DNA from: an uncultured Opitutales bacterium
GTDB lineage: Bacteria; Verrucomicrobiota; Verrucomicrobiia; Opitutales; Intestinicryptomonadaceae
Length of the DNA stretch: 64,000 nucleotides
Direction: 5' to 3'
Assembly: GCA_944390805.1 (NCBI GenBank)
Contig: CALXQW010000019.1
Span: 1-64,000, forward strand
In this document: positions 1 to 64,000 of the stretch, one piece after another
Position numbering within the stretch: position 1 is the first letter of the stretch
Layout: the number at the start of each line of letters is the position of its first letter
Notes under the pieces: model-generated
Told to the model about the DNA's origin: nothing
What the model saw: only the letters and a program-made list of their open reading frames with translations
Database searches by the model: none
Position numbers and translations under genes: made by a program

Positions 1-762
1 GTCCCTAATGCGGGCCGCAGCCTTTGCTGGCAAGAGAAAAGATCCACCTATCTCCGGCAAAGAGGCTATCGTCAATCCGGCAAAGTTTCCGTCCAAATCA
101 AACACTGCTCCGCCCGTTCCGCCGTTGTACGATGGAATAGTTGTTCGCATATATACTGTTGGCAAAAATGCCCCGCCAAATTCTATGTTGTATCCGCTCG
201 CCAATCCAAAACGCGGCGCCGCAGGAAGCCCCATTTCATAAGAAACCGATACCAACATTGCACCAACCGGAGCCAAATCTCCGCTTGTATTCATATGCAC
301 AATATCCGGATTCTTATCCTTAAAATTCCCGTCTATTTTTATTATTGCCGTAGTTGTCAGCGGATCCGCCCCAACAAGCTTTGCAGCAAGCAAAATTCCA
401 CGCCATTCCACCCAAATTTTTTTGGAGTCGTAAACTACAAATGCGCTTGTCATAACATGTCCGTCTTTGCTAACAAGCACCCCGGAGCCCACGTCAAGCT
501 TCATCTTAACACCTATGTCCCCGCCAAAATCCCTCTCCTTCTGCGCGAACACTTTAACCACTGAATCTTTATTATCCGCAAATACCTTGCAGATTCTTTC
601 CTGAACCGCAACCGCTCCACCAGGTTCCACAGAGTTTGCCGCTTCATTAGCGCCCGCAAGACCAGCTTGCGCCCATGCATGCACACACGCAAATAGCGCG
701 GCGACGGCAACAACACAAGCCCTCGCCGGCAGAAAGATCTTTCTGACCACCCCGAAAAACAT
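1..762 (-). CDS. Trypsin-fold (DegP/HtrA-like) protein with degenerate catalytic triad, partial
   Basis: The reading frame is open from an ATG at 762 to the window edge, so the C-terminus is missing (254 codons seen). Residues 1-32 form a signal peptide ending near AWA-QA, which places it in the periplasm. The remainder follows the HtrA/trypsin pattern: GSGVLVSKDGHVMTS, then ADPLTTTAIIKI, then YNGGTGGAVFDLDG. At the catalytic positions, the His of TNNHVV is Phe108, the Asp of SDIAL is Thr137, and the Ser of GNSGG is Thr216. As read, it cannot be an active serine protease. It lies 34 bases after lnt in the secA-lnt direction, so it may serve envelope protein handling. A binding or chaperone-like role is inference; any PDZ domain would lie outside the window. 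Confidence 0.75.
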   Translation of the reverse strand, partial: MFFGVVRKIFLPARACVVAVAALFACVHAWAQAGLAGANEAANSVEPGGAVAVQERICKVFADNKDSVVKVFAQKERDFGGDIGVKMKLDVGSGVLVSKDGHVMTSAFVVYDSKKIWVEWRGILLAAKLVGADPLTTTAIIKIDGNFKDKNPDIVHMNTSGDLAPVGAMLVSVSYEMGLPAAPRFGLASGYNIEFGGAFLPTVYMRTTIPSYNGGTGGAVFDLDGNFAGLTIASLPEIGGSFLLPAKAAARIRD

Positions 763-796
763 TATCGGTAAATTCTTACAAAAGAAATTTCTCCAA

Positions 797-2665
797 TCAA
801 GCATTTTTATAAGACGCCACGCCGGCGTTTTTGTTTGCAAAAAAAACGCGGGAAATGAGAAAAACCACTACAAATAAAACGCACGAATACGCAAACCAAT
901 CTCCGTAAAGAGCATATAGGGTTGGCTTATAACTCTTGTAGATTGGCAAATCTGCCCAGCCTGCCCCCCTGAAATATATGCTGCCCGAATCATTCACGAG
1001 CGGCGAGGACTTAAGCGGTAGTAAATTATAAGGGTTTAACTGTCTGCCATCGGCGTCGCGCATGTCGGGAAGTTCAGACACCCCCACACCTTCCGACGCA
1101 TCGTAAATTTTGCCGTCGACCCCGCGCAACGCAACCGCTGGCGCCATCTTTCCAAATTTATCAAACGCGCAACTCAGACCATTATTAGAGGCCCTAACCA
1201 AAGGCAATCCCGCCGATACCGCCTGCAAAGCCGAATGCGCCGCATGCTGCCATGCTCCAGCCTCGCGCCCGTACCAAGAGTCATTTGTGCACACAAAAAG
1301 AAGTTTAGCTCCATTCCTTGCAAGCCGCGCTCCTGCCGACGGAAATATATCCTCATAACAAATCATCACTCCAGTTTTCATCTGGGAACCGCAAACTTTT
1401 AAATCTAACAAAGTATCTGTGTCTCCTGGCCTTATTCCTCCAACCGGAACAACGCTATCAATAGCCCACGCGCACCACTTTGGAACATATTCCCCAAATG
1501 GAACAAGATGGCTTTTAGCATAAAAATTACTCTCCATTCCCAATTCTGGAGAAACCGCAAATGCACAATTTTGAGAATACCCGCCGTCTCCGTACGCAGA
1601 TTTCCCATCTTTGCCAAGCGTATCTTGAAAATAAGCCATGCTGCCAAAGAGCAATGAAGCGTTTGTCTGCTTTGAAATGTTCTCAAAATACTTTTCCAAC
1701 CCGGATATAAAAAACATGGGAAAACTTGGCGGAGTTGCCGCTTCCGGAAGACATATCAAATCTGGCCTTACATTTTTTAGGGCTTTAGATAACCTCTCAA
1801 CAACCCTGAAGTTCTCCGACGCTAAATTGCCGTTCCATTTTAAAATTCCGGCAAAATCCGGCTGGACAAACCCAACCCGCAGATATCCGGAAAAATCTGA
1901 GGGCCCAGGCATTCTTGCTATATAAGTCCACGCGCCCACAAATATCATCAGCAACGCCGCATAGAACTCCGGAACAAAACGCGACGCACCAAAAGAATCT
2001 GGCCTCATCCCGCGGAGCCTCGCCTTTTGCGAAAGATAAAAATTTATACAATACCAAGCCAAGGCCAGATTGAAGAATATTATTACAAAAGATACCATAT
2101 ACGCCCCGCCGACGCTCGCCAAAGATATGTTTGCGCACATGCGCCACTGAGAATGGGCAAGCAACAGCCATGGGAACCCCGTAAACAACCAAGAGCGCAG
2201 CCATTCCAAAGCCACCCACAGACATGCCAAAAATAAAATCTTCCCACCCCTGGTACACACACTGTCTACATTTGAGGGCATATAAGAATAAAGTGCCCAA
2301 AACCAAGGCCACACAAACCCCGCAACCACAAGAGGCAACAAAAACGCCGACACCCATCCAAACGGCTGATCCAGATGCCTTATCCATATCAGCAAAACAA
2401 ACCACGCCACATACGTGAATATGAAAGTAATGACATTCCAAGCCCTAAGGCTCAAACTCTTCATGTATGCAACAATACACGCTGGAATAGCAAACACATA
2501 CGCCGAAAACGCCGAGTCAAACGGAGGAAAAGCCGACACATACAGCACAAAAGACAGCGCCGCAAAAACTCCTCCGGCGATTTTCCACGCGTTTGAATTT
2601 TCGACGGACGCCTTCAAATTTGCAATAGTCCGGCCTATTTCGTTGTTTATTTTTTCAGAGTCCAA
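797..2665 (-). CDS. lnt: Apolipoprotein N-acyltransferase
   Basis: 622 residues, longer than the ~510 of E. coli Lnt. It transfers the third acyl chain onto the N-terminal Cys of lipoproteins in the inner membrane. The N-terminal half (about 27-250) is a block of hydrophobic segments; the nitrilase-like domain follows, with the expected triad Glu308 (LPEAATP), Lys384 ([11 protein letters not shown]) and Cys437 (MICYED). A last hydrophobic segment lies near the C-terminus. Its ATG lies inside the 3' end of secA (19-base overlap), suggesting translational coupling. Several lipoproteins are predicted in this window, so substrates exist. Confidence 0.95.
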
Positions 2666-5622
2666 CCCTCGTCCCTTATCAGGGGTTCGGCCTTTTTAAA
2701 CTTCATGGTCTGCTCCACTCCGCCGCGGGTTATGGTAACCATCTCGTTTCTGCCAATCTTCGGCAATTCAACCGATATATTCGGCAGGCGAACTTCTCTG
2801 TGGGCTTTCTGCTGAGGCTGCTGAGCCTCGACATTCTGCCTTTCGCTCGCAGGGCTGGAAAGCCTCATCTTGTTCTGCAGCCTTTCTATCATAGACTGCA
2901 AAACCTCTATGCTCGATGCGCTCCTGAATATGCCTATACAAACATCGTTGCGTATTTTCCCTATCAGGCTTTCAAAGTAGTTAAACGCCTCGCTCTTATA
3001 TTCGTTTAATGGATCCTTCTGACCATATCCACGAAGCCCAATGCTTCTGCGGAGTTCCTCCATCTCCGTAAGGTGGTCCTGCCAATTTTTGTCTAACGAA
3101 CGCAAAACCACATAGCGCTCTATCATCTTTAGAGCCTCCGGATCTTCAACTTCCTCGCGTATTTTATATACAGCGTCTATCTCGTCGGAAATTATTTTCC
3201 TGGCTTCGTCCGGAGATTTATCCTTAAGGGTTTCTACTGTAACTGCAATCGGGAAACGGCTTGTCAGCCATCCGCAAAATTCTGGAAGATTTTCAGACTC
3301 TATCCTACCGTTTGCGGTGATTGCGTCAAGATGAGAGTCTATCTCATCGTGAATCAGATCCATCACAACCGTACGCGGTGTATCAGATACAAGAATATCA
3401 TTTCTTATTCCGTAGATAATCTCGCGCTGCTTATTTAGAACATCGTCATACTGCAACAGACGTTTGCGGATAGAATAATTCTGTCCCTCCACTGTCTTTT
3501 GAGCCTTCTCTATGGAACGGTTAAGCAAGGGATGCTCAAGCGCGTCTCCCTCTTGGAAAGTCTTATCCAATATTCTTGAGACAAGGCTTGCGTTAGCAAA
3601 CTTGCGAACAAGATCGTCCTCCAAAGACAGAAGGAACTTCGAGCACCCTCTGTCGCCCTGGCGCGCGCATCGCCCTCTAAGCTGCCTGTCTACACGCCGA
3701 GATTCGTGCCTCTCCGTTCCCAAAACGTAAAGCCCGCCAAGCTCCTCTACACCCTCTCCCAGACGTATGTCGGTACCGCGGCCCGCCATGTTTGTGGCTA
3801 TTGTAACGCTGTGCTTTTCTCCAGCACGGGCAACTATCTCTGCCTCCTTTTCATGGTTCTTGGCGTTTAACACATTATGGGGAATATTTACACGCCTGAG
3901 CATTCTGCTTAGAAGCTCGCTTGCCTCAACGCTCGCTGTGCCAACAAGCACCGGTTGTCCGCGGGAATACGCCTCTTGAATCTCCCTTATAGCCGCGTTG
4001 AATTTTTCCCTGCGCGTCTTGTATATAACATCGTTATAGTCAACCCTGCGGCACGGCTTGTTGGTAGGTATTGCCATAACGTCCAAAGCGTAAATATCGT
4101 GGAATTCCTGCGCCTCGGTCTCGGCAGTACCCGTCATGCCGGCAAGCTTCTTGTACAACCTAAAGTAATTCTGAATTGTTATGGTGGCGTATGTTTTTGT
4201 CTCGGCCTCTATCCTTACATTTTCCTTTGCCTCAACAGCCTGGTGCAAGCCCTCGCTCCAACGCCGCCCATACATTATACGCCCGGTATTTTGGTCTACT
4301 ATATGCACCTTGCCGTCCTGCACAACATACTCAACGTCCTTCTCGTAAAGCGAATACGCCTTCAACAACTGGCTTATGGCGTGTATGTCTTCAGACAATG
4401 CTATAAACCTATCCTCCGCCTTCAACTTCAGCTCCTGCCTCTGCTGGGGTGTAAGATCCTCTTTGGAATCTATCTCAACAAACTCAGTAGGCAAATCTGG
4501 CAAGACAAATGCATCTGGATCTTCCGGGCAAACGGTACTTCTACCCTTCTCGGTCAAGTCGCTTTGCTGCTGCTTTTCGTCTATGGCATAGAACAGCTCC
4601 TCCTTAAAACGGAATCTGTCCTCCTTGCGGAAGTCAGAAGCCATCTCCATATCGAACTTATCTAGCTTCTTGCGAATCTCCCCGCTTTCCATCAGCTGGC
4701 GCAGTATGCGGTTCTTGGGCATACCTATCTTCACCTGCCAAAGCTTTAAGACAAGCTCCTCGTCGAGAGGCTTACCCTCATCAACAGCGGCCTTGACCGT
4801 CTGGGCAAGAGAATTGCAAAGTTTGTGCTGCTCGCGCACAACCCTCTCTATCATGGGCTTAAGACGCATGAACGGCGGTTCCCTATCTTCCTGCACAGGC
4901 CCAGATATTATCAGCGGAGTTCTCGCCTCGTCTATCAATATAGAGTCAACCTCGTCTACTATACAATAGTAGTGCCCGTTTTGCACCTGCGACTCTTTGC
5001 TCGACGCCATACCATTGTCTCGCAGATAATCAAAGCCAAATTCGCTCGCCGTGCCGTATGTTATATTTGCCTTGTACGCCGCCTGCTTTTCCTCTGTCGG
5101 CTGCATATTGTATATCCAGTCAACCGTAAGGCCAAGAAACTTAAAAAGGTATCCCATCCATTGGGAGTCTCTCTTTGCGAGGTATTCGTTTACAGTTACA
5201 AGATGGCAGTTGTTACCGGTCAGCGCATTAAGGTACAGCGGAAGCGTCGAAACCAAGGTTTTTCCTTCACCAGTGGCCATTTCGGCTATCATGTTCTTGT
5301 GCAAGGCTATACCGCCTATAAGCTGAACATCGTAGTGTATCATGTTCCACTCTATCTCGTGGTCGCAGACAACAACCTTAGTTCCGCAAAGCCTGCGAGC
5401 GGCGTTCTTGACAACAGCAAAAGCCTCAGGAAGCAGAGAATCGAGGCTCTCCCCCTTCTTGTATCTTTCCTTAAATTCTTCTGTCTTGGCCTTTAGCTGG
5501 TCGTCCGTAAGGCTCTGGTACGATTTCTCCAAGGCGTTTATCTTTGCAACAATCGGACGAGCCTTCTTATAAAAGCGTTTATAATGGCTGCCCGCAAAAA
5601 GTTTGAATATCTGTTGAATCAT
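2647..5622 (-). CDS. secA: Protein translocase ATPase SecA
   Basis: 991 residues. It drives export of unfolded preproteins through SecYEG. The Walker A-type motif MATGEGKT is at about 115-122, the DEVD box at 223-226, and [16 protein letters not shown] at 188-202; the helicase-like second domain includes [10 protein letters not shown] and [10 protein letters not shown]. The extreme C-terminus (ending EGWTLKK) has no cysteine-rich SEC-C zinc motif, which in E. coli binds SecB and lipids. It is first in a minus-strand operon with lnt and the trypsin-fold protein. The ~200-base gap to cysE should hold the divergent promoters. Confidence 0.98.
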
Positions 5623-5834
5623 TTTTTATAAAAATAGCCGTTCGACCCGGCAAGGGCCGTTATGATTGATAAATATCTCAATAAACCTACTGATGTATCG
5701 GCAAAGCGCAACACAAATTTACCTATCCCGCCCATTTTCTGCCGATTTACAAATATTACATATCCTTTTGAAAAAATCCGCCTGATTATGTTTGTAAAAA
5801 AAATAAAAATGGCAATAGTATGGAGAAGTTTATT

Positions 5835-6698
5835 ATGACACATAAGATTTTCGACACCACACAATCATACGAATCCGCCGAGGATATGGTATGGAAATCG
5901 GTATGCGACACCGCCGTTGCCACTGTTGAGGCAGAGCCTGAGATATCGGAGCTTTTCGACGATGTCATACTCTCGCGCGACAATCTTTTCGAGGCCATCA
6001 TGGCGCGTCTTGCCAGAAAGTTGGGGCGTTTTGCCATGCCCGAGGAGAAGATTCTAAAGATATTCATGCATGCGTGCATGGACGACATAGACATGAGGTC
6101 AAAGATACTTGCAGATTTGATAGCCATAAAGGAGAGGGATCCTGCCTGCGAGACATACTTGCAGCCCATACTCTACTACAAGGGTTTCCACGCCATAACC
6201 ACGCACAGAGTTGCACACAGGCTGTGGCACGAGGGGCGCAAGCAGCTTGCGTATTATCTTCAGAGTTTAAGTTCAGAGATTTTTGCGGTGGATATACATC
6301 CTGCTGCGCCTTTTGGCGGCGGCATACTGCTTGACCACGCAACAAGTTTCGTCGCAGGTGAGACATCTGTTGTAGACGACAACGTATCAATTCTGCACGA
6401 GGTTACTCTTGGCGGAACAGGCAACGCCGGTGGAGACAGGCATCCAAAGATAAAATCCGGAGTTCTCATAGGAGCCGGTGCAAAGCTTTTGGGGAACATA
6501 ACCGTAGGTGAATGCGCAAAGATAGGGGCTGGCAGTGTTGTTATAACCGATGTCCCCGCCCACACAACGGTTGCCGGAGTTCCTGCGCGGCCTGTCGGCA
6601 AGACTAGCGAGGCTCTCCCTGCTATGGAGATGAACCAGATGATGGTTGAAATTACACGCCATTGCGGGAATCCTCCGTCGTCTAAGGGGTCAAAGTAG
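5835..6698 (+). CDS. cysE: Serine O-acetyltransferase
   Basis: 287 residues from the ATG at 5835. An in-frame ATG at 5820 exists, but GGAG at 5822-5825 is well placed as ribosome binding site for the second ATG. The enzyme makes O-acetylserine from serine and acetyl-CoA, the first step of cysteine synthesis. An N-terminal helical domain (FHAITTHRVAHRLW) is followed by the left-handed beta-helix with hexapeptide repeats, including DIHPAAPFG, the catalytic-type DHAT, GGTGNAGGDRHPKI and TTVAGVPARPVG. No cysK is adjacent. It is divergent from secA. Confidence 0.95.
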   Translation: MTHKIFDTTQSYESAEDMVWKSVCDTAVATVEAEPEISELFDDVILSRDNLFEAIMARLARKLGRFAMPEEKILKIFMHACMDDIDMRSKILADLIAIKERDPACETYLQPILYYKGFHAITTHRVAHRLWHEGRKQLAYYLQSLSSEIFAVDIHPAAPFGGGILLDHATSFVAGETSVVDDNVSILHEVTLGGTGNAGGDRHPKIKSGVLIGAGAKLLGNITVGECAKIGAGSVVITDVPAHTTVAGVPARPVGKTSEALPAMEMNQMMVEITRHCGNPPSSKGSK

Positions 6699-6856
6699 GA
6701 AAGTCTTGCTCACAGTGGCAACTTGAGCTGCCGCGGAATTTTTAATTTGCGCAGGCCTTATTGCAAACTTGTCATAGATATTTTTTCTATTTTGGAAGCA
6801 ATTACAAATGGAATTGAGAAAATATTTCCGAATTTTAAGAAAGAATAAAAAAAGAT

Positions 6857-6887
6857 TTGCATTTTGGCCCAATCTGGCTTTTATAGA
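6857..6887 (+). promoter_or_regulatory. Possible promoter of the small basic protein gene
   Basis: TTGCAT (6857-6862) and TATAGA (6882-6887) resemble -35 and -10 boxes, but the 19-base spacing is longer than ideal. They are followed by a strong Shine-Dalgarno sequence (GGAAGGAG) ahead of the ATG at 6918. Confidence 0.3.
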
Positions 6888-6917
6888 GTGTTTTTAATTT
6901 GGAAGGAGTTTACTCAC

Positions 6918-7076
6918 ATGTCACAACACAGCAGTTTTAAGAGCGGCGGAGCCGCATCGTCCAAGAAGCGCAGCGTTCTGAAGCGTTTTGAACGCATAGA
7001 TTTGCTCCGCAAGCGCGGTATGTGGAAGGATAACGGCAGAGTTACGGGTCTGCCCAAGACCAAGCCCGCAGAATAA
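6918..7076 (+). CDS. Small basic protein of the Chlamydiae/Verrucomicrobia type
   Basis: 52 residues, very rich in Lys/Arg. It contains KKRSVLKRFERIDLLRKRG and a C-terminal VTGLPKTKP. The start is fixed by GGAAGGAG 10 bases upstream; a longer in-frame start at 6864 lacks such a site. The sequence pattern matches, from memory, a TIGRFAM family of ~50-residue basic proteins limited to Chlamydiae and Verrucomicrobia and thought to interact with rRNA. It stands alone, with its own promoter-like region and a rho-independent terminator, as expected for a strongly expressed single gene. The phylum marker value is knowledge; the rRNA role is not shown by this sequence. Confidence 0.8.
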   Translation: MSQHSSFKSGGAASSKKRSVLKRFERIDLLRKRGMWKDNGRVTGLPKTKPAE

Positions 7077-7126
7077 GTTTCCTTCCATCTTCAGCGGCGT
7101 TCATTCGGGCGCAGAAAATTTGTTGA

Positions 7127-7154
7127 GCGACCTTTTTTTAAAGGTCGTTTTTTT
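7127..7154 (+). terminator. Rho-independent terminator after the small basic protein
   Basis: CGACCTT (7128-7134) pairs with AAGGTCG (7141-7147), followed by seven T residues. Confidence 0.85.
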
Positions 7155-7458
7155 GTGTTTGCATGCTTTTAGCTCAGAAATCGAAAAACTTTTCTGTAAA
7201 AAAAAGACTCTAATCAGTCTTTATAGACCTACATCAGCTATTTTTAGAAGACAGAAACTCGCATTGAAATATACCAAAGAGAAATTTTATTAAAAAATAG
7301 CTTAAATATATCTGAATGAGCAGAAAACCAGACTAAGAAAAAGAGAGAACATCAGCATTATATGCGTCTTAATAGAGACTTCTATTAAAATAATATATAA
7401 ATAAAGAAAGAAGAATGTCTCATAATATATCAGAAGAAAGCACATATATATGTTTTAT
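7155..7458. other. AT-rich non-coding stretch
   Basis: About 300 bases between two convergent terminators. There is no plausible gene on either strand. The only structure seen is a short hairpin, AAAGACT (7203-7209) with AGTCTTT (7216-7222), which could be a weak second terminator. Confidence 0.5.
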
Positions 7459-7489
7459 AAAAAAAACGCCCCGCATATATTGCGGGGCG
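7459..7489 (-). terminator. Rho-independent terminator of the rubredoxin-flavodiiron operon
   Basis: On the minus strand, CGCCCCGCA (7489-7481) pairs with TGCGGGGCG (7475-7467) around a five-base loop and is followed by eight T residues (complement of 7459-7466). It lies just after the flavodiiron stop. Confidence 0.9.
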
Positions 7490-7511
7490 AATGGGATAAA
7501 AGCCTCTTAAC

Positions 7512-8699
7512 CTACTCTTTTTTGCCGCCTAAGAGTTCGGCATGCTTTTCTGCTATTGAAGAGGCAAGATCATCTATTTTCTTAAGATCATCCGCTTGCG
7601 GACGTCCTTTGGATATAACAGGCTCTAACATCTGAAGTTTCAGAGGCGCAAGTATGTTAAGGATAATGTCCGTAAGTTTTCCTCCCCAGCCAAAAGACCC
7701 AACAATGGCTCCAAAACGGCATTTGGGCTTTAGAATTGAGGCAAGATAAGCCGCATAAACAGCTCTCGGATGCGGGCCCGCCAAAACCATGGATACCCCA
7801 ATTACAATCGTGGCAGCATCCACAAGCTCCATTGCAAGATCCCCCTCGTCGGTATCCGCCAAATCTACAGTCTTTACCTCTATGCCTCTGTATTCCAAAC
7901 AAACACGCAACGTGTCCACAAGAATTTTTGTGCTCTCATACATAGACACAAACGGTATTACAACCTTGTTGGCAGGCAAAGGAGAAGTCCATTTCTCATA
8001 TGCCGACAATATAAAATCCGGCTCGCCGTACACCGGCCCATGGCTGGGCAATATCATGCGCGGGTTCATCTGCCTAATCTGCGCAACATACTTGCCGGCA
8101 AACTTCGCATAGGGAAGCATTATCTCCGCAAAATAACGCTTTGCAGCCATCAAAACCGCATCACCGCCGTCGGCGTAAAGGCCTCCCTCTGTATAATGAG
8201 CGCCGAAAAGATCGCAAGTGCACAGCAGATTGTCCTGCTCTATGAAAGTAAACATAGTATCGGGCCAGTGCACCCATGGAGCAAATATGAACTTTAAAGT
8301 CTTACCGCCCAAATCGAGCTCTTGTGAATCTGCTACTTTCTCTATTCTATCGGGAGATATACGTATAAAATTTACAATATTCTCCGCACATTTCGGATTT
8401 GTAACAACTTTAGCCTCCGGAAATTTCTCAAGAAGAACTGCTATCGCACCGGTATGGTCCTGTTCGCCATGGTTGGCTATTATATAGTCTATCTTTTCTA
8501 TGCCTGCCTCATCTATATCGGCAAGAAGGCCGGCCATAGTATTAAGATGCGTTGCGTCTATCAGCGCGGTCTTTTCGGATCCCTTAACAAGGTACGAATT
8601 GTACGTAGTTCCCTCCGGTATGGGAACAAGCTGGTCAAATAGCTTACGCTGGGTGTCTTTTGCCATGTGGCAAAAGACGCCTTCTGCAATCTTTTCCAT
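7512..8699 (-). CDS. Flavodiiron protein (A-type flavoprotein)
   Basis: 395 residues, the size of the minimal two-domain flavodiiron proteins. The N-terminal metallo-beta-lactamase-like domain carries the diiron ligands HGEQDH, the His of WVHWPDT, the Asp of CDLFG and the His of LPSHGPVY. The C-terminal flavodoxin domain starts near VVIPFVSMYESTK, the FMN phosphate loop. These enzymes reduce O2 to water (or NO to N2O) in anaerobes, taking electrons from rubredoxin. The rubredoxin gene is 8 bases upstream, and its last codons contain AAGGAGG, the ribosome binding site for this gene. Confidence 0.95.
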   Translation of the reverse strand: MEKIAEGVFCHMAKDTQRKLFDQLVPIPEGTTYNSYLVKGSEKTALIDATHLNTMAGLLADIDEAGIEKIDYIIANHGEQDHTGAIAVLLEKFPEAKVVTNPKCAENIVNFIRISPDRIEKVADSQELDLGGKTLKFIFAPWVHWPDTMFTFIEQDNLLCTCDLFGAHYTEGGLYADGGDAVLMAAKRYFAEIMLPYAKFAGKYVAQIRQMNPRMILPSHGPVYGEPDFILSAYEKWTSPLPANKVVIPFVSMYESTKILVDTLRVCLEYRGIEVKTVDLADTDEGDLAMELVDAATIVIGVSMVLAGPHPRAVYAAYLASILKPKCRFGAIVGSFGWGGKLTDIILNILAPLKLQMLEPVISKGRPQADDLKKIDDLASSIAEKHAELLGGKKE

Positions 8700-8707
8700 G
8701 ACGGAAA

Positions 8708-8869
8708 CTATTCCTCCTTAACGAACTGGTCTTTGCCTACTCCGCATACAGGGCAGACCCAGTCTTCCGGTATATCGGCAAAAGCTGTGCCGGGCTGAAC
8801 CCCATTGTCTGGGTCGCCCTCGGCGGGATCATAAACGTAATTGCAAACTTCGCATCTGTACTTTTCCAT
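8708..8869 (-). CDS. Rubredoxin
   Basis: 53 residues. The four iron-binding cysteines are at 6, 9, 39 and 42 ([11 protein letters not shown] and WVCPVCG), the standard spacing. It is a one-electron carrier in the cytoplasm. Placed directly upstream of the flavodiiron protein, it is almost certainly that enzyme's electron donor, giving an O2-scavenging pair. No NADH:rubredoxin reductase gene is nearby. Confidence 0.95.
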
Positions 8870-8987
8870 AGAATAACTTTCTGTTTAGATAAATCTGCGC
8901 GGCATTTTAAGTGCTATTTCTTATGAATGTCGAGAAGATTAAGCGTTTTAATATTTAGATTATCGTAAGAAACGGGTTGTTAAAAAA

Positions 8988-11300
8988 CTATTTCTTAAGT
9001 TTGTCCAAAGCGCTGGTCCAGTCTGTATTCAACGAGCCGCCAAAAGATGCTCTTTTGAATCCGCCCGACCTGTCTTGCTGGAATTTGCCTCCTCCAAAAC
9101 GACGTCCGCCCCCGAAAGACGGCCTGTCCTTCGACGAGGCTTCCCCCGCAGAAACAGCGCGCTTCTGCGGGTTGCTCTTCATGGAGAGTGAAATTCTATT
9201 TCTTGCCTTGTCAACTTCAAGCACGCATACGGAAACTTTCTGTCCAGGTTTTACAACATCTGAGGCGTTCGATACAAAAGTGTCGGAAAGCTCGCTTATA
9301 TGGACAAGCCCGTCCTGATGCACACCTATATCCACAAATGCTCCAAAAGCCGTAACATTTGTTACTATACCAGGAAGCCTCATTCCCTCCTGAAGATCGT
9401 CGAGAGTAGATACGCCTTCCTTGAATGAGAAGGCCTCGAACTTTTCTCGAGGGTCTCTGCCAGGCTTTCCGAGCTCGCGCATTATATCTTCAAGAGTGGG
9501 CAGCCCGACGTCTCCTTGTACATAATTTTTAAGGTTTATCTTTGCACGCAAAGAGGCGTCTTTCATAAGAGATTTCACATCGGAGCCTATGTCTGATGCC
9601 ATCTTCTCAACAAGCGTGTATCTTTCAGGGTGCACGGCGCTTTCGTCGAGGGGATTTTCTGCCCCCTTTATCCTCAAGAATCCTGCGGCCTGCTCGAATG
9701 ATTTTGCCCCCAGTCCCTTTACGGAAAGCAGATCTTTCCTCGACTTGAACGGCCCATTTTTCATTCTGTGCTCCACTATGTTTGCCGCCGTCGACGCGCT
9801 CAGGCCCGATACGTAAGAGAGCAACTGCCTGCTCGCCGTATTCACCTCAACGCCAACCGAGTTCACGCAGCTAATGACAACATCGTCCAGCGTGCGCTTA
9901 AGAAGCGGCTGGGATACGTCGTGCTGATATTGGCCCACGCCTATAGACTGCGGATCAATCTTCACAAGCTCCGCAAGCGGATCCATCAGCCTGCGCCCTA
10001 TGGATACAGATCCCCTCACGGTAATATCCTGTGTTGGGAACTCCTCCCTTGCAACTTCCGAAGCCGAATATATAGACGCTCCGCTCTCGTTTACCATCAC
10101 AACAGGAATGCTTGCTGGAAGGCCCAATGAGCGTATAAATGCCTCTGTCTCCCTACCCGCCGTGCCGTTGCCTATGGCTATTGCCTCAATTTCAAAGCGC
10201 GCGCAAAGCCCAAGAATTGTATTTTTTGCATCCTGCCTGCGCAATTCCGACTGCTCCGGGAATATGACATCGTGGTGCATTAGGTCTCCCTGCCTGTTCA
10301 GGCACACAACCTTGCAGCCCGTCCTAAAGCCTGGGTCTATCGCAAGAACATTTTTTGCACCGAGCGGAGCTGCCATGAGGAGCTCGCGCAAATTAGAAGC
10401 AAAAATCTTAACTGCCTCCTCGTCGGCACGCTTTTTTATCTCGAGGCGCATGTACGTTTCTGTCGAGCCGGAAAGCAGGCGCTTGTATGCGTCTTCCGCG
10501 GCAAGCTTCACCTGCGAGGCGTTAAAGCCGTTGCCGTTTACAAACATTGAGGAGAGCTTTGATATTGCAGTGGCCTCGTCGGGCAAGATTCTCATTATTA
10601 AAAATCCCTCGGCTTCTCCCCTCCTAACGGCAAGCACTCTGTGGGAAGGAGCCTTTGAGGCTGGTTCTCGCCAGTCAAAATAGTCCCTGTATTTTGCGCC
10701 GGCCTCCTCTTTGCCGAACATTACCTTTGAGCTCATTTCGGCCTCGTTTTCAAAATATTCGCGCAGCATAGACCTTGCGGAGGCGTCGTCGTTTATAGAC
10801 TCGGCGATTATGTCCCTGGCAAGCGCGAGAGCCTCCTGGACATCTTTCACGCCCTTCTCCTCCGATACAAAATCTGCAGCATGAGCAGAGCTGTCGGAAT
10901 TTTGATTTCCAAGAATCTCCTCCGCAAGCGGGGCAAGCCCCTTCTCCCTGGCTATCATGCCGCGCGTTCTGCGCTTTGGCTTAAATGGCTGGTAGATGTC
11001 TTCAAGGCGCGCAAGAGAGTCGGCCTCGTCTATAGACTTCTCGAGCTCCGGCGTAAGCAGACTTCTCTCCTTCAAAGAGTCCTTTATCGCATTCCTGCGG
11101 GCGTCTATGGCTGCAAGCCTCTCAAGCTCGTCGCGTATGAGCGTTATTTGTACCTCGTCAAGAGTGCCCGTGGCCTCCTTCCTATACCTGGCTATAAAGG
11201 GAACCGTTGCCCCCTCCTCCAAAAGCTTAGCTGCCGCCGCCACTCCGACAACCGGCATATTGTGTTCCGTTGCTATCTTTAAAAAATAGTCCTCTTTCAT
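8988..11300 (-). CDS. tex: Tex-type RNA-binding transcription accessory protein
   Basis: 770 residues, the usual length. The N-terminal helical domain has ATVPFIARYRKEATG, followed by the YqgF-like nuclease fold (VLAIDPGFRTGCKVV), a helix-hairpin-helix region (LLSVKGLGAKSFEQAAGFLRI) and an S1 domain (about 645-715: GIVTNVTAFGAFVDIGVHQ, DGLVHISE). The tail after S1 is rich in Gly, Arg and Phe (GGGRRFGGGKF), likely disordered and RNA-binding. Tex binds nucleic acid and affects transcription and RNA turnover in many bacteria. It lies 126 bases downstream of the acyl ligase gene on the same strand. Confidence 0.95.
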   Translation of the reverse strand: MKEDYFLKIATEHNMPVVGVAAAAKLLEEGATVPFIARYRKEATGTLDEVQITLIRDELERLAAIDARRNAIKDSLKERSLLTPELEKSIDEADSLARLEDIYQPFKPKRRTRGMIAREKGLAPLAEEILGNQNSDSSAHAADFVSEEKGVKDVQEALALARDIIAESINDDASARSMLREYFENEAEMSSKVMFGKEEAGAKYRDYFDWREPASKAPSHRVLAVRRGEAEGFLIMRILPDEATAISKLSSMFVNGNGFNASQVKLAAEDAYKRLLSGSTETYMRLEIKKRADEEAVKIFASNLRELLMAAPLGAKNVLAIDPGFRTGCKVVCLNRQGDLMHHDVIFPEQSELRRQDAKNTILGLCARFEIEAIAIGNGTAGRETEAFIRSLGLPASIPVVMVNESGASIYSASEVAREEFPTQDITVRGSVSIGRRLMDPLAELVKIDPQSIGVGQYQHDVSQPLLKRTLDDVVISCVNSVGVEVNTASRQLLSYVSGLSASTAANIVEHRMKNGPFKSRKDLLSVKGLGAKSFEQAAGFLRIKGAENPLDESAVHPERYTLVEKMASDIGSDVKSLMKDASLRAKINLKNYVQGDVGLPTLEDIMRELGKPGRDPREKFEAFSFKEGVSTLDDLQEGMRLPGIVTNVTAFGAFVDIGVHQDGLVHISELSDTFVSNASDVVKPGQKVSVCVLEVDKARNRISLSMKSNPQKRAVSAGEASSKDRPSFGGGRRFGGGKFQQDRSGGFKRASFGGSLNTDWTSALDKLKK

Positions 11301-11425
11301 CTATATCTATTCAATATGTTAACTGCAAAAAATAAATTCGCAAAAATCCTTAAATTACCAGCTAAAATATGCAAAAAATTTGCGCCATTGGCATGTAAAA
11401 AAATACCTATAAAATCCCAAATTAC

Positions 11426-13957
11426 TCAATTGTGCTTCCTTGTCTTTTCAAGGGCGGAAACCAGCAAAGAACGCACCCTCAAAGAGAAGCTGTCGTAGTC
11501 TTCGTCCGGGTTTGGCATCATGGGCGGGAAATACTCAACCTTAATCTTGGTTCCCCTTGCCGGCAGGCTCGCCCTGCTCTTCAACCCCTCGTATGCGCCG
11601 CTTATGAGAACCGGCACAACCGGACAAGACAACTCTTTTGAAAGTATGGAAAAAGCCTGCTTAAACTCTCCTATCTCGCCATCGCGCGTGCGTGTCCCCT
11701 CGGGGAAAATCACCACGCAATTTCCCTTTGATATGATAGACGCAAGAGTCTGAAGGCTCTCTCGCACATTTCCGTTTATATCCATTATAACCACATTGCT
11801 GTGCCTGGCATAATACCTCAACAGCCCGCTTCTTATTATGCTGCGTATCTTGGCAAAGAAATATGTTCCGTAGAGTTTTGTCTTTGAAAATGGATATACA
11901 CAAAAAACGCCGTCAAAATAAGACTGATGGTTGGGCGCAAGAATGAAGGCTCCTTCTTTTGGAACATTTTCAAATCCGGCAACCTCAATATTGTACCACG
12001 CTCTAGCAAATCCCCTGAATATTATTATGGACAGAAAATGGAAGAAATTTGTTTTGGGAAGCTTTTCGGCAGCCCGCTTGCCAATTATCTCCGTCCAAGT
12101 TATAGCCTTGCCCGACGGCTCAAAACTCTCCCTGCGCTGCACTACATATTCCGAAAGCTCGCGTAAAGTTGCGTATTTGGCAAACTCCGACTCCGGAATT
12201 TCAACCCCATAATTTTCCTTTATGTGGCATTGCAAAGAGATTTTCCCGAGGGAATCTAACCCTAGGTCCATCTCAAGATGCGCATCGGGAGAAACCGGCA
12301 TGGACACTTGCCCGGAAATCAAACTTTTTAGCTCGCGGTAGATATCTGTATCAGGCTCAGGCTTAAGCGGAGCAGATTCAAGAGCGGCATCGTCGCGCAC
12401 GCTCTCAAGGTACGACGCAAGATGAAAACGCTTAAGCTTGCCTACGCGCGTCCGCGGAAGCTCCTTCGGAGAATACACAAATCTTATTATCCGCTTGTAT
12501 GTTGCCGCGGAGCGGTTGTACGGAAGTATGATTTTATCGCGGATAAATGCATCTATATCCTCTCGGCTTTTACCCTCTACAAACTCGGGCTTTAAGCATA
12601 TTATGGCTTGGAGTATATCCTCGTACATTGTAACGCCAACCTCTGAGACTGCCTGAGGCATCTGGTCGGCAATCTGGCACTCCATCTCAAACGGATCCAA
12701 ATTTTTTCCATTGGGAAGAACTATAATTTCTTTGCGCCTTCCGGTGATAAACAGGAAATTGTCGTCGTCAAAATATCCCAAATCTCCAGTGTACAACCAA
12801 CCGTTCCTTATAGAAAGAGCGGTTTCCTCAGGCTTGCCGAAGTATCCTTGGGTTACATTGTCTCCCCTGACAGCTATTTCCCCGTCTACAATGCGCACTT
12901 CCATGCAGCTTATAGGTTGTCCGGAAGAGCCTATCTTAACATTGCCTATGCGTGGAAATGTTATTATTGGGGCGCATTCGCTCATGCCGTAGCCGACACA
13001 GATATTAAAGCCAAGCGCCTTCATATCTGACCAAACTTCCTTCTGCAAGGCCGCCCCGCCACAAACCCAGTATTTTACCTTTCCACCAAAACGTTTGTGT
13101 ATAGCTCCAAAAATAAACCTTGAGAATTTAAGAGAACCTATCGCCTTTGAAAGCAAGAAAAGCCCCTTTAGAATCTTAGAGCGATTTATCTTTTCCTTTA
13201 TATTTGCACAGATTAATTCGTAAAAGCGCGGAACGCTAATTACTATGTCAACAGGATTCTGGCACATGACTGCCGATATATCAGCCGGAGACAAAGACTT
13301 TGGAAAGACCATTTTCCCACCCACGAACACCGGAGCAACAACCGTACCCATAAGAGGCAATATATGGTGGAAAGGAAGCATCATAAGCACAGACATTCCC
13401 TCGTAAAAATATCCCTCCTCAACAACGCTTTCAATATTGCTCTTAAGATTCTTGTAGCTGAGCATTACCCCTTTTGGGTTTCCTGTGGTTCCGGAGGTGT
13501 ACACTATCAGCGACAGCGCGTCTGAATCCATGAATACCTCAAAATCTCCAAGAGGATTTTTCCTCTCAGCATCGAGGATTTCCACAGAGCAGGCCTCGTC
13601 CATATTCACAATTTTAGGCGCAGGGCATTTCAGAAGTTTAACTGCTTCTTGGGCAATTTTAATGTGTTCTGAATCAGTAAAAATTACCTCTGGGAAGGAA
13701 TCGTCGAGCATATACGCAAGCTCTGAGACCGAGCTTTTGGCGTCCATAGGGATTGCGCAAGCCCCCTTAGCCCATACGGAAAAGAAAGAGACTATCCACG
13801 CCGGAGAATTTTCCGCAAATATTGCGGCTTTTTTAAATCCGCCGGGAAGCTTTCCCGAAAGAGCGCGAACAAAGAGCAGAAAATCTTCGTACGAGTATTT
13901 GAATCCGTCTCCTACAAATGCCACGGATTTATGGTTTCTTAGCACGCTGGTTTTCAT
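11426..13957 (-). CDS. Three-domain fusion: acyl-adenylate ligase, acyl carrier protein, lysophospholipid acyltransferase
   Basis: 843 residues from ATG 13957; a TTG 51 bases earlier is less likely. Domain 1 (about 1-520) is an ANL ligase with the P-loop YTSGTTGNPKGVM, GYGMSE, YTGDLGYFDDD and GKLKRFH. Domain 2 (about 540-615) is an acyl carrier protein with GLDSLGKISL, whose Ser would carry phosphopantetheine. Domain 3 (about 650-843) is a PlsC-type acyltransferase with NHQSYFDG (HX4D) and VIFPEGTRTRDGE. The order suggests that a fatty acid is activated, loaded on the internal ACP, and passed to a lysophospholipid. E. coli Aas has the same activities in the reverse order and without ACP. Role in phospholipid repair or fatty acid salvage is inference. 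Confidence 0.88.
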   Translation of the reverse strand: MKTSVLRNHKSVAFVGDGFKYSYEDFLLFVRALSGKLPGGFKKAAIFAENSPAWIVSFFSVWAKGACAIPMDAKSSVSELAYMLDDSFPEVIFTDSEHIKIAQEAVKLLKCPAPKIVNMDEACSVEILDAERKNPLGDFEVFMDSDALSLIVYTSGTTGNPKGVMLSYKNLKSNIESVVEEGYFYEGMSVLMMLPFHHILPLMGTVVAPVFVGGKMVFPKSLSPADISAVMCQNPVDIVISVPRFYELICANIKEKINRSKILKGLFLLSKAIGSLKFSRFIFGAIHKRFGGKVKYWVCGGAALQKEVWSDMKALGFNICVGYGMSECAPIITFPRIGNVKIGSSGQPISCMEVRIVDGEIAVRGDNVTQGYFGKPEETALSIRNGWLYTGDLGYFDDDNFLFITGRRKEIIVLPNGKNLDPFEMECQIADQMPQAVSEVGVTMYEDILQAIICLKPEFVEGKSREDIDAFIRDKIILPYNRSAATYKRIIRFVYSPKELPRTRVGKLKRFHLASYLESVRDDAALESAPLKPEPDTDIYRELKSLISGQVSMPVSPDAHLEMDLGLDSLGKISLQCHIKENYGVEIPESEFAKYATLRELSEYVVQRRESFEPSGKAITWTEIIGKRAAEKLPKTNFFHFLSIIIFRGFARAWYNIEVAGFENVPKEGAFILAPNHQSYFDGVFCVYPFSKTKLYGTYFFAKIRSIIRSGLLRYYARHSNVVIMDINGNVRESLQTLASIISKGNCVVIFPEGTRTRDGEIGEFKQAFSILSKELSCPVVPVLISGAYEGLKSRASLPARGTKIKVEYFPPMMPNPDEDYDSFSLRVRSLLVSALEKTRKHN

Positions 13958-14057
13958 CTTTTCCGAAAAAGTCTTCCTTTTGTTTATTCGGAAGATTCTT
14001 ACACACAAAAACCCGTCTGAAAAGAAAAATCACACGCCTATGGATTTTTTCAAATTG

Positions 14058-14085
14058 CCAAAAATAATGGATAGTCCGCCATTAT
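14058..14085 (-). terminator. Rho-independent terminator of the pyrophosphatase gene
   Basis: On the minus strand ATAATGG (14085-14079) pairs with CCATTAT (14070-14064) over an eight-base loop, followed by a T-rich run. It lies about 100 bases after the stop at 14189. Confidence 0.65.
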
Positions 14086-14188
14086 CTGATATGTATGTAG
14101 CATATCCTACTCTGTGCTATTATACTGTAAACCAAGAGAGCCCTATCCTCTCCTCAGTTAAAAAGACCAGCATAAGACTATTTTTATC

Positions 14189-15847
14189 TTAAAAATCCTT
14201 GAGCAGACCCGACAAATACGGCACAAGCTGCTTTTTGCGGCTGACTATTCCAGGCAACTCAAATACCCCGCGATCCGAATCGCGCGCATAGCCTATTTTA
14301 GATATAAAATCTTCATCACCGCAGATTAGCAGGAGGGAATCTTGCTTTATGACATTTGTAACAAGCAGAGCCGAAAACAACAGATTCTTATCTTTTCTCA
14401 GATGTTCAAGTGCTTCTTTTAAGGGAGCAAATTTTGAGAAGAAATTGTCGAAGCCAAGCTCTTCAACCTGGGAGACGGAGAATTTTGCCGCGGAATCCTC
14501 ATAGAATTTGCAGTCCGCCAAGACAGTCTGGTTCGGCGAAGAGGAAAGTATTACGGAATCAGCCCCAAATATGTAGTCGGCAAGTTCGGCGGCCTTTATT
14601 CCGGCAATTTTCTCAAGCCTTTTAATTTGCTCGGAATCCTCCGGAGTGGCTGTCGGACTTTTTAGATTTAGGGTATCGCAAACTATGCCGCTTAGCAAAA
14701 GCCCCGCAGTGCGCTTGTCGGGCCTGAGGCCGTCGCGGAAGAAGAACTCTGAGACTATCGTGCATGTCGCGCCGACAGGCTTATTTATAAAAAGTATAGG
14801 ATTTATAGTCTGCGCGCCGCCCACTCTGTGGTGGTCTATTATCTCCAAAATCTCCGCCTCGTCCGCTCCGGTTACAGCTTGGGACAGCTCGTTATGGTCA
14901 ACAAGCACAAGCTTTCTTCGCGGAGGATCTATAAGGTCCGACCTGCTAAATACGCCCTCCAGCTTTCCATCTCGAGAACACACAAATATGTTCCCGCCGG
15001 AAAACTCCTTTTTCTTAAGCGCTATTCCCGAAAGCAGAGCTTCTCGCCCGACAGATGCAAAATCTTTTCTCATAAGCGGCTCCGCGCGCGTTGCCATACG
15101 CACTAAAAGCGCCGTAGTGGCAGAGTCGTGCTTGCACAATATTACGCTTACAGATTTCTGCCTTGCCATCTCCAAGACGGCAGAATCAACCTGGTATCCA
15201 CCTGTTATTATCAGTCCGCGCACGCCCATTTGCACGGCCTTTATTTGAATGTCGAACCTATCTCCAACAACTATCAGATTCTGCTCTGGAGGCAACTGCT
15301 CCTTGTCTATAAACGACCCAAAAGAGCTTACCTCCATGGCCCCTATGCGCACAAACATATCCTCCATCTCATCGGCTCTAAATACCGCGGGAGCATCGGC
15401 ATCGAGGGTTTTTATAACATCGTTTAGGGTGGCGCGAACCCGCCTTGCATCTCTTGGCAGGCGCGGCCGCGGGATGAAGAACTCTCCCAAATCGAACACA
15501 GAGACCTCTCCAAGCATCTTTCCGGCAGAATCCAAAAGCGGAACAGAACGCAAATCATAGCGGTCTATCATATCCATTACCGCATAGCACGACGCCTCTT
15601 TTGGCAAACTCAAGAACTCCCTTTTCATGACATGCTGCGCTCGCAGGCGCACATCTCCAATATACTCCGGAAGCTGTGTTTTAAATCTCTTCAATATTCT
15701 ATCTATGCGCGCGTTTGATATTCCGCAGCGGGCAGCCTTGTAATTGGAGTTTCCCGCAGCAGCCTTATATGCCGCATATCCGAGCGCAGAGCAGACTGAG
15801 TCAACATCCGGATTCCTATGCCCTATTATGTATATATTTTCCTGCAC
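14189..15847 (-). CDS. ppaC: Manganese-dependent inorganic pyrophosphatase with CBS and DRTGG domains
   Basis: 552 residues. The DHH phosphoesterase core is split by a regulatory insert, as in CBS-type family II pyrophosphatases: IGHRNPDVDSVCSALGYA at the N-terminus, then CBS motifs (~75-125), a DRTGG domain (~195-250) and a second CBS motif, then LVDHNELSQA and IDHHRVGG of the DHH domain, followed by the DHHA2 domain at the C-terminus. These enzymes hydrolyse pyrophosphate and are controlled by adenine nucleotides bound to the CBS pair. The start is GTG at 15847; no in-frame ATG is close. It is divergent from the large rhamnosidase gene. Confidence 0.88.
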   Translation of the reverse strand: MQENIYIIGHRNPDVDSVCSALGYAAYKAAAGNSNYKAARCGISNARIDRILKRFKTQLPEYIGDVRLRAQHVMKREFLSLPKEASCYAVMDMIDRYDLRSVPLLDSAGKMLGEVSVFDLGEFFIPRPRLPRDARRVRATLNDVIKTLDADAPAVFRADEMEDMFVRIGAMEVSSFGSFIDKEQLPPEQNLIVVGDRFDIQIKAVQMGVRGLIITGGYQVDSAVLEMARQKSVSVILCKHDSATTALLVRMATRAEPLMRKDFASVGREALLSGIALKKKEFSGGNIFVCSRDGKLEGVFSRSDLIDPPRRKLVLVDHNELSQAVTGADEAEILEIIDHHRVGGAQTINPILFINKPVGATCTIVSEFFFRDGLRPDKRTAGLLLSGIVCDTLNLKSPTATPEDSEQIKRLEKIAGIKAAELADYIFGADSVILSSSPNQTVLADCKFYEDSAAKFSVSQVEELGFDNFFSKFAPLKEALEHLRKDKNLLFSALLVTNVIKQDSLLLICGDEDFISKIGYARDSDRGVFELPGIVSRKKQLVPYLSGLLKDF

Positions 15848-16038
15848 TTCGTTTTGAAATTTAATGTTACAAATCTTATTTTAGATTTTGCCGTGTTTAA
15901 AACAAGCAAGCTTTTAAAAATTTGCCGCTGCTGCTATACGCCGCAGATATGGATTTTAAAATCTTTGCATAGATTGATATATTTGATGAAAGAATTAAAG
16001 CATATTTTTGGGTTTTTGTTGGATTTTGTATAGAACCC

Positions 16039-16071
16039 TTGACACCTATAAGAAAGATTTACTAGTATAAT
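16039..16071 (+). promoter_or_regulatory. Promoter directly in front of the rhamnosidase start codon
   Basis: A perfect -35 box TTGACA is at 16039-16044. A TATAAT is at 16066-16071 (spacing 21), overlapped by TAGTAT at 16063-16068 (spacing 18). Either -10 would put the first transcribed base within a few bases of the ATG at 16076, and no Shine-Dalgarno sequence is visible. The transcript may be leaderless. Confidence 0.5.
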
Positions 16072-16075
16072 CCAT

Positions 16076-19000
16076 ATGAAAAGAACATTATTATATACGG
16101 CATTGGGGGTATGTGCCGCAGTTGGAATTGCGAATGGTGAGGAAAAACTTTATAATGCATGCAACGCGCGTTGGAGTATTAATGCAGAAAGCGATAAAGA
16201 CTTTTACAAATATACAAATTATAATCCCGATGACCCCTCAAATTTTTTGAATGAGGCCGACTTTAACAATCCGCAAGGTTGGGCTAAACCCCAAACATGG
16301 TGGCATTGGATAAACGGGAATGTAAGCCGTGAGGGCATAGACGCCGACTTGCGAGAAATGGCCGACAAAGGCTACGGTTTTGTACGCATATTCCACATAC
16401 CCGGCTCTATCAAAGGGCAGTTAAAGTTCAATTCGCCTGAATGGTTCGAGACTTTCTCATATGTTGCCGAGAGGGCTAACCACTATGGGCTTGGGCTTGG
16501 CATACATAACTGCGAAGGCTGGTCTGAGGCTGGCGGACCATGGATAACTCCTGAACTGTCTATGAAACATTTAAAATGGACTCTTACCAAAGTTTCAGGC
16601 GGCGGAAAGCAGACACTTACCCTACCAAAAGCCACGCATTTGAAAGGTTATTTTGAAGATGTCGCAGTAGTTGCCTGGCGCGATAACGCAAAGCCAAACA
16701 AGATGCGCTCCGCAAAATACAAATTAAGCCCCGCCGAAAGTTATGTGGAACTGAGGAGAAATATTAATAATGCAGTTGACGGATCAAGCGACACAATAGC
16801 CTCTTTCAGGCACGACAGGGAAAGGAAAGACCAGATTTGCGGTCTTACCTTTGAATTTGACGAACCGCAGGAATTTTGCGCCGTAAACGCTGAAGTTGTA
16901 TATCGCTACGAGGCTCAACGCGGAATTTTTCTTGAGGCTTCAGACGACGGCAAAAATTTTGAGGCTGTTCACGAGTTCAAATTCGACACTCCAGAAGCTT
17001 ATGCAAAATTCAATCCGCGCAAAGCTAAGTTTTGGCGCATAATAAGGCGCATGAGTAAAGATCCTACAGAGCGCGTGCTGAGGGGTGTTGAGGAAGAATG
17101 GGCGCTTGATTTGAGAGATTTTGAACTTCTAGCAAAAGGCGAGGTCTCCTCAAAAGGAGGCATACTCGATCTTGCCATCAAGACGGGCGCGCTAGACAGC
17201 AGAGGCAATTTAAGACAAACTCCTACGGACGCAGTTCCCGAGAGCGCCGTATTAAAGAAGACAGATATTATCGTATTCGACCAACTACCTAACTCCGAAG
17301 ACAAGATAACATTGGATTTACCCGAAGGCAACTGGATAGTCATGCGTGCCGGCATGACAACTACCGGCAAGACAAACCACCCAGCCACTGAATACGGCAG
17401 GGGACTTGAGGTTGATAAATTCGACCCCGACGCAGTGGAGTTCCATTTTAAATCATATCCAAAAAAAATGGTTGAAGCCTCTGGTAAATATGCTGGCAAC
17501 ACCTTTAAGATAATAGAGACCGACTCATGGGAGGCGGGCAGCCAGAATTGGACAAAGCGCTTTCCCGAATTTTTCATGGATAGAAACGGCTATGATGTTC
17601 TTCCGTGGCTGCCTGTTTATGCCGGCAAATGCATAGAATCTGTAAGCGATACGGAAAATTTCCTGAGAGACTTGCGCGAGACATTTGCAAGCCTTGTGAA
17701 TAATAATTTTTACGGCAAGATGAAGAATCTTACAAATGGAGCAGGTCTCCTTTACGAGACGGAAGGCGCAAGCGGTGTATGGATGAGAGACCATATATCA
17801 TCTTTCAGGGAGGCAGATTTTCCTATGACAGAGGTATGGCACGACCCCCGCGTAAAAGGTGCGGTAAACCCTGTTAGAGGTTCTTCCGGCCGCAAGGGCT
17901 CTGTAACAAGCGTTGCAAGTTTTTACGGGAAGAAATATATCACCTGCGAAGCTCTCACAAGCCGCAAGGGAAACTGGAGCGAGACTCCGTGGATAATGAA
18001 GGGTGCCCTAGATACTCTTTTCCTTGCCGGTACAAATGTTGCGGTATTCCACTCCTACACACACCAACCCGACGATACCCACCCCGGTTGGCAGATGGAG
18101 CCGTGGGGAATTTCCCAAAACCGCAAGACCGTATGGTGGCCCATATCGCACGACTGGTTTAAATACGCAGCGAGAATTCAATACATGCTCCAGCAGGGCA
18201 AATTTGACAATCGCATACTGATATTATCGTGCGATTCCGTCCCCTGGACTGGCGACTGCCCCGGTTTCCCCGGAGGCTATCAGGCCGACACTGTAGACGG
18301 CGATAGCGTCCGCAATTTCTTGAGAGTAAAAGACGGCAAGCTTGTAAGTCCCGGAAGACAGGAATACTCTGTTTTAATAGTTTCCACTCCTGTTTTAAAG
18401 CTTGATACTCTCAAGGCAATAAAGGCCTACATACAGCAGGGAGCCGTTGTAGCCTTTTTGGAAAGACCCATTGTAAACACAACTTTGCGCGGCGGAGCAA
18501 AAGCCCAAGCTGAGATGGAAGAATTAATTTCCGAGCTTTTCCCCGAAGGACAGAAAGGATACAAGCGTATTGAAAACGGAATAGTGTATTACGGAAACTC
18601 TGTGGCGGAGGTTCTAAATAGCCGCGGTATTAAGCGCCATTTTGAATGCAATATTAGCGGAGGTGCAGAAGGAGACATTTACTCTCTCTCCCGACGTTCC
18701 GCAGACGGCACAAAATGGTTCTGGGTATTGAACTCAGACCCATACGATACAAAATCCGGCACGATGAGTTTTGACGTATCCGGCAAAGACGCTTACATCT
18801 GGAACGCCGAGACCGGTCTAATAACCCGAGCATGGGGCATGGTTGAGAAAGACGGCAAGACTGTGATGCCGCTTAACTTAAAGAAGATGGAAAATGTCTT
18901 TATTGTGTTTAAGGGCGATAGAGACTCTACAGAAGTTGTAGAGGCAAAGCTCGACGGCAAGAAGATATTCCCAACGCTACCTCCCGCAGCCGGATTCGAC

Positions 19001-20173
19001 AACACAAAGATTGAGGGCAACTTTACCATATTGGCCACAATATCGCCAAAGGCCGACAGAAAGCTTTCCGAAGAAAAGTCCTCCGGGATATTGTCTCAAT
19101 CCAACGAAAATTTCCTTCTTCATCCCGAGCAGATGCACCTTAAGATGAAAGATAATTCCGCCGCATGTGCTGGAATAAGCGCCGGGAAGAACTCTATTGC
19201 GGTATTTGAGCACGGCGCGGGATATTTCAATTCCCCGCTTTCGGTTGACATGCAAGTTCTGCCAGACACAAGAATTGCTGTGGTGTACAAAGATTCCGTC
19301 CCATCGCTTTACATAAACGGAAAGTTTGTAAAGACCGCTCCAAAGGCGTCGGGCAGAAAACTGCACCCTATGGATACAGTGAGAAAATCATTTAAGGGTT
19401 CGTACAGTGGATTTAAGGTTGTTGATAAGGCTTTAAGCCCGGAGGAGATCTCTGAAGACTTTGCAAAGGCTCAAAAAGCGGAAAACACAAAGGCTGCATA
19501 CGTTCCGCCTCCGCCGTCAATAAGAAGGTCAAAAGACGGCGTTCTCTCTGCTGAATTCTTCAAGGCGGGTGTTTTAGAGCTGAAGAAGGCCAACGGTAAA
19601 ACTGTAGTTCTGAAGGGAGAATCTCCACGCTTAGAAACAGAGATAAAACCTCCTTTTGAGGTGTCATTCGACCCAAAATGGGGCGGCCCTGAAAAGCCTG
19701 TAAACTTCAATAGCCTCTCAAGCTGGACAGAGTCCGCCGACGAAGGCATAAAGAACTACTCCGGACTTGCCGTTTACAAGAAGACATTTAAGCTGCCCGC
19801 GCTCAACAAGAATGAAAAGGCATATCTTGCAATAGACAAAGTCTGTGAAGTTGCAAAAGTGCGCTTAAACGGTAGAGACGTTGGCACCATGTGGAGACCG
19901 CCCTTTAATCTGGATATAACAAACTACCTCAAAGATGGAGACAACCTCTTGGAGATAACAGTTGGCAACACTTGGGTAAACCGTTGTCTGTTCGATGCAA
20001 CTTTACCGAAAGAGAAACGTCTGACCTGGGCAAATTCCATGAAGAAGCACTTCCCCGCCGAAAACGAAAAGGAATCAAACTGGAAGTATTGGGCATGGCT
20101 TGATGGCCCATTGGAATCTGGGCTAATAGGCAAAATGAGAATTGTATTCTCTAATACGGTATCGGAACAGTAG
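16076..20173 (+). CDS. Secreted glycoside hydrolase, GH106 alpha-L-rhamnosidase type
   Basis: 1365 residues. A signal peptide (1-21, MKRTLLYTALGVCAAVGIANG) indicates export. The N-terminal signature PQTWWHWINGNVSREGIDADL and GYGFVRIFHI is typical of GH106-like rhamnosidases. Central features are WHDPRVKG, YITCEALTSRKGNW and VFHSYTHQPDD. Around 1005-1140 lies a concanavalin/LamG-like insert (SLYINGKFVK, SPEEI), followed by a jelly-roll sugar-binding end (VRLNGRDVGTMWRPPF, DGDNLLEITVGNTWVNR). The likely action is removal of alpha-L-rhamnose from rhamnogalacturonan or similar glycans, which fits the GH105 and kdu genes 30 kb away. Substrate is inferred from the family. It is a single-gene unit with its own promoter and terminator. 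Confidence 0.85.
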   Translation: MKRTLLYTALGVCAAVGIANGEEKLYNACNARWSINAESDKDFYKYTNYNPDDPSNFLNEADFNNPQGWAKPQTWWHWINGNVSREGIDADLREMADKGYGFVRIFHIPGSIKGQLKFNSPEWFETFSYVAERANHYGLGLGIHNCEGWSEAGGPWITPELSMKHLKWTLTKVSGGGKQTLTLPKATHLKGYFEDVAVVAWRDNAKPNKMRSAKYKLSPAESYVELRRNINNAVDGSSDTIASFRHDRERKDQICGLTFEFDEPQEFCAVNAEVVYRYEAQRGIFLEASDDGKNFEAVHEFKFDTPEAYAKFNPRKAKFWRIIRRMSKDPTERVLRGVEEEWALDLRDFELLAKGEVSSKGGILDLAIKTGALDSRGNLRQTPTDAVPESAVLKKTDIIVFDQLPNSEDKITLDLPEGNWIVMRAGMTTTGKTNHPATEYGRGLEVDKFDPDAVEFHFKSYPKKMVEASGKYAGNTFKIIETDSWEAGSQNWTKRFPEFFMDRNGYDVLPWLPVYAGKCIESVSDTENFLRDLRETFASLVNNNFYGKMKNLTNGAGLLYETEGASGVWMRDHISSFREADFPMTEVWHDPRVKGAVNPVRGSSGRKGSVTSVASFYGKKYITCEALTSRKGNWSETPWIMKGALDTLFLAGTNVAVFHSYTHQPDDTHPGWQMEPWGISQNRKTVWWPISHDWFKYAARIQYMLQQGKFDNRILILSCDSVPWTGDCPGFPGGYQADTVDGDSVRNFLRVKDGKLVSPGRQEYSVLIVSTPVLKLDTLKAIKAYIQQGAVVAFLERPIVNTTLRGGAKAQAEMEELISELFPEGQKGYKRIENGIVYYGNSVAEVLNSRGIKRHFECNISGGAEGDIYSLSRRSADGTKWFWVLNSDPYDTKSGTMSFDVSGKDAYIWNAETGLITRAWGMVEKDGKTVMPLNLKKMENVFIVFKGDRDSTEVVEAKLDGKKIFPTLPPAAGFDNTKIEGNFTILATISPKADRKLSEEKSSGILSQSNENFLLHPEQMHLKMKDNSAACAGISAGKNSIAVFEHGAGYFNSPLSVDMQVLPDTRIAVVYKDSVPSLYINGKFVKTAPKASGRKLHPMDTVRKSFKGSYSGFKVVDKALSPEEISEDFAKAQKAENTKAAYVPPPPSIRRSKDGVLSAEFFKAGVLELKKANGKTVVLKGESPRLETEIKPPFEVSFDPKWGGPEKPVNFNSLSSWTESADEGIKNYSGLAVYKKTFKLPALNKNEKAYLAIDKVCEVAKVRLNGRDVGTMWRPPFNLDITNYLKDGDNLLEITVGNTWVNRCLFDATLPKEKRLTWANSMKKHFPAENEKESNWKYWAWLDGPLESGLIGKMRIVFSNTVSEQ

Positions 20174-20223
20174 TGTAAAATAACTCCAAAATTTTCTTTT
20201 GAGAAAACCATATTTTTATATTG

Positions 20224-20252
20224 AAGCGCGGTTATGAGACCGCGCTTTTTTA
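20224..20252 (+). terminator. Rho-independent terminator of the rhamnosidase gene
   Basis: AAGCGCGGT (20224-20232) pairs with ACCGCGCTT (20239-20247) over a six-base loop, then a T run. Confidence 0.9.
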
Positions 20253-20527
20253 TTAACATATATTATATTAAAGCAAGGGTCATTTAAATATTATAAAGCA
20301 TTTAAGCTGCATATCTTACCTGTTATAGATTTAGGCAAAATATTATAGCCATTTGTTTATATGCAATGAACGCATTTTCAATAATTCCAAAGCCACATTT
20401 CTTAGTAGTTTGCAATTATTACATACTTACACCGCACAAAAACTTGATTTTTAAACTTAAAATACCAAGGCAAATCTTCGATAAAAAAATATAATAACAC
20501 CTAAAATATCCAAAAAGGAAACCCACC

Positions 20528-20842
20528 ATGACCTACGAAGAATACCTTAAGAATAATCCAGATTTTGCCGCGCAGCAAAACGCAAAAAAACAGAGTGCAA
20601 ACAACACTGGAAATGCATCTATTTTAATAGTAAAAGCAATTTTGCTTATGATTGCATCTTTTTTCATATTGATACTTGGGACAATTATCTGTTATGCGCA
20701 ATCTGAGCCAGGCACACCTCCAACAATGTTTGTATTCATAAGCGCTTTATGCACACTGTTTCTTTGCTCTTTAGCGGGATTGTTGTCGGTTGCATATGTG
20801 ATAGGAGCAGGAGTCAACATAGGGATAAACGCTTCCAGATAA
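20528..20842 (+). CDS. Small membrane protein of unknown function
   Basis: 104 residues. A polar N-terminus (MTYEEYLKNNPDF, then a Lys/Asn/Gln-rich stretch) is followed by two hydrophobic segments (about 37-60 and 70-98) with a short loop EPGTPP between them. AAAGGAAA lies 8 bases before the ATG and a strong hairpin follows, so it looks like a real monocistronic gene. The ~275 bases before it are AT-rich with no other gene. I do not recognise a family. Confidence 0.65.
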   Translation: MTYEEYLKNNPDFAAQQNAKKQSANNTGNASILIVKAILLMIASFFILILGTIICYAQSEPGTPPTMFVFISALCTLFLCSLAGLLSVAYVIGAGVNIGINASR

Positions 20843-20866
20843 CAAATAGCCTAATGTATATATAAA

Positions 20867-20900
20867 TTTAGCGGAAAGATGAAATCATCTTTCCGCTAAA
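20867..20900. terminator. Perfect 16-bp hairpin between convergent genes
   Basis: TTTAGCGGAAAGATGA (20867-20882) is exactly complementary to 20885-20900. It lies between the stop of the small membrane protein and the stop of the minus-strand glycosylase gene, so it probably ends both transcripts. The T-rich side is clearer for the minus strand. Confidence 0.75.
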
Positions 20901-20916
20901 AGGCAGCATAGAAGCG

Positions 20917-21885
20917 CTATAAGAAATATCTTCTCTGCTTTTCCGATATAGGTATTTGAGCCTTCTCCATGACAGCCATCATATCTTCCCAAACCAGGCG
21001 TTTTGTTTTTGGGTTTCCGTACTGCAACAGGTAAGATGGATGATATGTAACCATAAGAGCCCTGCCGTCTATATCGAGAAAGTTTCCCCGCATTTTGCCC
21101 ATTCTGCGTGTTGGATCAAAGCCCAAAAGCCCTTGAACGGCAGTCATTCCCAAAGCAACAACTATCTGCGGATTTACAATTTCTATCTGGGCTTTTAGGT
21201 ATGGAAGACAATATGCCATTTCCTCCTGTGTAGGCGGCCTATTGCCCTTGGAAGTTGGAAGTTCAGGGCGCCAATTCATGATGTTCCCTATGTAGACATC
21301 GCTTCTGCTAAGCCCCATTGCGGCTATTATTTTTGTAAGAAGCTGCCCTGCCCTGCCCACAAAAGGCTCTCCTTGAATTTCTTCGTCGGCACCGGGCGCC
21401 TCTCCGCAGAAGAATATTTTTGCATCGAGATTTCCCACCCCGAAAACAACCTTCTTTTGCGGCTTGACATGCGCATTGCAGACGGGATCTGAAAGAACCT
21501 TGTCCCTTAGAAAATTCCATTTCGCCGCCTTGTCGCCCGCCGGAAGTTCAAACGGGGAAGGTTCCGGAATAGGCGCTATCTTAAAATCTGTATCGGTATA
21601 GTTTTTCACAATTCTTGCGGTTATGGGTTTTTCCTTTATTGAAGCTATATTGCTCTTTGTGTCGGACGAATCCGCAAATTTTATCTCTTCAACCTCCGGC
21701 AAAATCTCCTCCGGGGAATCGGAAGACTCAAAATGCCCTATTCTTGAAACAAGCTTATCCGATTGCGCTTTGCGGCCAAGGCGCTCCAAAACAGCCATGG
21801 ATTCGTCGTCCACAACAACCGCCTCAACCCCTTCAGAAGCAAGTCGTTTAAGCTCTATTTCAAGCGCCTGAAGAACCTCTTTCAT
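20917..21885 (-). CDS. Uracil-DNA glycosylase, family 4-like (SPO1 polymerase-related)
   Basis: 322 residues from ATG 21885 (a TTG 33 bases earlier also opens the frame). The first ~120 residues are variable and acidic. The catalytic domain has CGEAPGADEEIQGEPFVGRAGQLL, YIGNIMNWRPE and MVTYHPSYLLQYG. It would remove uracil from DNA. Family 4 enzymes bind a 4Fe-4S cluster through four Cys; here the CxxC motif is DPVC and the KCRP motif is NWRP, so only the Cys of DPVC and that of YCLPYL remain. Activity without the cluster is possible but unproven. Confidence 0.85.
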   Translation of the reverse strand: MKEVLQALEIELKRLASEGVEAVVVDDESMAVLERLGRKAQSDKLVSRIGHFESSDSPEEILPEVEEIKFADSSDTKSNIASIKEKPITARIVKNYTDTDFKIAPIPEPSPFELPAGDKAAKWNFLRDKVLSDPVCNAHVKPQKKVVFGVGNLDAKIFFCGEAPGADEEIQGEPFVGRAGQLLTKIIAAMGLSRSDVYIGNIMNWRPELPTSKGNRPPTQEEMAYCLPYLKAQIEIVNPQIVVALGMTAVQGLLGFDPTRRMGKMRGNFLDIDGRALMVTYHPSYLLQYGNPKTKRLVWEDMMAVMEKAQIPISEKQRRYFL

Positions 21886-21990
21886 ATAAAAATTATACGT
21901 TTTTTCCGCGCGGCACAAAAATTACAAAGTCCTTTCCCCGCACAGACGCATAAGAAATAAGCGCCTGCGCGGAATAAGAGCAGAAGTGTT

Positions 21991-23358
21991 CTATTCCTTT
22001 GGAGTCTGGCTAGGCAGCATTGAAAGCGCCATAGCAATCTCCTTTTCGTTGTACTGGTAATTTTGCAGCTGATTGGCAAAATAGGCCATATATGAGGCCA
22101 AATCCAAATGCCCGTGCCCCGACAAGTTGAAAAGTATAACCTTCTCCTCTCCGGTCTGGGCACACTTGCGTGCCTCGTCCATGACGGCAGATATTGCATG
22201 CGACGATTCCGGCGCAGGAATTATCCCCTCAGATCTCGCAAACGCGACGGCATCGCGGAATACATCAAGCTGGTTTACAGTACGCGCCCTCATAAGCCCC
22301 TGGCTAAAGACATTGCTGATCTGAGGAGCCATTCCGTGATAGCGCAGTCCGCCAGCGTGAACCGCGGGGGGAAGATACCTGCTACCCAATGTGTACATCT
22401 TAAACAGCGGAGTCTTTCCAGCAACATCGCCGAAGTCATAAGCGTATTTACCACTTGTCAGGCTCGGGCACGCCGCCGGCTCAACACCGAGTATGTCAAC
22501 CTTTCTTCCGCCGCGCAGTTGCTCGCCCAAGAACGGGAAGGCGATACCCGCAAAGTTCGAACCGCCACCGCAGGCCCCAACTATCATATCCGGATACTCC
22601 CCCGCCATTTCAAGCTGCTTCATGGCCTCCTGCCCTATCACACTCTGATGCAGCAATACATGGTTTAACACAGACCCAAGGCAATATTTTGTATCTGGAT
22701 TTTTAAAGACATCCTCCAAAGCTTCAGATATGGCTATGCCCAAAGAACCTCTACAATTTGGATCTTTAGCCAGTATCTCGCGTCCGGCCTCTGTAAACGG
22801 ACTTGGACTGGCGATAGTCGTACCGCCAAAAACCTCCATCATAGCCTTGCGGTATGGTTTCTGCTCGTAAGAGCAGCGCACCATGTAAACCTTGCATGAT
22901 ATTCCAAATATGTTGCACGCCTGGCTCAGCGCCGACCCCCATTGGCCCGCGCCAGTTTCTGTTGTAATATACTTAGTTCCCTGAATTTTATTTGCGAACA
23001 CCTGCGCCATTGCGCTGTTGCTCTTGTGTGATCCCGACGGGCTTACACCCTCGTATTTGTAATATATATGAGCCGGAGTCTTAAGAGCCGCTTCGAGCCT
23101 GCGCGCGCGATACAGCGGCGACGGCCTCCACTGGCGGAGTATGTCGCGAACTTCCTTTGGAATTTCTATGTACCTTTCCTGAGAAAATTCTTGCTCCACA
23201 GCCATCTTTGAAAAGATAACCTCAAGAGCCTCATTTGGAATTACCTCTCCGTTTGCCGGATTTACCGGGCGAGGTGTCTTCTTAGGCAAGTCTGCCTCTA
23301 TGTTATACCAGAATTTCGGAATGCTCTCCTCGTCGAGAACGTATTTTACCTGTGCCAT
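21991..23358 (-). CDS. TrpB2-type tryptophan synthase beta chain
   Basis: 455 residues, the length of the TrpB2 group (classical TrpB is ~400). It is a PLP enzyme that joins indole and serine. The PLP lysine is in SPSGSHKSNSA, followed by TETGAGQWGSALSQA and a glycine-rich phosphate loop GACGGGSNFAG. The N-terminal extension (about 1-80) is characteristic of TrpB2. No other trp gene is adjacent, so it may act with a distant TrpA or salvage indole. It ends a minus-strand run: ffh - lipoprotein - trpB2, with gaps of 3-4 bases, which suggests cotranscription. Confidence 0.9.
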   Translation of the reverse strand: MAQVKYVLDEESIPKFWYNIEADLPKKTPRPVNPANGEVIPNEALEVIFSKMAVEQEFSQERYIEIPKEVRDILRQWRPSPLYRARRLEAALKTPAHIYYKYEGVSPSGSHKSNSAMAQVFANKIQGTKYITTETGAGQWGSALSQACNIFGISCKVYMVRCSYEQKPYRKAMMEVFGGTTIASPSPFTEAGREILAKDPNCRGSLGIAISEALEDVFKNPDTKYCLGSVLNHVLLHQSVIGQEAMKQLEMAGEYPDMIVGACGGGSNFAGIAFPFLGEQLRGGRKVDILGVEPAACPSLTSGKYAYDFGDVAGKTPLFKMYTLGSRYLPPAVHAGGLRYHGMAPQISNVFSQGLMRARTVNQLDVFRDAVAFARSEGIIPAPESSHAISAVMDEARKCAQTGEEKVILFNLSGHGHLDLASYMAYFANQLQNYQYNEKEIAMALSMLPSQTPKE

Positions 23359-23361
23359 AAA

Positions 23362-23733
23362 TTATCTTTCAACCTCCACGCAGTTTTCCTCTGACGGATT
23401 TTTAAACATGTTAAATATTATCTTTTCAGGAACCAAACTCAGATCTGGATTAGACGGATTATACGCCGGAAAGGACTTTACCTGCGTGTGCAATTTTGCC
23501 TCTTGAGGAATTGCCGTTATAGTAGTCTGCCTGACAAAGCACCCCTGTTCGTTCGTCTCCGACTCCACGCTAAGCGGAGTCTTTCCCACATTCACGCCAT
23601 TTATTACAATGGGCGCGCCCTGCGGAACGCTATCTATTTGCATTATGCGCGTCTTATCAAACCTGTCCGCCTCGGTACATGCGCAAAGCAACGCCGCCAA
23701 AACGGGAATTACCGCCAATTTGTATATCTTCAT
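23362..23733 (-). CDS. Small lipoprotein with PEGA-like segment
   Basis: 123 residues. The signal peptide ends in a lipobox-like LCAC (Cys19), predicting a lipid-anchored envelope protein. Residues ~33-60 (IDSVPQGAPIVINGVNVGKTPLSVE) resemble a PEGA domain, a small surface or cell-wall associated beta fold. The rest has no known motif. It lies 4 bases after ffh and 3 bases before trpB2, so it is probably in the same transcript, though no functional link is apparent. Confidence 0.75.
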   Translation of the reverse strand: MKIYKLAVIPVLAALLCACTEADRFDKTRIMQIDSVPQGAPIVINGVNVGKTPLSVESETNEQGCFVRQTTITAIPQEAKLHTQVKSFPAYNPSNPDLSLVPEKIIFNMFKNPSEENCVEVER

Positions 23734-23737
23734 AAAA

Positions 23738-25075
23738 TCACATCTTGTTGAAATTCTTAAGCGACGCCATAGCCCCTTGCATTCTGCGCATCCCCTTTGG
23801 GCCTTTCATCATCTTTGTAAGCTTGCGCATGCCTTCAAATTCTTTTATCAGGCTGTTTAAATCGCGCACCTGAGCCCCGGCACCAGCAGCTATCCTAAGC
23901 CTTCTGCGGGCGTTTAATATAGATGGGTTGCGCCTCTCCTGCGGAGTCATAGACAATATCAAAGCCTCCCTGCGCTTCATGCGAGCCTCCTCCGCCTCGC
24001 CTATCTTAACGCCGCTCATGCCCGGAATCATTTTAAGTATGCTTTCCATGGAACCGAGCTTCTTTATCTGCCTCAGCTGGGCAAGATAATCCTCAAAGTC
24101 AAATTCCGACTTGCGGAGCTTTTCGGCCATTTTTGCGGCCTCCTCCAAATCGAGGTTCTCCTGCGCCTTCTCTACAAGGCTGACAACATCTCCCATGCCC
24201 AATATGCGCTGGGCCATTCTGTCTGGATGAAAAAGCTCCAAATCGTCGAGCTTTTCTCCTACGCCGGCAAACTTTATGGGACATCCGGATATGCTCTTTA
24301 TAGATAAAGCCGCACCGCCGCGGGCATCGCCGTCAAGCTTAGTTAGAACAACTCCCGTAAGGTTGACAGCCTCGTTAAAACGCTTTGCCACGCTGACAGC
24401 CTCTTGCCCCAAAGCGGCGTCTGCAACAAGGAGAACCTCCTGCGGAGTCAAATCAGCCTTAAGGCGCTCTATCTCGCCAATAAGCTCTTCATCTATTTCA
24501 AGCCGCCCTGCGGTATCAAAAATAATCACATTGCAACCGTCTGAAACTGCGCGGGCCGATAAGCGCCCGGCAAGTTCGGGCACATTTTTTGATGATCTGT
24601 CTGAATAGACGGCAATTCCCGCCTGTTTACCCAGAACTTCAAGCTGGTCTATCGCCGCCGGACGATAGATGTCGCATGCAATAAGAGCCGGTTTCTTCCC
24701 TTTTTTAGCAAGAAGCTTTGCAAGCTTGGCGCTTGTGGTTGTCTTGCCGGACCCGTGCAGACCTACCATCATTATCTTAAGCGGATTGCCGTCAGCCAAA
24801 GAGGCGTCCCCACCGCCGAGAAGCTTTACGAGCTCGTCATGAATTATCTTTATTACCTGCTGCCCGGGAGTAATGCTCTTTATAACCTCCTTGCCTGCAC
24901 ACTCGGCCTTGACCCGCTCGACAAACTCACGAGCCACCTTAAAATGCACGTCGGCCGAAAGCAGAGCCTGCCTGACCTCCGACAAAGCCTCGGACATGTT
25001 TGATTCCGTAAGCACGCCCACCCCGCGCAGATTGCGCAGGGCCTTGGATAGTTTTTCGGTTAGGTTTTCCAGCAT
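23738..25075 (-). CDS. ffh: Signal recognition particle protein Ffh
   Basis: 445 residues. It binds signal sequences of nascent membrane proteins and targets ribosomes to FtsY. The N domain is ~1-90; the G domain has the P-loop [45 protein letters not shown] and [10 protein letters not shown]; the M domain from ~300 has IPGM and the RNA-binding RRKRI-like [15 protein letters not shown]. Length and order are normal. It heads a three-gene minus-strand unit. Confidence 0.97.
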
Positions 25076-25203
25076 AAGAAATTAAAAACCAAAGTTTGCC
25101 AGAATTCTCCGTTCGGGCAACAATTTTCTTATTATAAATGCGCCAGAGCCTAAAAAGAACAAAAAGCTTGAACTTCGCGCGGGGCGGAATTTTTATGATT
25201 TGC

Positions 25204-27411
25204 ATGAGAGGGTCGATAAAGAGCGCGCTTTTGCTGTTCGGGTTGGGCGCGGCCCTGCTTCCCGCCATAATAATGGCGGTGCTAATATCGTACATGCAAA
25301 AAAGCATAGTAGACGCAACAGACAAGAGTTTTGAAACTCTCGCTGTTGAAAACGCGCGACGCATAACTGAAGACGTTCTTGGAATGTGCCGTCTGATACA
25401 GCAAAGCAGAGACGAATCTCTTAGAAAGAAGCGTCTTAAAGTGTGGTCGGCATTGGAAAAATATGGAGCTGTATCATTGTCCGACAAGACTTTCTCTGCC
25501 GATGTAAGAAACCAGTTCGACTTCTCCAAGCCTGAAAAAAGAACCGTTCCCGTGCTGAGACTTGGAAAACTTTCCTTAGATACTCCCGCAGCAAGAAAGA
25601 AGTTTTCCGAAGAACTTTCCGCTCTGAAGAAAGCCACAAGGACAAATTATTCAATTTTAACTCGCCTCAATGACGAAGGCGACATGCTCAGGATAGCCAC
25701 AACCCTCAAAGATTCCGAAGGTAATCCCATGACATTGTCCTATATTCCCGCAAGACGGAAATCTGGGGGTAAAGTTGGAGTAGTTGATGCTCTCATGGGC
25801 GGAAGAACATTCCGCGGGCTCGCCGAGATAGACGGGGCTTCCATGCTTACCAACTACGAGCCTCTTTTCGACGACAACCAAAATATAATAGGCGCAATAG
25901 AGATGGCTGTTGCCCAAAATATGACCGACGAGCTTTGCCAATATATGAATAGTGTACGCATTGGCGATAACGGCTACGTTTGGGCGCTTGAGAACGAAGA
26001 CGCCGGCCGCACTATATTTCGAGTTTCCAAGGACGGCGTGATGAATGGCTCCGTTCTCCAGTTGGACGACAACAACCTGCGCAGAAAGAATTTCACCGAG
26101 ATACTAAATGCCGAGAAACGGTTGTCGCCCGGGGAGATAGGCATGGATATACGCACTTTAAGTTCGTCGGGCAAGGGGGCGCATGTAAAACGCATAGTAT
26201 GCTACGCGCGTTTTGCTCCGTGGAATTGGATAATAGGTACAACTTCATACACGAACGATTTCTCAAAAAGTTCGGCGCTTGTTAGGAAACAATCAAGCGG
26301 AATACTGATAAAGCTTTTATACGGAACCGCCTTTGTTTTCTTTCTTGCTGCCATATTTATCTGGTACGTTATAAATAGGCTAAATTTTAGCATAACCAGC
26401 ATAAGAACCATAGGCGAGGCGCTTGCCCGAGGCGATATTTCCAGTGCAAAGGAACGCATGGAAACCTACTCCAAGACAGCAAAAAGCTCCATTATAAAAG
26501 AATCGCGCGACCAGTTCTTAGCGGTGGAAAGCATGGCTAAGAACATATCAGAACTTACCGAACGTACCCAAAAGGGAGTTTCCCAGCTTGCAGCAGGAGC
26601 CGCAAAGATAGCCTACGATGCCCGCGAGCTCAATACTATTATAGACAGGCAAGCCGAGTCGGTCAGGGAGGTTGGCGTTGCGAGCAAATCCATAAGAAAT
26701 TCAGCATTCAAGCTAAACAAGCAGGCAAGGACCGCCGCAGCCGACGTTGAAAAGGCATTGAAGACAGCCGAGTTAAGCAGTGCTGCGCTGGAAAGCTTGC
26801 GTCAAAATTCGGAGATACTGCTGAAATCCACCGGGCAGATAATGAGGTCTTTAGCGCATATAAATGAGAATGCCGAAAATATAAGCTCGGTGGTGTCCGC
26901 CATAAGGGTATTGAGCAAGCAGACAAACATGCTTAGCCTAAACGCCGCAATAGAAGCCGAGAAGGCCGGAGAGCTTGGGCTTGGATTTGCCGTTGTATCA
27001 AGGGAGATAAGAAAACTTGCCGACAAGACCGCAATAGCGGCAAAAGACATAGAGCGTGTAATATGGGAGCTGCAAAGTTCTGTAAATTCTGGGGTGATGG
27101 AGATGGACAGGTTTGCCGCAACAATGAGGGACGGATCCCAAACCATACACAGCGCAACAGTATCTTTGGAAAAGACGGTATCTGAGGTTTCCACTCTTGC
27201 ACCTATATTTGAGGAGCTTGCCTCTGAGATATCCGGAGAAAGCGACGGCGCAAAGAGGATAAATCTTGCTATGGAGGACATAGGAAGAACCTCTTTGGCA
27301 ACATCTGCCGGGGTGCTTGAATTCAAACGCACAACAGAATCCATAGATGCGGCCGGCACAGCGTTGAAGGCGGAAATCTCTGCGTTCAAGATCTGGGAGG
27401 CAGACAGATGA
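25204..27411 (+). CDS. Methyl-accepting chemotaxis-type receptor, WspA-like
   Basis: 735 residues from ATG 25204, chosen because the next gene starts the same way (MRGSIKSALLLFGLG against MKISLRKALMFFGIG); ATGs at 25138 and 25195 are alternatives. TM1 is ~8-30, then a periplasmic Cache-type sensor (to ~385, with NGYVWALENE and APWNWIIGTTSY), TM2 ~390-410, and a long coiled-coil signalling domain. The hairpin tip reads [20 protein letters not shown], followed by GVMEMDRF, closer to Pseudomonas WspA than to classical chemotaxis receptors. No CheR-tethering tail. Its stop overlaps the next receptor by 4 bases (ATGA). Confidence 0.88.
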   Translation: MRGSIKSALLLFGLGAALLPAIIMAVLISYMQKSIVDATDKSFETLAVENARRITEDVLGMCRLIQQSRDESLRKKRLKVWSALEKYGAVSLSDKTFSADVRNQFDFSKPEKRTVPVLRLGKLSLDTPAARKKFSEELSALKKATRTNYSILTRLNDEGDMLRIATTLKDSEGNPMTLSYIPARRKSGGKVGVVDALMGGRTFRGLAEIDGASMLTNYEPLFDDNQNIIGAIEMAVAQNMTDELCQYMNSVRIGDNGYVWALENEDAGRTIFRVSKDGVMNGSVLQLDDNNLRRKNFTEILNAEKRLSPGEIGMDIRTLSSSGKGAHVKRIVCYARFAPWNWIIGTTSYTNDFSKSSALVRKQSSGILIKLLYGTAFVFFLAAIFIWYVINRLNFSITSIRTIGEALARGDISSAKERMETYSKTAKSSIIKESRDQFLAVESMAKNISELTERTQKGVSQLAAGAAKIAYDARELNTIIDRQAESVREVGVASKSIRNSAFKLNKQARTAAADVEKALKTAELSSAALESLRQNSEILLKSTGQIMRSLAHINENAENISSVVSAIRVLSKQTNMLSLNAAIEAEKAGELGLGFAVVSREIRKLADKTAIAAKDIERVIWELQSSVNSGVMEMDRFAATMRDGSQTIHSATVSLEKTVSEVSTLAPIFEELASEISGESDGAKRINLAMEDIGRTSLATSAGVLEFKRTTESIDAAGTALKAEISAFKIWEADR

Positions 27412-29624
27412 AGATATCTCTGCGAAAGGCACTGATGTTTTTTGGAATAGGAATTTCCGCTGTTCCAATGGCAGTCATGGCTGGATTGATAGCCGTGATG
27501 CAGCAGGATACTGCCGGCCTTGTAAAGCGCGAATTTGAGAAGGCAGCGCAGGAGAGTTCCGCCCAGACCGTATCGGATATAATACGCGTGTGCGAGATAA
27601 TAGACGCCTCAAAGAAGAAGTCGGCCCAGCATGTCAGAGACGATGCTATTTCCAGGCTCTACGAGCTTGGTATGCCCTCTCTTACAGAAGATTTCTTCAC
27701 GGCGCCAGTAAAGGACCAATACGACGCTTCTATTGCATTGCAGGTATCATTAAACAAGCTTGCCTTTGGGGCGGCTGCTATAACGCCTGAGTTTGATAAA
27801 GACGGCACTCCGCGTCAATCCGGCGGACCGGTGCAGGAGATACTCAATTCGGCAAAGGGAGCCGACAGTGTAGAGCTTACTCTGTTTGTCAGGATGAATC
27901 CAGAGGGCGACATGCTGCGTGTTGCCACAACCGCGCTTAGGAACGACGGCACTCCATATATAGGCACCTACATTCCCGCAATAAATGCCGATGGAACTGA
28001 AAACGCAATAATTTCAAAAATATTGCTTGGCGAGAGATGCAGAAGTTTTTCCGACGCGTCAGAATTATCCTTTGAGACCGACTACGAGCCCATATTCGAC
28101 AAGAACCGCAATGTTATAGGAATGTTCTCCTACGGAGTTCCCGGCAGCTTTGCAAACTTCATATGCGACTATCTTCAGAATTTGAGCATAGGTAAGAACG
28201 GATACGTATGGGTTGTTGAATCTGCGCAGTCCGGCAGGCCGGTATTCAAGGTTACAAAAGGTGGGGCGGTAAATTCGTCCATAGAGGAGTCTATAGAGAA
28301 AAACTCCGCGGCGCGCGCAAGGCTGGATAAGTTTATAGATGGCGCAAAGAACCTTGAATTTGGGGAGATAAAAGTTGAAAAATACGAGCTTGAGGGGATA
28401 GGAGCATCTGGAGGATCCGACATAATGGTATCCTACGCATATTTTGCTCCGTGGCGTTGGATTATAGGTGTTACGGCATACCAGCAGGATTACGACAAAG
28501 CCTCTTTCTTGATAAATCGCGAGGCATCATCCTTGCTGAAAAACATTCTTTGGGCATCGGTATTCTTATTTATAATAATAGTAGGGCTTGCGTATTCTGT
28601 TTCCGGCAAGATGTCTAAGCCGTTTGAAGCGCTGAGGAGGTTTGCCAGCAGAATACAATCAGGAGACATAAAGGGTGCGGGAGAAATTGCCGATGGGATG
28701 TCGGCCTCGTTCGGATTCGACAGGGGCGAGCTTGGCGGAATACTTTCAATATATAAAAGGATAACAACAACCTTTTCCGAACTTATCGGCAAGGTTAAGA
28801 GTTCTGCCGACACCCTGACTGCGGCATCGGACAGGATAGCCGCAGGGGCAGCAAAGATGGAGGCAGACACCGCCGCGCAGACGCGTTTTATTCTTGAAGT
28901 TGGCCGTACAAACGCAGACATAGTCAGGTCTGCCGGAAGGCTTTCAGTGAAGGCAAAGAATGCTGCGGCAAAGGCAGAAAATTCAATAGAGGCGGCAAAG
29001 GGCAACGGTAAAGATTTGGAAGCTCTGCTTGAGAATTCCGCGAAGCTATCGGAAGCTGCCGAGGCGATATCGGCGAGGCTTGCCATTATGAAGCAGAAAG
29101 CCGACGCCATATCGTCAATAGTAACAACCATAGGTTCCATTTCAGAAAAGACCAATCTGCTGAGTTTAAATGCCGCGATAGAGGCGAATAAGTCTGGCGA
29201 CTACGGCAAGGGGTTCGGTTCGGTATCTGCGCAGATAAGGAAGCTCTCAGACCAAACTGCTGTATCTGCCATGCACATAAGGAATATGGTCAGACAGATG
29301 CAAGAGTCAGTTGAAGGCGGCGTAAAAGATATGGAGAGTTTTTCCGGAAAAGTGGCGCAAGCCCACAGGATAATAAACGAGGCAGAAGGCAATCTATCAA
29401 AGATAATATCGCAGGTAATACAGCTTGGGCCAAAGTTTGAGACTATGGCAAAGGGTGTTGGAGAGCAGTCGGAAAGCGCCGGACAGATATCTTCTGGGAT
29501 AGCAAAATTAGAGTCATCCTCAATGAAAACGAACGAAAAGATCTCAAGTTTCAAGTACGCCGCGGAGGAGTTGAGAAGCACTGGGGAATCATTAAAGGAG
29601 CAAATTAGCGCGTTCAAAGTTTAA
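27408..29624 (+). CDS. Methyl-accepting chemotaxis-type receptor, tandem paralog
   Basis: 738 residues, same architecture as the preceding receptor: TM1 ~8-30, Cache-type periplasmic domain (NGYVWVVESAQ, APWRWIIGVTAY), TM2 ~380-400, HAMP-like segment and coiled-coil signalling domain with tip [23 protein letters not shown]. The two genes share sequence throughout and overlap by ATGA, so they are a tandem duplication expressed together, differing mainly in the sensor. In the tip, QTN is KTN and FAVV is FGSV. The ligand is unknown. No CheA, CheW or response regulator is encoded nearby. Confidence 0.88.
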   Translation: MKISLRKALMFFGIGISAVPMAVMAGLIAVMQQDTAGLVKREFEKAAQESSAQTVSDIIRVCEIIDASKKKSAQHVRDDAISRLYELGMPSLTEDFFTAPVKDQYDASIALQVSLNKLAFGAAAITPEFDKDGTPRQSGGPVQEILNSAKGADSVELTLFVRMNPEGDMLRVATTALRNDGTPYIGTYIPAINADGTENAIISKILLGERCRSFSDASELSFETDYEPIFDKNRNVIGMFSYGVPGSFANFICDYLQNLSIGKNGYVWVVESAQSGRPVFKVTKGGAVNSSIEESIEKNSAARARLDKFIDGAKNLEFGEIKVEKYELEGIGASGGSDIMVSYAYFAPWRWIIGVTAYQQDYDKASFLINREASSLLKNILWASVFLFIIIVGLAYSVSGKMSKPFEALRRFASRIQSGDIKGAGEIADGMSASFGFDRGELGGILSIYKRITTTFSELIGKVKSSADTLTAASDRIAAGAAKMEADTAAQTRFILEVGRTNADIVRSAGRLSVKAKNAAAKAENSIEAAKGNGKDLEALLENSAKLSEAAEAISARLAIMKQKADAISSIVTTIGSISEKTNLLSLNAAIEANKSGDYGKGFGSVSAQIRKLSDQTAVSAMHIRNMVRQMQESVEGGVKDMESFSGKVAQAHRIINEAEGNLSKIISQVIQLGPKFETMAKGVGEQSESAGQISSGIAKLESSSMKTNEKISSFKYAAEELRSTGESLKEQISAFKV

Positions 29625-29708
29625 TTATGGCAAGATTTTGAAAAAAAATGCTTGCGCGGAGAGTAATTTCGTATTTATTTACGCGTTTTTACAAATATTT
29701 CAATCCAG

Positions 29709-30023
29709 ATGAAAGCGACAATCAAAATACAGGGCAAACAGCTTACCGTCAAAGAGGGCGATATTTTCTTCGTCAACCGTTTCGTAGATTCCAAAGCGGG
29801 CGACACTATCGACATAAAAGACGTCCTCATGGTTGGAGAGGGCGAATCTGCAAAGTTCGGAGCGCCTATAGTTGACGGGGCCGTAGTGAGCGTAAAAATC
29901 CTCGAGAACAAGCGCGGCAAAAAGGTTGATATCTTCAAGAAGAACCGCAGAAAAGGCTACGAACGCAGAAGGGGGCACCGTCAGGAGCTTTCCGTTGTGA
30001 AGGTCGAGTCCATAAAGGCGTAA
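29709..30023 (+). CDS. rplU: 50S ribosomal protein L21
   Basis: 104 residues, the normal length. It starts [18 protein letters not shown] and ends in a basic segment with [22 protein letters not shown], the usual L21 C-terminal signature. It lies 19 bases before rpmA, the conserved pair in most bacteria. No obg gene follows, unlike in many genomes. Confidence 0.95.
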
Positions 30024-30042
30024 TAACGAAAGGCACATTACC

Positions 30043-30288
30043 ATGGCACATAAAAAAGGTCAGGGAACATCTAGAAATGGCAGGGACTCCAAGCCGAAAA
30101 TGCGCGGAGTAAAGAAGTACGGCGGAGAGCCTGTTTTGGCTGGCAGCATATTGGTTCGCCAGTGCGGAACTAAGGTTCGCGCGGGAGACAATGTTGGAAT
30201 GGGCAGAGATTTCACCCTTTTTGCCCTTGCTGACGGCACTGTAAAGTGGGACGGCGCGCACCGCAAGGTTTCCGTTTGCACAGAGTAG
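30043..30288 (+). CDS. rpmA: 50S ribosomal protein L27
   Basis: 81 residues. [19 protein letters not shown] at the N-terminus reaches the peptidyl transferase centre in L27; [22 protein letters not shown] is the family core. It starts directly with Met-Ala-His-Lys, without the cleaved N-terminal extension found in Firmicutes. AAAGGCAC precedes the start. A terminator follows, so rplU-rpmA is a two-gene unit. Confidence 0.97.
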
Positions 30289-30320
30289 TACAGGCTAAAA
30301 GCAAATTTTTAACTTTCAGA

Positions 30321-30351
30321 AACGCGTTTCCAGATATGGAGCGCGTTTTTT
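30321..30351 (+). terminator. Rho-independent terminator of rplU-rpmA
   Basis: AACGCG and inner TTCCA pair with TGGA and CGCGTT across a GATA loop, followed by six T residues. The next 280 bases are AT-rich and empty. Confidence 0.85.
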
Positions 30352-30631
30352 GTGTTCATATATTGCAAGGTATGAAAAATATATAGCTATACAAAAATAT
30401 GGAAGATTAGAGGCTTACCGCAGATAAGATGTAGAATATAATAAGCGGGTAAATTCCATATACTATTAAAAAAGGCCTACATATAATTTGGAGAATAGAT
30501 AAAGTATTTTGTAAAGAGACTATAAGTTTTATGCTTGGGAAAACCTTTAATTTCAAAAAAATTTACACAAAAACAATCACAAACCAACAAATATACTCGA
30601 CATATAATAAAAAAGTCATCATAAGATTCTT

Positions 30632-31738
30632 ATGAGCAAGAGAGTTTTGAGGGGAATCTTTTTATTTGCAGGCATAATTTTAACATTTTTTTGTGCAATT
30701 GCAAATGCGATAGACATAAAAGTAGGGGCTATACGCTGGGATGCATGGTACGGAGGAAATACCGACTCGCCAAACAGTCCTGCTGCTGCAGTAGAAAAAA
30801 CCCTTCAAGACAAGCGTTGGCGTTATAGAACTCCAACGTTCATGAAGGAAAATCCCGATGGCACAATAACCCTAAACGGAGCCACAAGGGAAATCATAGA
30901 CGAGGAGATACGCTTGGCGCACAATGCCGGACTTTCCTTCTGGTCATACTGCACATACGCAAAAGACAGCGGAATGAGCAAAGCTCTTGCTTTACATAGA
31001 TCAAGCAAGATAAAAAACCTTATGCCTTTTTGCGCAATCATAACGCCAGGCACATTGCAAAACAAAGAGATGTACGGATATATTCTGGAGCTTTTGCAAG
31101 ACGATGCCTATTTCAAAGTAGAAGGCAGACCCGTTATATTCATGCTTTGCATATATACAAATCCGTTAGAAAAAGAAACTCTGGACAAAGCAAACATGAA
31201 GAGTCTTTTCAATAAATTTAAAGCCGATGTTAAAAGAATATTAGGAGACCCCATTGTAGTTATCCAAGACAGTGCCCCCGAAGGAAGAACAAAATTTGCA
31301 GCCGAATATTTCGGCGCGCAAGCAGTAAGCGCCTATTGGGCGTTGGAATGGAAGGAGAAAGGCGCATATGAGGATATCATATCTTGGGGAAACAAATATT
31401 GGGATAGGTTGAAAACAACCGGATACGGAGTTGTGCCTATAGTCACAACAGGTGCTGATCCGCGCCCGCGCTATATAAATCCTGTTCCGTGGGAGAAGCG
31501 CAAGAAGCCGGAGCCGAACAACAATCTGTATTATGAACATGCAACTCCAGAGCAGATAGCAGATTTCCTCAAAGATGCTATAGATTTCGTCAAGGCAAAC
31601 CCGCAGATTTGCCCTTACGGATTGATAAATATATACGCATGGAATGAATATGACGAGGGTGGCTGGCTTGCGCCTACATTTGGAGATAAGACATCGCGTC
31701 TCGATGCCATAAAAAAGGTGATAGAACAGAACAGATAA
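30632..31738 (+). CDS. Secreted GH99/WbsX-like TIM-barrel protein
   Basis: 368 residues. A signal peptide (~1-28, hydrophobic FLFAGIILTFFCAIANA) predicts export. The mature part starts with VGAIRWDAWYGG and ends with INIYAWNEYDEGGWLAPT, the pattern of glycoside hydrolase 99-like/WbsX proteins; AGLSFWSYCTYA lies between. Acidic residues of NEYDEGG are the likely catalytic or sugar-binding region. Such proteins act on or build polysaccharides, but the substrate cannot be read from sequence. It is monocistronic; TATAAT occurs ~30 bases upstream, without a good -35. Confidence 0.7.
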   Translation: MSKRVLRGIFLFAGIILTFFCAIANAIDIKVGAIRWDAWYGGNTDSPNSPAAAVEKTLQDKRWRYRTPTFMKENPDGTITLNGATREIIDEEIRLAHNAGLSFWSYCTYAKDSGMSKALALHRSSKIKNLMPFCAIITPGTLQNKEMYGYILELLQDDAYFKVEGRPVIFMLCIYTNPLEKETLDKANMKSLFNKFKADVKRILGDPIVVIQDSAPEGRTKFAAEYFGAQAVSAYWALEWKEKGAYEDIISWGNKYWDRLKTTGYGVVPIVTTGADPRPRYINPVPWEKRKKPEPNNNLYYEHATPEQIADFLKDAIDFVKANPQICPYGLINIYAWNEYDEGGWLAPTFGDKTSRLDAIKKVIEQNR

Positions 31739-31953
31739 AACGCTTATCCTTTCCCTTATAGTTTTGTGTATTGATTAAGGAATATGCGTTGGCACTCCAA
31801 TAGAGAGGCAATATGGAAAGATATGTTTTTTCCCATATAAAATACGCAGAAGAGCTATCTTGCCATAAATAAGAGACTGTCTAAATGCCTATTTAACGTA
31901 TAATGCAGATACGTTATAATAGAGTCTTAAATACGCCGCAATACGCCGTGCTA

Positions 31954-33933
31954 TTACAGTATGCCTGAGCCGTCCTTCTTTTGGACTTTTGCCAAAGTTT
32001 CTGCGGCAAGAGAAGCAGTTTTTAAGACGGAATCGAGAATTTTTGATATTTCGCGTTTAAGGGAATCCATCTGAGAGCATATCTCAGCCGAAGACGAGCT
32101 TTGCTCCGCAACCGACTCCAGCGCAGAATCCAATCGCATGGGCAAGCCCTGCACCCGCTGAATGATGCCTGTAAGATGAGAGCTGACCACCATCATATCC
32201 GCATAAGAAGACTCCACCTTTTTGGCAAAGACATTCATACCCGATATGCCCGCATTAACAGATGCCATCATTGCCGATATGCCCTTTTCAATCTCCACCG
32301 TAGAGTTTGCCGTTTGCGTTGCAAGCGCGCCGATTTCCGCAGCAACAACAGAAAAACCTTTGCCGTAATCCCCTGCTTTTTTAGATTCTATGGCGGCATT
32401 TAAGCTGAGCAGATTGGTTTTGTCGGCGACGTTTTCCATAGTTTCAACAACGCGCTCTATGATTTCCGCACTGCCATATAGGCCTTTTAACTGCTCCGTA
32501 AGCTCTGAGCTGAAGGAATTTAAGTCTTTCATAGAGGCTTCAATTTTCTCTATGTGGACCAAACCGCCTTCCGCGTTTACAACTGTCTCCTCCGAGGCGG
32601 CAAGAACAGTGGATAGATTCTCTTTTAGCGAATTTGATATTTCAGCCATTCCAGAGGCTTTAGAACGCATGCTTTTAACCGAATCAGACGCAAGCCCCAA
32701 CATTTTCTCGCGTTCGCGGGTCATGGAGAGCATGTCAGACAGAGCGGAGGAAACCTCGCGAGTCTTATTTGACGATCTATCCATAAAGGAAATTATCATA
32801 TTTCTGATGGATGCAAAATTATCAGCCAATATTTTAAACTCCATGCTTGCCTTAACTGGAGATGAATCAGAAAAGTCTCCATACAGCATTTTTTCGGAAC
32901 GCGCAATCAGCCTGCGAACCGGCGACAAAGCCCCTCGAGAGACAATCTTTGCACACAATGCGCAAAACGGTAGAAGCAGAATAGAAAATATCAGAAGTTC
33001 GCGCCGATATTTCAGAAGAACTCCTGTACTTTCAAGGGCTTTGTCGGTTGAGAAGACATACCATCTCAACATGGGGATATAATCCCATGCCGCCACAATA
33101 TCTTCCCCTTCCGCAGACATGGCCGATACTCCATCTGCCGGACCAGACAGTTGGTTGTTGGCAAAAGCAGTACCGTCTTTTAGTATTAGAGGTTCACGCG
33201 GGACAAGCTCAAAAGAATCTCCCGAATGAGATAATATATATGGAATATTTTTTGAATACACACATATAAAACTCCCTCCGCCGGATACGTCCCCCGATAT
33301 TATAGAAGCAACCCGCTTAAGATCCACGGAAAATACGCAGACTCCGGCAAAGGCGTCGCTGGAACGCACAATAGAAGCTATAAATACAGCCGGATTGCCG
33401 TCGAGCGGATTTGTAGAAAGCGTTGATACCGCAATTTTACCAGACTCCACCGCCCTTCTATATGTATCTGAGATTTGGGTACCATCTAAAACTTCGTCTG
33501 TTGCACTTTTTATTCCGCTTGCAAATTTTGAGGAATACATAAGCGCGCCATCTTTTGAGAAGATAAAACACTCCTTAAAGTCGGCATTTGAGAAGAATTT
33601 TTCAAATTCCTCTGTAAATTGCACCCTATCTATTTTTGCGTTTAAAAACGACGATATACACGGAAGACTCGCAAGCATATCTGCAGTCTTCAAGCGATCT
33701 TTGAAATACTCCGATACGGAAACTGCGCGCGACACCGACAACGCGTATAAGCCCCCACCCCTTTCCGACAACACATACCGTTCAATTCCTTTATACGCCC
33801 TCGCGAAGAAAGCCCACAGAGGGATCAAGCAAAAAGCCGCAATGCATATAAACAGCCTGAAGGACAGAGAGCCAAACAGAGGCCTTCCGCGTCCGGTACG
33901 TCCGCGTCCAAGATGTTTAGGAGAAATTTTCAT
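31954..33933 (-). CDS. Methyl-accepting chemotaxis-type receptor with dCache-like sensor
   Basis: 659 residues from ATG 33933 (a TTG 39 bases upstream is less likely). A basic N-terminus ([11 protein letters not shown]) precedes TM1 (~22-42), then a large periplasmic sensor to ~320, TM2 ~325-345, a HAMP-like region, and a signalling coiled coil with tip [23 protein letters not shown]. It differs from the two tandem receptors in its sensor but shares the WspA-like tip. It stands alone on the minus strand. Ligand and partners are unknown. Confidence 0.87.
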
Positions 33934-34239
33934 ATGGCTGCAAAATATTGTTCCGCAAAGTACAATACACAATAATAGCGTGCAAGTACAGTTCGGCTTT
34001 TATATATAGAAAGTTTTTCAGGAATTTTACAAAGAGCAAGATTTCTATTTTTGGGAGAACATAGTTCTATTTTATCAAAGCCCAAAAACAAAGATCTGTA
34101 ATTTTAGGAATTAGAGTCTTCACATATACAGTGCAAAAACAACTTCCACAGTTTGTAATAATACAGTTTAGAATTTTCCTCTCAATTCTTTTTTAAAAGA
34201 TTGTTGAATTTTAATTTTCGACGGTAAAAATCTGTCTGC
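33934..34239. other. Divergent intergenic region, receptor / nth
   Basis: About 300 AT-rich bases between divergent genes. It must hold both promoters, but I see no convincing boxes, hairpin or small gene. Confidence 0.4.
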
Positions 34240-34896
34240 ATGAATATAAAGCAGCGCGCAAAGATAGTAATGGACGAGCTCGACCGTCTTTATCCGAATC
34301 CTAAAATTCCTTTGGACAGTAAAAATACATTTACATTTCTTGTTGCGGTTGTTCTGTCGGCACAATGCAAAGACTCCAGAGTAAATGAGGTCACCCCAGA
34401 ATTATTTAAGCTTGCCTCTACACCGCAGGAGATGGCTAAACTCGACACGGAAAAAATACGTTCTATAATACGTCCATGCGGATTATCGGAAGCAAAGTCA
34501 AAGAACATAAAAGAATTATCAAGAATCATAACGGAAAAATACGGTGGGAAAGTTCCAAATACTTTCGAAGATTTAGAATCGCTGCCAGGAGTTGGGCATA
34601 AAACTGCGTCAGTACTTATGTTGCAGGCATTTGGGACACCAGCCTTCCCTGTAGACACCCATATACATAGGCTCGCAGCCAGGTGGAAGCTTGCCTCCGG
34701 CAAAAGTGTTGTAGATACCGAACGCAGCCTAAAAAAGATCTTTCCTAAAGAGAAATGGTATAACCTGCATCTTCAGCTAATTTACTACGGCAGAGAATAT
34801 TGCAAGGCGCACACATGCAAAACGCCTGAGACAATGTGTCCTCTATGCCGCAAACTTGCCGCAAAACCAAGGTCAAAAAAGCCTGAAGACAAATAA
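34240..34896 (+). CDS. nth: Endonuclease III
   Basis: 218 residues. It is a DNA glycosylase/AP lyase removing oxidised pyrimidines. The helix-hairpin-helix has LPGVGHKTASV with the catalytic Lys, and PVDTHIHRLAAR has the catalytic Asp. The C-terminal cysteines read CKAHTCKTPETMCPLC, spacing C-x4-C-x6-C-x2-C instead of the usual C-x6-C-x2-C-x5-C, so the iron-sulfur loop is either rearranged or lost. Confidence 0.93.
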   Translation: MNIKQRAKIVMDELDRLYPNPKIPLDSKNTFTFLVAVVLSAQCKDSRVNEVTPELFKLASTPQEMAKLDTEKIRSIIRPCGLSEAKSKNIKELSRIITEKYGGKVPNTFEDLESLPGVGHKTASVLMLQAFGTPAFPVDTHIHRLAARWKLASGKSVVDTERSLKKIFPKEKWYNLHLQLIYYGREYCKAHTCKTPETMCPLCRKLAAKPRSKKPEDK

Positions 34897-34991
34897 AATT
34901 CATCTCGTCGGCGTACCATGCGCGTTAGTTCCATAAATATGGGGGAAAATCAGATTATTGGGTAATAATTCAATATTATTTTATTTTTAAA

Positions 34992-35019
34992 TTGACTATT
35001 CCGTCTGCTACTATTTCAT
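34992..35019 (+). promoter_or_regulatory. Possible tRNA-Gly promoter
   Basis: TTGACT (34992-34997) is a good -35 box. A weak -10 (TTTCAT, 35014-35019) follows at 16 bases, about 20 bases before the tRNA. Confidence 0.3.
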
Positions 35020-35038
35020 CTTAACACATTATTTTTCT

Positions 35039-35112
35039 GCGGGCATAGTTTAGTGGTAAAACCTCTGTCTTCCAAGCAGATGATGGCAGTTCGATTCTGC
35101 CTGCCCGCACCA
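35039..35112 (+). tRNA. tRNA-Gly (anticodon TCC)
   Basis: A full cloverleaf: acceptor GCGGGCA pairs with TGCCCGC, followed by A and an encoded CCA. The D-arm contains TAGTGGTA, the anticodon loop is CTTCCAA, and the T-loop is GTTCGATTC. The anticodon TCC reads GGA/GGG glycine codons. Confidence 0.95.
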
Positions 35113-35114
35113 GA

Positions 35115-35152
35115 AAAAAGGTGCAGAGAAAAATTCCCTGCGCCTTTTCTTA
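35115..35152 (+). terminator. Terminator after tRNA-Gly
   Basis: AAAAGGTGCAG (35116-35126) pairs with CTGCGCCTTTT (35138-35148), with one T-G wobble, and a short T-rich tail. Confidence 0.75.
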
Positions 35153-35648
35153 TTAAACAAATAAGCCCCTGGAATAAGAGGTTTCTAATCAATGTTGTTA
35201 ATCTTCCGAGCGCCTCATTAATTGCTTCATACATGCCAAAAGCCAAAAATGTTAAATATGTAAAAATAACATAAGGCTAAAAAAGAAGAGAGATTATTTA
35301 TTCATTTAGCCTTTGCCGAAGAACAATATTTTCGTATGTTTATATTTTATAATTACCAGAAGGCATTTTAAGCAGATCAAAAACAGATCCTATATTACAA
35401 AATTATAATATATTCCATCAATAAGATATTTATGCCATATTATCTATCATATGTCTGAAATGTATAAGAGCATGCATAAATACTATATATTCAGTTGAAT
35501 ATCTCTAATTTGCCGCAAAATAAATTTAGACTTAATAACCTTAAGGAGCGGCATTACAATATATCATTAATTTACATCAATATTATTGAAAATATCTCAT
35601 GTTTATGAAAGCAAGAAAATCCATGTAGAATAATTCCTTATATATTTC
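35153..35648. other. AT-rich non-coding stretch
   Basis: About 500 bases between the tRNA terminator and the stop of the corrinoid activator gene. No supported gene or clear terminator on either strand. Short frames here have no ribosome binding site and no family resemblance. Confidence 0.5.
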
Positions 35649-37151
35649 TTAGAAATATATATTTCTCAAAGATAAAGCATCTATGAAATTGTCCTGAAAG
35701 AAAGCACTTGTATTGAGCTCTATGACCTTAGATATCTCGGAATATTTTTTTGCTAAAGTTAGAAGTTTTTTAGACAAAGCGCACATAAACGTTCCTCCGA
35801 GTGCTCCATTGCCTATTGATTTTATCTGTGCATTATCAAAACTCGGTAGTAATCCTATCTTTACTGCATTGTGAAAATTCATTCCTTTTCCAAAGCCTCC
35901 GGCTATATATACTTGCTGAAAATCTCCACTATGGGCACCTATCTCGCAAAAAAGAGTTTTTAATGCCGATTGAACAGCAGCCTTTGCCTTTATTAACTCC
36001 GATATCTCATATCTTCCAATCCTGATAGAGTCTGTAAATTTATAATATTTACCCCCATCAATGAAGGCTCCGAATTCGGAAATTAAACCTGTATGCGAGG
36101 CTTCGGCAAGAAAGTCTATATATCCTGAAGCGCATATTCCACATGCCGGCGCATTGCCTATAGTTTCATATTTCAAGCCGGGCTTTCCATCTATATATAC
36201 CCTGCATATTGCGCCGTTTTGAGCTTTTGTGGAGCACTCAAATCCCCCACCCTCAAACGCCGGACCGGCAGGAGCACTGCATGCGAACAACTGTCCTTTA
36301 TATTTTACTACGATCTCGGCGTTTGTACCTAAATCTATCATTACAGAATTACAGTCTTTTACAAACAATCCAGAGTTTACACACGCACCTACTGCATCTG
36401 CCCCGACAAAAGCCCCTATGGATGGCAAAGAAACTATTTTCTTTGTCTTTATACCCATGAAACTCTCGCACTCTACTGAATTTAGAAAATCGCTATTAAA
36501 TGGAAATGTAGCTAGGCCAGATATCTCTTTCCCGAAAAATATATGAAGCATGGCACAGTTTCCTGACACATAGAGAACCTCTATACAATCGGCATTCGCA
36601 AAACTAATGGCATCATCTAGCATCTTAGCCACTGAATGGGAAATACATTCCCTAAGAATGTTAAGACCTTCTTTTGACATTGCAAAAGCAATTCTTGATA
36701 CAACATCTGCACCATATTTGCATTGAGGATTTACAGATGTAGCACGATATATAATTTTGGACGAGGCATCAAAAAGTACAAGGGCCAGTGTTGTGGTGCC
36801 TATATCAAGCGCAGCGCGAAGACCAGAAAATGACTCTGGAATAAAGCCTTTTGGAAGTACAAAATCGGCCTCTGCAAATATAGAATTCTGGGCGGAATTT
36901 TTTGGAGGCATCATTATACGCAAATTATCAGACAAAACCACGCTTTTGCACATTCTTAAAACAGCTCCAGCAGAATACACATCTCCCTCAGATGATAACT
37001 CTCCGGATACTATTTGAACCTTGCATGCTCCGCAAACTCCGGTCCCGCCGCACACAAAATATCTTCCAAGAGAAACATCTCCATTTAAAAGCTCTTTTAC
37101 AGTTTTCCCCTTACAACCGGAAAACTCATATATTGAAGATTTTTTCGTCAT
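35649..37151 (-). CDS. Corrinoid activation protein (RACE / RamA-like, ferredoxin + ASKHA domain)
   Basis: 500 residues. The N-terminus is a 2Fe-2S ferredoxin domain with Cys34, Cys40, Cys43 and Cys68 (CGGTGVCGAC ... RMC). The rest is the ASKHA-fold domain formerly DUF4445, with AALDIGTTTLALVLFD, VMIDLGTNAEIVVK, APAGPAFEGGG and YIAGGFGKG. These proteins reduce inactive cob(II)alamin in methyltransferases to Co(I) using ATP. It is the last gene of the corrinoid operon, and its start lies 26 bases inside the DUF1638 gene. Confidence 0.9.
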   Translation of the reverse strand: MTKKSSIYEFSGCKGKTVKELLNGDVSLGRYFVCGGTGVCGACKVQIVSGELSSEGDVYSAGAVLRMCKSVVLSDNLRIMMPPKNSAQNSIFAEADFVLPKGFIPESFSGLRAALDIGTTTLALVLFDASSKIIYRATSVNPQCKYGADVVSRIAFAMSKEGLNILRECISHSVAKMLDDAISFANADCIEVLYVSGNCAMLHIFFGKEISGLATFPFNSDFLNSVECESFMGIKTKKIVSLPSIGAFVGADAVGACVNSGLFVKDCNSVMIDLGTNAEIVVKYKGQLFACSAPAGPAFEGGGFECSTKAQNGAICRVYIDGKPGLKYETIGNAPACGICASGYIDFLAEASHTGLISEFGAFIDGGKYYKFTDSIRIGRYEISELIKAKAAVQSALKTLFCEIGAHSGDFQQVYIAGGFGKGMNFHNAVKIGLLPSFDNAQIKSIGNGALGGTFMCALSKKLLTLAKKYSEISKVIELNTSAFFQDNFIDALSLRNIYF

Positions 37152-37824
37152 AGCTGGCTTTTAGAGTTTTTCCTTTTGGCAATATGAAAAATCTATCGGA
37201 ATCTATACGCATTTGTAGAGCGTCGGATAGCAAAGAATTGTTTGCGCAGATTTCTCGGAACTTCCAATTCATAAATTTTGCACACTCCATACATGCTCTC
37301 TTTGAATTCTCCGACTCGTGAAACTGCATGTAAAATACTTCATCATATGCGGCAAACTGCCCTAAGAATGCCTCCATCAAAATATCCGCACTGTCCTTGC
37401 CATATTCCGAAAGATATCTTGATTTTGTTTTTTTAAATAACTCCTCCGACGGCAGCAGCCCAGCGGAAATATATCCAGGAGACGCAAAAAATGCGCGCGG
37501 ATTATTTCTTGTAAAATCCATGGCGGCTGCCGATGAACCAAAAAAAATTCCGCGGCAATCGTGAACGCGCGGTATAACAAGCTCAAAATCATCTGATCTC
37601 AACCCCAAAGCTGCGTTGCCGCAGAGTCCGAATATCAACAAGATTCTATCGTTTTCCTTTGAGAATCCGCTGAGCTTGCCACATACAACATCCCTCATCT
37701 TGTCCGGATTTAAATGGCTCTCGGCCTTGAAAGACTCTATCTGAAGCGGCTTATTCTCAAGCTTTTCGCTCATAAGGACAATATCGTCCTTAAATATATC
37801 GCAGCACAAAACCGAGAACTTCAT
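37126..37824 (-). CDS. DUF1638-type protein of corrinoid methyltransfer operons
   Basis: 232 residues from ATG 37824; an upstream in-frame extension would overlap the MtaA-like gene. Motifs LIFGLCGNAALGL and PRVHDCRGIFFGS match the DUF1638 pattern, including the conserved His-Asp-Cys. DUF1638 genes commonly accompany methylamine, methanol or other corrinoid methyltransferases; the biochemical role is not known to me. Cys-rich content (CAKFMNW, MECAKF) suggests metal or cofactor binding. Confidence 0.75.
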   Translation of the reverse strand: MKFSVLCCDIFKDDIVLMSEKLENKPLQIESFKAESHLNPDKMRDVVCGKLSGFSKENDRILLIFGLCGNAALGLRSDDFELVIPRVHDCRGIFFGSSAAAMDFTRNNPRAFFASPGYISAGLLPSEELFKKTKSRYLSEYGKDSADILMEAFLGQFAAYDEVFYMQFHESENSKRACMECAKFMNWKFREICANNSLLSDALQMRIDSDRFFILPKGKTLKASYDEKIFNI

Positions 37825-37835
37825 AAGAAATATCT

Positions 37836-38852
37836 TTAAGAATAATATTTTGCGGCAGCTCGATAAAAAGCGTCTATATTTTCCCACTTGGCGTTTAAGG
37901 GAATGTCGCACCCAGAAGACAAGATAAAATTATCGTTATCAGCAACCCTCTCCAGCAATTCCAACGTATGCGTATAAATCCCATCCTGATCTGCTTCCAC
38001 AAATTGGGAACAAGGGTCCACATTACCCATAACAATAACCTTTCCCGATGCCGCCTTCAACATATCGGCAATATCTATGGCGTTTCCAAAATGATATGCG
38101 GCTGCTCCCATTGAAAATATGGCATCTGCCATATCTACCACAGATGGGCCGCAATTATGATATATGACTGAAAAATCATTTGTCTGAAGCGAGGAAACAA
38201 GCCTCTTCATATACGGAAGAGAAAATTCCATATTCATATCTGAAGATATCAATCCCGCCAATGGCTCTGCAACCATGATGGCATCTGCCCCCTCGTTACG
38301 ATAGGCAAGCATGTACTTCTCTAAAAAGTCCGTAGATTTTTCTAACAGCCGCTTTACTCCATCAGGATCGTCAAAGCATGCCATCATTATTTCGGAAACC
38401 CCCATAAGCCTTCCGGCAAGAGTAAACGGACCTATGCACCCTCCGTACAATGGCTTTGATAGACTTTTTTTTGACAACCTCACTGCATCAAGACAGATTT
38501 TAGTACGTCCTGCTCCCACAGATGGAACTATCAAATCATCTATATCTGCACGAGTCTTAACAAGAGGCTCTTCAACACTTGGAACCTCATCAGCCGACAT
38601 CTTCACCCGCGCGCCGAACGCCTCCGCCTCAACCGACAAATCCATAAATGTTATTGCCGCCGCCGACGGAGTTCTATCTGCCACTCGGCAAATTGCCTCT
38701 GCCTGAAGCTCTGCGCTCTGCAATGCCTTAGATACCTCCAACCCCATAAGAGATAAGGCCGGAAATGTCAGAATAGGCATTGCCCGAACGCAATCTTCAG
38801 AAACCTTAAGCCTTTGTCTTACAATATCTGGAAAGGTACACTTTCTACCCAT
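37836..38852 (-). CDS. MtaA/CmuA-type (uroporphyrinogen decarboxylase fold) methyltransferase
   Basis: 338 residues. Zinc ligands of the MtaA group are all present: His232 and Cys234 (IYHNCG) and Cys315 (LSSGCDIP), nearly the same numbering as methanogen MtaA (His237, Cys239, Cys316). MtaA-type enzymes move a methyl group from a methylated corrinoid protein to a thiol such as coenzyme M; in bacteria the acceptor is often different and unknown here. It follows the corrinoid protein gene by 31 bases, so that protein is the probable partner. Confidence 0.88.
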   Translation of the reverse strand: MGRKCTFPDIVRQRLKVSEDCVRAMPILTFPALSLMGLEVSKALQSAELQAEAICRVADRTPSAAAITFMDLSVEAEAFGARVKMSADEVPSVEEPLVKTRADIDDLIVPSVGAGRTKICLDAVRLSKKSLSKPLYGGCIGPFTLAGRLMGVSEIMMACFDDPDGVKRLLEKSTDFLEKYMLAYRNEGADAIMVAEPLAGLISSDMNMEFSLPYMKRLVSSLQTNDFSVIYHNCGPSVVDMADAIFSMGAAAYHFGNAIDIADMLKAASGKVIVMGNVDPCSQFVEADQDGIYTHTLELLERVADNDNFILSSGCDIPLNAKWENIDAFYRAAAKYYS

Positions 38853-38883
38853 ATTTATAACATATAAGCGTTTTTAAGGTAGG

Positions 38884-39507
38884 TTAAGCAACAAGCCTTT
38901 TACACAAATCAGCAGCGCTTGCGGCATCTTTTGAATATCCGTTTGCGCCTATTTTATCGGCAAAATCCTGCGTAACTGGAGCCCCGCCAACAATAATTTT
39001 TGCCTGTATTCCGCTTTTCTTGAACACGTCAACTATGTTTTTCATAGATGGCATTGTTGTTGTAAGCAGAGCAGACAAAGCAACTATGTCTGCGTTGTGT
39101 TCGCGCGCGGCCGACAAGAACTTGTCGGCACTGACGTTTACTCCAAGATCTACAACCTTGAAGTTTGCTCCCCTGAGCATCATTGCAACAAGATTCTTGC
39201 CTATGTCGTGCAAGTCTCCAAAAACAGTGCCAATCACAACGCAATGTTTCGGTTGTAATCCGGATTTCACCAATACAGGCTCAAGAACCTCAAGGACAGA
39301 ATTCATCGCCCTGGCTGCAACTAAAACCTCGGGAACAAAAACCTCCCCTGCCTTAAACCGCACGCCTATCTGGGCCATGGCAGTCAAAATAGCATTGAGT
39401 ATGTCGGCCGGATTTTCAGACTCCAGCAGCCTCGATGCAATTTCTTTTGCTTTATCCCTCTGTCCTTTCCTTACAGCTTCCGTAAGACTATCAAATTCAT
39501 TCTCCAT
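38884..39507 (-). CDS. Corrinoid (B12)-binding methyl carrier protein
   Basis: 207 residues from ATG 39507. A helical N-terminal cap (1-85, with IGVRFKAGEVFVPEVLVAA) precedes the cobalamin domain with FGDLHDIGKN, whose His100 would ligate cobalt from below, and SALLTTTMPSMK and GGAPVT further on. It resembles MtbC/MtaC-like carriers. The start overlaps the stop of the oxidoreductase gene upstream. It would shuttle a methyl group from an unidentified substrate-specific methyltransferase to the MtaA-like enzyme. Confidence 0.92.
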   Translation of the reverse strand: MENEFDSLTEAVRKGQRDKAKEIASRLLESENPADILNAILTAMAQIGVRFKAGEVFVPEVLVAARAMNSVLEVLEPVLVKSGLQPKHCVVIGTVFGDLHDIGKNLVAMMLRGANFKVVDLGVNVSADKFLSAAREHNADIVALSALLTTTMPSMKNIVDVFKKSGIQAKIIVGGAPVTQDFADKIGANGYSKDAASAADLCKRLVA

Positions 39508-39511
39508 ATTC

Positions 39512-40819
39512 TTATACAAGCTTATAAGTTGAAGGCGATGGTACCGCGTCTATTGCCCTCTTGCCCAACTCAAATTTTCCGCCTGGGAGAAAGTCCTGCT
39601 TAGACTGCTTTATCCAGCCATATTTAAACTTTTTGCCCGCATACGCGCTTTCCCTACCAGCTATGGCTATCCAATTTGAATTTATAAGAGCTTTTGAATT
39701 ATCTAGCCTGTTTCCAGAACGCATGGCCTGATACAACACCTTCTGTTTTGCAATCTGACCAAGAGCATTATTAGACGCCGCTCCAACCCACGGTTTTTCT
39801 CCGGATATTCTTGCGTTGCCTATGAGAGGCATTTCAAACATGCCTTTTGTTCCGTGAATTCTGACGTAATAGGGCATGTTGTAAGAGTTGTTCTCCTGGC
39901 GGCAGAAACTACCAAGATGCAGTCCGTTCCCAAAATCGTAATCAACAGAAAAGTGCGAACATCTATTGCCCTGATATGGCCATGTAAGAGAAACGTCCCT
40001 TCCGGCAAAACCGTTTACTTCAACCGGCTCTATATCGCCAAGCGCCCACATTGCAGCGTCTATGGAATGGATATGCTGCTCTACATATTGGTCTCCAGAT
40101 ATCCATATAAACGCCAGCCAGCGGCGTATCTGATATTCCATGTCTTCCGGATCCATTCTCTTCGGCATTGACCAGCCCTCAAGATAGGAACTGCAATAAT
40201 AGAAAGCCTGTGCACTTACAATGTCGCCTATTTGACCGTCGCGCAATCTGTTTACGCCCTCGACAAATCCTTCAAGATGCCTACCCTGCGTTCCGACAGC
40301 TATGCATAAGCCCTTTTTCTCCGCAAGCGGAACAACTTCGTTTTCTATATATCTTGCGCCAGCGGCATCAACACAAATTGGCTTCTCGGCAAATACGTGC
40401 TTACCGGCGTCCAAAGCTTTTTTCATCTCGTATGGCCTGAATACAGGAGGCGTGCACAACAATATAACATCTATGTCTGTAGCCAATATTTTATCTAGGC
40501 TGTCCACTCCGGTAAAACGACGCTCCTTAGGCACATCAAAACGCTTTTCAAGGCCGTCTTTCAGATATTTTCCCCCCGTAAATTTCTCAACGGCAATATT
40601 CATCTTATCTTCAAAAATATCGGCAAGGGCGGTTATTTTGACATTTTCGTCGGCCATGAGAGCCTCGCGCACGGCGCCTGTTCCGCGCGTGCCCAAACCA
40701 ACTACGCCCACCTTTATTGAGTTATCCGCCGCGCCCGATGCAAGAGAATATTTAGGCATAAGAGACATTGCTCCAACTGCGGCAGCTGCAGTGAGAAATT
40801 CGCGTCTTCCTTTTATCAT
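39512..40819 (-). CDS. Gfo/Idh/MocA-type oxidoreductase with Tat signal
   Basis: 435 residues. The N-terminus GRREFLTAAAAVGAMSL is a twin-arginine signal, so the enzyme should be exported folded with its NAD(P) cofactor. The Rossmann fold follows (VGVVGLGTRGTG at 37-48), with the family EKP motif in HVFAEKPICVD. C-terminal FWY-rich segments (RRWLAFIWISGDQYVEQHIH) are typical of the sugar-acting Verrucomicrobia and Planctomycetes members. A strong AAGGAGG ribosome binding site precedes it. It is the first gene of the corrinoid operon and overlaps the corrinoid protein gene, so it belongs functionally to it. The sugar substrate is unknown. Confidence 0.88.
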   Translation of the reverse strand: MIKGRREFLTAAAAVGAMSLMPKYSLASGAADNSIKVGVVGLGTRGTGAVREALMADENVKITALADIFEDKMNIAVEKFTGGKYLKDGLEKRFDVPKERRFTGVDSLDKILATDIDVILLCTPPVFRPYEMKKALDAGKHVFAEKPICVDAAGARYIENEVVPLAEKKGLCIAVGTQGRHLEGFVEGVNRLRDGQIGDIVSAQAFYYCSSYLEGWSMPKRMDPEDMEYQIRRWLAFIWISGDQYVEQHIHSIDAAMWALGDIEPVEVNGFAGRDVSLTWPYQGNRCSHFSVDYDFGNGLHLGSFCRQENNSYNMPYYVRIHGTKGMFEMPLIGNARISGEKPWVGAASNNALGQIAKQKVLYQAMRSGNRLDNSKALINSNWIAIAGRESAYAGKKFKYGWIKQSKQDFLPGGKFELGKRAIDAVPSPSTYKLV

Positions 40820-41013
40820 ATAATTTTCCTCCTTATTGCGTTTAAAAGTTTTTCGTTTTTCTAAACTTTATAATCTCAAAAATATAAATTTTTAGCAAAC
40901 GAATTTTAGAACATTAAATTAAATGTTTTTAACATTATATTTACGGTTGAAGAAAATACGTAAAACGGGTATGTTACATATAAAAATTCAATTAATAACC
41001 TTTACCTGAAAAG
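40820..41013. promoter_or_regulatory. Divergent control region of the corrinoid system
   Basis: 194 AT-rich bases between the oxidoreductase operon (minus) and the UroD-like/AraC pair (plus). AACATT (40910-40915) and AATGTT (40922-40927) form an inverted repeat, AACATT recurs at 40931-40936, and TTTACG (40940-40945) and CGTAAA (40959-40964) form another. These are candidate sites for the AraC protein at 42434. No cobalamin riboswitch was recognised. Confidence 0.4.
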
Positions 41014-42429
41014 ATGGAAAATTCAAACAGCTACACCGACAGGCTTTCAAGATATCTGACCGCAATGGCTAACCGCCAGCCCGATAGAGTTCCATTCAGA
41101 CCCTTTGCCGCAGAACTTACCGCCACACTCACAGGGAGAACATGCCAGCAGGTTACGCACGACTATCACCAGGCGTTTGAAGCTGTAATAGATACCTGCA
41201 AGATGTTCCAGTTAGATGCAATACCGGCAAGTATGGTCTATGTTTGGACAGGGCTTACGCAGTCTCTCGGGCTAAAATATTACGGTATTCCGGGCATAGA
41301 CGTACCCGCTGAAACCGGGTTCCAATATTTGGAGCCCTCCGAGGACGACGCCTTCATGAAGGCCGATGAATACGACGAACTCATAGACGATCCAACCGCT
41401 TTTCTGTACACAAAATGGCTTCCGCGCGTCAGCGCTAAAATTGGCGGAAAAGACGAGTTCGACCGTACGACGGCGATAGTAAAAGCAACCGCAGACATGT
41501 TTGAATATTTCAATGCGTTTATTCCGCATATAGAAAGAATGAAGACCGAAGTTCAGACTCCTTCGGCCATAGCTGGAATATTCAAGGCTCCTTTCGACAT
41601 TCTAGCCGACAAGATGCGCGGGTATATTGGCCTTACTATGGACATGTTCACCCAGCCGGACAAAGTCCTAAAAGCATGCGAGGCTCTCATGCCGCATCTT
41701 TGCCGAGTTGGGTTGGACTCATCCGACCAAAACGGACTTGCGCCCATGGGCTATTGGATGCACAGGGGCTGCAAACCTTTCGTATCGGAGGGCGTGTTTG
41801 AGTCTCACTATTGGTCAACCGTAAAGCCTATAATAGAAGAATTTGCCAGGGCCGGTAGACAAACTTTATTTTATGCGGAGGGAGACTGGTCTATGCATTT
41901 AAATTCTTTCAGGGAGTTGCCGGATGCGTCTATAATATACCATGTGGATAAGTCGGATATATTTGAGGTTAGCAAGGTTTTATCGGACAAATTCTGTCTA
42001 TCTGGAGGAGTCTCCAACATGGTTTTAGCTTACGGCACAGAGGAAGAAACAAGAAAGATATGCACAGATATACTAAAAACTGTTCCGAAAAACGGAGCGT
42101 ATATAATGGACGCAAGCGCAATAATGCAAAATGAGATTTCTCCGGCCAATTTCAAGGTTATGTATGAGACATGTATGGAGTTAGGCGGATATTCTTCGCA
42201 TTCGGATAGATTAGGACTGGAACGCCCCCTGCCCGACAAGTCTTCATGCGGCGTGGAAACACAGCTCTTGAAAGACTCCAAGAAAGTTTCCGTTACAAAA
42301 TCATGGGAGTGCGAGAAAAAAAGCTCCGGAATAAGCGTCTGCGGAGACGATTCCATCTGCAAAAAGGTATGGGACAAGTCTGAATCTTACGCCCAAACTT
42401 TCATATGGCAGATACTACTATCGTTCTAA
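41014..42429 (+). CDS. Uroporphyrinogen decarboxylase-fold protein without MtaA zinc ligands
   Basis: 471 residues, about 130 longer than the MtaA-like gene on the other strand. The core has NRQPDRVPFRPFAAE, DQNGLAPMGYWM and a C-terminal UroD-like half. Where MtaA has His-x-Cys, this has YAEGDW; where MtaA has the third Cys, this reads MDASAIMQ. So it lacks the zinc site for thiol activation. It may be the substrate-side methyltransferase, or use another metal. It is followed four bases later by an AraC regulator and is divergent from the corrinoid operon, which suggests a joint function. Confidence 0.75.
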   Translation: MENSNSYTDRLSRYLTAMANRQPDRVPFRPFAAELTATLTGRTCQQVTHDYHQAFEAVIDTCKMFQLDAIPASMVYVWTGLTQSLGLKYYGIPGIDVPAETGFQYLEPSEDDAFMKADEYDELIDDPTAFLYTKWLPRVSAKIGGKDEFDRTTAIVKATADMFEYFNAFIPHIERMKTEVQTPSAIAGIFKAPFDILADKMRGYIGLTMDMFTQPDKVLKACEALMPHLCRVGLDSSDQNGLAPMGYWMHRGCKPFVSEGVFESHYWSTVKPIIEEFARAGRQTLFYAEGDWSMHLNSFRELPDASIIYHVDKSDIFEVSKVLSDKFCLSGGVSNMVLAYGTEEETRKICTDILKTVPKNGAYIMDASAIMQNEISPANFKVMYETCMELGGYSSHSDRLGLERPLPDKSSCGVETQLLKDSKKVSVTKSWECEKKSSGISVCGDDSICKKVWDKSESYAQTFIWQILLSF

Positions 42430-42433
42430 GCCC

Positions 42434-43393
42434 ATGCAAAAAGGTGCGAAAAAGAAAAAATACCTCTGGATAAAGCAGCTCGACAAAGAGCTGATGATAA
42501 TGCCGCGAAAATGCGTAGAGCATTTTCTGGTAAATCCAACCATGCCGGAAAGCATGATATCCCGCATGAGAAAACGCGCCAATGTAAGCGCCCCGCAACC
42601 GCTCGACACCGACTTTCTCTTTGCAAACGACATAATCAGCGCAAGCATAAGCAAGCACCGCAAAGGTTTCTATCTTTCGAGAAACAAGCCCGACTACCAC
42701 CTTGTGATATACACGCGCAAAGGACGCTCGCTTTTGCGCATAGGCAAAGAAAAGAAAATCATAAGGCGCGGAGATGTATTCATAGCTCCGGCGGGCTCTG
42801 TGTTTGAATATACCGCTCAAACAGACTGGGACGTATTCTGGTTCCACATATCCGCCCGCAGGTTGTGGAAAGCCTATTCCGGCAAGGCACCCCTTTTGAA
42901 GAAAGCTGAGAGTTTTTCATATCTGGATAAAATAATGGATATATATTTTGAAGAGATATATAAGCCATCTGAGAAACGCTCAGCCCCGCTTCTTAGGGCG
43001 CTTTCGGAGACAATAACAGAATGTCTGCGCAAGGAATTTGTACCTTTTAAGAGTAAGACAACTTTAAATTCGGAGCTTGAAGGACTCGTACTGGAGTATT
43101 CTTCAAACCCGCAAAAGCGCATAAGTATAAAAAAGGCGGCAAAAAAGCTTGGTATATCCGAATCTAAATTCAACAGGCTTTGCGATGATATTTACGGTCA
43201 GCCTTTCGGTTCTATACTCCTGAAAAACAGAATGCTTACCGCAAAGACTCTTCTATTAGATGAAAGCAATCTTACAAATGCGCAAATAGCAGAAAAGCTC
43301 GGCTATTCAGACCAATATTCATTTTCTAAGGCGTACAAGCTCTTCTATGGTCATAGCCCAAAATGCCGCACTCAGACTAAAAAAACAGTGTGA
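42434..43393 (+). CDS. AraC-type transcription regulator
   Basis: 319 residues (a start at 42494 or 42500 is possible). An N-terminal cupin-like sensor (about 55-135, with DVFIAPAGSVFEY) is followed by two helix-turn-helix units: ISIKKAAKKLGISESKFNRL and TNAQIAEKLGYSDQYSFSKAYKLFYGHSP, the AraC signature. It lies 4 bases after the UroD-like gene. It probably controls that gene and the divergent corrinoid operon through repeats in the region between them; this is inference from position. Confidence 0.88.
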   Translation: MQKGAKKKKYLWIKQLDKELMIMPRKCVEHFLVNPTMPESMISRMRKRANVSAPQPLDTDFLFANDIISASISKHRKGFYLSRNKPDYHLVIYTRKGRSLLRIGKEKKIIRRGDVFIAPAGSVFEYTAQTDWDVFWFHISARRLWKAYSGKAPLLKKAESFSYLDKIMDIYFEEIYKPSEKRSAPLLRALSETITECLRKEFVPFKSKTTLNSELEGLVLEYSSNPQKRISIKKAAKKLGISESKFNRLCDDIYGQPFGSILLKNRMLTAKTLLLDESNLTNAQIAEKLGYSDQYSFSKAYKLFYGHSPKCRTQTKKTV

Positions 43394-43426
43394 GCTTAAA
43401 GCATGTCTCAGAATGCAAGAAAGAGT

Positions 43427-44044
43427 CTATTTATTCTTCCACAATTCCAGAAGAGACGAATAAACCTCTTTGGAATTTTCAAAACTGCTTGCATGCAAGT
43501 TCTCAAATACGGGCTTCAGCGCGGATATTATCTCTTCTTTGGAAATTATTCCCGAAAAATTTCCGCAATTTAAAAACATAAGAGCCATAGGCACTGCGGT
43601 GTTGCCTGGAGCCGGAAGAAGGTAGTCCATATCGAGCATATACGCTCCGCAACGCTTGTAGAAATTTACTCTTCTGATTGTGTTTGGATTCTCCGGTTCA
43701 GGTTTTTCAACCTCCAATATAAGCCCCTTTAAATTTGAGTAGTGTTCCCTTATAAATTTTAAGACATTCCCACCTATCCCCTTAGAGTGCATCTTCTTGA
43801 CTACCGCAAAATGGTCTAAAAGGCCTATCTTCATAGATTCTACAATATAGCATGTGTAGTAAGAAAGCATTTCTCCGCAACCGCCGCAAACTACGCCGAA
43901 GTCGTAATTGTCTCCTGAAATCAAAGTTTCAAAGGCTGCCCTGCTTTTTAATTCAGTCGGAGGAAATTGTTCTAGCATGTCGGAGTATGCCGCATCAAAG
44001 TATTTTGAAGCTTCTTTTCCGGTGTATATCTTCATACTTTCCAT
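43427..44044 (-). CDS. GNAT-type acyltransferase-like protein
   Basis: 205 residues. Motif A of the GNAT fold is visible as VKKMHSKGIGGNVLKFI (acetyl-CoA pyrophosphate loop, G-x-G), with NFYKRCGAYML as motif B. Substrate is unknown. It lies 18 bases after the DRE-TIM enzyme gene, at the end of a minus-strand run that starts with the SDR gene near 47.06 kb. The pairing of an aldolase-type enzyme with an N-acyltransferase suggests one small pathway, not identified. Confidence 0.65.
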   Translation of the reverse strand: MESMKIYTGKEASKYFDAAYSDMLEQFPPTELKSRAAFETLISGDNYDFGVVCGGCGEMLSYYTCYIVESMKIGLLDHFAVVKKMHSKGIGGNVLKFIREHYSNLKGLILEVEKPEPENPNTIRRVNFYKRCGAYMLDMDYLLPAPGNTAVPMALMFLNCGNFSGIISKEEIISALKPVFENLHASSFENSKEVYSSLLELWKNK

Positions 44045-44062
44045 ATATCTATACTTATAAGA

Positions 44063-45037
44063 TTAGCGCGCAAAAAGACTGTCGTAAAAATCGGCCGGAC
44101 GCGGAGAACTGCCAACAGAGTTTTCCTTTATAAAAGCGGTTGCGACCTTTGAATTTATATTTTTTAGAGCCGATATTGCATATTCTGGCCTGTATCCCCA
44201 AGAAAATCTCTCCCTGAACGGGTTTAGATAATTCTGTATAAAGACCATTATTGGCCTTATTTTCGCAATAGAAAATTTTGCGCTTAAGATAGCCTCCGTA
44301 CGGCAGTTTCCTGCGCCCTTCCCCATTCCACCAACTGAGGAATCTATAATATCAACACCCGCAATGGCCGCACTTAAAGAATTTGCAAACGCAAGCTGCA
44401 TATTGTCGTGAAAATGAGCTCCGGCAAGCCGACCCGCCGAATGAGCCGCAAAAGAATACCTCTGCGACAATGATAAAACCCTCTGAGGGAGTAGCGCGCC
44501 GAAAGAATCCATAAGATATATAATATCGGCCGAAGAACTGCACAAAGTATCGAGAGCTGCATCTATGTTTGAATCGGGAAGAGTCGATACAGCCATAAGG
44601 CAAGCGGCGGTCTCATAGCCCTTTGACTTTGCCTCAGCCAGCAGATCTACCATCTCTGAAAGATTTTTGTAATATGCGCATACCCTCAATATATCGACAA
44701 CTCCCGCTTCCTTCCTAAAAGGAATCCGACCATACATGTCTGAACTTAGAACATCAATCATTGCCGCAAACTTCAGGTTTCCCTTGAGCTTGGCAAAATG
44801 TTCATACAAATACTCGTCATCGCAAAACCTGAGCGACCCAAACTTTGATTTTGGAAAATTCTTATCCGTACTTTTAAAGCCCAACTCCACTACGTCCACG
44901 CCAGACGCAGATAGAGCGCAAACCAGAGATTCCGGAAACATATCAGGAAACTGGCTGTCGCAACAAAGGGCGCCATCGCGCAGGGTACAGTCTAAAATGT
45001 GCACTCCGCGCAATATGCCTGAGGAATAATCACTCAT
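44063..45037 (-). CDS. DRE-TIM metallolyase (HMG-CoA lyase/4-hydroxy-2-oxovalerate aldolase-like)
   Basis: 324 residues. The N-terminal ILDCTLRDGA carries the Asp-Arg-Glu-type catalytic site, HFHDN gives the metal-binding His pair, and GMGKGAGN is the third signature. The middle segment (GFKSTDKNFPKSKFG, RFCDDEYLYEHF) resembles the aldolase-like proteins found in gut bacteria in cell-surface or nucleotide-sugar loci. It would cleave or form a C-C bond next to a keto acid. It begins 31 bases after gpsA on the same strand. Confidence 0.8.
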   Translation of the reverse strand: MSDYSSGILRGVHILDCTLRDGALCCDSQFPDMFPESLVCALSASGVDVVELGFKSTDKNFPKSKFGSLRFCDDEYLYEHFAKLKGNLKFAAMIDVLSSDMYGRIPFRKEAGVVDILRVCAYYKNLSEMVDLLAEAKSKGYETAACLMAVSTLPDSNIDAALDTLCSSSADIIYLMDSFGALLPQRVLSLSQRYSFAAHSAGRLAGAHFHDNMQLAFANSLSAAIAGVDIIDSSVGGMGKGAGNCRTEAILSAKFSIAKIRPIMVFIQNYLNPFRERFSWGYRPEYAISALKNINSKVATAFIKENSVGSSPRPADFYDSLFAR

Positions 45038-45067
45038 TACCCAAAAAGCTACGCAAAAATGCCCAAA

Positions 45068-46066
45068 CTATGAGCTTTTACGCATATGTTCAAGACATGT
45101 AGCCCTGTCTATCTTACCTTCGGCAAGATCGCAAAGAGCCGTCATAATAGGAAGCTTCAAAGAATAGTCCTTCTCAAACATTCTGCATATTCTTATAGTC
45201 TCTATACCGGCGCAAACTCGACCGTTAAGCATGGCAAGAGCCTCGTTTAGAGGTTTTCCCAAACCGAGCTGCTCACCAGTGCGGCGATTGCGGGAATCGG
45301 GGCTCATGCATGTTGTCAGAACATCTCCCAAAAGGGCCGATTCTTTTATAAAAGAGTCGCTCCAAGCACCGAGAGCCGCAGCAGCCCTATATATCTCCTG
45401 AAATCCCCTTGCCATGACTATGGCTTTTGTATTTGCACCAAGTTTCATGCCATCGCAAAAACCAGCCGCAAGCGCCACTATGTTCTTAAGCGCCCCGCCT
45501 ACTTCTATGCCGACCACATCCGAACTTGAGCGAACCTTGAAAGAGTCTGTTGTAAAAAGTTCCGCAGCCTCTTTTGCGGCTTCGGCATTATCCAGAGCTA
45601 TTACCGCCTCAGCATAGTTTCCAAGAGCCACTTCAAAAGCTATATTTGGCCCCATTATAGAACCGAAAGATCCACCTCTGGGAAGTTCCTCACGCAAAAT
45701 TTGAGACGGTCTTTTCCATGTATTTGTCTCTATGCCCTTTCCAGCATTTAACATTATTGCGCCTTCTTTTATATACTGCGCAAAATTCCTTGCTGTGGAA
45801 GCAAGAAAATGTATTGGAACAACCCACAAGACCAAATCTGCATCTTCAACAGTGGAGCGGGCATCGTGCGAAAACGTCACATTTTGGGGAATTTTTATAT
45901 CTGGAAGAAACATCTCATTTACGCGACGCTTTTCGACCGACTCCACAACTTCGGTCTCGCGCGCCCAGACTCTAACGTCCGTCGATTTCTTTGATAGTAT
46001 GATAGCCAGCGACGTTCCCCACGCTCCGGCTCCAACAACCGCTACTTTTGAAAATTTCTTATTCAT
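45068..46066 (-). CDS. gpsA: Glycerol-3-phosphate dehydrogenase [NAD(P)+]
   Basis: 332 residues. It reduces dihydroxyacetone phosphate to sn-glycerol 3-phosphate for phospholipid synthesis. The Rossmann motif is GAGAWGTSLAIILSKK (12-27); NAGKGIETNTW, MGPNIAFEVALG, and the catalytic Lys region VGGALKNIVALAAGFCDGM follow. Normal length. Its ATG overlaps the end of the 57-residue membrane protein gene by 8 bases. Confidence 0.97.
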   Translation of the reverse strand: MNKKFSKVAVVGAGAWGTSLAIILSKKSTDVRVWARETEVVESVEKRRVNEMFLPDIKIPQNVTFSHDARSTVEDADLVLWVVPIHFLASTARNFAQYIKEGAIMLNAGKGIETNTWKRPSQILREELPRGGSFGSIMGPNIAFEVALGNYAEAVIALDNAEAAKEAAELFTTDSFKVRSSSDVVGIEVGGALKNIVALAAGFCDGMKLGANTKAIVMARGFQEIYRAAAALGAWSDSFIKESALLGDVLTTCMSPDSRNRRTGEQLGLGKPLNEALAMLNGRVCAGIETIRICRMFEKDYSLKLPIMTALCDLAEGKIDRATCLEHMRKSS

Positions 46067-46232
46067 TTGAAATTTGCGATGAATTTACGTTTTTGTATTC
46101 CTCGAATTTTGGTTTTTCCGCAAAGAATCCCCATACGAGCAACCCTGCAATAACAGCCGTATATATTACCGCTATTACGATTCTCGACGGCTTTGCTCCG
46201 TCTTTTATTATTTTTTCACGGAAAAATTGCAT
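46059..46232 (-). CDS. 57-residue membrane protein coupled to gpsA
   Basis: The frame opens with ATG at 46232 (MQFFREKIIKDGAKPSR), has one hydrophobic segment (about 18-37, IVIAVIYTAVIAGLLVWGFF) and a charged end, and stops at 46059. It begins 4 bases after the SDR stop and overlaps the gpsA start by 8 bases. The tight spacing and membrane-segment composition support a real gene. It has no family I recognise. Confidence 0.65.
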   Translation of the reverse strand: MQFFREKIIKDGAKPSRIVIAVIYTAVIAGLLVWGFFAEKPKFEEYKNVNSSQISNE

Positions 46233-46236
46233 TATT

Positions 46237-47058
46237 TCAGTTTGCCCTAATTTTTGACAAAATCCAGCCAGAAATTATAGTTGATAAGCTTTTTGGCAAA
46301 AAACCCGCCATTCTCGCCGATATTGAGTTTAATATTCCCACAACTTTTAGGCGTTTTTGTTTTGCCAGAGAAATTAGCGCACTATTTGCAACTTGCCTTG
46401 CGGTATGTCCAAACGAGTTTGGCAAAGGTCTTTTATTAAATCCGGCCGCTTTAAAGAAATTTGTGGAGGTAGGCCCCGGACACAGGCAAAGAACATCTAT
46501 TCCCAATGGGCGCAGCTCCACACCAAGCGCAAGGGAAAAACTCATCACATACGCCTTTGTTGCCGCATATACATTAAGATGCGGGCATGCCTGCCATGCG
46601 GCGGTGCTACACACATTTAAAACTGCCCCTCCGCGTTTCTTCAATTCAGGCAAAAATAGCCCCGTAAGATGAGTGAGCGCCCGGATATTTAAGTCTATCA
46701 TAGACAGATTATGCTCTATATTTGGAGCGGGGAACAATCCGTATCCGCCAAAACCGGAATTGTTGACAAGTAGAATCTTTCCTCTTATACCGCCGAGTTT
46801 TTCCATTATTAGCTCATGAGCACGTACTACTTGCTCTTGATCTGTAAGATCGCACCTTATATGAATGAGATTTGAATATTTTTCAAAGGATGCATCTGAA
46901 TGGCGTGAAAGATTAAAAACAACAATCTTATCTTCTACGGAAAATATCTCCTCCATTATAGCCTTGCCTATTCCAGACGAAGCTCCGCTAATTACAACCG
47001 CCCCGTAGGAATTGAAATACTCTTTCAATAAATTCTCAGATTTCCGTAAAAACTTCAT
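46237..47058 (-). CDS. Short-chain dehydrogenase/reductase
   Basis: 273 residues from ATG 47058 (alternatives at 47067 and TTG 47094). Motifs: VISGASSGIGKAI (NAD(P) binding), LLVNNSGFGGYG, and the catalytic YAATKAY (Tyr-x3-Lys) preceded by VCSTAAW. The C-terminal extension after ~205 is hydrophobic and basic (GILNSISARMAGFLPKSLS), as in the DltE-like/membrane-associated SDRs. Substrate unknown. It heads the run SDR - small membrane protein - gpsA - DRE-TIM - GNAT. Confidence 0.85.
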   Translation of the reverse strand: MKFLRKSENLLKEYFNSYGAVVISGASSGIGKAIMEEIFSVEDKIVVFNLSRHSDASFEKYSNLIHIRCDLTDQEQVVRAHELIMEKLGGIRGKILLVNNSGFGGYGLFPAPNIEHNLSMIDLNIRALTHLTGLFLPELKKRGGAVLNVCSTAAWQACPHLNVYAATKAYVMSFSLALGVELRPLGIDVLCLCPGPTSTNFFKAAGFNKRPLPNSFGHTARQVANSALISLAKQKRLKVVGILNSISARMAGFLPKSLSTIISGWILSKIRAN

Positions 47059-47259
47059 TCTTAACATTAAGCCAACGCATGCGGTTTTTTTCAAGAAAAC
47101 AAAGGCATCTTAGTAAAATAAAAAATGTAAAAAAATTGTCAGAATAGGAACTTTATCTTGTTGACTATTGTCGATAAAATTAAGAAGATTCACTTATCGG
47201 GAATGGGCATTGATCCGCAGCACGGAGCCCGCCCGTAAACAAAAAAATAAGGAACAAGC

Positions 47260-47619
47260 ATGAACGAAAAAGAGATCATCGTATCGGGTAACAATCTTGA
47301 ACTGACAGACGCCCTAAAGTCGGAAGCCACTTCAAAATTGAGCAAGCTGTTCACCCTTGACGAAAGGATAATCAGACTTCGCGTAGATCTCCAATACGAT
47401 GCAAACAAGCATAAGGACAACGAGTTTATAGCCAGAGGACACATAGAAATTCAAGGGCCAGACATGGTTGTCAGTGTGGCCAGCGACAATATGTACAAAT
47501 CTCTCGATTTGCTTTTAAATAAGCTTATCAGAAAGATACGCCGCAGGCACAGGCTTGAAAAGGTAAAGCGCAACAAGGTACATTCTGTGGATATCACCGC
47601 AGCCCTTCCAAAAGCCTAA
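47260..47619 (+). CDS. hpf: Ribosome hibernation promoting factor (short form)
   Basis: 119 residues, longer than E. coli HPF (95) but lacking the C-terminal dimerising domain of long HPF. It opens IIVSGNNLELTDALKSEATSKL and has VVSVASDNMYKSLDLLLNKL and a basic RKIRRRHRLEKVKRNK segment that contacts 16S rRNA in the family. AAGGA lies 8 bases before ATG. It is a single-gene unit with a terminator. Confidence 0.92.
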   Translation: MNEKEIIVSGNNLELTDALKSEATSKLSKLFTLDERIIRLRVDLQYDANKHKDNEFIARGHIEIQGPDMVVSVASDNMYKSLDLLLNKLIRKIRRRHRLEKVKRNKVHSVDITAALPKA

Positions 47620-47642
47620 TTGTTTGAAAATCTCTTAAAAAA

Positions 47643-47669
47643 ACGGCCGCGATTTGCGGCTGTTTTTTT
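47643..47669 (+). terminator. Rho-independent terminator of hpf
   Basis: ACGGCCGC (47643-47650) pairs with GCGGCTGT (47656-47663) over GATTT, one wobble, then seven T residues. Confidence 0.9.
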
Positions 47670-47690
47670 ATAAGTATAGAACTGAGTAAT

Positions 47691-47724
47691 AAAAAAAGCC
47701 TCCATAATACAATTTGGGGCTTTT
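47691..47724 (-). terminator. Rho-independent terminator of the TetR/ABM operon
   Basis: On the minus strand AAAAGCC (47724-47718) pairs with GGCTTTT (47700-47694), followed by more T residues. It lies about 40 bases after the ABM lipoprotein stop. Confidence 0.7.
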
Positions 47725-47765
47725 ATTACAAAATTAGCTGCTGATTAATTGCAAGAAATTCAATA

Positions 47766-48206
47766 CTAAGGCTTGCATGTAATTTCCATTGGCAGAATGG
47801 CAGACATGTCAGATAACTGTAAAGACTTTACCATATTTTCAACGCCTTTTTTATATTTCAGGAAATGAGGAGACGATATGTGTTTTTTGTAAGATTCCTC
47901 ATCTTTATATATTTCAAGTATGGTTATCTTATTGGGGAAATTTTTATCATAGAGCGCATAGAGCATTAATACGCCTGGTTCGCGCTTGAGAGACTCAGAT
48001 ATTTCCTCCTTCAAAAATGCCTTATAAGCGTCTATATATTGGCTATGCACATCTATCTTTGCAAGCCTCACCATCTTAGGGCTTTCACAATTGGCGGTAG
48101 ATTTGGTATCTTTTCCAACTGAGGCGCAGCCAGTCAAAAAAAACGCACATGCCAAGAGAGCAAATCTTGGCATGGCATTAAAAAACCTCGTATATACAAA
48201 CTTCAT
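47766..48206 (-). CDS. Lipoprotein with ABM (monooxygenase-like) domain
   Basis: 146 residues. Lipobox LTGC at Cys27 anchors it in the envelope. The mature part is a single ABM-type ferredoxin-like fold (about 45-135): KIDVHSQYIDAYKAFLKEEI, GVLMLYALYDK, EIYKDEESYKKHISSPHF. Soluble relatives are quinol monooxygenases; a lipid-anchored form is uncommon. It lies 4 bases after the TetR gene, which probably regulates it. Confidence 0.85.
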   Translation of the reverse strand: MKFVYTRFFNAMPRFALLACAFFLTGCASVGKDTKSTANCESPKMVRLAKIDVHSQYIDAYKAFLKEEISESLKREPGVLMLYALYDKNFPNKITILEIYKDEESYKKHISSPHFLKYKKGVENMVKSLQLSDMSAILPMEITCKP

Positions 48207-48210
48207 TAAA

Positions 48211-48915
48211 CTATTTTTTCCACTTATCGTCGGCCTCTGGAATTGGCAGGCCTATCAACAAACAACATGTCTTTGCCGAGCGAAAAGCTAGAGATTCCAC
48301 AAAATCTTCAGAATATTTCTTCTCGCCGCTCTGCGCCAATATAAGCGGCTGCGCGCATATACTGTAGAGTATCATAGACCAGAACTGCCTGCTCCACCAG
48401 AACAAGTCGGTATCGCTTATATTTCTATTCAGAACGCGCAATATTTTGTAAATATGCTTAGACATCATATCATCACCAAGCTTATGAACCATTTTGTTCG
48501 GCAATGATCCGGCGTCGTTTAGCATACATATTATCAGACCGTTAAGGTTTGCAACCTTGCCCCGAGGACCATGACAAACCCTAAAAATTCCTCTCAAGCT
48601 TGCATATATTGCATTGGAGACCTGCTGTGCGTCAGGATTTTCACCTATATTGTTAAAAGCGTCAAACAGGTGCTCAAACTGACCATTTTCAACTATATGA
48701 TAACGAAGAGTCTCCTGAAACAAATTTTCCTTGCTGCCAAAATGGTATATCAAAGCGCTAGGCTGTACTTTTGCCTCGTCGGCAATATCCCTTACTGTGG
48801 TTCCATCGTAGCCGTGCTTGGAAAAGGCTTTGCCGGCCGCTTCCAAGAGTTCTATGCGCTTGCGCCTCCCCTGTCTATTTGCAACTCTTACTATTTTCTT
48901 TTTCTTCTCAGGCAT
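48211..48915 (-). CDS. TetR-type transcription regulator
   Basis: 234 residues. The basic N-terminus is followed by the TetR helix-turn-helix: LLEAAGKAFSKHGYDGTTVRDIADEAKVQPSALIYHFGSKENLF (about 24-66). The C-terminal domain is longer than in small TetR proteins and resembles the CecR/YbiH group (GLIICMLNDAGSLPNKM). It is first in a two-gene unit with the ABM lipoprotein; effector unknown. Confidence 0.9.
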   Translation of the reverse strand: MPEKKKKIVRVANRQGRRKRIELLEAAGKAFSKHGYDGTTVRDIADEAKVQPSALIYHFGSKENLFQETLRYHIVENGQFEHLFDAFNNIGENPDAQQVSNAIYASLRGIFRVCHGPRGKVANLNGLIICMLNDAGSLPNKMVHKLGDDMMSKHIYKILRVLNRNISDTDLFWWSRQFWSMILYSICAQPLILAQSGEKKYSEDFVESLAFRSAKTCCLLIGLPIPEADDKWKK

Positions 48916-49377
48916 AATTTATACATCTTAGGTTTATATTAAATATCAATAAAATGCTTAATTCCCGCAAACATAACTATCGGAATCCCGACAAAAAAAA
49001 GTAGCGTATTGCGGTAAAATAAACACCAGCAGATATAAAACTACACATTTTTACAACGCATGCCCTGCGGCATCCGCTAAAATAAGAAATTCCTGATTTT
49101 AAATATAGCACAAAGATACGCCCTGCAAAAAAAGTAATCCTCTTAACAGGATATTAGAGGAAATATCTTTGCATGGAAAGTTTCTATCTTATAGACTATG
49201 TCTACATTCTAATAAAAACAAGCCATGGATATTTTCCTTATATCCCTGTTAAGTAAATATAAAGATTTAGACATCTATATCTCAATTATGTTCCTTTTTT
49301 TATTAACTTTATTAAAACGTCCAGAAGAAGTTAATATAGGAATATTAATCAGCATATCTTGCCCGTAAAAAATAAGA
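48916..49377. other. AT-rich non-coding stretch
   Basis: About 460 bases upstream of the TetR gene up to the GH105 terminator. No supported gene, RNA or repeat; it presumably holds the TetR promoter. Confidence 0.5.
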
Positions 49378-49407
49378 AAGAACGCAAAAAACAAATTTTG
49401 CGTTCTT
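49378..49407 (-). terminator. Rho-independent terminator of the GH105-containing operon
   Basis: Perfect 12-bp stem (49378-49389 with 49396-49407, core AAGAACGCAAAA) and a six-base loop; the minus-strand exit runs into a T-rich stretch. Confidence 0.85.
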
Positions 49408-49430
49408 CCTTATAGATATTATTTATTCAA

Positions 49431-51404
49431 CTATTTTAAGTCGTAGCCAAACTTGTAAGATATTTTGCCGTTTTCATCTGTTCTAAGAAGAACAAGCTCC
49501 TCCGCACCGCGGGAACACTTTGAAGAGGCAAATCCTTCTATTGCCGACCCCTTGTCGGGTGTTATATGCATGGAGAAGGTCTTTGAATCGACATTTTCCG
49601 ATGTCGAGATAGATCCGTTCTTGGGATCTTTTGATATCTTCACATTTTTAGTCTGGGGCTGTAAACCTGTCGCAACCGTCAAACCGGCAGCAGGCTTCTT
49701 TCTCGAATACCCAAATCTCGACTCTACAGAACACTCCCTTGAATCCATATCCAAAGTTATGGTCTTTAGCTCTGTTATTCTGCCCTTATTTGGTATAGAA
49801 TATGTGTAAGTTAGCCTTAGACCGGCCCTCTTAGGATTATTCCACAGAACCTCTGCTCGCTCGTAAACACCGGCTTTAATGAGCTTGCCGTCCATCCAGA
49901 TGCCTGTTCCACCGCAGCCCACGCCGTCGGCGACTTTGAAGTTGTCGTAAGTCTCGCTGTTTTTCTTATGGTAGTTGAAGTTCTCGTCAAAAGAGCGCTG
50001 GTACACACTCTTAAGAGTGGGCTTTTCTACAAGCTTAAACCAAACATCAATACCGCTATTTTCCAACCCTTTTGAATTTCTGAGAGCAGGACCGTAAACC
50101 CTGAATGCGGTAAGATTATTTTCCCATGCGGCGTCGTCCATGCGGCGCGGCTGAAGCATCGCTATGGCCTGTGGCGTGTTTGAATCGCGAATAGTCTCCG
50201 CAGCTTTTACCAGATCTGCATCCGCCTTTGCGATCTCAGCTCCCAAAGCCTTTGCCAATTCGCAAGAGAACAAAAGATACGCTCCTACTCCATACGGATT
50301 TGACGTATCCGGACCAAACTTCCCCGGAGCCTGTCCAACCGGCTGTATATAAGAAACCTTTCCGCTATCCGAAACACATTTCTCCGTAACGGTATTCCAA
50401 GTTTTTATCAAGTGCGGCAGATAGACGCTTGCATCTAAAATTCCTGCGTTTACGCCCCATGCGAGGGAATATGCAATAAAACATGTTGCGCTTGTTTCGC
50501 CTCCGGCAAGTTCTGAAGGGTCTGCAACATTTACACCCCATCTGCCATCTGGCAGCGACGCCGACAGTAATTTTTCAGCCATTGCCTTGTACAAGTCCAG
50601 ATAGAAGCCTCTGCGAGAGTCTCCCTCTTTAATAGCCGCAAACATACTTGGGAAAGACGCCATAACCCAGCCTTCTCCCCTGCCCCAAAATATTCTTTTT
50701 TCATTTTTGTTGAGCTTGCCTATGTAAGAGCCGTCCCTGTAAAAAAGGGAATCTTCAGGGCTAAAAAGCTCTTTATGGCATAACCTGTACTGTTGGTCGG
50801 CGAAATCGAGATATTTTTTATCTCCGGTAATAAGCGTTGCCTGAGCAAGCACACCCGGAGACATATAGAGAGCGTCGCACCAGTTGTAGAGATATTCTGG
50901 CGAGCCTCCAAACCTTGCAAAAGGCTTCTTGCCTCCCCAAGTTTTTGAATCTGCTATGACCTTGTCGAACAATTTTAAAGTTGGCTTAAGCCTATAAGCC
51001 TTGGATGCATCTGCCGCATATGTGGTAAGCCATGCCCGGCATATGGCGTGGTCGTCGGCGTGGTACGGACGTATTCCTGGCTGCCAACCAGCCATGTCTC
51101 CAAAGCGCAAAACCTCCGCCCAATACTCCGGATTACCCGACATTCTCGATACGGCTATAAGACCGTCGTAGAAAGGAGCTATCTCCCAATTTCGTATATC
51201 CAAAGACGTATTTGTAGGATTTTCTATATGCCACTTTGCCGCTTTCTGCGCCTGGCAAATTATCTTTGCCGCCGCGGCCTTGTCCGAATACGCCTCTTTG
51301 CCGCCTTTTACGGCACAATCTTGCGAAACATTCGTAGAACATGCGCAAAGCGCAAACATTGCCGACGCAAAAAACATAACATGCGCCTTTTTTATATTAG
51401 CCAT
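49431..51404 (-). CDS. GH105 unsaturated rhamnogalacturonyl/uronyl hydrolase lipoprotein with DUF4861-like end
   Basis: 657 residues. An LCAC lipobox near residue 22 predicts a lipid anchor. The GH105 alpha-barrel (to ~385) has YNWCDALYMSPGVLAQ with the likely catalytic Asp, WGRGEGWVMASF and ETSATCFIAYSLAWGV. The C-terminal third (MDDAAWENNLTAFRVYGP to the end) matches the DUF4861-type beta domain. GH105 enzymes hydrate terminal unsaturated uronic acids left by pectate or RG lyases, releasing the ketouronate used by KduI. kduD and kduI follow upstream on the same strand (43-base gap). Confidence 0.9.
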   Translation of the reverse strand: MANIKKAHVMFFASAMFALCACSTNVSQDCAVKGGKEAYSDKAAAAKIICQAQKAAKWHIENPTNTSLDIRNWEIAPFYDGLIAVSRMSGNPEYWAEVLRFGDMAGWQPGIRPYHADDHAICRAWLTTYAADASKAYRLKPTLKLFDKVIADSKTWGGKKPFARFGGSPEYLYNWCDALYMSPGVLAQATLITGDKKYLDFADQQYRLCHKELFSPEDSLFYRDGSYIGKLNKNEKRIFWGRGEGWVMASFPSMFAAIKEGDSRRGFYLDLYKAMAEKLLSASLPDGRWGVNVADPSELAGGETSATCFIAYSLAWGVNAGILDASVYLPHLIKTWNTVTEKCVSDSGKVSYIQPVGQAPGKFGPDTSNPYGVGAYLLFSCELAKALGAEIAKADADLVKAAETIRDSNTPQAIAMLQPRRMDDAAWENNLTAFRVYGPALRNSKGLENSGIDVWFKLVEKPTLKSVYQRSFDENFNYHKKNSETYDNFKVADGVGCGGTGIWMDGKLIKAGVYERAEVLWNNPKRAGLRLTYTYSIPNKGRITELKTITLDMDSRECSVESRFGYSRKKPAAGLTVATGLQPQTKNVKISKDPKNGSISTSENVDSKTFSMHITPDKGSAIEGFASSKCSRGAEELVLLRTDENGKISYKFGYDLK

Positions 51405-51446
51405 AGTTTATAGAAGAGTTATTATTAGTAGTTGCAGTTAAAATTG

Positions 51447-52217
51447 TCATCTGGCCATCCAGCCGCCGTCCACGGTGATTATCTCCCCGTTGACATAATC
51501 TGAAGCTGAACTTGCAAGGAATACGGCTGCCCCTTTGAGATCGTCTGGAGTTCCCCAGCGCCCAGCAGGTATGCGCTCAAGAATTTGCCCGGAGCGGACT
51601 TTGTCGGCCCGCAGCGCCGCAGTATTGTCTGTTGCAATATACCCCGGCGCTATCGCGTTTACATTCACGCCCTTCCCGGCCCATTCATTTGCAAGAGCCT
51701 TTGTAAGCTGCCCCACTCCGCCTTTGCTTGCCGCATAAGAAGGAACATTTATACCTCCCTGAAAAGTCAGCAAAGAGGCGGTAAATATTATCTTGCCGCT
51801 GCCGCGCTTTAACATTTCCCTGCCGATGCCGCGGGACAAGAAAAATTGGGAGTTCAGGTTTACATTTATCACATTGAACCAAAATTCATCTGAATGCTCC
51901 GCAGCAGGTGCCCTCTTTATAGTTCCAGCGTTGTTGAACAATATATCGGGAACTCCAAATGAGCTTATTATTTCGCCTGCAAGAGACTCGGCATTTGCCG
52001 GATTTGAAAAGTCGCACTTAAGCGCATGGAAACTTCTTCCTTCCGCACGAACCCGCGCGCCTATCTCGCCTCCGTCCGAAGACATAGACGCCGATACGCC
52101 AATTATGTCTGCACCCGCCTGCGCCAAAGCTTCAGCAATTCCAAAGCCTATGCCGCGGCTACACCCCGTCACCACTGCTCTCTTGCCCGCAAGCGAGAAT
52201 TTTTCGAGTATTCCCAT
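51447..52217 (-). CDS. kduD: 2-dehydro-3-deoxy-D-gluconate 5-dehydrogenase
   Basis: 256 residues. An SDR enzyme reducing 2,5-diketo-3-deoxygluconate to 2-keto-3-deoxygluconate. TGCSRGIGFGIAEALAQAGA is the nucleotide site, NNAGTIKRAPAAEHSDEFW is typical of KduD, and the catalytic YAASKGG and C-terminal YVNGEIITVDGGWMAR close the fold. It follows kduI by 4 bases. Confidence 0.93.
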   Translation of the reverse strand: MGILEKFSLAGKRAVVTGCSRGIGFGIAEALAQAGADIIGVSASMSSDGGEIGARVRAEGRSFHALKCDFSNPANAESLAGEIISSFGVPDILFNNAGTIKRAPAAEHSDEFWFNVINVNLNSQFFLSRGIGREMLKRGSGKIIFTASLLTFQGGINVPSYAASKGGVGQLTKALANEWAGKGVNVNAIAPGYIATDNTAALRADKVRSGQILERIPAGRWGTPDDLKGAAVFLASSASDYVNGEIITVDGGWMAR

Positions 52218-52221
52218 AGAA

Positions 52222-53052
52222 CTATCTAAGCTCCTTCATTGGCACTTCGTCCATATCGTCGAAGCGCTGGTTTTCTCCGCCCATGCCCCAGCAGAAAGTG
52301 TACGCCCTTGTTCCGCAGCCCGAGTGTACCGACCACGACGGAGATATTACAACCTGGCGGTTCCTCACAACAATATGCCGCGTATCTTCCGGGGCCCCCA
52401 TTATATGAAATACACAATCGTCCGGATTCATTCCAAAGTACATGTAAATTTCCGAACGGCGCTCATGCGTGTGCACCGGCATTGTGTTCCACACGCTTCC
52501 GTCGGCCAGTTTGGTGTAGCCCATTACAAGCTGTGAACTGTGTATTTTTGCCTCGCATATAGCCTGATTTATGGTGCGCTCGTTTGCGAGCGACTTGCTC
52601 CCCAAATTTATCATGTTTGCCTGGCCGAGCGCCGACTTTTCCGTTGGGAACTCCTTGTGCGCCGGATATGAGAGCAAATAGAACTGCGCGCATTTCGACG
52701 GATTGTCAGACATAAAAACCACCTCGCGCGAGCCTCGCCCCACATACAGAACCTCTCCCGCGCAAAGCCTGTAATCCGAACCGTCCACCGACACCGTTCC
52801 GTCGCCCCCTATATTTAGAACGCCAAGCTCTCTGCGCTGGCAGAAGAATTCACTCTTAAGCTCCTCCGCGGTGGAGAGACTAAGAGGGGTATCGAGAGGA
52901 CATGCGGAACCAACAACAGCCCTGTCGCAATCCGTATAATACAAATCAAGGCGGCCCTCCGCAAAGAGATCGTCTATTAAAAATGCGTCGCGCAACTGCT
53001 GTGTCGACATCTTTTCCGCGGCAAGGCGGCATGGAACATAACGTTTTTTCAT
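52222..53052 (-). CDS. kduI: 5-keto-4-deoxyuronate isomerase
   Basis: 276 residues from ATG 53052; this start aligns residue for residue with E. coli KduI (278), so the upstream extension to 53109 is rejected. It isomerises the ring-opened unsaturated uronate to 2,5-diketo-3-deoxygluconate. Zinc-binding cupin features are visible: MPVHTHERRSEIYMYF, and the later His of SPSWSVHSGCGTRAYTFCWGM. It is the first gene of kduI-kduD-GH105 and is divergent from iclR. Confidence 0.95.
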   Translation of the reverse strand: MKKRYVPCRLAAEKMSTQQLRDAFLIDDLFAEGRLDLYYTDCDRAVVGSACPLDTPLSLSTAEELKSEFFCQRRELGVLNIGGDGTVSVDGSDYRLCAGEVLYVGRGSREVVFMSDNPSKCAQFYLLSYPAHKEFPTEKSALGQANMINLGSKSLANERTINQAICEAKIHSSQLVMGYTKLADGSVWNTMPVHTHERRSEIYMYFGMNPDDCVFHIMGAPEDTRHIVVRNRQVVISPSWSVHSGCGTRAYTFCWGMGGENQRFDDMDEVPMKELR

Positions 53053-53153
53053 ATGCTTAAAAATTTCAAGCGCGCGCGTTCGGCGCGCAACAGTCAGGAT
53101 ATTTGACATTGACCCGAACTGCGTAAAGCGTTTTTTTCATATTTTGAACACAA

Positions 53154-53169
53154 TGTCCATATTTGGACA
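53154..53169. promoter_or_regulatory. Candidate IclR operator
   Basis: TGTCCA (53154-53159) and TGGACA (53164-53169) form a perfect inverted repeat with a four-base spacer, in the 160 bases between kduI and the IclR gene. ACACAA motifs flank it on both sides. It could control both directions. Confidence 0.55.
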
Positions 53170-53212
53170 CAACCTGATTGTACTTCTTTTAAAAACAGGA
53201 AAAATTTGCAAT

Positions 53213-53992
53213 ATGAATGAAAGAATGAACCGGTATATAATACCCAATCTAAAAAACGCCTGCATGATATTAAAGCATATGGGGGCAACGTCGCGTTCGT
53301 TCACATGCCTGGAAATTTCAAATGCGCTGAAGCTTCCGCGAACATCTGTAATACGAATAATGGAAACGCTGGCTCAGGAGGGATTTCTGTCTAAGGCAGA
53401 CGGTTCATACACTCTCGGAAGCGCACTGTCCGCCCTTGGAGACTGCACTCTTGCAAGGACTAATATCCTAAAGCTGGCGGACCCCCACCTTAAAAATCTT
53501 ACCGAGGCCACAGGGGAAACATCGCAATTGGGCATACCCTCCGGCACAAAAGTTCTTATAGCAAAAGTTTGCGAAAGTCCCCTACCACTTCATGCGGCGT
53601 CGCGTGCGGGAGCCCTTGTAGATATGCACTGTTCCGGCACTGGAAAGGTTCTACTTGCCTACATATGCGAAAGCGATCCATCCTTCTTGAAGAAAATACG
53701 CCTGGACAAGCGCACTCAAAACACAATCTGCTCTGCAACAGCCATGAACAAAGAGCTGGCCCTGATAAGAAAGAGAGGATACGCGATAGACAATCAGGAA
53801 TACCATTTAGGAGTGCGTTGTCTTGCCGCTCCCATAAAAGACGCATCTGGGGCTACGGTAGCTTCTATAGGCATAACGGCTCCTGCAATGCGCTTTTCGC
53901 CGTCTAAGGACAAGAAAATGTATGAGATTGTAGGAAAAGCCGCGGCAGAGTTTGAGGAAAGGCTCGGCGCAAAGCAGAATTTGAAAAGATGA
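53213..53992 (+). CDS. IclR-type transcription regulator
   Basis: 259 residues from ATG 53213; the ATG at 53144 would run through the operator-like palindrome and lacks a binding site. An N-terminal winged helix (CLEISNALKLPRTSVIRIMETLAQEGFLSKADGSYTLG) precedes the IclR effector domain (DMHCSGTGKVLLAY, GYAIDNQEYHLGVRCLAAPI). KdgR, which binds 2-keto-3-deoxygluconate, is of this family, so a similar role for kdu and TRAP genes is likely. Its stop overlaps dctP by 4 bases. Confidence 0.9.
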   Translation: MNERMNRYIIPNLKNACMILKHMGATSRSFTCLEISNALKLPRTSVIRIMETLAQEGFLSKADGSYTLGSALSALGDCTLARTNILKLADPHLKNLTEATGETSQLGIPSGTKVLIAKVCESPLPLHAASRAGALVDMHCSGTGKVLLAYICESDPSFLKKIRLDKRTQNTICSATAMNKELALIRKRGYAIDNQEYHLGVRCLAAPIKDASGATVASIGITAPAMRFSPSKDKKMYEIVGKAAAEFEERLGAKQNLKR

Positions 53993-55020
53993 AAGAAAAA
54001 ACCCTAAAAGACTTATCCTGGTTTGCCCTTGGAATTTTATGCGGAGCATTGGCGGCATCTGCAATATTTGCCGTATCGAGCGGAGGGAGCAATGGAAATT
54101 CCGGCGGAAAAAATTCTCCCAAAAGAGTATTAAAACTCGCGCACGGGTTGGAATCTACGCACCCTGTGCATCTTGGCATGCTGAAGCTTAAGGAGATTGC
54201 GGAAAAGTTAAGCGACGGAAAATTATCTATAGATATATACAGCGGAGGCGCTCTTGGTTCTGAAATAAAATGTACCGAACAGGTAAGAAGCGGCGCGCTC
54301 GACATGGCGAAAAATTCCTCATCTCCGCTGAGTGTTCATGTGCCGGAGCTTGGAGCTCTTGCTATGCCGTATCTTTTTAGAAATTCAGAGCACTACTGGA
54401 GGGTTCTTGACTCAAAGATAGGCAAAGACCTATTGAAATCCATGGAGAAGAACGGATTTGTTGGGCTATGCTTCTACGATGCCGGCGCAAGGTGCTTCTA
54501 CACTGTCAACAAGCCCGTAGAAAAACCATCGGACCTTGCCGGCATGAAGATTAGGGTCATGAATTCCCGACCCGACATAGCCCTGATAAAAGCTTTGGGC
54601 GCTGCCCCAACGGTAATATCTGCCGGAGAAACTTACACATCGCTTGCGCAGGGCGTTGTTGACGGCGCGGAGAACAACATTCCAACCTATCTTGCAAGCG
54701 CGCATTGCGAGGTGGCTAAGTTCTTTACGCTCGATGAGCACACGCGCATTCCTGACGTGCTTTTCATTGGCCTAAACACATGGCGTTCCCTAAGCGAAAA
54801 AGAAAGAGAAATACTTTTGCGAGCCGCGGAGGAGTCGTCAAAATACCAAAGGGAACTCTGGAGGGAAAAGACGAAAGAGGCAAAGGCTGAACTCGAAAGA
54901 AAAGGCGTAAAATTCATAGTGCCAAAGGAAAGCTTTGAACCGGCGGCAAGCTCGGTTTACAAAGACTGCACCTCCCCTGAAATAAATGCGATAATTTCAA
55001 AGATAAGGGCTGTTAAATGA
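53989..55020 (+). CDS. TRAP transporter solute-binding protein (DctP)
   Basis: 343 residues. The N-terminal segment (11-30) is a signal or membrane anchor with no clear lipobox. Mature motifs are LKLAHGLESTHPVH, YSGGALGSEIKCTEQVRSGALDM, the conserved Arg of MKIRVMNSRPD that binds a carboxylate, and DGAENNIPTY. It captures an acidic solute outside the inner membrane. Set among kdu genes and IclR, a (keto-deoxy) uronate is the likely cargo. Confidence 0.92.
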   Translation: MKEKTLKDLSWFALGILCGALAASAIFAVSSGGSNGNSGGKNSPKRVLKLAHGLESTHPVHLGMLKLKEIAEKLSDGKLSIDIYSGGALGSEIKCTEQVRSGALDMAKNSSSPLSVHVPELGALAMPYLFRNSEHYWRVLDSKIGKDLLKSMEKNGFVGLCFYDAGARCFYTVNKPVEKPSDLAGMKIRVMNSRPDIALIKALGAAPTVISAGETYTSLAQGVVDGAENNIPTYLASAHCEVAKFFTLDEHTRIPDVLFIGLNTWRSLSEKEREILLRAAEESSKYQRELWREKTKEAKAELERKGVKFIVPKESFEPAASSVYKDCTSPEINAIISKIRAVK

Positions 55021-55559
55021 ACATTCTTTTCCTGCGCGTAAACTCATGCGTCAAGGCTGCCGCAAGGGTGCTTCAACGCCTGCTTGGAGGGTTCTGCGCC
55101 GCGCTGCTTTCCCTGCTTGTGCTGGATGTTTTATGGGGAGTTCTTACAAGGTACATGTTAGGCTCTCAGGCTGATTTTACTGAGGAATGCGCGCGTATGC
55201 TGTTAATCTGGCTGACGTTCTTCGGAGGAGCATACGCTTTTGGAAAAAATGCGCACATAGGGCTTGATTTTCTCGTTCTTAAATTTTCGCCTGCTCCGCG
55301 CAAAACGGCGCGCGTGCTGGCGGCAGTCATGACGCTTGTATTCGCTTTGGCAATTCTGTTTGCCGGCGGAGTAATGTTTGTGATTACGGCAAAGAATTCA
55401 GATACTTCTTTGGTATGCCTGCCGTCTGTAAAGCTGTGGTGGATATACATGTGCCTGCCTGCAAGCGGAATTATTGCGGCGCTATTCGCCCTTGAAAACA
55501 TAATGGACACTCTCTTTGCTGATACAAAAGAATGCTGTAAGGAGGATACTCAGATATGA
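55017..55559 (+). CDS. TRAP transporter small membrane subunit (DctQ)
   Basis: 180 residues with four hydrophobic segments (about 27-50, 60-78, 93-118, 138-158). DFTEECARMLLIWLTFFGGAYAF and KNAHIGLDFLV are DctQ signatures. It overlaps dctP and dctM by 4 bases on each side (ATGA). Confidence 0.92.
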   Translation: MNILFLRVNSCVKAAARVLQRLLGGFCAALLSLLVLDVLWGVLTRYMLGSQADFTEECARMLLIWLTFFGGAYAFGKNAHIGLDFLVLKFSPAPRKTARVLAAVMTLVFALAILFAGGVMFVITAKNSDTSLVCLPSVKLWWIYMCLPASGIIAALFALENIMDTLFADTKECCKEDTQI

Positions 55560-56851
55560 ATGCTCTGGCAATTCTTGCGGTATTCTTCTCTTCGGCGTTG
55601 CTGCTTTCTGCTCCGATAGCTGTGGTTATAGGGTTGTCGGCGCTCGTTGCCATATATGCGGCGGGATTTGACCCGCTCGAGATATGCGCAACGTCTATGC
55701 TGCAAGGAGTTGACAGCTTTGCCCTGCTGGCAATTCCGTTTTTTATTCTATCAGGAATGATAATGGGCAAAGGTTCAATGGCCAAACGCCTGATGGATTT
55801 TGCCTCAGCGCTTGTAAGATTTCTTCCGGGAGGGCTAGCGTATGTAAACACAATAACATGCATGCTATTTGGGGCAATATCGGGAAGCGCAGTGGCTGCG
55901 GTAAGCTCAATAGGCTCTTTCATGATTCCGCAGATGGAGAAGAAATGCTGCGACAAGGAAACGGCAGTAGCAATAACAATCTGTTCGTCTACAACAGGCA
56001 TGCTTATACCGCCAAGCAATATTATGATAGTCTATTCTGTCGCTGTCGGTGGGCTGTCTATCGGCGCGCTTTTTATGGCGGGCATAATTCCAGGAATAGT
56101 GCTTGGAATATGCATTATGGCGGCGAGCTACTTTATTATAAGGAAAAACCGCTCCCCGAAAGAAGGGTCGTTAGACTTCTCCTTAATATGGAGCACTTTT
56201 AGGCGGGCCTTCCTGAGCCTGATGCTTGTAGTTGTGGTGCTGGGAGGAATATTGTGCGGAATCTTTACGGCGACAGAATCGGCAGTAATATCTGTCGTCT
56301 ACGCACTGTTGCTGGAGGTGTTTGTTTATAGGGATATCTCCAGCAAGGAGCTTTTTAAAATATTGGCAGGCGCCGCAGCTACAACCGGGATTGTAATGCT
56401 AATTGTAGCAGCCTCCAGTGCAATGAGCTGGATACTTACTATGACAAACGCCCCTGCAAAGATTGCCGAGGCCTTATCGATATTTGGAGACAGCCGCATT
56501 GCCATACTGATTGTCATAAACATAATATTACTGTTTGTTGGAATGTTTATGGACATGACCCCTGCGGTGCTTATTTTTACGCCAATACTTTTGCCAGTAG
56601 TCAGGGAAATAGGCGTAAGCGACCTTCATTTTGGAATAATTATGATATCTAATTTGTCCATAGGGCTATGCACGCCGCCCGTAGGCACCTGCCTGTTTGT
56701 GGGCTGCGGAGTTGGCAAGACAGACATATCGAGGCTGACTCCAAAAATGTTGCCGTATTTTGCGGCCATGCTTGTGGCGCAGATTCTGGTAACCTTCATT
56801 CCAGACTTGTCAACGGCTCTCCCGGAAATGCTTGGAATGGTATCTGAATAG
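55556..56851 (+). CDS. TRAP transporter large permease (DctM)
   Basis: 431 residues, about 12 membrane segments. Motifs: LAIPFFILSGMIMGKG, FGAISGSAVAAVSSIG, STTGMLIPPSNIMIVYS, and LCTPPVGTCLFVGCGVG near the C-terminus, all typical of DctM. It uses the sodium gradient to import the solute delivered by DctP. It ends the iclR-dctPQM transcript, which converges with djlA. Confidence 0.94.
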   Translation: MNALAILAVFFSSALLLSAPIAVVIGLSALVAIYAAGFDPLEICATSMLQGVDSFALLAIPFFILSGMIMGKGSMAKRLMDFASALVRFLPGGLAYVNTITCMLFGAISGSAVAAVSSIGSFMIPQMEKKCCDKETAVAITICSSTTGMLIPPSNIMIVYSVAVGGLSIGALFMAGIIPGIVLGICIMAASYFIIRKNRSPKEGSLDFSLIWSTFRRAFLSLMLVVVVLGGILCGIFTATESAVISVVYALLLEVFVYRDISSKELFKILAGAAATTGIVMLIVAASSAMSWILTMTNAPAKIAEALSIFGDSRIAILIVINIILLFVGMFMDMTPAVLIFTPILLPVVREIGVSDLHFGIIMISNLSIGLCTPPVGTCLFVGCGVGKTDISRLTPKMLPYFAAMLVAQILVTFIPDLSTALPEMLGMVSE

Positions 56852-56878
56852 AGTAAAGTATGTTGGAAGCGCTAAGAA

Positions 56879-57661
56879 TTAGGCTCCGTATTTTTCTATT
56901 ACGGAGTAGGCGTCGTTTACCTTCTGGAGCTCCTGCTCTAAAACCTTCACGGCAAAATCTCCCAAGCCCTTGCTGCGCAGGACATCAGGATGCAGATCTT
57001 TGCATTTTTGCCTGTATATCTTTTTTACAGAATCTTTGTCGGTTCCAAAATCCACACCCAAGATGGCGTAAGCTTCAGCCAGGGTCATCTGGGAGCCCGA
57101 CGGTTCAGATTCCGATGAAGATTTCTCATCCTTACCTGAAGAGCTGCTCTTTTTAAGGTCGTCTACAACCGATGTTGGTATTCCTAAAATTCTGGCAGCC
57201 TGCCTGAGATAGCCAAATTCAGCATCTCCCGCATTTCCGTCGGCCAAGGCCACCCTTACGAGAACCCTGAAGAATGCCAGCCTTGCATGCGGATGTAAAC
57301 CCTTGCGCGCAAATGCAGATACTATGTCTGAAAAGGAGACATTATTGTTATCTTTAGCCCGCCTGAAATATTCAATAGCCCTCTGGCGCATGCCTGCGCC
57401 AATATTTAAATCTTTAAAGACATTCTCCAAGGCTTCGATTTCAAGCTTGGAGACGGCGCCATCTGCCTTTGCCATCTTTGCGCATGCCGCAAAAAGATGC
57501 GCTATAAAAAAATCGGCATCGGCAGGGCTCATTATCTTTTTTGAGCCCTTGCGCCCCGATACGGAATCTACCGTACAATGGCCTATAGCGCAGCCGACAA
57601 GCGCGCCTATGGGCCCGCCAGCCAAAACTCCAAGTATTGCGCCTAAAAATTTTCCCTTCAT
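56879..57661 (-). CDS. DjlA-like co-chaperone (TerB + J domain)
   Basis: 260 residues. An N-terminal glycine-rich hydrophobic segment (1-30, LGVLAGGPIGALVGCAIG) probably anchors it. A TerB-like helical domain (about 45-165) has MAKADGAVSKLEIEALENVF and VALADGNAGDAEFGYL. A Ser-rich linker leads to a C-terminal J domain (AYAILGVDFGTDKDSVKKIYR) with the HPD motif (LHPDVL) that stimulates DnaK. This order matches E. coli DjlA. Confidence 0.88.
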   Translation of the reverse strand: MKGKFLGAILGVLAGGPIGALVGCAIGHCTVDSVSGRKGSKKIMSPADADFFIAHLFAACAKMAKADGAVSKLEIEALENVFKDLNIGAGMRQRAIEYFRRAKDNNNVSFSDIVSAFARKGLHPHARLAFFRVLVRVALADGNAGDAEFGYLRQAARILGIPTSVVDDLKKSSSSGKDEKSSSESEPSGSQMTLAEAYAILGVDFGTDKDSVKKIYRQKCKDLHPDVLRSKGLGDFAVKVLEQELQKVNDAYSVIEKYGA

Positions 57662-57818
57662 TTCTACGATGCATTAAGTTTTTTTGCCGTAAGCCTCAAG
57701 CAATATTTTTTAAACATAAACAAAAGTATGCAGGCGGCGATAAATTTAATGTGCTGCAAAAAGCAGATTTAGTCTTGAAAGTGGATTCGGGCAATAGTAG
57801 ATGATAGAGAAATAAATT

Positions 57819-58703
57819 ATGAAGAATTTTTCCGGAGTGTGGACGGCGCTTATAACGCCTATGAACGATGATGAATCCGTAAGCTATGCGGATCTTGAAA
57901 GTCTTGTCGAAAGGCAGGTAAAAGGCGGTGTCAGGGGAATAATTCCCGTTGGCACTACGGGTGAGTCCCCCACCCTCGACACGGTCGAGCACCTTGAGGT
58001 GATAAAGCATGTATGCAAGATAAGCGGTGGCCGTATACCCGTTATAGCCGGAACCGGCTCTAACAGCACGCGCGAGGCCGTACATCTTACGCGCGAGGCC
58101 GACGAAGCCGGCGCCGATGGGTTTCTTGTTGTTGCCCCCTATTACAACAAGCCTACGCAAGAAGGTGTATTCCTGCATTTTTCAAAGATAGCTGAATGCA
58201 CGCAAAAGCCCATATTTTTATATTCGATTCCCGGCCGTTGCGGCATAGGCATAGAGAACGACACCGTATTGCGCCTGCGCGAGAAATTTGAGAATATATG
58301 CGTTTTAAAGGAAGCTGGCGGAAAGGCTGAGAAAGTTGCAGATTTGCACTCTCGGGCGGGAGACAAGGTATGCATACTCAGCGGAGACGACGGGCTGACT
58401 CTTGATTTTATGGACAACGGCGCGGAGGGCGTTGTAAGCGTTGCATCGAATATAATTCCGGATGTCATGTCTAATATGGTGGATCTATATCTTAAGGGCA
58501 AGAAGAACGAAGCCCGCAAGATATCGTCGGAACTCAAAGACTTTTTTAAGAATCTATTTGTAGAGCCGAATCCAGTGCCGGCAAAATTTGCCGCCATGAA
58601 GACCGGGCTGATAAAATCAGACTGCGTAAGGCTTCCGCTTTGCAGAATGACGGAAGAACACCAGGCTCTGTTAACTTCAACTATCAAGAATCTCAATCTT
58701 TAA
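57819..58703 (+). CDS. dapA: 4-hydroxy-tetrahydrodipicolinate synthase
   Basis: 294 residues. It condenses pyruvate with aspartate semialdehyde. VGTTGES carries the Thr pair, FLYSIPGRCG the catalytic Tyr, and VLKEAGG the Schiff-base Lys. It is followed after 5 bases by dapB, giving the first two committed steps of lysine and diaminopimelate synthesis in one transcript. No lysine riboswitch fits in the ~150 bases upstream. Confidence 0.95.
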   Translation: MKNFSGVWTALITPMNDDESVSYADLESLVERQVKGGVRGIIPVGTTGESPTLDTVEHLEVIKHVCKISGGRIPVIAGTGSNSTREAVHLTREADEAGADGFLVVAPYYNKPTQEGVFLHFSKIAECTQKPIFLYSIPGRCGIGIENDTVLRLREKFENICVLKEAGGKAEKVADLHSRAGDKVCILSGDDGLTLDFMDNGAEGVVSVASNIIPDVMSNMVDLYLKGKKNEARKISSELKDFFKNLFVEPNPVPAKFAAMKTGLIKSDCVRLPLCRMTEEHQALLTSTIKNLNL

Positions 58704-58708
58704 AAATA

Positions 58709-59437
58709 ATGACAAAGATACTTTTAAATGGAGCAAAAGGCAGGATGGGCATGGCGATAGCCTCGTGCGCAAAAGATTGCGGCGCTGAAATTGCAGCCGC
58801 ATGCGACATGGGAGACGATCCGTCGAAATTCATAGACTCCTGCGATGTAGTCATAGATTTTTCATTTCGCGATGCAACCGCATCTTTGGCTAAGCTTTGC
58901 GCCGAACACTCAAAGCCGCTTGTGATAGGTACAACCGGGCATACCCCGCAACAGAGGGAGGAAATATTGGCCTGCACAAAATCAATTCCGATAGTGTGGG
59001 CGGGCAATTATTCTCTCGGAGTAAATCTGCTAAATTATTTAACGGGGATTGCGGCGTCCATATTGGACAAGTCTTTCGACGTTGAGATTGTGGAGATGCA
59101 CCACAGGCATAAGAAAGACGCTCCAAGCGGAACGGCGGAGAAGCTCATAGATATAGTATTGAACAAACGCGGATTAAACAGGGATGCCTTGCAGTTCGGG
59201 AGAGTCGGCCAGACAGGAGAAAGGCCGGACAATCAAGTTGGCGTACATTCTCTTAGGGGCGGTAGCGTAGTTGGAGACCATTCTGTTATTTTTGCGGCAG
59301 ACGGCGAGCGCGTTGAGCTCACGCACAAGGCGGAAGACCGTAAAATATTTGCGCGCGGCGCCATAAAGGCCGCAGAGTGGGTTATAGGCAAGGCCCCTGC
59401 TCTCTACGGAATGGAAGATGTTCTTGGGTTAAAATAG
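58709..59437 (+). CDS. dapB: 4-hydroxy-tetrahydrodipicolinate reductase
   Basis: 242 residues from ATG 58709; an upstream in-frame ATG lies inside dapA. NGAKGRMGMAIA binds the nicotinamide cofactor, and EMHHRHKKDAPSGTA is the catalytic/substrate signature. IGTTGHTPQ and GRVGQTGERPDNQVGVHSLR are also family motifs. Confidence 0.96.
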   Translation: MTKILLNGAKGRMGMAIASCAKDCGAEIAAACDMGDDPSKFIDSCDVVIDFSFRDATASLAKLCAEHSKPLVIGTTGHTPQQREEILACTKSIPIVWAGNYSLGVNLLNYLTGIAASILDKSFDVEIVEMHHRHKKDAPSGTAEKLIDIVLNKRGLNRDALQFGRVGQTGERPDNQVGVHSLRGGSVVGDHSVIFAADGERVELTHKAEDRKIFARGAIKAAEWVIGKAPALYGMEDVLGLK

Positions 59438-59452
59438 AGTATTGGAGCGGTT

Positions 59453-60064
59453 ATGATAGTGGGCATAAAGGGAATTCTTGCTCGCTCAACTCCGCTAAGC
59501 GCGGTTGTAGAGGCAGGAGGGCTTTTTTACGAACTAACAATTCCTGTTACTACAGCAGAAAAACTCCCGAAGAACGGGAGCGAAGTTTTCTTGCATACTC
59601 TTGCCGTTTACAGGGAGGATTCTCAAACCCTGTATGGATTTGCCACCGCTTATGACAGAGACTTCTTCAAGCTGTTAGTTGAGAAGGTATCTGGAATAGG
59701 GCCGAAGATTGCCATAAACATATTGAGCAGAATGTCTGTTGACACACTGAAATCTGCCATATCGGCAGGCGATGTCAGCATGCTTTCAAAATGCCCAGGT
59801 ATAGGTAAAAAGACGGCGGAAAGAATAGTAATTGAGCTTAGGGACGTACTATTTAAGGGAGGACTTTCCGGACAGCCTGCCTCCGACATCTTTCAGCAGC
59901 AGTCGCAACCTGCCGAGCCTACGGCGTTTTCCGACGCTGTTGCAACGCTTGTGGCGCTTGGGTACAAGCTGCCCGATGCCGACAAGGCTGCAAGAAAGTC
60001 TCTTGAGAAACTCGGCGAAGGTGCCTCAACAGAAGAACTTGTCAAGGCGGCATTGGCCCGCTGA
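59453..60064 (+). CDS. ruvA: Holliday junction helicase subunit RuvA
   Basis: 203 residues. An N-terminal OB-fold (VGIKGILARSTPLSAVV) is followed by two helix-hairpin-helix motifs (VSGIGPKIAINILSRM, CPGIGKKTAERIVIELRD) and a C-terminal RuvB-binding domain (DAVATLVALGYKLPDADKAARK). GGAG precedes the start, 15 bases after dapB. ruvB and ruvC are not adjacent. Confidence 0.96.
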   Translation: MIVGIKGILARSTPLSAVVEAGGLFYELTIPVTTAEKLPKNGSEVFLHTLAVYREDSQTLYGFATAYDRDFFKLLVEKVSGIGPKIAINILSRMSVDTLKSAISAGDVSMLSKCPGIGKKTAERIVIELRDVLFKGGLSGQPASDIFQQQSQPAEPTAFSDAVATLVALGYKLPDADKAARKSLEKLGEGASTEELVKAALAR

Positions 60065-60234
60065 CAAAGATAAGTTCTGCGTAAAAATACAAGAAGTCGT
60101 CCCTTATATTTATAATTCTCTTACGAAGAAGATCGGTTTGAGAATGCCATAATATATAAGCATTTTCTCTCAAAAAGTTGGGCTTGAAAGGAATGCACTT
60201 ACATGCAATACATATGAGCATGAGGTTTGCCCGA

Positions 60235-61749
60235 ATGCATAAAACACATATTTTAATTGCCATTATAAGTTTTGCGCAGTCTATGTTTTTATATGCAGGC
60301 AACAATGTCTTAAACGAATTTGACGTTGTTGTTTACGGGGCAACTCCGGCAGGGATATGCGCTGCTGTAGCCGCAGCAGACCAAGGGGCAAAGACGGTTT
60401 TAATAGAGGAAAAAGATATACCCATAGGCGGAGCTTTTACAAACGGGGCAGATTGCGTGCATGCATCGTCGTACAAATCTTTGTCGAAAAGCCCGAGGGA
60501 ATTTTTCGACCGTGTGTATGCGTATTATTGCAATATATACGGAGAAGATTCCAATCTTATAAGATTGGCAAGCGCTGGCGCCCTACGCGGCGGAAAGTTT
60601 GAGCCTTCCATTGCGGGCAAGATTCTAAACCAGATGATTGGAGCAAGAAAAAATCTTAAACTCATAAAAGATTTTGAGTTAAAGTCTGTAAAAGCAGAAA
60701 ACAGCATTTTGCGCAGCATAAGCGGAATTTTCGAGGGAAAAGAGACATCGATAACGGCAAAAGCATTTGTGGACGCCTCGGACTATCTTGTCTTAGCAAA
60801 GGCGTCGGGAGCAGAATTTCTGCTGGCTAAAGAATCAGAAGAAAAAGCTGAAATAGCTGCAGTAAAAGAGAGCGTATACAATCTGGCTTCATGGCTTGCA
60901 AGAAAGAGAGGAGTGTCTGAATACAATCTGATACTCTCAAGAATTCCCAAAAACAAAGCCGCCATACCAAAAATTTCCGAGGAAGATTTCAAAGGCTTGC
61001 AACCAGCTTTTGGATACGATAGAAAAAGTTTTGTCTACAATTCGCTGCCAAATGGAAAGCTCAGGTTATGCGTAAAATTTAAAATGCCATCGCCAGAGCC
61101 CGATAATCTGCAATCGGCGGAAATTATTGGACTCAAGGCGCATGCGCTTGCCATTGATTTCTTAAAAAAGATTCTTGACGGAACCGTAAAGCTTCCCGAG
61201 GAGCGCCTGAGATTCTTAAGGAACTACGCTCCTGCTGCCGACGAAGCCGCGGCGCGCAAATACAAGAGTTTTATAAATGCTAATCCACCCAGAATAAAGG
61301 CTGAATGCGATATTTCCCTAAAGGATTTGCTGACGCAAAGCGGAAGGATAAAGTCGGACTCTGTCGCAGTTGCTGAGATGTATGCTCCAAAGAAACCTTT
61401 ATCGGAAAAAAGCGGCTCTTCCGCGCCGAAGTCCGAGGCAATAAGAGCAGAAATACCTCTTGCCGCAATGCTTCCCGCCGGCAACGCTCCAAAAAACCTA
61501 TGTGTATGCACAGGCATATCTGCCTCATGCAACGCATACGCGCTACTTAACAACCAATGTTTATTTATGAATCTTGGTGCGGTTGCCGGAACATATGCGG
61601 TGCAGACCGCTAAAGAAATTCAGGCCAGCGGCATGCCTGATATGCCTCCAGATTCTGGCAAGTTGAAAAAAACATTGAAAAGACGCGGCGCAAAAACAGA
61701 CATTTCGGAAAAGATGCCGGAGGTAAAATCTCCAACACCAGCACTTTAA
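60235..61749 (+). CDS. Exported FAD-dependent oxidoreductase
   Basis: 504 residues from ATG 60235, chosen because GAGG lies 9 bases upstream and a good Sec signal (MHKTHILIAIISFAQSMFLYAG) follows; longer in-frame starts to 60178 exist. The FAD-binding Rossmann motif is VVVYGATPAGICAAVAAADQGAKTV, followed by IPIGGAF and VDASDYLVLAKASGAEFL, as in the FAD_oxidored family of Verrucomicrobia and Planctomycetes. The C-terminal NLCVCTGISASCNAYALL contacts the flavin in relatives. Substrate is unknown. Placing a flavoprotein behind a Sec signal needs FAD loading outside the cytoplasm. Confidence 0.75.
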   Translation: MHKTHILIAIISFAQSMFLYAGNNVLNEFDVVVYGATPAGICAAVAAADQGAKTVLIEEKDIPIGGAFTNGADCVHASSYKSLSKSPREFFDRVYAYYCNIYGEDSNLIRLASAGALRGGKFEPSIAGKILNQMIGARKNLKLIKDFELKSVKAENSILRSISGIFEGKETSITAKAFVDASDYLVLAKASGAEFLLAKESEEKAEIAAVKESVYNLASWLARKRGVSEYNLILSRIPKNKAAIPKISEEDFKGLQPAFGYDRKSFVYNSLPNGKLRLCVKFKMPSPEPDNLQSAEIIGLKAHALAIDFLKKILDGTVKLPEERLRFLRNYAPAADEAAARKYKSFINANPPRIKAECDISLKDLLTQSGRIKSDSVAVAEMYAPKKPLSEKSGSSAPKSEAIRAEIPLAAMLPAGNAPKNLCVCTGISASCNAYALLNNQCLFMNLGAVAGTYAVQTAKEIQASGMPDMPPDSGKLKKTLKRRGAKTDISEKMPEVKSPTPAL

Positions 61750-61808
61750 CATTTACGCGCCCTCAGCAATATTTTTTGGAAGAGCGCTTGGCAAAGCTAA
61801 TGGGGAAA

Positions 61809-62102
61809 TTATCCTATAAGCATGAGCAAAATAGCAAGCAGCAAGACCCATAAAAAGCATGAGCACTGGGAACACTGCGCAGAGTAAATATTCTTAAATC
61901 CGCCCCCCGACTGACTTCTTTCAGAATGGACATAGCGCGCAAAAGGATTTTTTGGATTGAAGCGCCCTTGAGAGCTTTCAGCGGAGGAATCATCTGAACA
62001 GATTTCCCATTCGGAATCATCGGAATGTTCAGATTGCGAATCTGACGGACTCGCATCTGTGATTTCCGCTTCCGGATGAATATTGTCGTCAAAATCTCTC
62101 AC
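61809..62102 (-). CDS. Small acidic tail-anchored protein of unknown function
   Basis: 97 residues from GTG 62102. The first ~70 residues are acidic and Ser-rich (ASPSDSQSEHSDDSEWEICSDD), followed by Cys-rich CSQCSC and a C-terminal hydrophobic segment (FLWVLLLAILLMLIG), implying tail-anchoring in the membrane. No strong ribosome binding site. Composition argues for a real gene, but the start is uncertain and no family is recognised. Confidence 0.5.
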   Translation of the reverse strand: MRDFDDNIHPEAEITDASPSDSQSEHSDDSEWEICSDDSSAESSQGRFNPKNPFARYVHSERSQSGGGFKNIYSAQCSQCSCFLWVLLLAILLMLIG

Positions 62103-62131
62103 GCAGAAAAATACAACACGGCGCTCAATAC

Positions 62132-63028
62132 ATGGTCAATATTTATTCTTGCATAAAAATTACGGCGATTGAAAAATTTAGGATATTGAAAATAACAAAA
62201 TTCAGTTCCGACAATCTCTCCAGGTTCAGAACTCTGAACACGGCTCTTCATTATTGTAAGGCACAAACACCAGACGACGCGTCAAAAGCCTTCAATTACG
62301 CTAAGGAACATTCGCTAAATGCTTTTGTTTTAGGAGCAGGCTCAAATGTATTCTTCAAGAATAGGCAGATAAAAAGCCTAGTTATAAAAAATGATCTTCC
62401 AAAATATATAAGAAAGTTGGAGGAAGGCAAAGTAGAGGTTTCTTCGTCTTCTACGATGATGTCGTTCTTAAAGTTTGCATTGGATAACGGATACGATGCC
62501 CCCTACTATCTTGCAAGCGCGCCATGCGAAATTGGCGGAGCTATTGCCATGAATGCAGGAACTGGACCGTCAGAAAAAAAGTATATTTCAGACTATCTTG
62601 AGAGCGTACGATTTCTCGAAAATGGAAAAATTCTGGAGAAGAAAAAGTCCGAGCTGAAATTTGGACACAGAAACTCAGAATTTCTAGAAAAAGACAGAAA
62701 TATTTTTATAATCTCTGCAATATTTAACCTGCCGCAAAAAATTTACAAATCAAACCCCATATCTGCCAGATTAAAGTGGGCAGAAGAAAACCAAGATTTA
62801 CGCTCAAACAACTGCGGATCTTTATGCAACAAATATAGCGCACCAATAATGCGCTTTGCAAGAGCCGTATTTTGCATAGCCCCCGCAGGATTAAGCTCCA
62901 AGAAATTAAATTGGGCAGTTAACAATTCCCCAAACCCGTTTTGGTTAAGACTATTTTTAACTACTTTAAGATTTTTGCATTCTGCCTTCAACAAAAAGCT
63001 GAAGTTTGAAATACGCATAGTAGATTAA
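62132..63028 (+). CDS. murB: Divergent UDP-N-acetylmuramate dehydrogenase (MurB-like)
   Basis: 298 residues. FAD-binding FVLGAGSNVFF and CEIGGAIAMNAG are clear. The later FGHRNSEF holds the Arg of the YRxS motif with Tyr replaced by His. The proton-donor Ser lies in NNCGSLC, the second-substrate segment is LSSKKLNWAVN, and the C-terminal EIRIVD carries the catalytic Glu. The enzyme reduces UDP-GlcNAc-enolpyruvate to UDP-MurNAc. No other mur genes surround it, so it could be the only MurB or a paralog. Confidence 0.75.
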   Translation: MVNIYSCIKITAIEKFRILKITKFSSDNLSRFRTLNTALHYCKAQTPDDASKAFNYAKEHSLNAFVLGAGSNVFFKNRQIKSLVIKNDLPKYIRKLEEGKVEVSSSSTMMSFLKFALDNGYDAPYYLASAPCEIGGAIAMNAGTGPSEKKYISDYLESVRFLENGKILEKKKSELKFGHRNSEFLEKDRNIFIISAIFNLPQKIYKSNPISARLKWAEENQDLRSNNCGSLCNKYSAPIMRFARAVFCIAPAGLSSKKLNWAVNNSPNPFWLRLFLTTLRFLHSAFNKKLKFEIRIVD

Positions 63029-63125
63029 ACTTAACGCAATAACTTGTTTTTATCTTGGCAAAGAAAAACTATACACCATCAAATAAAATAGTGTAAAAAG
63101 GATAATACTTACCGTTCTTGCCGGG

Positions 63126-63162
63126 CAAAAAAAATGCCGCACATTATTGGTGCGGCATTTTT
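63126..63162 (-). terminator. Rho-independent terminator of the lsrF-like gene
   Basis: A 13-bp stem (63130-63142 with 63150-63162, core ATGCCGCAC) and seven-base loop; the minus-strand exit continues into further T residues. Confidence 0.9.
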
Positions 63163-63181
63163 GCTAAACGCTATAAAAGCC

Positions 63182-64000
63182 TTACTTAGACTTAATATCG
63201 TTGTAAAGTTCGAAGGCTCTATCAGGAGAAAAGCCTCTGTGAACAACGGCCCTAACAGCTTGAATCATGGCCGCAGGATCTTCCGCCTGGAATATGTTTC
63301 TGCCCATATCCACGCCGTTTGCACCGTCGTTTATAGCCTTGTAGGCAAGCTCTAGAGCATCTCTTTCTGGAAGTTTTTTACCACCGGCAATTACTATCGG
63401 AACAGGGCATCCGGCAACAACCTTCTCAAACCCTTCGCAATAGTAAGTTTTAACAAATGTTGAACCGTTCTCGGCACAAACGCGGGTTGCCAATCCAAGA
63501 TAGCGGGCGTCGCGGGCGAGATTCTTTCCAACGGCAGTTACTCCAAATGTGGGAATTCCATAACGGTTGCCCATATCGGCAGTCTTAGTCAGGTTACGGA
63601 CTGTGAGAGCCTCGTTCTCGCTGCCTATGGCAACCATCACTGCCATGGCTGCAACGTCCAGACGTATAGCCTCCTCTATGTCCATTACGCATTCGTCGTT
63701 CAAAGAGCCAAGTATGGTTCCGCCGGCACTGTACCTTAAGGCAACGGGCTTGCCGCAATCGGGCGGAACACAAGAGCGCAATACGCCGCGCGTGCACATT
63801 ATACAGTCGGCATGCTTTATAAGAGGAACAACATTCAGATCTATCCTCTCAAGGCCGCTTGTCGGCCCCATGATGTATCCGTGGTCGAAAGCCAACATAA
63901 CGGCGTTGCCGCTGCGCTTGTCGAATATTCTGGACATTCTCTCCTTTATTCCCCAATCGGCATGCTCGAGCCCCTTCATGAAAAAGCTCTTCTTCTTTAC
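63182..64000 (-). CDS. LsrF-like class I aldolase/thiolase, N-terminus off window
   Basis: The frame stays open to the window edge; Met at 63979 is probably internal, because E. coli LsrF has ~28 further N-terminal residues before ALDWG. Matches to LsrF are strong: MLAFDHGY, GPTSGLERIDLN, MCTRGVLRS, KTYYCEGFEKVVAGCPVPIV and GVDMGRNIFQ. The Schiff-base Lys is in KTYY. LsrF ends the breakdown of the phosphorylated signal AI-2, transferring an acetyl group to CoA. No lsrK, lsrR or lsr transporter is in view, so another role is possible. Confidence 0.85.
   Translation of the reverse strand, partial: VKKKSFFMKGLEHADWGIKERMSRIFDKRSGNAVMLAFDHGYIMGPTSGLERIDLNVVPLIKHADCIMCTRGVLRSCVPPDCGKPVALRYSAGGTILGSLNDECVMDIEEAIRLDVAAMAVMVAIGSENEALTVRNLTKTADMGNRYGIPTFGVTAVGKNLARDARYLGLATRVCAENGSTFVKTYYCEGFEKVVAGCPVPIVIAGGKKLPERDALELAYKAINDGANGVDMGRNIFQAEDPAAMIQAVRAVVHRGFSPDRAFELYNDIKSK

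Follow-up and report, generated by a model that had tools for sequence, protein, structure and literature searches.

A block of seven genes at 35649-43393 of the window (the whole stretch of DNA analyzed, 64,000 nucleotides of contig CALXQW010000019.1 from an uncultured Opitutales bacterium) is likely to be one regulated unit for corrinoid-dependent demethylation, to which we assign a probability of about 0.7, and the UroD-fold protein encoded at 41014 (UroD2) is very probably the substrate methyltransferase that had seemed to be missing from it.

Organization and conservation of the gene unit

The preliminary description had placed seven genes in two divergent units at this site, with the minus-strand genes overlapping or separated by at most 31 bases, and both points were confirmed: all seven ORFs are intact and in place, and the Pfam domains assigned to them agree with that description. 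The features are as follows.

35649..37151, minus strand: corrinoid reductive activator of the RACo/RACE type, 500 aa (PF14574, 196.9 bits; PF17651, 107.2 bits; PF00111)
37126..37824, minus strand: DUF1638 protein, 232 aa (PF07796, 98.9 bits)
37836..38852, minus strand: MtaA-like methyltransferase of the UroD superfamily, proposed second methyltransferase (PF01208, 208 bits)
38884..39519, minus strand: methyl-carrier corrinoid protein, 211 aa (TTG start) or 207 aa (ATG 39507) (PF02310, B12-binding; PF02607, B12-binding_2)
39512..40819, minus strand: Gfo/Idh/MocA oxidoreductase with a twin-arginine leader (GRREFLTAAAAVGAMSLMP) (PF01408, 48 bits)
40820..41013, no strand: intergenic region from which the two transcription units diverge; the sister species has it too, in conserved form
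41014..42429, plus strand: UroD2, proposed substrate:corrinoid-protein methyltransferase (MT1), 471 aa (PF01208, 63.6 bits)
42434..43393, plus strand: AraC-family regulator (PF12833, HTH_18; PF02311, AraC_binding)

A sister species (L033/L034) carries all seven genes in identical order with 68-93% amino-acid identity, so that the divergent pair, whose occurrence in related genomes the preliminary description had left to be checked, is indeed conserved. The silent sites of the cassette are saturated or nearly saturated between the two species, and the nucleotide similarity is limited to 35667-43350, with unrelated flanks. Because the sister species keeps the seven genes in order and the similarity ends at the edges of the unit, a chance assembly is ruled out on this comparison. 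No convincing att-like repeats were found at the cassette ends.

UroD2 as the probable substrate methyltransferase

The closest solved relative of UroD2 is CdmB (9rui; E = 5.7e-22, and 4.9e-43 with a profile), with the catalytic barrel covered by the match. CdmB is a proven MT1 and belongs to CdmBCA, the chloromethane methyltransferase system of Acetobacterium malicum subsp. dehalogenans (PMC13222342). The predicted structure of UroD2 also has the UroD fold (pLDDT 89), and thus the protein combines the fold with a sequence relation to a characterised MT1. In an alignment of 81 sequences, the UroD2 residues H250, C253, E289, H295, D312, and D366 are invariant and H310 is nearly so, and in the model H250/C253, E289, H310, and D366 fall within barrel strands or immediately follow them. 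According to our own reading of the profile alignment, CdmB has P/Y, Q, W, and T, respectively, in place of these latter residues, and its pocket is reportedly aromatic and free of metal (PMC13222342). UroD2 therefore has, as far as the alignment shows, a polar and possibly metal-binding pocket instead. UroD2 further differs from CdmB, besides its invariant polar pocket, in about 80 additional C-terminal residues ending in FIWQxLLSF.

The zinc motif of aromatic O-demethylases is E-x14-E-x20-H. UroD2 has the second part exactly (E289-x20-H310) and carries E275 and E276 in place of the first glutamate; because the glutamate is missing at the first place, this partial agreement is treated as a lead. 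A classical substrate methyltransferase elsewhere, which would have spoken against UroD2 in that role, was ruled out as the true MT1, neither MttB nor MtaB being found in the genome (90.5% complete).

At least 467 relatives of UroD2 were found, in genomes of Verrucomicrobiota, Planctomycetota, Bacteroidota, and Armatimonadota; the plasmid collection held just one distant UroD relative, in Sporomusa. The family is spread widely among groups that degrade glycans. The RACo activator is present in 39 of 40 UroD2 genomes, the exception being the genome that holds locus L106, and in a phylum sample it occurs in 12 of 13 genomes with UroD2 and in 129 of 375 without (Fisher p = 3.5e-5, relatedness not being fully corrected). 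At the level of single loci, a corrinoid protein adjoins UroD2 in L050, L059, L071, and L089 and lies about 5 kb away in L074, and DUF1638 is adjacent or near in L052, L053, L059, L074, and L088. L059 and L074 bring UroD2 together with a corrinoid protein, an HCC-type MtaA-like enzyme, RACo, and DUF1638. A gene resembling the MetH activation domain lies close upstream of UroD2 in four further loci. The neighborhood search proposed earlier for the 41014 protein revealed corrinoid-system genes next to UroD2 in separate lineages, and the earlier suggestion that this protein acts as the substrate methyltransferase is well supported by the homology to CdmB, the co-occurrence with the activator, and these independent neighborhoods. 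The free corrinoid protein and activator that should accompany an MT1 in its unit or genome are likewise present, on genomic evidence.

Corrinoid protein and its reactivation

The protein encoded at 38884..39519 is the only free-standing corrinoid protein in the genome, keeps the motif DLHDIG, and matches the corrinoid protein 1y80 with an E-value of 1.2e-52. The activator has the RACo_C_ter, Raco_middle, and Fer2 domains, is the sole RACo match in the genome, and keeps the cysteines C34, C40, C43, and C68 of its N-terminal 2Fe-2S domain, so that both the RACo domains and the cluster ligands expected of a RACo/RACE-type enzyme are present. For the DUF1638 gene, the start MKFSVLCC at ATG 37824 is common to the sister species, and the coding sequence most likely begins there rather than at the mechanically called GTG 37911. 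GLC and RxHDC are invariant in the DUF1638 alignment, and the predicted model is of good quality (pLDDT 89.8), with no significant match in the PDB by sequence or by fold. The DUF1638 protein is probably an accessory of corrinoid reactivation; in Phaeobacter, genetics indicated that DUF1638 and a RamA-like protein serve a split methionine synthase (PMC5764234).

Methyl acceptor and comparison with known systems

The preliminary description regarded only the substrate methyltransferase as absent. This held for the recognized types, MttB and MtaB, whereas a folate-type second methyltransferase proved to be absent as well: PF00809 had only two matches in the genome (90.5% complete), read as DHPS and MetH, and an AcsE/MtrH-type enzyme was therefore rejected. 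An MTHFR_C partner was also sought in the genome and none was found. The MtaA-like protein has the intact zinc ligands described for it (H232-x-C234 and the distal C315) and aligns with MtaA (4ay7), and its scores are below the curated MtaA cut-offs (135.8 of 235.4 bits for TIGR01463 and 106.5 of 400 for NF040654). Because MttB, MtaB, and the usual folate second methyltransferase are absent from the genome, this enzyme is the only candidate acceptor enzyme, as far as the sequence can tell. It follows that the acceptor may be a thiol, which is a guess from the zinc ligands because the protein falls below every curated MtaA cut-off.

The cassette resembles several known systems in part. It shares with CdmBCA an MT1, a small corrinoid protein, and an activating enzyme, whereas a CdmA-type pterin methyltransferase is missing and DUF1638, the oxidoreductase, and AraC are added. 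The MtvBCA, OdmB/VdmB, and MtoBCAD systems (PMC8630106, PMC13222342) likewise have a UroD-superfamily MT1, a free corrinoid protein, and an ATP-dependent activator, but in them an MtrH/AcsE-like enzyme delivers the methyl group to tetrahydrofolate or tetrahydromethanopterin, whereas the cassette has only the MtaA-like HCC protein; a pterin-type second methyltransferase like those of Cdm, Mtv, and Mto was not found in the genome. Type 1 mlp clusters (Kountz and Balskus, PMC10418091) have in common with it an HCC-type UroD-fold methyltransferase, a corrinoid protein, Ram/RACE, and no folate methyltransferase, and no folate methylase was found within 20 kb of the cassette. However, in such clusters at least two Mlps, the corrinoid protein, and Ram all share one direction of transcription, whereas the cassette has a single HCC Mlp, a second UroD protein (UroD2) that differs in sequence and lies on the opposite strand, and DUF1638 and the oxidoreductase. 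With the MtgBC glycine betaine system and the split methionine synthase (PMC12478193, PMC5764234), it shares a RamA-like activator together with DUF1638, and the best model scores of its corrinoid protein are those of MtgC (200 of 370 bits, below the cut-offs), but an MttB-type MtgB is absent from the genome. The 37836 protein has the fold and zinc ligands of the soluble CoM methyltransferase MtaA of methanogens, differing in its score and in having UroD2 instead of MtaB as partner.

Proposed mechanism, substrate, and alternative explanations

In the mechanism we propose, UroD2 would bind a methylated substrate, which is probably polar and carries the methyl on oxygen, and would transfer this methyl to the corrinoid of the 38884 protein in its Co(I) state. 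The RACo-type enzyme, assisted by DUF1638, would return oxidized corrinoid to Co(I), and the MtaA-like zinc enzyme would move the methyl group from the corrinoid to an acceptor, for which a thiol such as homocysteine or sulfide is the likeliest choice. Outside the cytoplasm, the exported oxidoreductase may act on a sugar-like compound, either the substrate or the product, and AraC would turn the unit on. We infer the direction of methyl flow, the O-methyl chemistry, the thiol acceptor, and the roles of the oxidoreductase and regulator from the genes present.

A link to sugars or glycans, suggested earlier from the oxidoreductase, was borne out in part. Among 80 UroD2 loci, 17 have a Gfo/Idh/MocA gene no more than 1.5 kb from UroD2 and 9 have a xylose-isomerase-like gene at such a distance, although both families are abundant in these phyla. 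The oxidoreductase of the window has sugar/inositol dehydrogenase matches and is 93% identical to its sister-species counterpart, where AraC (81% identical) also keeps its position. Its role as a conserved orthologous partner of UroD2 was rejected, because its nearest relatives (42-48%) are paralogues from its own genome and family, whereas it shares about 30% identity or less with the oxidoreductases found next to other UroD2 genes. Since genes for oxidoreductases and sugar isomerases repeatedly occur next to UroD2, our favored guess for the substrate is a polar sugar or cyclitol with an O-methyl group, perhaps a methylated sugar from plants. The complete form of this proposal, a corrinoid system that demethylates O-methyl sugars or cyclitols with two UroD-fold methyltransferases and carries the methyl group from an ether oxygen to a thiol with no folate step, is tentative and, taken as a whole, rather unlikely.

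It is possible, albeit on balance doubtful, that the unit is instead a demethylase for methoxylated, lignin-type aromatics like MtvB, OdmB, VdmB, and MtoB, with the oxidoreductase as an incidental neighbor. In this part of the superfamily, those relatives of CdmB that have been characterised demethylate aromatic methoxy compounds (PMC13222342; MtoB, PMC8630106), and neither corrinoid demethylation of sugars nor a sugar O-demethylase of this kind was found in the literature searched. On the other hand, those systems use the pterin-type second methyltransferase, which is absent from the genome, and the UroD2 family is common in glycan degraders, with oxidoreductases and sugar isomerases as neighbors and no recognizable aromatic genes. 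Methyl salvage into methionine or folate, in which UroD2 would demethylate a small metabolite and the MtaA-like enzyme would convert homocysteine to methionine, is also rather unlikely. The homocysteine S-methyltransferase in the L074 cluster, the methylenetetrahydrofolate reductase with its C-terminal partner domain in L059, the four loci with the MetH-activation-domain-like gene, and the Phaeobacter precedent (PMC5764234) fit such salvage, but a long MetH-like ORF (1229 residues) and an ordinary MetF are already present elsewhere in the genome, and the oxidoreductase and the AraC regulator would be left unexplained. Salvage is compatible with the demethylation unit proposed here, as the fate of the methyl group.

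It is improbable that UroD2, a UroD-fold enzyme, plays no part in corrinoid chemistry and is a mere neighbor of the other genes. Most of the 80 UroD2 loci have no corrinoid gene in the flanks covered, the co-occurrence being at the genome level, but the strong association with RACo argues against it, as do the corrinoid-system genes that recur next to UroD2 in separate lineages. An action of UroD2 on methylated selenium compounds or methylthiols is very unlikely, because UroD2 has no His-Cys-Cys site, which is said to be nearly invariable in such enzymes, and is transcribed in the opposite direction, and the window genes scanned included no selenium gene. Demethylation of haloalkanes (chloromethane) in the manner of Cdm, brought to mind by CdmB being the closest solved relative, is barely credible, since CdmB has other residues at the polar pocket positions that are invariant in the UroD2 family and the CdmA-type pterin methyltransferase is absent.

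Biological significance

Plant and algal matter commonly contains methylated sugars and aromatics, and we found no description of a corrinoid enzyme that removes the methyl ether from the sugars. If the sugar proposal is true, the UroD2 family would give Verrucomicrobiota, Planctomycetota, Bacteroidota, and Armatimonadota a widespread and largely unrecognized means of demethylating sugars, probably in oxygen-exposed habitats too. DUF1638 would also be tied to a further kind of corrinoid system. Because the key enzyme of the cassette is a member, the widespread uncharacterized UroD2 family gains its first likely role, and its tight tie to corrinoid activation in major polymer-degrading phyla makes its at least 467 members concrete proteins to assay.

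Results and Discussion

The seven open reading frames that the preliminary description assigned to a corrinoid cassette at 35649-43393 were all found at their positions, and domain assignments agreed with the names given to them. They form two divergent transcription units, the minus-strand genes being listed here in transcription order:

39512-40819, minus strand, first: Gfo/Idh/MocA oxidoreductase with a twin-arginine leader
38884-39519, minus strand, second: corrinoid protein
37836-38852, minus strand, third: MtaA-like UroD protein
37126-37824 (using the likely start), minus strand, fourth: DUF1638
35649-37151, minus strand, fifth: RACo-type activator
41014-42429, plus strand: second UroD-fold protein (UroD2)
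42434-43393, plus strand: AraC

The zinc ligands claimed for the MtaA-like protein (H232-x-C234 and C315) were all present, and the DLHDIG motif of the corrinoid protein and C34/C40/C43/C68 of the activator were intact. The DUF1638 gene shares an operon with the activator, and work on Phaeobacter mutants connects DUF1638, along with a RamA-like protein, to the reactivation of B12 (PMC5764234). The structural model of DUF1638 is confident but had no significant match among PDB folds, so the protein may have an undescribed fold, one linked with reactivation of the corrinoid.

Among 273 genomes searched in the order Opitutales, UroD2 was present, besides the window genome, only in a sister species of the same genus (CALXLX010000005.1), which carries all seven genes in identical order, so that the divergent pair is conserved in a relative. 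DNA similarity extended over 35667-43350 with none beyond on the stretch compared. At the amino-acid level the oxidoreductases of the two species are 93% identical, the UroD2 proteins 87%, the corrinoid proteins 86% and the AraC proteins 81%; DUF1638, activator and MtaA-like enzyme reach 68-75%. Silent sites of the cassette genes were saturated or close to saturation. Thus, linkage of the corrinoid genes to the oxidoreductase and the divergent pair is long-standing and has outlasted a change of position. In both species a tRNA gene adjoins the cassette, with side and direction shared but the gene itself different (Gly-TCC, 35039-35112, in the window; Thr-CGT, 3822-3895 of locus L033, in the sister). 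Neither an integrase nor a clear att repeat was seen by the cassette, which may have moved via tRNA sites.

The proposal that UroD2 acts as the substrate METHYLTRANSFERASE is rendered probable by CdmB homology, co-occurrence and gene order. A PDB sequence search returned a single match, CdmB, the substrate:corrinoid-protein methyltransferase of chloromethane use (PMC13222342), with a profile match (E 4.9e-43) spanning the barrel. The predicted structure (pLDDT 89, pTM 0.90) has the UroD fold and matched MtaA too. Among 81 UroD2 relatives, H250, R251, C253, E289, H295, D312 and D366 were invariant and H310 had one exception; H250/C253, E289, H310 and D366 lie in or directly after barrel strands in the model's secondary structure. 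As read from the alignment, CdmB instead has P for H250, V for R251, Y for C253, Q for E289, L for H295, W for H310 and T for D366, with D at D312, in agreement with its cavity, reported to be aromatic and metal-free (PMC13222342). The His-Cys-Cys site, a mark of S/Se enzymes, is absent from the UroD2 sequence; in O-enzymes, Cys is exchanged for carboxylates or the site is lost (PMC10418091). Because this site is missing, O-methyl chemistry would be the better guess for UroD2.

A scan of GTDB species genomes gave at least 467 UroD2 relatives, the best 80 of which belong to Verrucomicrobiota, Planctomycetota, Bacteroidota, Armatimonadota, KSB1, Omnitrophota and Sumerlaeota. A RACo domain was found in 39 of 40 genomes with UroD2 relatives and, in a 388-genome phylum sample, in 12/13 genomes with UroD2 versus 129/375 without (Fisher p = 3.5e-5, kinship only partly corrected).

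Neighbourhoods outside the genus also place UroD2 in corrinoid methyl transfer. A corrinoid protein adjoins it at L050 (Verrucomicrobiales), L071 (Akkermansiaceae), L089 (Kiritimatiellae) and L059 and lies ~5 kb away at L074 (Pedosphaera), and DUF1638 is adjoining or near at L052, L053, L059, L074 and L088. At L059 and L074, UroD2 occurs together with an HCC-type MtaA-like protein, RACo, DUF1638 and a corrinoid protein. The neighbourhood also holds methylenetetrahydrofolate reductase with its C-terminal partner domain at L059 and a homocysteine S-methyltransferase at L074, hinting at methionine or folate as possible end points of the methyl group. The L059 cluster (8556-16384: methylenetetrahydrofolate reductase, UroD2, corrinoid protein, HCC UroD protein, RACo, DUF1638) also encodes a third UroD protein, which lacks the HCC site. 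Directly upstream of UroD2 at L051, L083, L093 and L096 (Omnitrophota and unclassified genomes) is a related small gene; that of L083 (4817-5524), the sole one of the four tested, matches the MetH activation domain, and such a gene perhaps replaces RACo or works beside it.

In the window genome, which is 90.5% complete so that absences are not final, neither MttB nor MtaB was found as a rival classical substrate methyltransferase, nor was an AcsE/MtrH-type enzyme. There is a single free corrinoid protein besides MetH, and of the three UroD proteins in all, the third scores as full-length URO-D and is probably HemE. The MtaA-like protein is therefore the sole candidate second enzyme in this genome. 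With MtaA and the Mlps as guides (PMC10418091), its zinc site suggests a thiol acceptor.

The earlier suggestion of a methylated sugar or glycan as substrate gains partial support from neighbouring genes and the pectin context. In 17/80 loci UroD2 has a Gfo/Idh/MocA gene no more than 1.5 kb away, and in 9 of the 80 a xylose-isomerase-like gene. Loci with full flanks hold 10 Gfo/Idh/MocA genes within 3 kb, compared with 3, 3 and 1 over the three 3-kb steps beyond; many loci with sugar-gene neighbours are from Planctomycetota and lack independence. The window also carries:

49431-56851: pectin/uronate locus, 6 kb from the cassette (GH88, KduD, KduI, IclR/KdgR-like regulator, TRAP transporter DctPQM)
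16076-20173: GH106 alpha-L-rhamnosidase, a large protein that includes sugar-binding domains

Pectin bears methyl esters, and its RG-II part bears 2-O-methylxylose and 2-O-methylfucose. The oxidoreductase and isomerase neighbours, the pectin and rhamnosidase genes and these methyl groups make a methylated sugar or cyclitol the favoured candidate substrate.

Judged by homology, co-occurrence and gene order, the cassette is real and conserved and probably serves corrinoid demethylation, with UroD2 as its probable substrate enzyme. It would represent a variant, itself new, of an already known kind of such system.
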